Shown here: piece after piece, positions 1 through 30,442 of the stretch | Position numbering within the stretch: the stretch's first letter is position 1 | Layout of the letters: each line of letters begins with the position of its first letter | Source: a virus | Virus record (IMG/VR): IMGVR_UViG_3300030099_006714 | Coordinates: 1 to 30,442 of that record | Length of the DNA stretch: 30,442 nt | Direction: 5' to 3' (one strand) | Notes under the pieces: generated by a model | Database searches by the model: none | The model's input: the letters and a program-made list of their open reading frames with translations, nothing else | What the model was told of the DNA's origin: nothing | Position numbers and translations under genes: made by a program

Positions 1-26
1 TAATAGGTGAAGGACAACGACACATT

Positions 27-257
27 ATGTACGACGAAACCACTTACCATATCTACGCCCAAGATAGATGTCTATATGCAAACTTAGAGGAAGAAGAGTT
101 TGAACAGACATGGGAGATGTTAAAGGTAATGGTTGGTTTACTGAAGACAGATTATACAGAGAGAGACTTATCATATATCAAACTAGGCCCCAAGTGCGGT
201 ATTGGTGGGCCAGGTAGAGTTCTTCCAACACCAATGTGGGAAGAAGATTCATATTGA
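27..257 (+). CDS. Conserved-looking small hypothetical phage protein
   Basis: The product is 76 residues, acidic in the middle (a run of Glu near residues 21-25) and ends in a Trp-Glu-Glu-Asp tail. It resembles small proteins of unknown function common in T4-like cyanophages (YDETTYHIYAQ-type N-terminus), judged from memory only. No catalytic motif, signal peptide or membrane segment is visible. The ATG at 27 follows a purine-rich AAGGA at 10-14, about 12 nt away, so initiation there is plausible. However, the frame is open upstream to the window edge, so the true start could lie outside. Tandem in-frame stops TAA-TAG at 1-6 in another frame probably end the previous gene. The stop codon TGA lies inside the -35 box of the next promoter. 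Function unknown. Confidence 0.7.
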   Translation: MYDETTYHIYAQDRCLYANLEEEEFEQTWEMLKVMVGLLKTDYTERDLSYIKLGPKCGIGGPGRVLPTPMWEEDSY

Positions 258-282
258 CAACTATATAAATGGATGTTATAAT
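254..282 (+). promoter_or_regulatory. Perfect sigma70-type promoter (TTGACA-17-TATAAT)
   Basis: TTGACA occupies 254-259 and TATAAT occupies 277-282, separated by exactly 17 bases. Both hexamers match the bacterial vegetative consensus with no mismatch. The predicted transcription start is near 289, leaving a leader of about 17 nt before the ATG at 306. The -35 box overlaps the stop codon of the upstream gene. Within the spacer, TATAAAT at 264-270 also resembles a T4 late box, so early and late signals may overlap. T4-like cyanophages are known to use host-like promoters for early genes; use at this site is inferred. Confidence 0.75.
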
Positions 283-285
283 TGA

Positions 286-299
286 ATTGAAATTTCAAT
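286..299. promoter_or_regulatory. 14-bp perfect palindrome at predicted transcription start
   Basis: ATTGAAATTTCAAT at 286-299 is a perfect inverted repeat with no spacer. It begins 4 bases after the -10 box and covers the predicted start point near 289. Its position fits an operator for a dimeric repressor, or simply an AT-rich leader; no cognate regulator is visible in the window. Confidence 0.4.
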
Positions 300-305
300 A
301 AAACT

Positions 306-1088
306 ATGGCCAAAGGATTTACAGTAAAAACTGTGCCACCAAAACCCAAGAAGAAAGCTGCCGATTGGGATATACAAGCAATTAAAGAAAGGTTTAAAGG
401 TAAGAAGATTGTATTCTGCTTACCAGGTCGTGGATGTTCATATATCTTTTTAAAGAATTTTGTACAGATGTGTTTTGACATGGTACAAAATGGAATGAGT
501 ATTCAGATCTCACAAGATTACTCATCAATGGTTAACTTTGCACGTTGTAAAGTATTAGGTGCAAATGTTCTTCGTGGTCCTAATCAGAAACCTTGGGATG
601 GTAAACTAGAGTATGATTACCAATTATGGATTGACTCGGATATTGTCTTTAACACTGACAAGTTTTGGCAGTTATGTGATCTTGCTTTACCTGCAGAGGA
701 TTCAGATAGGAAGGAAGCAGAGATTGCTGCAGGATGGTATGCAACAGAAGATGGTAGCACAACCTCTGTCGCACACTGGCTAGAAGAAGATGACTTCCGT
801 AAGAACGGTGGAGTCATGAATCACGAGACTGTAGAGTCCATTGGAAAGCGTCAGAAGCCTTTCACCGTTGACTACACAGGTTTCGGTTGGGTCATGATTA
901 AGAATGGTGTCTTCGAGAACCTTGAATACCCTTGGTTTGCTCCTAAAATGCAACAGTTTGAGTCTGGAGCAGTTCAGGATATGTGCGGAGAAGACGTATC
1001 GTTCTGTTTAGATGCGATTGACAAGGGTTATGATATCTGGTGCGACCCTCGGATACGTGTTGGCCACGAAAAAACTCGTGTTATCTAA
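306..1088 (+). CDS. GT-A-fold glycosyltransferase-like protein
   Basis: The product is 260 residues. After a Lys/Pro-rich N-terminus (residues 1-20), a strand of the form KKIVFCLPGRG starts near residue 32. LWIDSDIVF puts a DxD motif at D110-S-D112, the usual nucleotide-sugar/metal site of GT-A glycosyltransferases. GEDVSFC at 228-234 matches the acidic (E/D)D position that often carries the catalytic base, and H254 near the C-terminus could complete the metal site. These motifs support a sugar transferase, perhaps modifying a virion or host component; donor and acceptor cannot be read from the sequence. No signal peptide or membrane segment is evident. No clear Shine-Dalgarno precedes the ATG at 306, but that ATG sits about 17 nt after the predicted transcription start. 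It is expressed from its own promoter rather than the late boxes used downstream. Confidence 0.7.
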   Translation: MAKGFTVKTVPPKPKKKAADWDIQAIKERFKGKKIVFCLPGRGCSYIFLKNFVQMCFDMVQNGMSIQISQDYSSMVNFARCKVLGANVLRGPNQKPWDGKLEYDYQLWIDSDIVFNTDKFWQLCDLALPAEDSDRKEAEIAAGWYATEDGSTTSVAHWLEEDDFRKNGGVMNHETVESIGKRQKPFTVDYTGFGWVMIKNGVFENLEYPWFAPKMQQFESGAVQDMCGEDVSFCLDAIDKGYDIWCDPRIRVGHEKTRVI

Positions 1089-1124
1089 CCGTCGTGTCTC
1101 GATTTACTATGGAGAATAACTAAA

Positions 1125-1265
1125 ATGGCAATGAGAAGTCCAACTGGGGTCGAAATGATCGAAACTCGACCCAAAAAAACTCGTCAAGGAAGAGGAAAGC
1201 ATACTAAATATGCCGCTTCCTCTCGAAATAAAGCAAAAAAACGCTCACGAGGACAGGGAAACTAA
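1125..1265 (+). CDS. 46-residue very basic protein
   Basis: An ATG at 1125 opens a 46-codon frame ending in TAA at 1263-1265. GGAG at 1111-1114 lies 10 nt before the ATG and is a good ribosome binding site. The product starts MAMRSPTGVEMIETRPKK and is strongly basic from residue 16 onward, with Lys/Arg at roughly 40 percent of positions and a Gly/Ser-rich end. It resembles short basic proteins that I recall next to gene 25 in T4-like cyanophages. Basic composition suggests nucleic-acid binding or a capsid-internal or scaffolding role, but nothing proves this. It lies 36 nt after the glycosyltransferase gene and may share its transcript. Confidence 0.7.
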   Translation: MAMRSPTGVEMIETRPKKTRQGRGKHTKYAASSRNKAKKRSRGQGN

Positions 1266-1284
1266 AAAAGGTAAAATATACTTG

Positions 1285-1291
1285 CTAAATA
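1285..1291 (+). promoter_or_regulatory. Putative T4-type late promoter box CTAAATA for gene 25
   Basis: CTAAATA at 1285-1291, in an AT-rich 48-base gap, resembles the T4 late box TATAAATA. It ends 22 nt before the GTG start of gp25, the same distance seen before gp13 and within a base of that before gp15. Transcription would start near 1298. Confidence 0.6.
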
Positions 1292-1313
1292 AAGATATAT
1301 TTGCCTAATAATA

Positions 1314-1715
1314 GTGCCCGTCCAACGCATAAGTAAGACATTTAAAGACATTAGCATGTCTTTTAAGGTTAATCCCTTAAATGATGACCTTATTGCGGTT
1401 AAAAATGAGACTGCTATAGCTCGCTCTCTTCGTAATCTGGTGCTCACTGCACCAGGAGAGCGATTTTTTAATGAGAATTTAGGTTCAAACGTCAATAATC
1501 TCTTATTTGAGAATATGGATGACGTTACTGCTTCATCTATTAAGGATGAAATCCAAAATACCATAAACAATTTTGAACCAAGAGTTAAATTATTAAGAAC
1601 TCAAGTCTCACCAAACTTTGATACACTTGAATTTGATGTTGTTATAAAATATGAGATCATTGGAGTGGAAGCACAACCCCAACAATTATCATTTGCCCTC
1701 GAGCCAGCACGATAA
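1314..1715 (+). CDS. 25: gp25-like baseplate wedge subunit
   Basis: The product is 133 residues, close to the T4 gp25 length. gp25 is the lysozyme-like wedge protein that connects the baseplate to the first ring of the sheath in contractile tails. The family signature lies at residues 42-70: a hydrophobic stretch leading to PGERFF, then LG and LLFENMD. NNFEPRV follows near 86-92, matching T4's RNYEPRI region. The start is GTG at 1314; an ATG at 1356 would remove the conserved first residues (PVQRISKTFKD), so GTG is preferred. No Shine-Dalgarno is evident. The stop overlaps the gp6 start (TAATG at 1713-1717), implying translational coupling. The upstream CTAAATA suggests late transcription. 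Confidence 0.93.
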   Translation: MPVQRISKTFKDISMSFKVNPLNDDLIAVKNETAIARSLRNLVLTAPGERFFNENLGSNVNNLLFENMDDVTASSIKDEIQNTINNFEPRVKLLRTQVSPNFDTLEFDVVIKYEIIGVEAQPQQLSFALEPAR

Positions 1716-3862
1716 TGCCACTAGTTAATTTCTCCAATCTGGATTTTGACCAGATAAAAACAACAATAAAAGATTATCTTAGATCTAATTCCAATTTCAC
1801 TGACTATGATTTTGAAGGATCTAACTTATCGACGATCATTGATGTTCTGGCATACAATACTTACATCACTTCTTACAATGCCAACATGGTATCGAACGAA
1901 GTTTTTATTGATAGTGCAACATTAAGGGAAAATGTTGTCTCATTAGCACGTAATATTGGATATACTCCTACTTCTAAAAAGGCAGCTAAAGCAAATATAT
2001 CATTTTTTGTAGATACAACTAGTTATTCATCCACTCCTCAGACGGTTACTTTGAATAAAGGTCTTGCTTGCACTACAAATGTCTTCAATAATGAGTCTTT
2101 TACCTTTGCTTTACTTGATGATGTCACTGTTCCTGTCAAGCAAAACGTAGCTAACTTTGAAAATATTCAAATTTCTGAAGGAATTTACATTACTACTAAT
2201 TTTACAGTCAATTCTTTCGATCCAAATCAGAGATTTATCCTTCCAAACTCTAATATTGACACTGATAGCATTAGAGTAACAGTCAAACCTTCTCAATTAT
2301 CGAATACAAGTCGAAAATATAGAAAAGCTGCAAGTTTATTTGAGATAAATGGTGAATCTGCTATCTATTTTTGCCAAGAAATCGAAAATGAAAGATATGA
2401 ATTGATTTTTGGTGATGGTATTTTTGGTAAAAAGTTGGAATCTCCTAGTTTTATTGAAGTTTCCTACCTAGTAACCAATGGAGAAGCTGCAAATGGCATC
2501 GGATCCTTTATATTTTCAGGAAAATTAACGTCAAGTAGAGATTCTGTTAATTTAACTGCAGGAATTTCCTTAGTTGCGACTAATAATGTTGCTGAAGGGG
2601 GTAAAAATATAGAAACTATCGAATCTATTAAGAAATATTCGACTCGAATTTACTCCTCACAGAATAGAGCAGTAACTTCAGCTGATTATGAGGCACTTTT
2701 ACCAACAATATATCCCGAAACTGATTCTGTTTCTGCTTTTGGTGGAGAAGAGTTAACTCCTCCTCAATTTGGAAAGGTTTTTGTAAGTGTAAAACCTACA
2801 AATGGAGCATATTTGTCTGGACAGATCAAAGAAAACATAAAAAGTCAAATTAAGAAGTATTCTGTATCAGGAATTGTTGTTGATATCATTGATTTGAAAT
2901 ATTTGTACATCGAACCTAACATTACAGCTTATTTTAATCCAAATTTAGCAAAATCTGCTAATTCAATCACTACAATTGTAAGTAGTAATGTAGAAACTTT
3001 CTCTAAATCTGCTGAAATTAACAGATTTGGAGCAAGATTCAAATATAGTAAATTTTTGAATTTAATTGATGGTAGTAGTGAAGGTATAACTTCTAATATT
3101 ACGACTATTAGTATAAGAAGGGATTTGAGAGTAGCGTTAAATAGTTTTGCGGAATACGAAATTTGTTACGGTAACAGATTTTTTGTACAAGATGGTGGAT
3201 ATAATATTAAGTCTTCTGGATTTAATATTGCTGGTCTAAGTGCAACTGTATATCTTAGTGATATGCCTGATGCTACTCATGAAAAAGGAACTATTGACTT
3301 ATTTGTCTTAGATTCTGAAACTCAACCTAAAATTGTTAAAAAATCTGTAGGGGTCATTGATTATATTAAAGGAGAGATTAAATTAACTCCAATTAATATT
3401 ACCAACACTGTTATTAACAAGGGATTCCCCCTAATTGAAATTTCTGCTATTCCATACTCTAATGATGTAATAGGACTTCAAGATTTGTACTTACAAATAG
3501 ATCTAAATCAAACAGAGGTTACTTCAAAACCTGATAATATTTCCTCTGGAGTAGATGTATCAGGAAGTAACTATCTTGTTACTTCAAGTTATGTAAATGG
3601 AAGTCTAGTTCGTGGTGGCCCTATATTTGCAACTGAGTCACTCACCACAACCACTGTATCGAACCGTGTAGGCAGCGAAACTATGACTTCTACTACAACA
3701 TCCACAACATCCACAACATCGTCCTCTGGTTCCGCTTCTGGCGGTTCTACAGGTGGTTCTACTGGTGGTAGCACTGGCGGTGGTGGTATGGGTGGTGGAG
3801 GCAGCACTGGCGGTGGTGGTGGCACTGGCGGTGGCGGCGGCGGTTACGGCGGCGGTTATTAA
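1715..3862 (+). CDS. 6: gp6-like baseplate wedge subunit with Gly-rich tail
   Basis: The product is 715 residues; T4 gp6 is about 660. gp6 forms the inner iris of the baseplate wedge and belongs to the Baseplate_J-type family. YDFEGSNLSTIIDVLAYNTY at residues 31-50 closely matches the T4 N-terminus (DYDFEGSRLNVLCDLLAYNT). IFGDGIFGKK near 230 and the RAVTSADYEALLPTIYPETD stretch near 320 match the central core. From about residue 656 the chain changes to Thr/Ser repeats and then almost pure Gly with Ser/Thr and a GYGGGY end. That tail is low-complexity, GC-rich at the DNA level and not present in T4 gp6. The gene overlaps the gp25 stop by one base. Confidence 0.93.
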   Translation: MPLVNFSNLDFDQIKTTIKDYLRSNSNFTDYDFEGSNLSTIIDVLAYNTYITSYNANMVSNEVFIDSATLRENVVSLARNIGYTPTSKKAAKANISFFVDTTSYSSTPQTVTLNKGLACTTNVFNNESFTFALLDDVTVPVKQNVANFENIQISEGIYITTNFTVNSFDPNQRFILPNSNIDTDSIRVTVKPSQLSNTSRKYRKAASLFEINGESAIYFCQEIENERYELIFGDGIFGKKLESPSFIEVSYLVTNGEAANGIGSFIFSGKLTSSRDSVNLTAGISLVATNNVAEGGKNIETIESIKKYSTRIYSSQNRAVTSADYEALLPTIYPETDSVSAFGGEELTPPQFGKVFVSVKPTNGAYLSGQIKENIKSQIKKYSVSGIVVDIIDLKYLYIEPNITAYFNPNLAKSANSITTIVSSNVETFSKSAEINRFGARFKYSKFLNLIDGSSEGITSNITTISIRRDLRVALNSFAEYEICYGNRFFVQDGGYNIKSSGFNIAGLSATVYLSDMPDATHEKGTIDLFVLDSETQPKIVKKSVGVIDYIKGEIKLTPINITNTVINKGFPLIEISAIPYSNDVIGLQDLYLQIDLNQTEVTSKPDNISSGVDVSGSNYLVTSSYVNGSLVRGGPIFATESLTTTTVSNRVGSETMTSTTTSTTSTTSSSGSASGGSTGGSTGGSTGGGGMGGGGSTGGGGGTGGGGGGYGGGY
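3694..3720 (+). repeat. 9-bp tandem repeat encoding Ser/Thr tract in gp6
   Basis: A nine-base unit (ACAACATCC) repeats almost three times within the gp6 reading frame, encoding Thr-Thr-Ser units. It keeps frame, so copy changes would lengthen or shorten the linker without breaking the gene. Confidence 0.7.
3738..3859 (+). repeat. GGN/GGY-rich low-complexity tract (poly-Gly tail of gp6)
   Basis: A run dominated by GGT and GGC codons with interspersed Ser/Thr codons encodes the last 40 or so residues of gp6. It is far richer in G than the surrounding AT-rich DNA. Its complement reads as a proline-rich frame, which is an artefact. Confidence 0.85.
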
Positions 3863-3898
3863 CTCTCATATTCTTACTAAGATCAACATATACAAAAA

Positions 3899-6800
3899 AT
3901 GATATCTACAGACATACAAAGAGTTCAACTGCAAAGTATAGTTGCAAATCAACTCCCTTCTTTTGTAAAGGATGACTTTCCTTTAATAGCTGACTTTTTA
4001 AAAGAATATTATATTTCTCAAGAATTTCCAGGAGCATCTGCTGATTTAATACAGAATATTGATGAGTATTTGAAATTAGAGTCGTTAACTAATAATGCAC
4101 AAGAAACTGAGTTGGGAGCAGATATTTCGTACAATGATACTACTATTACAGTAGCATTTGATTTATCTAAAGAAGTTTTTGGTACATATCAATTCCCTGA
4201 TAGAGATGGATTGATTCAAATTGGTGATGAAATTATTTTATATTCAGAAAAAACTAAAACTTCGTTTACAGGATGTAGAAGAGGATTTAGTGGAGTAACT
4301 TCTTATCAAGCTTTAAATGATACTGATCGCTTAACTTTTTCAACTTCCAGCACTGCGAAACATAAGGGTGGAGATAAAATTGTTAATTTAAGTGCATTAC
4401 TTTTTAATGAATTTTTACTTAAGATAAAAAATCAATTAAGTCCTGGTTTTGAGAATAGAACTTTAGCTGATGATTTAAATCAAAGACTGTTTATATCAAG
4501 ATCTAAAGATTTTTATCAAGCTAAAGGAACAGATGAATCCTTTAGTATGCTTTTTGGTGCTTTGTATGGAGAATCTGTAGAAGTATTAAAACCTCAAGAT
4601 TTTACTTTTAGACCATCTGATGCTGATTATAGAGTTACAAAGGATTTAGTTGTTCAAGCAATAGATGGAGATCCCTCTCAATTATTGAATAGCACGTTAT
4701 TTCAAGATGCTTATACTGACTATAATATAAATCCAGCGTATTCACCTATCTCTGCAATTGAAAAAATAACTTTTAATAGTAAGGATTATTATAAGTTAAG
4801 TCTTGATTTTAACTATGCTAAAGATATTCCTCTACAGGGAAGTATTTTTGGAGAGTTCAGTGTTCACCCTAATACCAAAGTCATAACTCCTGTAAGCATT
4901 GGTGCTAGTGTAATTGATGTAGATTCTACAATAGGATTCCCTAATTCAGGTGAATTGGCAGTTGAATCAGGAATATTAACTTACCGATCAAAATCATTAA
5001 ACCAGTTCTATGGTGTAGGAGTAGCAAATACTACAGATATTGGTACTACATCTATTATTGAGTCAAAAGAGGATATAAGATTAAATGTTGAAGCTTATGG
5101 TTACATTGGTGTTGGAACTGCGAATAAAGTAACTGTTAAAGTAGGATCAGTTTTAGCAGAACCAATAATTCAAACTGATACTTATTATTATTCTATTAAT
5201 GATACTGCAAAAGTACAATCTTTAGGAATTACAACTTCAGGACCAAATGTTGATAATTGGTTTTATAATGTAGCTACAAGTTATGATGTAAAATCAATAG
5301 TTTTGGTTGATTCATCAGATTTTACATACACTATAGAAACTTTTACTGAAAATAATTTTCAATTAGGAGATGCAGTTACAGTTATAGACACAGCTGGTAA
5401 CAATAAGGATTCGCTTGTAAATGAAGTTATAAATCCTTTTAAATTCTCCATTAGAGGACAAGGATCTCTCTCTTCTATTAAAAGTGTACAAAGAAATATA
5501 ACCAGAGCAAAGGTTGATGTAGCTTTAAAGGATTATTACTATATTGATAATTATTTTGCTAATATTCAAAATACCTATGTGGATTTTGATGGAAGTGTTT
5601 TAGTTGCTTCTCCATCCATTCCTCATTATTTTAATGGACCTTTAGATTTTTATGATAGAAAAGTTATATTAAGTGGATCTTACAACGGAGATACTTTTAC
5701 AGTTTTAGATGTAAATGATCATGGATATTATACAGGAGATGCAGTTTACTATAATTCTTTTGATATAATTTCAGAAGATTTCTTAGGTAATGAGAGTATA
5801 AGTGTTAGTAAGTTTCCTGAAATAAATCCAGGAATTTTCTTTGTAAAAAGAGTAAATAAAAATCAATTTCAACTTGCTACAAGTCCAAGTAATATTAATA
5901 ATAATAATTTTGTATCTGTTTCGGGTATTGTAACTTCTAATACCATACAGCCTCTTAGTTATTTTGATAAGATAGTTGATAATCAATTACTTTTAAAACA
6001 AATAAATGAACCAAGTGACGAAAGTGGTACTTATATCACTGAACCTGGTAGTAGAACAGGTATTTTGATAAATGGTGTTGAGATTCTTAATTACAAATCC
6101 ACAGATACAGTTTATTATGGGCCACTTAATAAAATAGACATAAGTGCAGAGGGAAAAGACTATGATATTTTAAATCCTCCACTTATACACATTGAAGATA
6201 CCGTTGGTAGTGGTGCAACTGCCATTGCAGCTATTAGAGGAAATTTAAATTCTATTGATATCGTAGATCCTGGTTTTGATTATGTTTCAGATCCTATTAT
6301 TACGATCACAGGTGGAAATGGTGTTGGTGCTGAAGCTTTTGCTAATACTATTCTTGCAACTCATGATGTTTCATTCAATGCTTTTGGTGTAAAAGAGTCA
6401 GAATCTGCTCGTATCAACTTAGAGGCTGATACTATCGGTTTTTCTACTTTTCATAAGTTTAGAAATGGTGAAAAAGTAATTTATAAACCAGATGGAGGAA
6501 CATTAGTTGGTGGAATCACTACTGACGCTGTTTACTATGTTCATACTGTTGGAGTGTCCACAGTAAAACTTTATGAAACTCAGGATCAAGCAATTTCCGC
6601 AGGAATTGAAACAGTTTCTTTAACTTCTTTTGGAACAGGAATACAAAGATTACAATCTTTTGATAAAAAGAAAATTTTATCTAATATTATCATTAAAAAT
6701 TCAGGTATAGGTTATGAAAACAAAAAAAGAACGATTATTTCAGCAACAGGAATAAACACGGCTCTTAATCAGATAAACATAGATGATCATGGATATAAAT

Positions 6801-9800
6801 CTGGAGAAATTATAGAATATTCATATGATAAAGATAGAATAAGTGGTATTAACTCAAATACTCAATATTTGGTTACTGAAGTAGATGCTAATAACTTTAA
6901 ATTATCTAGTGTTGGAGTTGGAACAACTGCTAAGTCTTTCTATTTTGATAATAATGAATATATTGATTTTTCTGTTGCAGGCTTAGGTACAGGAACTCAT
7001 TCTTTTAACTATGAACCAATTGTAGTTGATTTAAGTGGTGAGATTGGAGTCACTACTGCTAGTGGACAAGATTTTAGAGCTAAAATTCAACCTTTGTTTA
7101 GAGGATTCATTGATTCAGTTCAAGTTATAAATTCTGGTGCAGATTATGGTTCTTCTGAAATTCTTAATTATGATAGGCAACCTCTTATTACAACTAAAAC
7201 AGGTACAGGAGCTCAAGTTACCCCAGTTATTAATAATGGAAAACTTGTTGATGTTTTAGTTGTAAATGAAGGTTTTGGATATAACTCTCCTCCATCATTA
7301 GAATTAGAAACAGATGGGGCTGGAAAATATGCTGAACTAGTACCCGTTTTAGAAAATGGACAACTTAAGAGTGTAAGAATCCATAATGCAGGTATTGGTT
7401 ATACTAATAGAGTAATAGTAAATGTAATTCCAAGTGGATCCCGTGCTAAATTTAAAGCAAATATTCAAAATTGGACAGTTAATTTATTTGAAAAATCTTT
7501 GGATATCATTTCTAGTGATGATGGTATTTTAGATGCTGCAGAAAATACAGATTTAGGTATTCAATATACTCATTTATATGCACCTAGAAAATTAAGAGAA
7601 TCTGTATATGTCAGAAATCAAAATAATGATATTAAATATGGACTTCTTGATTTAGAGAGAGTTGATGGACAAGAAGTATCTGCTTCATTCCATTCTCCTA
7701 TAATAGGATGGGCTTATGACGGAAATCCCATTTATGGTCCTTATGGGTACACTACTCCCACTGGAGGAGCAGTAAGAGCTATGGAGTCTGGTTATAAACC
7801 AGTAACTAGTGATACTAGACCTCCTTTATCTGTTTTCCATCAAGGATTTTTTGTTGAAGATTTTGTATTTGATAATTCTGGAGATTTGGATGAGTATAAT
7901 GGACGTTTCTGTGTAACACCAGATTATCCAAATGGAGTATATGCATATTTTGCGACTATCAATTCTGGTAGTGTTGAAAGTTCAGGTGCATTTAATAAGT
8001 ATAAGATTCCAAAATTCCCTTATTTGATTGGTAATGCTTTCCATTCAAAACCAAATTCTTTTAACTATGATAAGTCTAATAATCAAACAGACTATGATTT
8101 TAATTCAGCAAAATGTTTTAGAAATACGACTCCCTATGCCTTAACAAAAAATAATGCATCTTATGATTTTTTAGTTCAACCAAATAAAAAAGCAACTCCT
8201 ATTGTTGATGTTGTTTTATCATCTTCAGGTCAAATTGATAATGTAGGAATTCTGACTGGAGGAAACAATTATCAAGTAGGTGAAAAAATTCTTTTTGAAT
8301 CTTTACCTGGTTCTCAAACTGCTAAGGCTAAAATTAAAGAAGTAGAAGGAAAAGAAGTTACTAATATTAGTGTAGCAACTAGTTCAATAACAAATTTAGA
8401 AATAGCTCCTTATGATTCAAATGGAACTTTTGTTGCTATTTCTACATTACCCCATAATTTTGTAAATAAAAATTTAGTTTCACTATCAGGATTTAATACT
8501 TCTATCAGTTCTCTTGAGGGAAGTTTTAATATTGGTGTAAGAACTGAGACATTAAATTTAACTGGAGGAGTTAGCACTACAGGTGTTACTGGGTTGGTAA
8601 CATATTTTGGAGTATCTGGATCATTAAATAGTGACTTATTATCGATTGGTGTTAATGATACTCTTGGAATAGGAACAGAAGATGTAAAAGTTCTTGCAGT
8701 TGATAAAAAAAATCAGAGATTAAGAGTTATTAGAGCTCAAAATAATACCGTATCTATTGCTCATACTGCTACATCTGTGATAACTGAGGATTCTAGAAAA
8801 TTCACATATCTATCGTCTCCTCAAAATAGTGTAGTTTTTGAATTAAATAAGGAAATTTATTTTGAACCTAAGGAGGCTTTAGGAATTGGAACTCTGACTG
8901 GTGTGGGTATTGGAACTACTATTTCATTCTCAAATCCAGGTGCGGGTTTAACTCAGATTTTTGTTCAAACTCAATCTATTTTCTTACCTGATCATGAATT
9001 AAATACTGGTGATGTTTTAACTTATAAGAACAATGGAGGCGATTCCATAGGTGTATCAACTGATGGAACCACGGAATTTACTTTACCTAATAATTCAACT
9101 CTTTATGTTGGTAAGATTTCAAATGATCTTATAGGAATTTCAACTTTTAAAGTAGGTGTAGGCACAACTGGTACTTTTGTAGGAGTTGCAGCGACAACTG
9201 AAACTAGAGGATTACTAAGATTAACTGGATTTGGCACAGGTGTTCATCATAGTTTTGAAACTAGTAAAGATAATGTAGTTACTGCTGAAGTAACTAAGAA
9301 TGTGGTTACGGTGGCAACTGCGTCAACTCATGCATTACTCTTTGATGACACTGTAACCGTAGATGTTAAACCAGGAATAATAACTTCAGTTACTGTAAAA
9401 TATAACGATTTCAATAGAAGAATAGTTTTTGATCCTAAAGATTTTGCCTCAGGGGATGTTGATGTAACAAACAACACTATTAGTATTAGTGATCATCAGT
9501 TAAACAGTGGAGACAAGGTAATTTACACTGCATCAACAGCTGCTGGTGGACTTGAAAATAATAAAATTTACTATATCTTTAGACAATCCACAAATAAAGT
9601 AAAACTTTGTTTAACTAGACATCAATCTCTACAATTTACTCCTGAGGTTGTTGATATAACTTCTGCGAGTGCTGGAACTTTATCACCAATCAACCCTTCT
9701 TTAAATGTTTATAATAACAATACTGTAAACTTTAATCTTTCAGATTCTTCTTTAGGAGATAAGATAGGAGTTAGTTCTGTAGCTGCTTTTGATTTTAATT

Positions 9801-12800
9801 TATATTCTGATAGAAATTGCACTCAAGTATTTAAATCTACAACTCTAGATGATAAATTTGAAGTAATTAAAACAGGAACAGTTGGAGTTTCTACTGATGC
9901 TGAGTTAGCTTTAAGAGTATCTGATGGTCTCCCTTCAATTTTATATTATAAATTTGTTCCAGTTGGAGGCAATGATCTTTCAGAAAATAAAAAGGGTATT
10001 GTTATTGATAAAGAAGTTGATAATTATAATGAAATAAATGTGCGACAAAGTGTATTTGCAGGACAATTTGCTGTAACTGGAATTGGCACTACAACTACAT
10101 TTGATTATAATGTAATTGATACTCCTGAAAGATCCTCCTATAGTGCATCAGATGCAAAGATTAAATATTCCACTGATTCTACAAGGGCATATGGAGGGAT
10201 TGCTAAAGTTGAATTAACCTATAAAGGAAATAATTATACAGAGATTGTTGGTGTATCTTCCATTAAGAGTGGTATAGGAACTAAGGCAGTCTTAGAACCA
10301 TCCAGTACATCTATTGGTAAAATAATTTCAACTAATATAGAGGATATTGGATTTGATTATCCTAGTGATAATACTTTAAGACCTGTTTTAAATTTACCTG
10401 AAGTTCTTCAAATAGAATCATTAACTTCATTTGAATCTATTGGAATTAGCTCTGTAGGTAAAAATTATACGATTGCACCAAATCTAGTTGTTATTGATGG
10501 ATTTACTGGAGCACAGGTTAAAGATGTTGATATAGAATATGAAATTGGAGATTCTACAGTAACTATTCTAAAGAATACATTTGGAATGAATCCTGTAACT
10601 CCAACCATAATTCCAACTGCTAATGTTAATGGTATTGGTATTAATACCATCAGTTATAATATGTCTACCAAGGAGGTAACTGTAGCTATTAATACTAGTT
10701 TCAGTAGTGCCAGTGATATACCTTTATTTGTTGGAGATAAGGTTTTAATTGAAAACATAAGTGTAGGACTTGGAACAACAGGAACTGGTTATAACTCTTT
10801 GAATTATGGATATTCATTATTTGAATTAACAAAAACTCATTTTCCATTAGGAGGAAATGTTGGAGTTGTTACTTATAGTTTAGATGGATATATTGAAGAT
10901 AATATTTTTCCAGGAAACTTTGATGCTCTTAATTCAGCAGGTATAATTGTTCCTGAAAAATATTTCCCTCAATTTGATATTGCCTTAAAAACTAATAATT
11001 TCTTAACTGGTGAAAAAGTTACTTCAGGTAATATTGTAGGTAATGTTGAAAATTGGAATAATAAAATTGAGTTATTAAAAGTATCCACAGATTCTGAATT
11101 TAATATAGGAGATATTATAGTTGGTGAAACTTCACGCACTCAAGGAAAGGTTACTTCTAAAATTAATTTTGATGCTGAAATTCAATTACAAGCTGGATCA
11201 GTAGTTAAAAAAGGATGGTCAAGAGACACTGGATTCTTTAACAATAATTTAGAAAGACTTCCTGATAATAATTACTATCAGAATTTCTCTTATTCTTTAA
11301 AATCAAAAGTTAATTACAACACATGGGAGGAATCTGTTCATAATCTTAATCATCCTACTGGATTCTTAAAGTTTAGTGATTTGCAAGTGGTATCTACAGA
11401 CGACACTTCATCAAGTGTCTCTGCAGATGAAGCTGATCTCTTTGTCTTCATAGATTCTGAGCGTGTAATGGATATAAATTGTTATTCTGCATTTGATTTG
11501 GTCACAGAAAATTCTTTAAGTGTTAGTGATACTCAAACTGTTTCAGATGAAATATTTTTCAATTCTAGAGTTTTAACTGATTACTTTGAATCAGTTGGTA
11601 ATAGAGCTTTAGTCATTGATGATTTTAGTTCTGAGTTTAATAGTGATCCTAGAGGAACTAAGTTTTCTACTGTAGATACTTTTGATCTTGATCAAAAATC
11701 CGTTAAATATGTTACCTTAGTAAAAGATGCTACATTTACAGGAGAGAGACAAGTTCTTATGGTCTCTATTCTTAATGACGGAACTCAAATATATGTCAAT
11801 AATTATGGTAAAGAAGGAACTGTAAGTGATCTAGGATTCTTTGATGCAAATATAAGTGGTACGGAAGGTGAATTACAATTCTTCCCAACTAAATTTGCAA
11901 ATAATAATTACAACGTAAGTGCTATAAGTTTTGGTGTATTGGGAATCGGCACTGCAGGTATTGGATCTACGACTCTAGGAAGTAGTGTTGATATTAGATC
12001 TAGTACAGCAAGTGTTCCTGCTAATACCACTACAACTGTTGTCGGAATAGCATCCACTTATAGAAGCTCTAAACTTATTGTTCAAATAAGTGGTGATGAT
12101 GGTAATTTTGAATATGATGAGTTAAATGTTATTCATAATGGAACCACTGTGGATCTAATGGAATATGCACAACTTACCACCCACTCTGTTGATGAGTATG
12201 GTGCTGAAGTTGGATTGGGAACCTATGCAGCTGATATGAGTGATGGTGACATTAACATAGACTTTATTCCTACTGCTGGAATAGCATGTACCGTTAATAC
12301 TTTAAGAATATCGATAGCAAGCACTTTATCAACAGGAGTTGGAACTCAATTCTTAGGAGCAGGTGATGAGGATCTTGGATTTATTGATTCATCTTATACT
12401 CACATAGCATCATCAGGATCTCCTTTAGCACATAAAATTGCTGAGTATGGTATTAATAATACTTCTGAGGTAGATGATAATAATGCTGCTTATTACGTAA
12501 TTAGTGTTGAAGATACTGCTAACGAAGAATATGAAATGATAGAGGTGATTGTAGTTAACGATAGTTCAGAGGCTTATATTACTGAATATGGAAATGTAAC
12601 TACTAATGAAGGAGCAGTATATTCTGGATTAGGTACAGTTGGTGCTGCTGTTTCTACCACAACTTCACATACTCAACTATTCTATACTCCAAATGCAGGA
12701 ATTGGTGTTTCTGTACGTGTTTTCCAAACTGCTCTTCAAATCGCAGCAGAAAATTCTGATATTGATTCTGTTGATAGTATTGATTTAGGCACAGCTGAGA

Positions 12801-15800
12801 TTAATGCTGGATTTGGTCTTTATGAAGGAACTGAGATAGATGTGAAACGTGAATTTAATTTACAACATAATCAAAAAAATATTTTCTCTCGAACTTTTGA
12901 TGCAAGTGATACCACTATCGTTAACGTAACGGATAATACGGTTACCATTCCAGATCACTTCTTTGTGACTGGAGAAGAAATTACTTATGCTCAAGGTGGA
13001 ACTCCTATTAGTATTGCATCAACAACTATTTCAGGAATTGGAGTTACTACCCTTCTTCCTCCTAATCTCTTCCTTGTTAAGGTTGATAATCAGACAGTTA
13101 AGTTTGCTAAGACTGCATCAGATGCTTTAAAAGAGATTCCAAATATATTAGAATTTAGTGCTGTAGGTGTAGGTGCAGCTCACACTATATTTGCAAGAAA
13201 TCAAAATACTAAATGTTTAATTGCTATTGATAATGCGATACAATCACCTTTAGTGTCAACTGCTGTTACCACAGGGATTACAAGTGAAATTGGTATTGCC
13301 CAAAGAGTTGTAAAGGTCTCAGGGATAACCTCTTTCTTCGGTGGAGATTTGATTAAAATTAATGATGAAATAATGAAAATTAACACAGTGGGTCATGGAA
13401 CCACTAACGCACTGTTGGTTGAGCGTCCTTGGATGGGAACAAATTTAGGAGTGCATACAGAGAATTCTCTTGTAACTAAAGTTGATGGTGATTATCATAT
13501 TGTCAATAATAAAATTAGTTTCATCGCTGCTCCTCAAGGCCCTGTTCCCATAGGTAGCACTACCAATGCTCCTGATGACAGATATTGGGTAGGTATTACG
13601 ACTCACTCCACGTTCCAAGGAAGATCGTTCATGAGATCTGGAATTGAAGATAGTAGTAAGAGAACTTATGAAACTAATTATCTATTTGATGATATCTCAC
13701 ATGAATTTAATGGTATCAGCACTGCATATACGTTAAAAGTTAATGGAGAGAATGTAGCAGGATTCTCAACTGATAATGGTGTTGTTTTAATTAATGGTGT
13801 ATTCCAAGGACCAACAGGAGAGTTACTACAAAGTCAAGATTATTCTTTTGTAGAAGGAAACACTGGAATTAGTAGTGTAGTCTTTGCTGGAGTTGCAGCT
13901 TCTGTTGCTAGTGATCCTCAAAGTGGATCTATCCCTGTTGGTGGAATGATTATCTCTGTAGGTTCTACTGAAGGTCTGGGATATCAACCTCTTGTTGCTG
14001 CTGGAGGAACTGCTGTTATTTCTGCTGCTGGTACTGTAAGTTCTATCAGTATTGGTAACTCAGGTTCAGGTTACAGAGTAGGAGTTCAAACAACTGTAAA
14101 TGTTGCTATTCAAACAGGTACGAATGTTACACCACTCTTAATTGGTATTGGCACTGCTGCAATTACTAATGGACATATTACAGGAATAGCAATTACAAAT
14201 AATCAAGTAATTTACGTTCCTCGCTCAATTTCTGATGTTGGATACAGTTCTATAACTGGAGTTACAACAGTCACTACATCGACCTCACATGGTCTTCTAG
14301 TAGGGCAAGAAGTGAAGTTATCGGGAATTGCATTCACATGTGATTACCTCCCTGCTGTGGGCGTTCAGAGTGCCGTATACACTGCTTCTACAGGTATAAT
14401 GACTGTCACTACATCTAGTGCTCATGGACTAGCTGTAAGCGGTAAAAATAGTGATGTCATCTTAACTGGATTAGCATTTACATGTGCATTAGATAATGGT
14501 GGTTCTCTTCATTTATACCCTAGAACAACTGATCCTGCATTTGGTGGGACACCAGTTATAGGAGTAGCAAGTGCAACTCAATTTACAATTAATGCGGGTA
14601 TTTCAACTGTTCCAACATTCTATGTTTCAGGTGGTACGATACAACCTGCTTTAATAGCACCTAGAACCACTAATAATTCTGCAAGTGGAACTGATCCAGC
14701 TGCTCAAGGATCTACTGTTTTGACAATTATTGATAATACTTCATTCACAATTAATTCAGGTGTGTCAACAAGAGCACACTTCTATGCGAGAGGAGGTAGA
14801 GTTGATAGGGCGATGGATGTTGTGATTGACGATCCACTCTCTTACTCTAACATGTCTTTAATTTATAGTGATGAGTCGCCTGGTGGTGCAAATGCGGGAG
14901 TCGGAACTGAAGCAACTATTAATGTAGTGGTGGGACAAGGTTCAAGTGTTATTAGTTTTGAAATAGTAAATGAGGGATATGCTTATGCCAATGATCAAGT
15001 TCTAACAGTAGCGATTGGAGGAACCATAGGTATTCCAACTGATACAACTAAAACATTTGAAGAATTCAAAATCACCGTTGAAGATATTATGTCAGACCAA
15101 TTTGCTGCTTGGCATTTTGGTAACTTGGAAGTATTAGATAAGATTGAGAGTGAATTTGATGGAGTTACCAGATCATTTACTCTTAAGAAAGATAAGGATC
15201 CTGTTACCATTAGAGCAGCAGAAGGTTCTGATATTGATGTTCAGTCTACCCTTTTAGTATTCTTGAATGATATTCTACAAGTTCCTGGTGATGGTTATAC
15301 ATTGAGTGGAGGAAGTGTGCTTACATTTGCATCAGCTCCTAGAGGGCCTCAGGTAGAGGGTTCATTCAAAGGTGATACTTGTAAGATTTTATTCTATAAG
15401 GGAACTGGTGACCAAGATGTGATATTTAATGATGTAAGAAAATCTGTAAAAACGGGAGATATGTTGACCATTCGCCATAATAAAGAATTATGTGCTAGGT
15501 CAATAGAACAAGATCCTCGACTTGTAGAAGATGTGGTAGCCACTAATATTGTGGACACCAACGCTTATGTAGGTATGGGTATCAATGGAAGTCCTGACTG
15601 TAAGAGACCAGTTACTTGGTGTAAGCAAACTGCTGACCTAGTTGTTAATGGTCAAATCATTAGTAAGAGTAGGGAGGAAGATAATGCAGCAGTTAATCCC
15701 ACTACAGTTATTATTCAATCTGTGGGTGTTGGATCTACTGTTATCTTCACTGAAAGTTTGAAACCTTTCTTTGATCCTGAGAATGAAAATCAAGGTAATG

Positions 15801-16669
15801 TAAAAACACAAAAGGTTTCCATTACATCTCAAGATAATATTGTAGGAGCTGCTGCAACTGCTGTTGTATCAATCGCTGGAACTATATCTTCAGTATCCGT
15901 AAGTTTCGGAGGAACAGGATATACTTCTGCTCCTGATGTAATTATTGGTACACCTGTTGGATTAGGAACCACTACCAGAGCATCAGCAACCGCTACTCTT
16001 ACAGGAGATGCAGTTTCATCTATTACAGTTACCTCTCCTGGTACAGGATATACAACTGAAACTCCTCCTGAAGTTCTTATTGAAGTCCCATCTTTAACTA
16101 GAGAAGTAAATACTACTGGTAGTTACGAAGGTGACTTTGGAGAGATCATCGGAGTCTCAACAACATCTGTAGGGGTTGCATCGACTGGTGTTGTATTTGA
16201 CTTCTTTATTCCACCTAATTCTGTCTTAAGAGATAGTATTATAGCAGGAACTGCTGTTACTATTAGTGGAATCCAAACTGGTTATTACTTCACTGTAAGT
16301 AATAGTAATATTGGAAGTGGATTAACATCTCTATATCAAAATAATGGAGTTTTGGGTATAGGAACTACCTTTATAGATAATGTGTATGAAGTAGCTGCAG
16401 TATCTGTAGCACAGACTTCCACACCAGGAATTGCTCTAACATATGTTGCTCAAGTAACGGTTAGTGTAGATTCTTATAATGGTTTAATTAATGCTGGTTT
16501 GGGATATAGTGAATTCTTTGGTAATTATTCATGGGGAAGAATAGATATGGGTGCTAGAAGTTCTCCAAAAGCTTTTACTGCTTATACTAGTAACGGTTTT
16601 ACAGGACTTTCTACTTCTGCTGTTATCAGTAGAGTAACTCCTCTAAGATCTAAAGATTATTCCTCTTAA
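3899..16669 (+). CDS. Giant gp7-position baseplate wedge protein, 4256 residues
   Basis: This single uninterrupted frame of 12.8 kb lies between gp6 and gp8, the position of T4 gene 7 (product about 1030 residues). gp7 joins wedge subunits in the baseplate. Two gp7-like signatures are visible. SRSKDFYQAKG at 200-210, followed by FGALYGESVEV, matches the T4 SRSYDFYSTKG region. YYQNFSYSLKSKV at 2459-2471, then a Trp and HPTGF at 2485-2489, matches the T4 region with SRSYYVMKIKS and HPVGF. Between them lie about 2250 residues of beta-rich Gly/Thr/Ser modules, including a YHYH-like domain at about 1255-1395. After them come three tandem modules (about 2603-2950), HGxxxGD modules, paired FTC modules and GxGY repeats. 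No signal peptide or membrane segment is seen. No clear Shine-Dalgarno precedes the ATG. I recognise large homologues in marine T4-like phages. The wedge role is inferred; the extra modules may be adhesive or ruler-like. Confidence 0.85.
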   Translation: MISTDIQRVQLQSIVANQLPSFVKDDFPLIADFLKEYYISQEFPGASADLIQNIDEYLKLESLTNNAQETELGADISYNDTTITVAFDLSKEVFGTYQFPDRDGLIQIGDEIILYSEKTKTSFTGCRRGFSGVTSYQALNDTDRLTFSTSSTAKHKGGDKIVNLSALLFNEFLLKIKNQLSPGFENRTLADDLNQRLFISRSKDFYQAKGTDESFSMLFGALYGESVEVLKPQDFTFRPSDADYRVTKDLVVQAIDGDPSQLLNSTLFQDAYTDYNINPAYSPISAIEKITFNSKDYYKLSLDFNYAKDIPLQGSIFGEFSVHPNTKVITPVSIGASVIDVDSTIGFPNSGELAVESGILTYRSKSLNQFYGVGVANTTDIGTTSIIESKEDIRLNVEAYGYIGVGTANKVTVKVGSVLAEPIIQTDTYYYSINDTAKVQSLGITTSGPNVDNWFYNVATSYDVKSIVLVDSSDFTYTIETFTENNFQLGDAVTVIDTAGNNKDSLVNEVINPFKFSIRGQGSLSSIKSVQRNITRAKVDVALKDYYYIDNYFANIQNTYVDFDGSVLVASPSIPHYFNGPLDFYDRKVILSGSYNGDTFTVLDVNDHGYYTGDAVYYNSFDIISEDFLGNESISVSKFPEINPGIFFVKRVNKNQFQLATSPSNINNNNFVSVSGIVTSNTIQPLSYFDKIVDNQLLLKQINEPSDESGTYITEPGSRTGILINGVEILNYKSTDTVYYGPLNKIDISAEGKDYDILNPPLIHIEDTVGSGATAIAAIRGNLNSIDIVDPGFDYVSDPIITITGGNGVGAEAFANTILATHDVSFNAFGVKESESARINLEADTIGFSTFHKFRNGEKVIYKPDGGTLVGGITTDAVYYVHTVGVSTVKLYETQDQAISAGIETVSLTSFGTGIQRLQSFDKKKILSNIIIKNSGIGYENKKRTIISATGINTALNQINIDDHGYKSGEIIEYSYDKDRISGINSNTQYLVTEVDANNFKLSSVGVGTTAKSFYFDNNEYIDFSVAGLGTGTHSFNYEPIVVDLSGEIGVTTASGQDFRAKIQPLFRGFIDSVQVINSGADYGSSEILNYDRQPLITTKTGTGAQVTPVINNGKLVDVLVVNEGFGYNSPPSLELETDGAGKYAELVPVLENGQLKSVRIHNAGIGYTNRVIVNVIPSGSRAKFKANIQNWTVNLFEKSLDIISSDDGILDAAENTDLGIQYTHLYAPRKLRESVYVRNQNNDIKYGLLDLERVDGQEVSASFHSPIIGWAYDGNPIYGPYGYTTPTGGAVRAMESGYKPVTSDTRPPLSVFHQGFFVEDFVFDNSGDLDEYNGRFCVTPDYPNGVYAYFATINSGSVESSGAFNKYKIPKFPYLIGNAFHSKPNSFNYDKSNNQTDYDFNSAKCFRNTTPYALTKNNASYDFLVQPNKKATPIVDVVLSSSGQIDNVGILTGGNNYQVGEKILFESLPGSQTAKAKIKEVEGKEVTNISVATSSITNLEIAPYDSNGTFVAISTLPHNFVNKNLVSLSGFNTSISSLEGSFNIGVRTETLNLTGGVSTTGVTGLVTYFGVSGSLNSDLLSIGVNDTLGIGTEDVKVLAVDKKNQRLRVIRAQNNTVSIAHTATSVITEDSRKFTYLSSPQNSVVFELNKEIYFEPKEALGIGTLTGVGIGTTISFSNPGAGLTQIFVQTQSIFLPDHELNTGDVLTYKNNGGDSIGVSTDGTTEFTLPNNSTLYVGKISNDLIGISTFKVGVGTTGTFVGVAATTETRGLLRLTGFGTGVHHSFETSKDNVVTAEVTKNVVTVATASTHALLFDDTVTVDVKPGIITSVTVKYNDFNRRIVFDPKDFASGDVDVTNNTISISDHQLNSGDKVIYTASTAAGGLENNKIYYIFRQSTNKVKLCLTRHQSLQFTPEVVDITSASAGTLSPINPSLNVYNNNTVNFNLSDSSLGDKIGVSSVAAFDFNLYSDRNCTQVFKSTTLDDKFEVIKTGTVGVSTDAELALRVSDGLPSILYYKFVPVGGNDLSENKKGIVIDKEVDNYNEINVRQSVFAGQFAVTGIGTTTTFDYNVIDTPERSSYSASDAKIKYSTDSTRAYGGIAKVELTYKGNNYTEIVGVSSIKSGIGTKAVLEPSSTSIGKIISTNIEDIGFDYPSDNTLRPVLNLPEVLQIESLTSFESIGISSVGKNYTIAPNLVVIDGFTGAQVKDVDIEYEIGDSTVTILKNTFGMNPVTPTIIPTANVNGIGINTISYNMSTKEVTVAINTSFSSASDIPLFVGDKVLIENISVGLGTTGTGYNSLNYGYSLFELTKTHFPLGGNVGVVTYSLDGYIEDNIFPGNFDALNSAGIIVPEKYFPQFDIALKTNNFLTGEKVTSGNIVGNVENWNNKIELLKVSTDSEFNIGDIIVGETSRTQGKVTSKINFDAEIQLQAGSVVKKGWSRDTGFFNNNLERLPDNNYYQNFSYSLKSKVNYNTWEESVHNLNHPTGFLKFSDLQVVSTDDTSSSVSADEADLFVFIDSERVMDINCYSAFDLVTENSLSVSDTQTVSDEIFFNSRVLTDYFESVGNRALVIDDFSSEFNSDPRGTKFSTVDTFDLDQKSVKYVTLVKDATFTGERQVLMVSILNDGTQIYVNNYGKEGTVSDLGFFDANISGTEGELQFFPTKFANNNYNVSAISFGVLGIGTAGIGSTTLGSSVDIRSSTASVPANTTTTVVGIASTYRSSKLIVQISGDDGNFEYDELNVIHNGTTVDLMEYAQLTTHSVDEYGAEVGLGTYAADMSDGDINIDFIPTAGIACTVNTLRISIASTLSTGVGTQFLGAGDEDLGFIDSSYTHIASSGSPLAHKIAEYGINNTSEVDDNNAAYYVISVEDTANEEYEMIEVIVVNDSSEAYITEYGNVTTNEGAVYSGLGTVGAAVSTTTSHTQLFYTPNAGIGVSVRVFQTALQIAAENSDIDSVDSIDLGTAEINAGFGLYEGTEIDVKREFNLQHNQKNIFSRTFDASDTTIVNVTDNTVTIPDHFFVTGEEITYAQGGTPISIASTTISGIGVTTLLPPNLFLVKVDNQTVKFAKTASDALKEIPNILEFSAVGVGAAHTIFARNQNTKCLIAIDNAIQSPLVSTAVTTGITSEIGIAQRVVKVSGITSFFGGDLIKINDEIMKINTVGHGTTNALLVERPWMGTNLGVHTENSLVTKVDGDYHIVNNKISFIAAPQGPVPIGSTTNAPDDRYWVGITTHSTFQGRSFMRSGIEDSSKRTYETNYLFDDISHEFNGISTAYTLKVNGENVAGFSTDNGVVLINGVFQGPTGELLQSQDYSFVEGNTGISSVVFAGVAASVASDPQSGSIPVGGMIISVGSTEGLGYQPLVAAGGTAVISAAGTVSSISIGNSGSGYRVGVQTTVNVAIQTGTNVTPLLIGIGTAAITNGHITGIAITNNQVIYVPRSISDVGYSSITGVTTVTTSTSHGLLVGQEVKLSGIAFTCDYLPAVGVQSAVYTASTGIMTVTTSSAHGLAVSGKNSDVILTGLAFTCALDNGGSLHLYPRTTDPAFGGTPVIGVASATQFTINAGISTVPTFYVSGGTIQPALIAPRTTNNSASGTDPAAQGSTVLTIIDNTSFTINSGVSTRAHFYARGGRVDRAMDVVIDDPLSYSNMSLIYSDESPGGANAGVGTEATINVVVGQGSSVISFEIVNEGYAYANDQVLTVAIGGTIGIPTDTTKTFEEFKITVEDIMSDQFAAWHFGNLEVLDKIESEFDGVTRSFTLKKDKDPVTIRAAEGSDIDVQSTLLVFLNDILQVPGDGYTLSGGSVLTFASAPRGPQVEGSFKGDTCKILFYKGTGDQDVIFNDVRKSVKTGDMLTIRHNKELCARSIEQDPRLVEDVVATNIVDTNAYVGMGINGSPDCKRPVTWCKQTADLVVNGQIISKSREEDNAAVNPTTVIIQSVGVGSTVIFTESLKPFFDPENENQGNVKTQKVSITSQDNIVGAAATAVVSIAGTISSVSVSFGGTGYTSAPDVIIGTPVGLGTTTRASATATLTGDAVSSITVTSPGTGYTTETPPEVLIEVPSLTREVNTTGSYEGDFGEIIGVSTTSVGVASTGVVFDFFIPPNSVLRDSIIAGTAVTISGIQTGYYFTVSNSNIGSGLTSLYQNNGVLGIGTTFIDNVYEVAAVSVAQTSTPGIALTYVAQVTVSVDSYNGLINAGLGYSEFFGNYSWGRIDMGARSSPKAFTAYTSNGFTGLSTSAVISRVTPLRSKDYSS
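4481..4597 (+). other. gp7-like signature, first half (within giant protein)
   Basis: This stretch encodes residues 195-233. FISRSKDFYQAKGTDESF then MLFGALYGESVEV aligns by eye with the T4 gp7 segment containing SRSYDFYSTKG and FKVLYNEEVEIE. This is the main evidence that the giant protein contains a wedge core. The T4 sequence is from memory. Confidence 0.65.
6139..7460 (+). repeat. GxGYxxxPxVxI-type beta repeats in giant protein (first group)
   Basis: The encoded chain contains repeated units of a strand, then (D/N/S)-x-G-x-x-Y, then a Pro and a second strand: PGFDYVSDPIITI, SGADYGSSEIL, EGFGYNSPPSLEL and AGIGYTNRVIVNV. Linkers read GxGAxA. The spacing of about 35-45 residues suggests stacked beta units, as in fibre-like proteins. 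Related copies are found elsewhere in this gene, in gp8, in the DUF4815 protein and in gp14. Confidence 0.65.
7661..8083 (+). other. YHYH-like domain embedded in giant protein
   Basis: Residues about 1255-1395 contain GWAYDGNPIYGPYGY at 1270-1284, LDEYNGRFCVTP from 1330, VYAYFATI near 1346-1353 and FPYLIGNAF near 1373. This order matches the YHYH domain (DGFPIYGPYG, LDxCNGR, YHYHAT, FPYxIG). The namesake YHYH is Y-A-Y-F here, so both histidines are missing. The canonical Cys of the LDxCNGR motif is Tyr, while a Cys occurs three residues after the Arg. The domain may be a structural relic or a sugar-binding or metal-free variant; its function is unknown even in bacteria. Confidence 0.7.
11273..11389 (+). 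other. gp7-like signature, second half (within giant protein)
   Basis: Residues 2459-2497 read YYQNFSYSLKSKV, a Trp near 2475, HPTGF at 2485-2489, then a hydrophobic strand. T4 gp7 has SRSYYVMKIKSNLP, a Trp and HPVGF in the same order near its C-terminal third. The distance from the first gp7-like signature is about 2250 residues, against roughly a hundred or so in T4 as I recall. Confidence 0.65.
11705..12745 (+). repeat. Three tandem beta modules in giant protein
   Basis: Three successive units begin near residues 2603, 2720 and 2864. Each has a strand, then (N/D)-(D/G)-(G/T/S) with a hydrophobic strand and a Y-(G/A) turn: LNDGTQIYVNNYGK, HNGTTVDLMEYAQLT and NDSSEAYITEYGNVT. Each ends with an (F/Y)-x-P-(T/N) strand (FFPTKF, FIPTAG, FYTPNAG). 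The third copy is the most closely related to the second. This resembles duplicated jelly-roll-like modules, but the fold is inferred. Confidence 0.65.
12945..13900 (+). other. Conserved late segment of giant protein: HGxxxGD, GDEI and adhesin-like modules
   Basis: In order the protein shows PDHFFVTGEEITY near 12951 (a further HGxxxGD module) and INDEIMKINTVG near 13356 followed by RPWMGTN. Next come APQGP and DDRYWVGITTHSTFQGRSFM near 13550-13630. Last is an EFNGISTAYTL strand near 13705 leading to INGVFQGP near 13791. A second EF(N/D)G module recurs at about 15152-15390 (EFDGVTRSFTL, then LLVFLNDILQVPG). I recognise this order as typical of marine T4-like phage structural proteins. Function unknown; surface attachment is possible. 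Confidence 0.5.
14262..14815 (+). repeat. Paired HGL/FTC modules in giant protein
   Basis: Two adjacent units read TSTSHGLLVGQEVKLSGIAF then TC, and TSSAHGLAVSGKNSDVILTG then LAFTC. The second continues to YPRTTDPA. Downstream, two further look-alike stretches read FTINAGISTVPTFYVSGGTI and FTINSGVSTRAHFYARGGR. Two nested duplications are therefore visible in about 550 bases. Confidence 0.6.
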
Positions 16670-16676
16670 CAATCTT

Positions 16677-16688
16677 AATAAATAAATA
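16677..16688 (+). promoter_or_regulatory. Putative late promoter, overlapping ATAAATA boxes, for gene 8
   Basis: AATAAATA occurs twice in overlap (16677-16684 and 16681-16688) in the 32-base gap before gp8. It matches the T4-like late box apart from its first base. The boxes end 17 and 13 nt before the ATG at 16702. Confidence 0.5.
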
Positions 16689-16701
16689 AAAACTCTGTCC
16701 A

Positions 16702-18255
16702 ATGGCTGCAATTATAACTGATCAACTGCGTATATTAAATACCAAGGATTTTGTAGCGAGCGTAGCCTCCACAACAAATTCTTATTATACTTGGATTGGT
16801 TTACCTAACCCGACCCAAGTAGATTCTGATTGGAATGTGACTCCCCCTGATCCTCAAGACAGTTTTAATCAGGAGAATGATTATTGGGATACAATGATTG
16901 CTTTGAAAAAAATAAGCACATCAGATGTAAAGCAGGTAGTAAATAAGAATACTTGGACATCAGGTATTACTTATGATATGTATAGAAATGATATTACTTC
17001 GACTAATCTAGCAAAACCATCTAACGCTACAAATTTATACGATTCTAATTACTTTGTAATGAATTCTGATTACAAAGTTTATATTTGCTTACAGAATGGA
17101 ACAGATCCTGATAATCCTGATGGTAGAGCATCTTTAGATGAACCTACATTTACTGATCTAGAACCAAGAGCAGCTGGTACTAGTGGTGATGGTTATATTT
17201 GGAAATATCTTTATACAATTAAACCTGGTGATATTACTAAATTTGATTCTACAAACTTTATGCCTGTTCCTTCGGATTGGGCAACTAACTCTGTTGATGC
17301 TCCTGTAAGAGACAATGCTGCTACCAGTGGTCAACTTAAAATTGTTACTATTACAAATAGAGGAGTTGGATTAGGAACAGCAAATCAAACTTATACTAAG
17401 GTTCCCATCAAGGGAGATGGAACTGGTGCTGAAGCCACTGTTGTTGTTAACAGTAACTCAAAAGTTGAATCTGTTACCGTTTCAAAAGGTGGATCTGGAT
17501 ATAGTTTTGGAACTTTAGACTTAGATGCAGGTGGTGTTCCCGCAGGATCTACTGCTGCAGCATTTAATGTTATTATCCCACCTCAAGGTGGTCATGGATC
17601 TGATATATATCGTGAACTAGGAGCAAAAAATGCTCTTCTTTATTCAAGAATTGAAAATGATACAGAGAATCCTGATTTTATAACAGGAAATCAATTTGGA
17701 CGTATTGGTATAGTTCAGAATCCAAAATCTTTTGGTACAAGTTCAAATCTAGAATTAGATAAGGCAAGTGCCGTTTATGCAATTAAATTGACAGGAGCTG
17801 GATCTAGCACTGCTACATTTAACGCAGATGCATTTATTACTCAAACTGTTGGTTTAGGTTCTACTGCTGTCGGAAGAGTTATTTCTTATGATCAAACTAC
17901 TCAAGTTTTGAAGTATTGGCAAGATAGGACAACTGCTGGATTTAATACCAATGGTACTCAAAATACAGATCCAGAATATGGTTTTCATCTCACTAGATTT
18001 ACCTCAACCACTAATACAGGTGGGTCGTTAAATATCATTGGTGGGTCTGCTACTTTGGCAATTCAAAGTTCATTTACAGGTATATCTACTGTAATAAATA
18101 GTAAGACCTATTATCTTGGACAGTCATTCACAAAAGGAGTGGCAAATCCAGAAGTTAGAAAATATTCTGGTAATATTATTTACGTTGACAATAGACCAGC
18201 AATCACTAGGTCTACCAACCAAAAAGAAGATATCAAAGTCATTTTGCAATTCTAA
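16702..18255 (+). CDS. 8: gp8-like baseplate wedge subunit, enlarged
   Basis: The product is 517 residues; T4 gp8 is 334. gp8 is a dimeric wedge protein attached to gp10 and gp7. The conserved core is visible: YYTWIGLPNP near 28 and DYWDTMIALKKI near 60. DGYIWKYLYTIKPGD (about 160-175) matches T4 DGYVWEYLFEIPPD. GNQFGRIGIVQNP from 330 matches GNKGFRQISIITNP. The C-terminus YVDNRPAITRSTNQKEDIKV then ILQF matches T4 YMENRPPI and its ending. Extra length comes from two insertions, about residues 215-300 (including GGSGYSFGTLDLDAGG) and about 345-480. The start ATG follows a late-type box. The next gene begins 7 nt after the stop. Confidence 0.9.
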   Translation: MAAIITDQLRILNTKDFVASVASTTNSYYTWIGLPNPTQVDSDWNVTPPDPQDSFNQENDYWDTMIALKKISTSDVKQVVNKNTWTSGITYDMYRNDITSTNLAKPSNATNLYDSNYFVMNSDYKVYICLQNGTDPDNPDGRASLDEPTFTDLEPRAAGTSGDGYIWKYLYTIKPGDITKFDSTNFMPVPSDWATNSVDAPVRDNAATSGQLKIVTITNRGVGLGTANQTYTKVPIKGDGTGAEATVVVNSNSKVESVTVSKGGSGYSFGTLDLDAGGVPAGSTAAAFNVIIPPQGGHGSDIYRELGAKNALLYSRIENDTENPDFITGNQFGRIGIVQNPKSFGTSSNLELDKASAVYAIKLTGAGSSTATFNADAFITQTVGLGSTAVGRVISYDQTTQVLKYWQDRTTAGFNTNGTQNTDPEYGFHLTRFTSTTNTGGSLNIIGGSATLAIQSSFTGISTVINSKTYYLGQSFTKGVANPEVRKYSGNIIYVDNRPAITRSTNQKEDIKVILQF

Positions 18256-18261
18256 AGAATT

Positions 18262-21200
18262 ATGTCTCAGGAAACCAATCTAAACGTAGCTCCCTACTTT
18301 GATGATTTTAATGCAAATAATGACTATTATAAGGTACTCTTTAAACCTGCTTATCCAGTACAAGCAAGGGAATTAAATAATCTTCAATCAATCTTACAAA
18401 ATCAGGTTGAAAAACTAGGGCAACATTTTTTTAAAGATGGTGCGAAAGTAATTCCTGGTAATACGTCTTTCAACACTACGTATTACGCAGTTGAATTAGA
18501 AGATAGATATCTGGGTATACCTTTGTCCGATTATATTAATCAAGTAAAGGGATCAAAAATTACAGGATTGACTTCTGGTGTTACGGCTGTTGTTGATAAA
18601 GTTCTTTTAAATAGAGATTCAGAAAAGGGAAGATATACTTTATATGTTAATTATGTAGGATCAAATACTACAGATAATTCTTCATTAACATTTTTAGATA
18701 ATGAGTTATTAAGTTCAAATGAAGATATCTTATCTGCTAACACGGTTATTCCACCAGGAGAAGCATTCGCCTCTACAGGAGTAACTGGTGCTAATTCTAT
18801 TGGATCCTCCTTCTCCATTTCTAATGGAGTATATTTTGCACGAGGAAATTTTGTTACTGTTCAGGATGAAACTATTCTTCTAGATCAATATTCAAATACA
18901 CCTAGTTATAGGATAGGACTATTTTTAAATGAGCAAATAATTAACTCTGATATTGATCCTAATCTGAATGATAATGCAAGAGGATTTACTAACTTTGCTG
19001 CTCCAGGTGCTGACAGGTTTAAAATTACTACATCATTATTCAAAAAAGCTTTAGATGATTATGATGATAATAATTTTATCGAACTAGCAACTATTGAAAA
19101 TGGGATATTAAAGTCTCAAAAAGAACCAACTGAATATAATATACTTCAAGATGAATTAGCAAGAAGAACTTTTGAGGAGTCTGGTGATTATTATATCAGA
19201 GCATTTAATACCTCTCTTAAAGAGTCTTTAAATAATTATCAGGGTAATAATGGTGTATTTGGATCAAATCAAACTACTTATGGTGGAGGGATTCCATCTG
19301 ATGATTTAGCGTTATATAATATTTCTCCAGGTAAGGCATATGTAAAAGGATATGAGATAGAAACAATTAGTTCTACATATTTGGATGTTAAAAAACCAAG
19401 AACTACAAAAACACTTAAAAGTCAAGGAATTGATTATCACACTGGATCTACCATAAAATTAAATAGATTTTTTGGATCTCCTAAAATTGGTATCGGTAAT
19501 ACTTATGTTTTAAGTTTAAGAGATGAAAGGGTTGGCACGGCTTCTACTCTTCCTGCAGGTAAAGAAATTGGAGTAGCAAGAGTATATGATGTAGATTTAG
19601 AATCTGGATCATATGATAGAGCTAACTCAAATACTAATGAATGGGATTTAATTCTTTATGATGTTCAAACAGTTACTGAAATTACTTTAAATGAACCAAT
19701 AACACTAGCAGTGCCCACTCATATCAAAGGTAAGCATAGTGGAGCGACAGCATTTTTAAAAGATGCGGCAAGTAATACTACTTCCTTATCTTTATATGAA
19801 GTAGAGGGTGAGTTTGTACAGGATGAAAACTTTGTAATAGATGGTATAGAAAATGCCAGAGTTGCTATTGCGGTAACAACATTTGGTATTTCAGATGTTA
19901 AATCAGTATTTGGTAACACCAATGGTGTTGGTATGAATACTGTTGGTGCAGCACAGACATTCTCAGCTGATACTATTCAAACTCCTTTTACAAATATAGG
20001 AGTAGCAACCATAACTCCTCATCGATTTGATTCAGGTCTCTTAGGTCATCCAAGTGGATCTATTAGCACAGTAAGAAGCACCAATCCACTTTTTCCAGGA
20101 GATATTAAAGTTGGAAATATTCTTCAATTTAGTCCTTCTCAAACAAGTGAATTTAATGATCCAATCCTTGCTAGTGTAGTTAGTGTTGGTACAACTCATG
20201 TGGTAATGACAGGAGTTCATACTGTTAGTGGTGTGGCTGATGGTAAATTACCTGATGTAATAACTCAAGTCTCTGATCTAAAAGTAGTAGGAACAGATTT
20301 ATTAAAATCCGATGATAATTCTTTCTATACTATTTTACCAAAAAGAAATATAGAAAATGTAGATTTAACAGATGCTTCTTTAACAATAAGAAAATCTCAA
20401 AGTGTTCGTATAGTTGGTAATCAACTTTCGGAAGCAGTGTCTTCTGGTAGTAATCAAACATTTTTACCATTTACTCCTGAAAGGTATTCTCTAATTAAAA
20501 GTGATGGAACCACTGAAACTTTAACAAGTGATAAAGTTCAGTTTAATTCAGGATCTACTGAAGTAAATATTTTTGGATTAAGCACTGGTACAGATGATGC
20601 CACTCTAATTACTACTATAAAGAAATTAAAACCAAAAGCCAAGAAAAAAATAAGAAATAGAGTTAATAGTATTATTGTAGATAAATCTACAGAATCAGCT
20701 TCTGGAATTGGATCTACTACCTTAAATGATGGTTTGACATTTGGTAACTATCCATTTGGAACTAGGGTTCAAGATGATAGAATATCTCTTAATGTAGCAG
20801 ATCTTATAGAAGTTCAAGCAATTTATGAATCTGTTGATACAGGTAATCCATCAGCACCCACTGTTGTTATATCTGCTCTTACAGGACCAACAGGTAAAAC
20901 TTCTGATTTGATTATAGGAGAAGAATTCAAAGGTAAGACTACGAATTCTTGTGCTATTGTTGCTGAAAGAATTTCAGATTCTAAGATAACATTTATTCCT
21001 AAAAATGATATAAACTTAAAAGAGGGTGAAGTTATTCGTTTTGAAGAGTCTAAAATAGAAGGAGTTGTTACCACATTAGACACAACAGATTTTAATATTA
21101 CTTCTAATTTCATATCTGATAATGGTCAAAATCAATCTTTCTACAACTATCCTACAGTTGATAGAAAAACTGATGTCGAAGCTCCTGAAAAAAGATTAAA

Positions 21201-24200
21201 AATTTATTTTTCTAATGGATATTATGAATCAACAGATGATGGGGATATCACTACTATAGATTCTTACTCCTCTTTTAATTATAGCACTGAAATTCCTATA
21301 GTAAATGGTATAAGAAATACTGATTTAATTGATATTAGACCTAGAGTTTCTGATTATACTGTAGCGGTTGATACTAGATCTCCTCTTGAATTTTTTGGAA
21401 GAGAATTTAATGCATCTGGAAATTCAGCAGCAAATATTTTAGCATCTGATGAAACTATTGTAATTGATTTTTCTTGGTATCTAGGAAGGATTGATTGCAT
21501 CTTTGTAACTAAAGATGGAACTTTTCAAGTTAATTATGGAACTCCTTCAGAAAATCCTCAAATACCTAATGGTGTTGATGATGCATTAAAGATAGCTACT
21601 GCATATTTGCCACCATATCTTTATAATGTTGAAGATGCCTCTATAAACTTGTTTGATTATAAGAGATATAAAATGTCTGATATTAATAGACTTGAAAACA
21701 GAATCAAGTCTCTTGAATATTATACATCTCTTTCATTACTAGAAACTAATACAGCAAGTCTATTTCTTCCTGATTCTGCAGGATTGAATAGATTTAAAGC
21801 TGGATTCTTTGTTGATAATTTTACTTCTTTCCTCGCACAGTCTCAACTTGTAGATTATAAAAATAGTATTGATATAAGTAACAATGAATTAAGACCAAAA
21901 CACTATACAACAGGAGTTGATTTAGAGTTAGGCCCTGTAGAAGGAGTAAATCCTGCTTCGGATAAAGCATTTATTAATCCTCAAGGAAATAATATTAAAA
22001 GAACAGGAGATATAATTACTTTAAATTATAATGAAGTTGAGTGGTTTAAACAAACTGCAGCCACTAGAACTGAAAGTGTAACTCCGTTTATTTTAAGTTA
22101 CTGGCTTGGATCAATAGAACTTACTCCTGCCTCGGATAATTGGCTTGATACTCAAAGATTAGAGGCAAATGTAATAAATGTTGAAGGGAATTTTGCCGAA
22201 GAATTAGCAAGGGCTAATAGAGAATTTGGTGTAGATCTTCAATCGGGATTTGCTTCTACTATATGGAATTCTTGGGAAACAGTATGGGGAGGCACTACAC
22301 AAACTGGTACAAGAACAGAGGATATTACAACATCTCAGACTCGTGGAAGGGATAATGGAGGATTGTTTGAATTACAAACAATTGAAAGACGTGCTTTTGA
22401 TACTTTTAGAAGAGATGAAGGTCAACTTAGAACAGGAACAAGAATTCGTGTAACTGAACAACTGGATCGAACTTCTCAGGGAGATAGACTAGTAAGTAGA
22501 GATCTTATTACCTTTATGAGATCTCGAAATATTCAATTTGTTGCAAAAAGAGTCAAACCAAGCACTCAATTATTTGCTTTCTTTGATGGGGTTGATGTAA
22601 CTAGATATTGCACTCCAAAACTTTTGGAAATTGCAATGATTTCAGGAACTTTCCAAGTTGGTGAAACTGTAACAGGCACTACGAGACCTATTGGTTCTGC
22701 ACCGATTCAAAATTCTAACTCTCCTGAGATTACATTTAGGGTTGCTGTTTCTAATCATTTAGAAGGCCCATATAATGCACCTACAAGGAGATATGGAGTT
22801 AGTCCATATTCTGGTACACGCCTCCCTGCATCATATTCTTCTACTTCTACAACATTAAATGTTGATACTTTCTCACTAGCAAATCAACCTCAAGGATCCT
22901 ATTTTGGATGGGTAGAGGAAGATATGATTTTGGTGGGAGAAACTAGTGGAGCAATGGCAACTATTTCTAATGTTAGATTAGTAGCTGATATTGCTTCTAA
23001 TTTATTAGGAAGTTTTTGGATTCCCGATCCAAACATGACATCCTCTCCTCGATTTGAAACTGGAGATAAAACTCTTAGATTTATTAATAGTGAGGTTAAT
23101 GATCAAGATAGTGCTACAACAATAGCAGAGGAAGGATTTAGTTCTACTGGAATTTTAGAAACTGTCCAAGAAGATATCATATCTGTTAGAAATGCTGTTC
23201 GTGTTCAAGAGGAACTTTCAGAAGAAAGAATAGTAAATGAGACATTTGAATCTGAAGATTTTACTGTAGAAAATAGGTGGACAAGAAGAAGAAGAATTGG
23301 AGATCCTTTAGCTCAATCCTTTACGGTAGAAGATAAGGAAGGAGTTTTCTTGACTAGTTGTGATGCATTTTTTGCAACCAAAGATGATAATGAAGTTCCT
23401 GTAACAGTACAGTTAAGAACAATGGAGGGTGGTTATCCTACCACTAAGATTATTCCATTCTCAGAAGTTAGTTTAGATCCTAATCAAGTTGCTATTTCAC
23501 CTAATGGAACTTTAGCTACAACATTTACATTTAAATCACCAGTTTATCTAGAAGGTGGAATTGATTATGCTCTTATTCTTATTTCTGATTCTGCTAAGTA
23601 TAGTGTCTTTATATCAAGAGTAGGAGAGACTGATTTAATCACGGAAACCTTTATTTCTAATCAGCCTTATCTTGGATCTTTATTTAAATCACAAAATGCC
23701 TCTACATGGGAACCAAGTCAATGGGAAGATTTGAAGTTCACCCTTTATAGAGCAGATTTTGCAAGCACTGGTTCTTTAGAACTTTATAGTCCTGAACTCA
23801 CTAAGGGTAATAAGCAAATTGCTACTTTACTTCCTAATCCACTTAATCTTAGTTCTAGACAATTAAGAGTAGGTATTGGATCTACGTTAAATGATAGTGA
23901 TCTTAAATTTGGATATACTATTAAACAACGTGGTAGTAATGCGACTGGCACATATGTAAACAATGCGGGAATTGCTACAGGAACTCTTAACATCATCAAT
24001 GCTGGTATTGGACTTACTCCACTTGCATCTGGATTTGTATTTACAGATGTCCCTCTAACGAATGTTACTTCTAGTGGAGGTAATGCAACAGCAGATATCA
24101 CAGTCAGTAATGGTGTTGCAGTAGCTGCTACGATTGCGACTGGTGGTGATGGATATGTAGCAGGTGATGTATTAGGAATTGCTACTATCGGTAATAATTC

Positions 24201-25755
24201 ATTAGGATCTAATGTTAGATTATCAGTGGTTTCTATCGCTAACACAACTCAATTAATTCTTGATAATGTCCAAGGTGATTTTGCTACGGGAGTTGGTAAG
24301 ACTGTTCAATATATTAGATTGGACGGAAGCACAGGAATCACAACAGATTTAAATGGTGCAAACAATGTAGGAGGAAATGTTACAATTTCGGATACAACTG
24401 TTGTAAATAGTGGTCTTAATATTCTCGTTAATCATAAGAATCATGGAATGTATTTTGATGAAAATCGTGTAATCCTTTCTGATATAGAAAGTGATATTAT
24501 TCCTACAAAACTTACTAATGACTTAGATACAACGACGACTGGTGAAATTTCAGTGGATGATGTAGATAATTTAGATACCTTCGAGAATGTAGGAGTTGGA
24601 ACTACTAACTATGGATATCTGAAGATTGGAGAAGAAATTCTTTCTTATGAGTCAGCTTCAGGATCTGTTATTGGTATAACATCCAGATCTATTGATTCTA
24701 CAACTGCTAAAAATTACTTAGCAGGTACGTTAGTTTATAAGTATGAACTAGATGGAGTATCTCTCCGAAGAATAAATAAAACTCATAATTTAGATGATGT
24801 TACTATTGCCGATCCAATAACTTTTGATTCTTATAATATTAAATTAGATATGGGTTCAAGTGGATTGGGTAGATCTACTGGAGAGAGTTTCCCAATTCTA
24901 TATACATCCAAAACAAAAACAGCTGGTGGAAGTGAAGTAACCGCTACTCAAAATATTCCTTTTGAGTTAATACGTCCCTCGATTCAAAGTATGACAGTTC
25001 CTGGAACTAATATTACTGCTCAAATGAGAACTATCAGTGGAGCTAGTTTAGATGGAACTGAGACACCTTTTATTGATCAAGGTTTTGAAGATGTTACACT
25101 AGGTGAAAATAATGTAGTTTCTACTCCTAGAATTATTGCTTCTAGAGTTAATGAAACTAACAATTTGAGCACTTTACCTGGTAATAAGTCATTACAAATG
25201 AGACTTAATCTAACCACAGCGAGTTCTAAAATATCTCCAGTAATTGATAGTCAGAGGATGAGTGCATTCTTTACCTCTAATAGAGTTAATAATGCTATTT
25301 CAAATTATATAACTGATAATAGAGTTAATAGTATTGATGATGATCCAACTGCTTTCCAATACTTATCTAAAGAAGTTCAATTAGAGAATCCAGGAACCTC
25401 TATTAAAATATTTGTAAATGCTTATTTAAATACTGATTGTGATATCAGAGCATTCTATGCCATTAGTAATTCTGAAAACTTCACTCCAATTTATTTACCT
25501 TTCCCAGGCTTTAATAATTTAAATGAAAGAGGTGAGATTATCAATCAAGCTGATAATGATGGAAGATCTGATGCTTATGTGGCTCCTACTTCAAATGAAG
25601 AAACCTTGAATTTAGATCTTGAATTTAAAGAGCGTTCATTCACAATGAATGATCTTCCTTCGTTCAAGTTCTATAGAGTGAAGATATTAATGACTTCTAC
25701 TAATCAAGTTTATGTACCTCGTATGAAGGATCTTCGAGTCCTTGCACTTGCTTAA
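18262..25755 (+). CDS. DUF4815-type giant virion structural protein, 2497 residues
   Basis: The N-terminus (APYFDDFNANNDYYKVLFKP, AYPVQARELNNLQSILQNQ, EKLGQHFFKDG) is the DUF4815 signature found in marine T4-like phage structural proteins. The middle has a helical stretch, MSDINRLENRIKSLEYYTSL at 1138-1157. FAFFDGVDVTRYC follows near 1446. A long conserved block starts at GDPLAQSFTVED (1680) and runs to SLFKSQNASTWEPSQWEDLK near 1800-1820. Residues about 1880-2170 hold GxGY, GEEI and similar inserted modules. The C-terminal block from about 2324 carries SPVIDSQRMSAFF and ends RMKDLRVLALA. The location between gp8 and gp13 is where T4 has genes 9-12 and wac, so a peripheral baseplate or fibre-anchoring role is likely but inferred. 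The start lies 6 nt after the gp8 stop, with only a weak AAAGAAT upstream. Confidence 0.85.
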   Translation: MSQETNLNVAPYFDDFNANNDYYKVLFKPAYPVQARELNNLQSILQNQVEKLGQHFFKDGAKVIPGNTSFNTTYYAVELEDRYLGIPLSDYINQVKGSKITGLTSGVTAVVDKVLLNRDSEKGRYTLYVNYVGSNTTDNSSLTFLDNELLSSNEDILSANTVIPPGEAFASTGVTGANSIGSSFSISNGVYFARGNFVTVQDETILLDQYSNTPSYRIGLFLNEQIINSDIDPNLNDNARGFTNFAAPGADRFKITTSLFKKALDDYDDNNFIELATIENGILKSQKEPTEYNILQDELARRTFEESGDYYIRAFNTSLKESLNNYQGNNGVFGSNQTTYGGGIPSDDLALYNISPGKAYVKGYEIETISSTYLDVKKPRTTKTLKSQGIDYHTGSTIKLNRFFGSPKIGIGNTYVLSLRDERVGTASTLPAGKEIGVARVYDVDLESGSYDRANSNTNEWDLILYDVQTVTEITLNEPITLAVPTHIKGKHSGATAFLKDAASNTTSLSLYEVEGEFVQDENFVIDGIENARVAIAVTTFGISDVKSVFGNTNGVGMNTVGAAQTFSADTIQTPFTNIGVATITPHRFDSGLLGHPSGSISTVRSTNPLFPGDIKVGNILQFSPSQTSEFNDPILASVVSVGTTHVVMTGVHTVSGVADGKLPDVITQVSDLKVVGTDLLKSDDNSFYTILPKRNIENVDLTDASLTIRKSQSVRIVGNQLSEAVSSGSNQTFLPFTPERYSLIKSDGTTETLTSDKVQFNSGSTEVNIFGLSTGTDDATLITTIKKLKPKAKKKIRNRVNSIIVDKSTESASGIGSTTLNDGLTFGNYPFGTRVQDDRISLNVADLIEVQAIYESVDTGNPSAPTVVISALTGPTGKTSDLIIGEEFKGKTTNSCAIVAERISDSKITFIPKNDINLKEGEVIRFEESKIEGVVTTLDTTDFNITSNFISDNGQNQSFYNYPTVDRKTDVEAPEKRLKIYFSNGYYESTDDGDITTIDSYSSFNYSTEIPIVNGIRNTDLIDIRPRVSDYTVAVDTRSPLEFFGREFNASGNSAANILASDETIVIDFSWYLGRIDCIFVTKDGTFQVNYGTPSENPQIPNGVDDALKIATAYLPPYLYNVEDASINLFDYKRYKMSDINRLENRIKSLEYYTSLSLLETNTASLFLPDSAGLNRFKAGFFVDNFTSFLAQSQLVDYKNSIDISNNELRPKHYTTGVDLELGPVEGVNPASDKAFINPQGNNIKRTGDIITLNYNEVEWFKQTAATRTESVTPFILSYWLGSIELTPASDNWLDTQRLEANVINVEGNFAEELARANREFGVDLQSGFASTIWNSWETVWGGTTQTGTRTEDITTSQTRGRDNGGLFELQTIERRAFDTFRRDEGQLRTGTRIRVTEQLDRTSQGDRLVSRDLITFMRSRNIQFVAKRVKPSTQLFAFFDGVDVTRYCTPKLLEIAMISGTFQVGETVTGTTRPIGSAPIQNSNSPEITFRVAVSNHLEGPYNAPTRRYGVSPYSGTRLPASYSSTSTTLNVDTFSLANQPQGSYFGWVEEDMILVGETSGAMATISNVRLVADIASNLLGSFWIPDPNMTSSPRFETGDKTLRFINSEVNDQDSATTIAEEGFSSTGILETVQEDIISVRNAVRVQEELSEERIVNETFESEDFTVENRWTRRRRIGDPLAQSFTVEDKEGVFLTSCDAFFATKDDNEVPVTVQLRTMEGGYPTTKIIPFSEVSLDPNQVAISPNGTLATTFTFKSPVYLEGGIDYALILISDSAKYSVFISRVGETDLITETFISNQPYLGSLFKSQNASTWEPSQWEDLKFTLYRADFASTGSLELYSPELTKGNKQIATLLPNPLNLSSRQLRVGIGSTLNDSDLKFGYTIKQRGSNATGTYVNNAGIATGTLNIINAGIGLTPLASGFVFTDVPLTNVTSSGGNATADITVSNGVAVAATIATGGDGYVAGDVLGIATIGNNSLGSNVRLSVVSIANTTQLILDNVQGDFATGVGKTVQYIRLDGSTGITTDLNGANNVGGNVTISDTTVVNSGLNILVNHKNHGMYFDENRVILSDIESDIIPTKLTNDLDTTTTGEISVDDVDNLDTFENVGVGTTNYGYLKIGEEILSYESASGSVIGITSRSIDSTTAKNYLAGTLVYKYELDGVSLRRINKTHNLDDVTIADPITFDSYNIKLDMGSSGLGRSTGESFPILYTSKTKTAGGSEVTATQNIPFELIRPSIQSMTVPGTNITAQMRTISGASLDGTETPFIDQGFEDVTLGENNVVSTPRIIASRVNETNNLSTLPGNKSLQMRLNLTTASSKISPVIDSQRMSAFFTSNRVNNAISNYITDNRVNSIDDDPTAFQYLSKEVQLENPGTSIKIFVNAYLNTDCDIRAFYAISNSENFTPIYLPFPGFNNLNERGEIINQADNDGRSDAYVAPTSNEETLNLDLEFKERSFTMNDLPSFKFYRVKILMTSTNQVYVPRMKDLRVLALA
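19714..19880 (+). repeat. SGATA-type module in DUF4815 protein (example of dispersed family)
   Basis: The encoded segment HIKGKHSGATAFLKDA then SLSLYEVEGEFVQDENFVID fits a module of the form G-x-x-SG-(A/V)-x-A-x-V, a strand, G-x-F, then GE or DE and a strand. Other copies by eye are near 18553 (TGLTSGVTAVVDK), 22942 (GETSGAMATIS) and in gp14 near 28640 (GSSSGVTAIVK). The giant gp7-position protein has a related stretch near 11000-11180. Confidence 0.45.
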
Positions 25756-25756
25756 T

Positions 25757-25978
25757 ATGACTTATTTAAAAGTAGAAGGACATAGTGGCTTGTATAGGGA
25801 TTCTAAAACAAATTCCATTGTGAATCGAAATAACTCTGAATATAATGAATATATGTCTCGTAAAAAAATTAAAGATAACGAAATGGAAAAAGTAGATACT
25901 ATGAAAGAAGATCTTGATAATTTAAAAAGTGAAATTAATGAAATCAAATCTTTACTCAAGGAGTTAGTAAATGGCTAA
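25757..25978 (+). CDS. Small protein with C-terminal coiled coil
   Basis: The product is 73 residues, starting MTYLKVEGHSGLYRD. The ATG at 25757 follows the DUF4815 stop (TAA at 25753-25755) with one base between; an earlier in-frame ATG lies inside the upstream gene and is unlikely. Residues about 40-72 form a charged amphipathic helix with heptad-like Leu/Ile/Met spacing (MKEDLDNLKSEINEIKSLL), a probable coiled coil. Similar short proteins occur at this place in T4-like cyanophages, as I recall. A role as a trimeric or chaperone-like tail component is possible but unproven. The stop overlaps the next start by 8 bases, and the next gene's AAGGAG lies inside this gene. Confidence 0.85.
   Translation: MTYLKVEGHSGLYRDSKTNSIVNRNNSEYNEYMSRKKIKDNEMEKVDTMKEDLDNLKSEINEIKSLLKELVNG
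25958..25963 (+). promoter_or_regulatory. Strong Shine-Dalgarno for the 215-residue protein
   Basis: AAGGAG lies 7 nt before the ATG at 25971, inside the end of the coiled-coil gene. It is the clearest ribosome binding site in the window and fixes the start of the next gene. Confidence 0.8.
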
Positions 25979-26618
25979 TCAAAATATAACATTTGATACC
26001 GAGTCAGGAACTGCCTTCGAGGCTAATTTGACCATTAATGGTGGTGCAAATTTTAGTAATATTTTTACCGTAAAGAATCCCGATTCAACAGCGTTTGATT
26101 TTACTGATTACAGTGGATCTTCGCAAATGACAAAGAGTGTTGCAGTGGGTTCCACAGGATTTCCTGATGCAACATTTACGGTTGGATTTACCAGTGCTGT
26201 TGAAGGAAAACTTGAGATTTCATTAGGATCTACGGCAACTAGAAGTTTAGCAGCAGGAAGATATGTTTATGACATTTTGGTAAATTCTGCATCTTCTAGT
26301 AATACTACGAATGTGTTAGAAACGGCAATATCAGTAGGAAGCACGGCAGGTATTGGAACTACTACATTCACTGTCAACAAGGTCACTAATGTGGCTGTTG
26401 GTGATTCAATATCAATAGGAGATAAACTGACAGATGTTCCCGTTGTTACAGTTTCTACTGGCAACACTGTTGAGGTCGGGACTGCGTTTACATCGTCCTC
26501 ACAGATCCTTCCAGGTACTGCTGTGACCTTTAGTAGGGTATCTACCGCATCTACCATTTATAGGATTGTTTCAGGTTCTATAATAGTAAAGGCAGGTATC
26601 TCCTCCGCACCTTCCTAA
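25971..26618 (+). CDS. Beta-sandwich virion protein with inserted module
   Basis: The product is 215 residues. The N-terminal part (residues 1-105) alternates short strands: FTVKNPDSTAFDFTDYSGSS then MTKSV, and later AGRYVYDILVNS. The C-terminus (YRIVSGSIIVKAGISSAPS) looks like the closing strand of the same sandwich. The pattern recalls small phage beta-sandwich proteins of the BppU-N-terminal or LtfC type, but I cannot assign it firmly. Between about residues 108 and 195 lies an insertion of the GxGTT and VGDSISIGDKL kind seen in the giant proteins. It overlaps the preceding gene by 8 bases in another frame. Its stop codon forms part of a CTAAATA late box for gp13. It probably acts in the baseplate, whisker or fibre region. 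Confidence 0.8.
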   Translation: MANQNITFDTESGTAFEANLTINGGANFSNIFTVKNPDSTAFDFTDYSGSSQMTKSVAVGSTGFPDATFTVGFTSAVEGKLEISLGSTATRSLAAGRYVYDILVNSASSSNTTNVLETAISVGSTAGIGTTTFTVNKVTNVAVGDSISIGDKLTDVPVVTVSTGNTVEVGTAFTSSSQILPGTAVTFSRVSTASTIYRIVSGSIIVKAGISSAPS

Positions 26619-26621
26619 ATA
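26615..26621 (+). promoter_or_regulatory. Putative late promoter box CTAAATA for gene 13
   Basis: CTAAATA at 26615-26621 contains the TAA stop of the preceding gene (26616-26618) and ends 22 nt before the gp13 ATG, matching the spacing before gp25. An AGGA at 26629-26632 may serve as ribosome binding site. Confidence 0.6.
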
Positions 26622-26643
26622 ATTCCACAGGAATATTATATAA

Positions 26644-27492
26644 ATGGCTCAACCATCTAGTAGATCAGAATTAATTAATTATGCCAAGAGACAGTTGGGT
26701 GCTCCTGTCTTGGAAATAAATGTTGCTGATGAGCAAGTAGAAGATATATTAGATGATGCTATTCAATATTTTCATGAAAGACACTTTGATGGAGTTTTAA
26801 GAACATTTTTAAAGTACCAAATAACACAGAATGATATTGATAGAGGAAAGGGGCCTGGAGAAACAGGAGTAGCAGGAATAACAACAACTACTGCCACATC
26901 CACTATTGATGGTGCTACAGTAACTTATAATTGGGAAGAGAATAGTAATTATTTACAAGTTCCTCCTGCTGTCATAGGAGTAGAAAAAATATTTCATTTT
27001 GATGGAAGTAACACTGTTACTAACAATATGTTCAGTGTTAAGTATCAGTTATTCTTGAATGATGTTGCGTTTAACCTTGGATACAATGGTCTATTAAGTT
27101 ATGCCATGACGAGGACTTATTTGGAGGATATTAATTTTCTATTAACGACTCAAAAACAAGTTAGATTTAATCAAAGGATGGATAGATTATATCTTGATAT
27201 TGATTGGTCTAGTCTCACGACAGGAGATTGGATAATCTTGGATTGCTATAGAACTCTTGATCCAAATGATTATACTAGAGTATACAATGATTCTTTCCTT
27301 AAAAGATATTTTACAGCTCTTTTAAAAAGACAATGGGGACAAAATTTAATTAAATTCCAAGGAGTAAAATTACCTGGTGGAATTGAACTTGATGGTAGAG
27401 CGATTTATGAGGACGCTATGAAAGATCTAGAGATTATTAGAGATATGATGTCCAACACTTATGAACTTCCACCTCTTGATATGATAGGATAA
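26644..27492 (+). CDS. 13: gp13-like neck protein
   Basis: The product is 282 residues; T4 gp13 is about 309. gp13 and gp14 form the neck that seals the packaged head and receives the tail. The N-terminus SRSELINYAKRQLGAPVLEI then VADEQVEDILDDAI then YFHERHFDG is the family signature in T4-like phages. FLNDVAFNLGYN and YAMTRTYLEDI lie in the middle. YRTLDPNDYTRVYNDSFLKR then WGQNLIKF lies near 200-240, with an acidic end (PPLDMIG). An insertion near 75-95 is Thr-rich. It overlaps the gp14 start by one base (TAATG at 27490-27494), implying coupled translation. Confidence 0.93.
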   Translation: MAQPSSRSELINYAKRQLGAPVLEINVADEQVEDILDDAIQYFHERHFDGVLRTFLKYQITQNDIDRGKGPGETGVAGITTTTATSTIDGATVTYNWEENSNYLQVPPAVIGVEKIFHFDGSNTVTNNMFSVKYQLFLNDVAFNLGYNGLLSYAMTRTYLEDINFLLTTQKQVRFNQRMDRLYLDIDWSSLTTGDWIILDCYRTLDPNDYTRVYNDSFLKRYFTALLKRQWGQNLIKFQGVKLPGGIELDGRAIYEDAMKDLEIIRDMMSNTYELPPLDMIG

Positions 27493-28886
27493 TGGCATTA
27501 AATCCATATTTTATTCAAGGAACTTCTGGTGAACAGAGTTTAGTTCAAGATCTTATCAACGAACAGTTGAGGATATATGGTGTTGAGTGTTTTTATCTAC
27601 CTCGTCAATATGCAACAACTGATAATGTTATCAAAGAAGTAATACAATCTGATTTTAATTATTCATATCCTATCGAAGCTTACGTAGAAAATTTTGATGG
27701 ATATGGAGATAATAGTGTGATGCTTTCCAAGTTTGGAATTCAAGCAGAAAATGAATTAACAGTGACCATATCAAAGGAAAGATTTGAAAATTATATTAGT
27801 CCATTAATTAAAAATTTACCCAATGTTGAATTATCTACCAGACCTAAAGAGGGAGACTTAATATATTTTCCATTAGGTGATAGGTTATTTGAAATTAAGT
27901 TTGTAGAGCATGAGAAACCATTTTATCAGTTAAGAAAAAATTATGTTTATACATTAACTTGTCAACTATTCAGACCAGAAGACGAGATATTGGATACGGG
28001 CATTGAAGAGATTGATGATACATTTGATACCGACTTTAACCTTAGAACTCTTACAGTGGTGGCTGCTGGAGCCACCGCAACCGCTTCTGCTGGTATTGTA
28101 ACAACAGGTGGTGTTAATCAAATTATCATAACAAATAGGGGTGAAAGATACATATCTGCACCTACTGTGGCAATTTCATCGTCGCCAAGAATAGGTGGAC
28201 AAGCAGTTGGTATCGCTACCCTTCTCTCAGGAATTACTAATTGTGATGGCACAGATATAGGAGAAAAAGTTCAAGGAATCTATATTACAAATCCAGGTAT
28301 TGGATATACTGATAATCCAGGTATTGTTATTTTACCTGTGGATGGTGATGATGGTGTAGGAGCGGCTGCAACAACTAGAATATCTGATAATGTAGTTGGT
28401 GTTGTAACATTAACAAGTGGTGGTTCTGGATATACCACTGCACCTAGTGTAACTATAAGTGGACCTGGCATTGGAACTACTGCTACTGCTGTTGCTGTGG
28501 TAAGCAGTGCGGGATCTATTTCTAATGTTTTCGTTACCTATGCTGGTGCTGGTTACACTGTTGCACCTACAATCACTATTGGATCTCCTTATATGGCAGG
28601 TACAGGAACCTATGAGGATAATGAGACTATCACAGGATCCTCTAGTGGTGTAACTGCCATTGTTAAGACATGGAATGCAGTATCAGGAGAGATAGTAATA
28701 TCTAATTCTACAGGAGACTTTGTAGAGGGTGAGAATATTACAGGTAGTGATAGTGGTGCAGTTTATCAATTAAGAACTGAACAGGATGATAATACTGTTG
28801 ATGAGTATTCTTCTAATTTGCAGATTGAAAATGCAGCTGATGATATTTTAGACTTCACTGAAAAAAATCCATTTGGAACACCCTAA
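27492..28886 (+). CDS. 14: gp14-like neck protein with large beta-module insertion
   Basis: The product is 464 residues, against about 256 in T4. Residues 1-185 match T4 gp14: YGVECFYLPRQY near 30, FDGYGDNSVMLSKFG near 74, RPKEGDLIYFPLGDRLFEI at 117-135 and PFYQL near 143. From about residue 190 to 370 the chain carries at least four GxGY-type units (NRGERYISAPTVAIS, NPGIGYTDNPGIVIL, SGGSGYTTAPSVTIS and AGAGYTVAPTITIG). A GSSSGVTAIVK module follows near 384. The last 30 residues (DEYSSNLQIENAADDILDF then NPFGTP) resemble the T4 C-terminus in character. The insertion therefore separates core from tail. The stop is embedded in the late box before gp15. Confidence 0.92.
   Translation: MALNPYFIQGTSGEQSLVQDLINEQLRIYGVECFYLPRQYATTDNVIKEVIQSDFNYSYPIEAYVENFDGYGDNSVMLSKFGIQAENELTVTISKERFENYISPLIKNLPNVELSTRPKEGDLIYFPLGDRLFEIKFVEHEKPFYQLRKNYVYTLTCQLFRPEDEILDTGIEEIDDTFDTDFNLRTLTVVAAGATATASAGIVTTGGVNQIIITNRGERYISAPTVAISSSPRIGGQAVGIATLLSGITNCDGTDIGEKVQGIYITNPGIGYTDNPGIVILPVDGDDGVGAAATTRISDNVVGVVTLTSGGSGYTTAPSVTISGPGIGTTATAVAVVSSAGSISNVFVTYAGAGYTVAPTITIGSPYMAGTGTYEDNETITGSSSGVTAIVKTWNAVSGEIVISNSTGDFVEGENITGSDSGAVYQLRTEQDDNTVDEYSSNLQIENAADDILDFTEKNPFGTP
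28113..28600 (+). repeat. GxGYxxAPxVxI tandem repeats inside gp14
   Basis: Four units recur every 40-60 residues: a strand, (N/S/A)-x-G-x-x-Y, then (A/N)-P and a strand, linked by GxGxxAxA segments. The repeated core at the last two is SGYTTAPSVTI and AGYTVAPTITI. Copies are diverged at DNA level. Confidence 0.75.
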
Positions 28887-28889
28887 ATA
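28883..28889 (+). promoter_or_regulatory. Putative late promoter box CTAAATA for gene 15
   Basis: CTAAATA at 28883-28889 includes the gp14 stop TAA (28884-28886) and ends 21 nt before the gp15 ATG. This is the same arrangement as before gp13. Confidence 0.6.
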
Positions 28890-28910
28890 TACTGTAACAG
28901 GTCTAAAAAG

Positions 28911-29921
28911 ATGTTTGAGTATTATTATCACGAAATATTAAGACGAACGATTATTTCTTTCGGAACTCTTTTTAATGGAATAGAAATCAAACATGATGAC
29001 TCTGATGGGGATGTCTCAAGTGTTATTAAAGTTCCCCTTGCATATGGCCCCACTCAAAAGTTTTTAGCAAGATTACAACAGTCTCCTGATCTTAATAAAG
29101 CAACTCAGATATCATTACCAAGAATGTCGTTTGAGTTTGTTGGTTTACAGTATGATGGATCAAGGAAGGTAACAACAACTCAGACATTTAAATCAGAAAC
29201 AGTAGGAATTGCAACTGCAATTAGAAAAACCTTCATGCCTGTTCCTTATAATATGTCTTTTGAATTGGCAGTCTTCACTAAATTAAATGATGATATGCTT
29301 CAGATTGTTGAACAGATATTACCTTATTTCCAACCTGCATATAATTTGAGTGTTGATCTTGTAAGCACCATTGGAGAGAAGAGAGATATACCTGTTGTGA
29401 TTGAAAATATTACGATGGAAGATGATTATGAGGGAGATTTTACAACCCGCAGATCATTAATTTATACATTTAGATTTACTGCAAAGACATATCTGTTTGG
29501 CCCTGTGGGATCCAGAGCAGATGGAGACAAAGATCTCATCAGGAAGGCAACTATTGGATATATCGCTGGTGGTACTACCAAGACTCCAAGCAGAAATGTC
29601 ACTTACTCTGTTGTACCTCGTGCAACGAAGGCATATGATAATGATGTGACTACCAACTTAGCTGAAGATATTGCTGCTGATACAACACTTATAGAAGTAA
29701 ATGATTCTTCTGGTATCGCTGAGAATACATTCGTCATAATAAATTCTGAATCGATATATGTTGATAAGAAGACTGGTAATAAACTCTTTGTTAAGAGAGG
29801 TCAAGATCAAACTCTTCCAACCTCTCATGTTGCAGGTGCAGCTGTAAACCTTATTACTGCTACCACTAATTCTCTAATTGAGGTTGGAGATAACTTTGGA
29901 TTTGATGGAAGTCTGACATAA
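28911..29921 (+). CDS. 15: gp15-like tail completion / sheath stabiliser protein
   Basis: The product is 336 residues; T4 gp15 is about 272. gp15 caps the tail tube and sheath and docks to the neck. MFEYYYHEILRRTIISFGTL then FNGIEIK matches T4 MFGYFYNSSFRRYATLMGDL then FSNIQIK. ELAVFTKLNDDMLQIVEQIL then PYFQPAYN matches T4 ELSIFTRYEDDMFQIVEQIL then PYFQPHFN. The T4-like core ends near residue 235. From D257 an added module reads DTTLIEVNDSSGIAENTF then VIINSESIYVDK and FVKRGQDQTLPTSH. That matches the GDEI module of the giant proteins and is not expected in T4. It is followed after 2 nt by gp16. Confidence 0.94.
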   Translation: MFEYYYHEILRRTIISFGTLFNGIEIKHDDSDGDVSSVIKVPLAYGPTQKFLARLQQSPDLNKATQISLPRMSFEFVGLQYDGSRKVTTTQTFKSETVGIATAIRKTFMPVPYNMSFELAVFTKLNDDMLQIVEQILPYFQPAYNLSVDLVSTIGEKRDIPVVIENITMEDDYEGDFTTRRSLIYTFRFTAKTYLFGPVGSRADGDKDLIRKATIGYIAGGTTKTPSRNVTYSVVPRATKAYDNDVTTNLAEDIAADTTLIEVNDSSGIAENTFVIINSESIYVDKKTGNKLFVKRGQDQTLPTSHVAGAAVNLITATTNSLIEVGDNFGFDGSLT

Positions 29922-29923
29922 CC

Positions 29924-30340
29924 ATGAAACAACTAGATAATGCTTTTAATATTACTCCAGAAGTGATGGAACCCGAAAAGGTGGGGATTACACCTGAACA
30001 AAAACCTGATAGAATTACCAAAGACGATATTACTAGAGATTATGAGTATACAAGAGGCAATTTATATTCTATCATTGAAAAAGGACAAGAAGCAATTGAC
30101 GGAATTCTTGAACTTGCTCAAGAGAGCGACATGCCGAGAGCGTATGAGGTAGCAGGACAACTCATTAAAAGTGTCTCTGATGCTACTGATAAGTTGATGG
30201 ATCTTCAGAAAAAACTAAAAGATGTGAATGAGGAACAACAATCAAAAGGCCCAAATACAGTTAATAATGCATTGTTTGTAGGATCTACTGCTGAACTTGC
30301 TAAACTTCTAAAAAATGGAGTAAAAGAAGTAGATAAATAA
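29924..30340 (+). CDS. 16: gp16-like small terminase subunit
   Basis: The product is 138 residues; T4 gp16 is 164. Small terminase forms a ring that recognises DNA and regulates the large terminase. [20 protein letters not shown] near 39-58 matches the T4 helix around [40 protein letters not shown] then [14 protein letters not shown] continues the two-helix coiled core, as in T4 [31 protein letters not shown] near 114-129 matches T4 NATVFMGSPTELMDEI. The start is 2 nt after the gp15 stop. The last codons overlap an ATAAATA box facing gp17. Confidence 0.9.
   Translation: [138 protein letters not shown]
30332..30340 (+). promoter_or_regulatory. Putative late promoter box GATAAATAA before gene 17
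   Basis: GATAAATA at 30332-30339 fits the T4-like late box and overlaps the gp16 stop TAA (30338-30340). It ends 43 nt before the gp17 ATG, farther than the 21-22 nt seen elsewhere. Confidence 0.5.
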
Positions 30341-30382
30341 AAAGAGGGAGAGAAATCCCAAAGTACCTAAGCTACTAATAAC

Positions 30383-30442
30383 ATGTCGGAAGACAATATT
30401 GAAAATTTGCCGTCTATAGAAGACTATAAAGATAATTCGGAA
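30383..30442 (+). CDS. 17: gp17-like large terminase, first 20 codons (cut by window end)
   Basis: An ATG at 30383 opens a frame that runs to the window edge and encodes MSEDNIENLPSIEDYKDNSE. A TAA at 30368-30370 in frame fixes this as the first possible ATG. Identity as the large terminase (packaging ATPase and nuclease) rests mainly on position directly after gp16, since no ATPase motif is in view. The acidic N-terminus fits cyanophage gp17 as I recall. The purine-rich GAGGGAGAG at 30344-30352 is over 30 nt upstream and is too far to be its ribosome binding site. Confidence 0.75.
   Translation, partial: MSEDNIENLPSIEDYKDNSE

Follow-up and report, generated by a model that had tools for sequence, protein, structure and literature searches.

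A glycosyltransferase gene of a T4-like cyanophage is preceded by a promoter of the host sigma70 type that carries, between its two hexamers, a third conserved element, TA-N-ATA, which is new and specific to this gene as judged by comparison with related phages. We consider it probable (about 0.82) that this gene-specific promoter, used by the host primary sigma factor, drives the glycosyltransferase early or before the late programme, apart from the late gp25-gp6-gp7 unit. The window, that is the whole stretch of 30,442 nucleotides analysed, is a fragment of such a phage (Kyanoviridae-like) with gp25, gp6, a very long ORF at the position of gp7, gp8, neck proteins, a tail sheath stabilizer and a small terminase. 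The records closest to it are those of Synechococcus and Prochlorococcus myoviruses. The following features of the window are discussed:

27-257, + strand: small upstream gene (phrog_2626), ending with a TGA inside the -35 hexamer
254-259, + strand: -35 hexamer TTGACA, no mismatch; TTGAC before the gene in 149 of 181 non-redundant relatives
262-267, + strand: spacer element TANATA, here TATATA; 135 of 149 relatives, few substitutions on the gene tree
264-271: late-like box TATAAATG, overlapping the TANATA element; one mismatch to the T4 late box
277-282, + strand: -10 hexamer TATAAT, no mismatch, 17-bp spacer; TATAAT, TATGAT, TAAAAT or TAGAAT in most relatives
286-299, + strand: perfect 14-bp palindrome ATTGAAATTTCAAT, dyad axis 16 nt after the first -10 base; possible operator
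289-290, + strand: predicted transcription start, from its position and a conserved G column 7 nt after the -10; leader of about 17 nt
306-1088, + strand: glycosyltransferase gene (phrog_1574, T4-GC 102), predicted GT-A fold, DSD motif
1285-1291, + strand: late box CTAAATA before gp25, where the late unit begins

The promoter and its gene

Homologues of the glycosyltransferase are the last conserved gene of a plastic small-ORF region in S-SM2, P-SSM2, S-CAM9, S-SSM7, ACG-2014f, P-TIM68 and S-SRM01. In these seven genomes a few small or metabolic genes come next, and then gp25-gp6; the genes found between the glycosyltransferase and gp25 in relatives are purM, CP12, ferredoxin, speD and 2OG oxygenase. 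The original prediction placed the promoter inside a late structural region, which does not hold: relatives show the gene at a border instead, between the plastic region and gp25, where the late genes begin. Farther downstream in the window, a 4256-residue ORF (3899-16669) occupies the position of gp7, the baseplate wedge initiator, in relatives, and the S-SM2 annotation likewise has a very long gp7 (63546-76016).

An exact TTGACA-17-TATAAT is found once in the window against 0.05 expected from dinucleotide shuffles of the window. The perfect consensus, initially taken to be rare, is indeed improbable as a chance event yet nothing unusual among these phages, with twelve TATAAT sites of this type in S-SM2 and fifteen in P-SSM2. 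TTGAC-N16-18-TATAAT is distributed between the gene strand and the other strand 12:0 in S-SM2 and 15:0 in P-SSM2.

Homologous genes were collected with four cyanophage queries plus the window's own. The consensus is matched at 11 or 12 of its 12 positions in 202 of the 285 non-identical upstream regions. Thinning, with S-TIM5-like regions left out, gave 181 non-redundant upstream regions, and TTGAC-N17/18-TANNNT precedes the glycosyltransferase in 149 of them; comparison with relatives, which the original prediction had proposed, thus bears out the conservation of both hexamers. Membership of the aligned set of 149 was conditional on TTGAC and on the TA and final T of the -10, so that their zero changes within it are no evidence; the spacer columns are unselected. 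The relatives are non-independent samples, and a FastTree tree served for counting changes only. Upstream of the -35, each column undergoes about 60 changes on this tree and is unconserved; conservation therefore begins at the promoter. A conserved G column at offset 35 of the promoter alignment lies at the expected start distance, and transcription would most likely begin at about 289, inside the palindrome.

By this conservation the promoter is a genuine sigma70-type promoter, kept before one glycosyltransferase gene in most related marine cyanophages. It has the -35 and -10 hexamers and the spacer of 16-18 bp of sigma70-type early promoters, and early genes of cyanomyoviruses are thought to use the unmodified host RNA polymerase (PMC2984593). 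Consensus hexamers, a 17-bp spacer, gene-strand bias and a presumed early-gene role are shared with the host sigma70-type early promoters of S-PM2 and Syn9, from which the present promoter differs by the conserved TANATA in the spacer and by its retention at one gene across most relatives. Because a sigma70-type promoter with both hexamers is conserved in relatives, the glycosyltransferase is best expected to be expressed ahead of the late programme or independently of it.

The promoter (254-282) lies directly before a glycosyltransferase gene and the TGA of the upstream ORF (255-257) sits within the -35 hexamer, both as first described. The gene product belongs to phrog_1574, and residues D110 and D112 are invariant in the alignment. 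It gave no match in Pfam or NCBIfam. The top PDB matches of its AlphaFold model (pLDDT 88) are mostly GT-A enzymes (E ~1e-5, TM ~0.45-0.5), so that assignment as a GT-A glycosyltransferase with a DXD motif is supported by the predicted fold. The promoter suggests a need for the glycosyltransferase before virion assembly, which would point to a role in modifying the host or something made early, and not a virion part.

The spacer element and the late box

TANATA is present in the spacer of 135 of the 149 aligned promoters at a near-fixed position, against a mean of 9 and a maximum of 17 in shuffled spacers. At other gene-strand TTGAC-N-TATAAT sites, compiled from seven phage genomes, it occurs once in 53. 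The letter N is T in 53, C in 37, G in 30 and A in 15 of the 135 elements; it changes 43 times on the tree, versus 11-30 times for its neighbours (11-25 for the A-T-A columns) and a background near 60. A reverse, protein-independent search of all viral contigs with the composite motif TTGACA-N4-6-TANATAAT-N3-5-TATGAT yielded at least 119 sites with enough downstream sequence. Among the matches listed, the glycosyltransferase is the next gene at 115 of 119 sites, and its start codon mostly lies 22-24 nt past the -10. Both searches hence indicate that the element is almost exclusive to the glycosyltransferase promoter.

One of the four sites that are not before a glycosyltransferase among the matches listed is TTGACATTGGATAAATAATATTATATGAT (L439, 8991-9019). 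The ORF that follows it resembles by eye a gp32-type ssDNA-binding protein.

The late box of cyanophages is NATAAATA (PMC2984593). Late boxes of S-SM2 structural genes read [N]ATAAATA or CTAAATA, with a strong strand bias (ATAAATA 39:4, CTAAATA 21:2), and the bias is weak for ATACATA (14:9), ATATATA (10:4) and ATAGATA (19:15). Of 213 distinct relatives, 203 have [ACG]TAAATA within 80 nt upstream of gp25 and one has a sigma70 site, and the adjacent units are thus under different promoter classes.

The spacer was originally said to hold a late-like box, and the window does carry TATAAATG at 264-271, one mismatch away from the T4 late box; it corresponds neither to TATAAATA nor to [AC]TAAATA. What relatives conserve is TA-N-ATA, in which A is the rarest letter at N (15 of 135), so that the box is no regular late promoter, and this function was discarded for the general case. 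The spacers of 15 of the 149 relatives do hold a true late box, [AC]TAAATA, and none of the 40 boxes at loci where phrog_661 is the gene directly upstream has A at N. The likeness to a T4-like late promoter (TATAAATA; NATAAATA in cyanophages) is that of a similarly shaped AT-rich box, whereas N is seldom A, the box lies within a sigma70 promoter, and the canonical case is the neighbouring gp25 promoter.

Other candidates considered in this region were discarded. Reading of positions 240-306 reveals neither the NtcA pattern (GTA-N8-TAC) nor the Pho box (CTTA-N7-CTTA), and a second sigma70 promoter one turn upstream, with the spacer box as its -10, has no conserved -35 columns at the required place.

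The palindrome and the adjoining phrog_661 family

Perfect palindromes of 14 bp are at chance level in the AT-rich window (3 versus 3.05 expected in first-order Markov sequences), and only the position of ATTGAAATTTCAAT is notable, not its length. Palindromes of at least 12 bases occur within 36 nt upstream of the start codon in 24 loci against 3.4 in shuffles. In the promoter-aligned set, palindromes of at least 8 bases share an axis 16 nt after the first -10 base in 27 loci, with more at 17 and 18, and ATTGAAATTTCAAT of the window falls on this common axis. The sequences found there are mainly TGTAATTACA, common in relatives of P-SSM2, TGAAATTTCA, found in near relatives of the window, GTAACGTTAC and TGAATCGATTCA, besides others. 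A palindrome of at least 10 bases lies near the axis in 26 of 149 promoters, with 17 state changes on the tree, and partner permutation at axis 16 gives z = 2.1.

The palindrome is exact at 286-299 over the predicted start, as first noted, but its sequence is shared by close relatives only; a minority of the others have different palindromic sequences on the same axis. Owing to this distribution, repression through an operator is possible and unproven, and we view the operator as a reasonable hypothesis for some lineages rather than as an established feature. An RNA hairpin at the palindrome would be weak (-1.9 kcal/mol) and is unlikely because the predicted start falls inside the palindrome. 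A genome-wide regulon marked by GTAATTACA was also rejected in P-SSM2, with five sites only and no clear excess over a control pattern.

Phrog_661, a family of 56-65 residues listed without function, immediately precedes the promoter in 44 of 135 loci (e.g. L139, 1276-1449; S-SRM01, L090, 2717-2890). Weak matches to the Pfam MazE_antitoxin family are given by 24 of 43 members (best E 9.7e-5), and 12 members match the NCBIfam AbrB model. The best PDB folds for its predicted structure (pLDDT 86.5) are MazE, SpoVT and AbrB, with probabilities of 0.95-1.00 and E-values of only 0.02-0.24. The family appears, from this model, to have the MazE/AbrB/SpoVT swapped-hairpin fold. It is present in the glycosyltransferase neighbourhood of P-SSM2, S-SRM01 and ACG-2014f, and was not found in S-SM2, P-TIM68, S-SSM7 or the visible part of the window. 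The spacer box is kept in 40 of 44 loci with phrog_661 and in 68 of 70 with phrog_2626 directly upstream. Since it is kept with either kind of upstream gene, and where phrog_661 was not found, phrog_661 is unlikely to be its sole ligand.

A further motif, TATATAA, lies at most 75 nt before phrog_661 in 42 of 42 loci (e.g. L139, 1201-1275), as TATATAAAA in 34, and precedes phrog_2626 in 41 of 63. In the S-SRM01 genome CTATATAAAA has a single occurrence, just before phrog_661. TATATAA upstream of phrog_661 and phrog_2626 is possibly a further phage promoter or an autoregulatory site.

Mechanism and alternative readings

We favour a model in which the host primary sigma factor would transcribe the glycosyltransferase early, and in relatives also the small and metabolic genes up to gp25, the late gp25-gp6-gp7 unit having its own late promoter. 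TA-N-ATA, at about -24 to -19, most likely binds a protein governing when or how strongly the glycosyltransferase promoter alone is used, and the palindrome at the start may be a lineage-specific addition strengthening such control. The original prediction of expression early or throughout infection under repression is thus retained for the conserved sigma70-type promoter, from which early expression is best inferred, and repression by an operator is a possibility only, the palindrome being present in a minority. Tentatively, TA-N-ATA could be where a switch under phage control binds a host-sigma70 promoter that serves only the glycosyltransferase across T4-like cyanophages, the disfavoured A at N barring use as a late promoter, so that the gene would be shut off or modulated as the late programme begins. 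Such a switch may be without precedent, none being described in the literature that we reached. The timing of early and middle genes in T4-like cyanophages, which are devoid of MotA, AsiA, Alt and Mod, is described as unclear (PMC2984593). A single promoter with a gene-specific conserved motif is a tractable handle on this question. It offers a motif and a gene to work on, the late unit alongside to serve as internal control and, in many relatives, a candidate DNA-binding protein encoded nearby.

Several other readings account for part of these observations. The start-point palindrome, and perhaps the spacer box, could be the operator of an early promoter repressed by a dimeric phage protein such as the MazE/AbrB-like phrog_661. 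The shared axis of palindromes of several sequences, their excess before the start codon and the occurrence of phrog_661 directly upstream, in the same neighbourhood in the isolate genomes that have it, agree with such a repressor. We find it doubtful nonetheless, with long palindromes in so few promoters, their many state changes, the low z of the permutation, the lack of phrog_661 in the visible part of the window, S-SM2 and P-TIM68, and a spacer box kept beside phrog_2626 as well. A plain strong early promoter, in which the spacer element tunes DNA flexibility for sigma70 and neither palindrome nor box binds a regulator, has a similarly minor chance of being correct. TA-rich spacers are flexible, and other consensus promoters of these phages do without TANATA; yet the element is position-specific and varies freely at N but not beside it, and 52 of the 53 other sigma70 sites lack it.

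An unlikely reading is that of a composite promoter, with the host sigma factor acting on the hexamers early and gp55 on TANATA later to give middle or continuous expression. Overlapping early and late promoters were proposed for middle genes of S-PM2, and also in RB49 (PMC2984593), and share with the present site sigma70 hexamers overlapped by a late-like box; the box here is mostly off the late consensus. TANATA resembles NATAAATA, and composite use is conceivable for the 15 promoters with a true late box in the spacer. The scarcity of A at N, its absence beside phrog_661, the weak strand bias of the ATACATA, ATATATA and ATAGATA boxes in S-SM2 and the canonical box of the nearby gp25 argue against it. 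Least likely, at long odds, is a promoter-stem-loop (PeSL) cassette for modular gene exchange, in which unrelated upstream genes end exactly in the -35. The upstream TGA stop is nested in TTGACA in 82 of 135 loci, several unrelated upstream protein families among them, and the upstream region is plastic. PeSL cassettes of T4-type phages, as cited in PMC4503421, likewise have an early promoter where exchangeable upstream genes join, but combine it with a terminator-type stem-loop. No terminator-like stem-loop was found in positions 1-4000 of the window, the weak RNA hairpin of the palindrome would be interrupted by the predicted start, and most loci fall in only two upstream families.

Early expression would not be universal, as the TTGAC promoter is absent in 32 of the 181 relatives and a late box precedes the gene in 15 of these, mostly at a distance of about 70-80 nt. 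A different conserved promoter region, TTGCAT/TTGCAA-N17-TANAAT, whose -10 follows a GTGG, is found at most 70 nt before the gene in L181, L218, L315, L334 and about a dozen more loci, which mostly have a late box 70-80 nt upstream of the glycosyltransferase. ACG-2014f-like relatives (L253-L257, L091) lack a sigma70 promoter and carry other perfect palindromes, TGAAACGTTTCA and CATACTAGTATG, before the gene.

Follow-up and report, generated by a model that had tools for sequence, protein, structure and literature searches.

The complete 30,442-base record of an ocean phage analyzed here (hereafter the window) carries, between the genes for gp6 and gp8, a single open reading frame (ORF) of 4256 uninterrupted codons from its ATG. 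The question raised by this locus is whether so long a chain is a baseplate wedge protein of the gp7 type and, if so, where its additional residues are placed. The original prediction had located the frame between gp6 and gp8, and the neighboring genes agree, as the upstream product matches phrog_219 and the downstream product matches both phrog_438 and PF09215 (Table 1). The gene order is a gp25-like gene, gp6, the 4256-aa ORF, gp8, a gene for a 2497-aa phrog_358 protein, and later genes of the gp13, gp14, and gp15 types and the small terminase, with a G+C content of 28-40% per kilobase. The S-SM2 gene at the same place as the gp25-like ORF is gp25 in GenBank, and the phrog_358 protein is the counterpart of VrlC in S-SM2. 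The gp6-gp7-gp8 placement also occurs in S-SM2, P-SSM2, Bellamy, and HTVC008M, whereas P-TIM68 has one extra gene between gp7 and gp8.

The family to which the protein belongs is already known. Residues 7-4251 match positions 8-4177 of phrog_2885 (baseplate wedge subunit, 4179 positions) with 3550.7 bits, and PHROG and GenBank call the members of this family baseplate wedge subunit or initiator. Cyanophage gp7s annotated as "baseplate wedge initiator" include those of S-SM2 (4156 aa), Bellamy (4067 aa), P-TIM68 (4307 aa), and P-SSM2 (5195 aa). Cyanophage gp7s resemble the window protein in that they follow gp6, match the profile from end to end, bear the two signatures described below, and have a near-equal insert, a YHYH domain, and a C-terminal extension, whereas the N-terminal 500 aa of the window protein are at most 46.4% identical (S-SM2) to those of the named phages. 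Judged from these comparisons, a long insertion and extension are ordinary among the cyanophage relatives of the window. Thus, the suggestion that this phage has built a huge modular insertion and about 1750 further residues held for the insertion, its modules, and the extension, but not for their being special to this phage, as they are common to the long-form cyanophage relatives and present in phrog_2885. A frameshift or assembly artifact was rejected given the 41 ORFs of at least 3400 aa that we collected, these having been chosen by length with broken copies uncounted. A seemingly split gp7 gene in S-CAM9 was dismissed as well, its two BLAST-listed products being gp6 and one intact gp7. 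In one short relative (L082), gp7 is divided over two frames. The gp7 of Syn9 (6076 aa) carries the annotation "putative fiber" and that of HTVC008M "head closure Hc2".

Table 1. Positions of the gp7 gene, its neighbors, and the segments of its product within the window
Feature	Residues	Position	Strand	Basis or remarks
gp25-like wedge protein		1314..1715	+	phrog_261 and phrog_43, baseplate wedge subunit
gp6, expected gp7 wedge partner		1715..3862	+	phrog_219 E 2.2e-188; PF21379
gp7 baseplate wedge protein, 4256 aa		3899..16669	+	ATG start, phrog_2885 profile match
N-terminal helical segment (LPxFVxxDxPLxxxFLxxYY)	1-60	3899..4078	+	alignment; common to pf16, HTVC008M, short marine forms
Small first insert, beta module	61-165	4079..4393	+	absent in pf16, L027, L124, L025; ~510 residues longer in S-SZBM1
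Signature M1 (FISRSKDFYQAKGTDESFSMLFGALYGESVEV)	198-229	4490..4585	+	T4 gp7 727-758; hhalign best E 1.9e-12, HMM
Domain V counterpart, first part	~241-340	4619..4918	+	T4 from 764; homology with L178 235 onward; breakpoint approximate
Large modular insertion within domain V	~341-2400	4919..11098	+	both ends approximate
YHYH domain (PF14240), within insertion	1261-1356	7679..7966	+	83.2 bits vs cut-off 25
Domain V counterpart, remainder	~2401-2442	11099..11224	+	M2 HMM: window 2381-2509 on L178 549-675; L178 aligned to T4 domain V up to 610
Signature M2 (YYQNFSYSLKSKV...HPTGF)	2459-2489	11273..11365	+	residues 2467-2489 align with T4 gp7 866-888
C-terminal extension	2521-4256	11459..16666	+	two insertion module types and one of its own
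Main length-variable stretch	3393-3650	14075..14848	+	length variation concentrated at 3393-3592
gp8		16702..18255	+	phrog_438 E 2.6e-163; PF09215 56 bits vs cut-off 25

The gp7 signatures M1 and M2

In the window protein, SRSKDFYQAKG (residues 200-210) in M1 and YYQNFSYSLKSKV (2459-2471) and HPTGF (2485-2489) in M2 lie exactly where the original prediction placed them, and the counterparts in T4 gp7 (NC_000866) are SRSYDFYSTKG (729-739) and YYVMKIKS...HPVGF (861-888, with HPVGF at 884-888). Counted from the final G of the SRS...KG motif, the H of HP.GF lies 145 residues further on in T4 and 2275 in the window protein, while HP.GF is followed by 144 and 1767 residues, respectively. Using hhalign, 68 sliding 180-residue segments of the long family (41 sequences, comprising the window protein, 5 named phages, and 35 IMG/VR ORFs) were compared with a profile of eight T4-type gp7s. 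The six highest-ranking segments were exactly the three holding M1 (E 1.9e-12 to 1.5e-10) and the three holding M2 (E 0.0016-0.0018), and the seventh (residues 241-420, E 0.021) aligned with T4 780-813, between M1 and M2. Taken alone, the direct link of M2 to T4 in this comparison is weak (E 0.0016, probability 17%). HMMs of M1 and M2, trained on the long family alone with T4 and the short forms excluded, were then used to search 801 ORFs. The M1 HMM recovered 7 of the 8 T4-type gp7s (E 3e-8 to 1.8e-6), missing that of Morganella phage Mm5, and the M2 HMM gave no match to T4 gp7 by HMMER. Among 1602 decoys made by reversing or shuffling ORFs, neither HMM had a match at E<=10. A regular-expression search found M1 in 2 of 14 gp7s, and profiles were required. 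The proposed match of both segments to T4 gp7, in the same order, is confirmed by the six top-ranking segments, the long-family HMMs, and the short relatives considered below, with profile-profile similarity present at both segments and strong at M1.

Single Pfam models were less responsive. The T4 gp7 models (helical, V, and VI) gave no match to the window protein at E<=1, no Pfam model matched its M2 segment at E<=10, and PF23786 (Baseplate_wedge) stayed below its curated cut-off of 27 with 14.8 bits for the whole protein and 19.7 for residues 1-262. Pfam matches to YobH, tRNA-synt_1, Pirin, and DUF1672 were taken as chance, as was the sole phmmer match of the whole protein to the PDB (3oxh, E 0.53). 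The features of the T4 subfamily, namely the N-terminal ~640 residues and domain VI (PF21456), likewise had no match in Pfam and PHROG scans at E<=1, and thus the window protein lies outside the T4 subfamily (phrog_964). T4 gp7 (phrog_964, 1032 aa) shares M1, M2, and the gene order with the window, and domain V by way of a short relative, whereas its ~640 residues ahead of the common helices are absent in the window protein.

The lack of a match to the T4 gp7 Pfam models could also be taken to mean that the frame encodes some other structural protein of cyanophages, which occupies the place of gp7 without being related to it and bears the two motifs by chance. Such a reading has support in print, as PMC7029224 states that cyano- and pelagimyophages lack T4 gp7 and have VrlC in its place, and PMC3037559 lists gp7 as a non-cyanophage core gene. 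However, it is opposed by the two-segment ranking, the collinear intermediates, the decoys, and the fold match described below, and in both S-SM2 and HTVC008M a gene of its own, located behind gp8, encodes VrlC. We regard it as extremely improbable.

Short relatives and the position of the insertion

By sequence comparison, the strong M2 link of the window to T4 is made through short relatives. The long-family HMMs identified both segments in pf16, Desulfovibrio phage 7757, HTVC008M, and short marine forms, the M2 HMM matching short relatives with E 1e-9 to 1e-20. Like the window protein, the short gp7s of pf16 (523 aa), Desulfovibrio phage 7757 (587 aa), HTVC008M (1016 aa), and the marine contigs L113-L191 contain the N-terminal helices, M1, a domain V-type module, and M2, with 130-733 residues between the signatures (by the V229-Y2459-type metric defined below), while pf16 and HTVC008M are without the YHYH domain. 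A bridging set of 46 aligned short relatives (751-1178 aa) yielded a profile that matched T4-type gp7 around M1 (E 4.4e-7) as well as around M2 (E 1.3e-5, or 6.4e-6 with a narrower cut), and the best 9 of its 27 segments all fell on T4 M1 or M2 (E 4e-7 to 2.6e-5). Against PDB sequences, its best matches were T4-type gp7s (E 1.8e-4 and 0.0031). One PDB gp7 of this type was matched by three stretches in collinear order (-1.9, 16.9, and 6.7 bits), of which the first and last are weak by themselves, and the other by two. The very weak stretch of -1.9 bits falls in the region of residues 1-60, whose T4 counterpart, as judged by alignment, is probably about 653-679. The same search also returned the tail sheath protein 9x3p (E 0.0098) on repeats within the inserts of the short forms, which may be a common module, and a CRP-family regulator (E 0.67) that was taken as chance.

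The gp7 of the Desulfovibrio phage matches phrog_964 over 644-830 (E 4e-6) as well as M2 of phrog_2885 (E 4.8e-20). In PF23786 (284 positions), the N-terminal helices and M1 extend up to position 230 and M2 begins at 231-235, so that the two adjoin; this model scored above its cut-off in 4 of the 5 short forms scanned (L178, pf16, HTVC008M, and the Desulfovibrio phage) and below it in L025, the window, S-SM2, S-CAM1, and the scanned piece of Syn9. M1 or M2 in the form seen in the short relatives was present in nine profiles (phrog_2885, 4406, 701, 3465, 17744, 26741, 19630, 18802, and 38653), several of which are labeled "head closure", "head and packaging", or "unknown", these being family-level matches.

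To place the insertion within the fold, we relied upon an AlphaFold2 model of the gp7 of L178, a natural relative of 940 aa. Its mean pLDDT is 61, with ten-residue blocks reaching 82-91 over residues 241-320 and 85-92 or better over 521-600, and an unreliable M2 region (27-49). T4-type gp7 accounted for both of the two Foldseek matches to the PDB at E<=0.001, with low whole-chain TM-scores (0.08, rmsd above 20). VIA aligned L178 235..610 with T4 gp7 764..856 (Z 9.2, rmsd 2.3 A, 91 residues) and the same model with the gp7 of a Klebsiella phage (Z 8.9, rmsd 2.1, 90 residues), while the next, unrelated rows started from Z 6.8. The T4 range corresponds to domain V (PF21427, T4 gp7 766-861). Since ~90 aligned residues are distributed over a 376-residue span of L178, T4 domain V is matched by the chain on either side of the L178 insert, and since the alignment range spans this insert, the added residues almost certainly interrupt domain V. 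VIA gives the end points of the alignment alone. In the window protein, the two halves of domain V were placed by sequence alignment alone, the fold match of Z 9.2 belonging to L178. As shown by sequence and fold comparison, the gp7 core of N-terminal helices, M1, domain V, and M2 is kept, with ~2060 residues of tandem small beta modules interrupting domain V and ~1740 more following M2. The window protein is almost certainly a gp7 with an insertion in domain V. No description of such an insertion was found in a search of the open-licence literature.

Modules, length, and conservation of the added sequence

Profile self-comparison distinguished three module types. Type 1 occurs at approximately residues 603-680, 832-912, 948-1010, 1686-1757, and 1850-1905, and past M2 at 3005-3075. 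Type 2 (GxGYxxPP type) occurs at 738-810, 1066-1230, and 2063-2160, and past M2 at 3365-3440, 3666-3713, and 3975-4055. Type 3 is found past M2 only, with three copies at 2584-2940. Individual pairs of modules score weakly to moderately, with E from 1e-3 to 4e-12 when a single sequence is searched. The predicted structure of residues 241-1440 is beta-rich (pLDDT 76) and resembles the model of Bellamy gp7 in a viral library (TM 0.76), the best of 114 Foldseek matches there at E<=0.001; the PDB returned none at that threshold. The best VIA match of this model was a tail-tube protein module (Z 9.9, residues 323-397), accompanied by V-ATPase and EF-Tu barrels, all of which we set aside as common beta folds that are uninformative on function, and T4 gp7 was not among the best 50 matches listed.

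The insertion also contains a YHYH domain, which raises the possibility that it is mainly an enzyme carrier, with the envelope being opened by this domain as a tail-associated, metal-dependent hydrolase, as predicted in PMC7824862. Of 10 records, 8 carry the domain in their gp7 frame, the window included (HTVC008M and pf16 lack it), and among the blocks of the insertion that were measured it shows the highest conservation, with a mean identity of 0.63. However, it makes up ~100 of the 2060 inserted residues, and its name-giving motif reads YAYF in the window. We take the PF14240 name to derive from its Y-H-Y-H residues. Both name-giving histidines are gone in 52 of 53 pattern-fitting ORFs (YAYF 50, YVYF 2, YAYH 1; redundant loci counted), which argues against the hydrolase role predicted in PMC7824862, although the metal-binding residues of that prediction may differ from these. 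An enzyme carrier is thus an improbable description of the insertion.

The length of the insert was measured as the distance from V229 to Y2459 in 93 ORFs, which remained after redundancy removal by a rough k-mer filter from 158 with both segments, some of them ending at contig ends. By this metric, T4 gp7 has ~100 residues between its signatures versus ~2230 (2228) in the window protein. The short end of the distribution comprises 130 in the Desulfovibrio phage, 263 in pf16, 399-558 in 49 ORFs, and 733 in L026, and the long end 1817 in S-CAM1, 2094 and 2100, 2184-2317 in 37 ORFs, and 2739 in Syn9. Insert length is therefore nearly constant in the long forms collected, as 37 of 41 fall within 2184-2317 residues. 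The relatives were those near each query, with one set keeping 80 of 263, and thus the empty range of 733-1817 may partly reflect sampling; the ACG-2014j insert of ~1580 lies inside it. A negative M1-M2 spacing in L107 was due to a false M2 match and was removed under a stricter limit. In the gp7s of Syn9 (6076 aa) and S-SZBM1 (6619 aa), the small insert after the N-terminal helices is also enlarged, indicating three sites of growth in gp7, one following the N-terminal helices, one within domain V, and one at the C-terminal end.

Averaged over the relatives, identity to the window protein was 0.67 (residues 1-60), 0.58 (166-340), 0.53 (insertion), 0.51 (2401-2520), and 0.54 (extension). With 0.53 against 0.51-0.67 for the parts of the core, the insertion is no hypervariable tip, and this near-equal sequence conservation would argue against a receptor-binding role of the insertion. 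Length variation is concentrated in the extension at 3393-3592, and in merely 6 of 40 relatives is at least half of 3401-3650 covered.

These features bear upon the alternative that a gp7 core carries an insertion serving purely as scaffold, whose arms would interlock into a second baseplate layer or outer ring and never touch the host, leaving adhesion to separate proteins such as YadA-like adhesins. The near-constant insert length and the core-like conservation speak for this alternative, and YadA-type structural proteins are reported in S-TIM4 (PMC6224464) and S-SZBM1 (PMC9146016). Opposing it are the highly length-variable stretch at 3393-3650, as a contact site might show, and the report that S-SZBM1 is without long tail fibers (PMC9146016). 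We consider this a serious competitor that falls somewhat short of even odds, and it overlaps with our preferred explanation of wedge-anchored arms at the baseplate periphery. The mutated particle genes of S-TIM4 are mostly fiber and baseplate genes, and the gp7 ORF is unnamed in the relevant part of that report, which makes it uninformative on this point (PMC6224464).

Possible roles at the baseplate

A protein of this family is part of the virion. In CsCl-purified particles of S-SZBM1, mass spectrometry assigned 71 peptides (13.5% coverage) to a 6619-aa product (PMC9146016), which bears M1 and M2; we matched S-SZBM1_208 of that study to its NC_070839 gene by product length and a 691-aa neighbor. 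The same authors did not see a long tail fiber by TEM (PMC9146016). The great length of the chain by itself could suggest a polyprotein that is cut after assembly, leaving core and insertion as separate virion proteins. The assignment of 71 peptides to one product speaks against this, even if it is still compatible with cutting, and we find a polyprotein quite improbable.

T4 gp7 is a monomer present in six copies, one domain of which binds gp9, and its domain A swings outward by ~45 degrees upon baseplate opening (PMC3004832). In Vibrio phage XM1, the gp7 orthologue gp17 (242 aa) has two unresolved parts that hold spikes, twelve in total (PMC10457771), and in type VI secretion the gp7 counterpart TssG has loops that hold TssK trimers (PMC6300606). 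By analogy with these published descriptions, a gp7 whose loops have turned into chains of domains would fit the XM1/TssG pattern. HMM searches of eight records found the gp11 family in T4 only (missing in 5 of 5 cyanophage records) and the gp9/10 family in T4, Syn9, and P-TIM68 (missing in 3 of 5 cyanophage records), while a control search for gp8 was positive in all 8. Since gene 9 (baseplate socket) appears in a table of shared cyanomyovirus genes (PMC2984593), the absence of gp9/10 by HMM may reflect a lack of sensitivity for divergent copies. This distribution of gp11 and gp9/10, together with S-SZBM1 reportedly lacking long tail fibers (PMC9146016), is consistent with fiber replacement.

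Overall, we favor a gp7 with a domain V insertion that forms six beta-rich, wedge-anchored arms at the periphery of the baseplate, to which we assign a probability of roughly 0.7. The ORF product would be the wedge partner of the gp6 dimer, and as its two core halves would close into one domain, the insertion would leave the wedge as a large loop. At the T4 number of six gp7 copies per baseplate, there would be six arms of several hundred kDa each on the rim. These might perform the work that in T4 is split among the N-terminal ~640 residues of gp7, gp9, gp10, and gp11, and they could keep the wedges in the pre-contraction state, bear the phage adhesins, and relay the contact signal to gp6 and gp7. 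For the insertion itself, a role as peripheral arm or scaffold seems fairly probable, whereas direct receptor contact by the insertion or extension is unlikely. More tentatively, a single chain may have taken over the baseplate rim in the Kyanoviridae, with gp7 growing at three sites into six giant arms that replace the T4 gp7 head, gp9/gp10/gp11, and the fiber sockets, and with host contact occurring via residues 3393-3650.

The ocean abounds in T4-like cyanophages, whose host recognition and entry are poorly known. The recognition of M1 and M2 links nine PHROG families to the window protein. It also indicates that gp7 is present in these phages but split by an insertion, which corrects PMC7029224 and extends PMC3037559, and GenBank indeed names gp7 in S-SM2 and P-SSM2. 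Domain V and its insertion provide a concrete target for deletion studies or cryo-EM.

Naming and architecture of gp7 relatives

The HTVC008M protein encoded between gp6 and gp8 is annotated as head closure Hc2, and it is identified as gp7 by the sequences of both signatures, the two segments matching T4 gp7. The label "baseplate wedge initiator" is carried by three later genes in HTVC008M, and S-SZBM1 likewise has a second "baseplate wedge initiator" (615 aa). S-SZBM1 gp7 carries an enlarged version of the small insert that follows the N-terminal helices: the N-terminal profile is split there at residues 111 and 623.

Coordinates of the features discussed (L079, HTVC008M sequence; L208, S-SZBM1 sequence)
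Feature	Position	Residues
HTVC008M gp7	L079:33435-36485	
S-SZBM1 gp7	L208:3249-23108 (minus strand)	
gp6 low-complexity tail	window 3700-3862	final ~50 codons
gp7 tail-tube-like module	window 4865-5089	aa 323-397
gp8, phrog_460 match	window 16702-18255 (gene)	aa 203-269
phrog_358 protein	window 18262-25755	2497 aa
gp14-type neck protein, gp7-type match	window 27492-28886 (gene)	about aa 259-381

Neighbors of gp7

The gp6 profile match stops at residue 607, leaving the Gly/Ser-rich tail outside it. Directly after gp8 lies the phrog_358 protein, whose S-SM2 counterpart is annotated as VrlC, described in PMC7029224 as a replacement of gp7. The window encodes both gp7 and, two genes downstream, its reported replacement.

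Modules in the structural proteins

A module predicted in gp7 is similar to a module of the Acinetobacter phage Mystique tail-tube protein (predicted structure comparison, Z 9.9, 1.6 A, 68 residues); self-comparison hints at a related copy at aa 61-150 (E 2e-4). Profile searches matched the neck protein to gp7-type protein profiles and gp8 to the neck-protein profile phrog_460, from which several structural proteins seem to draw on one common module pool.
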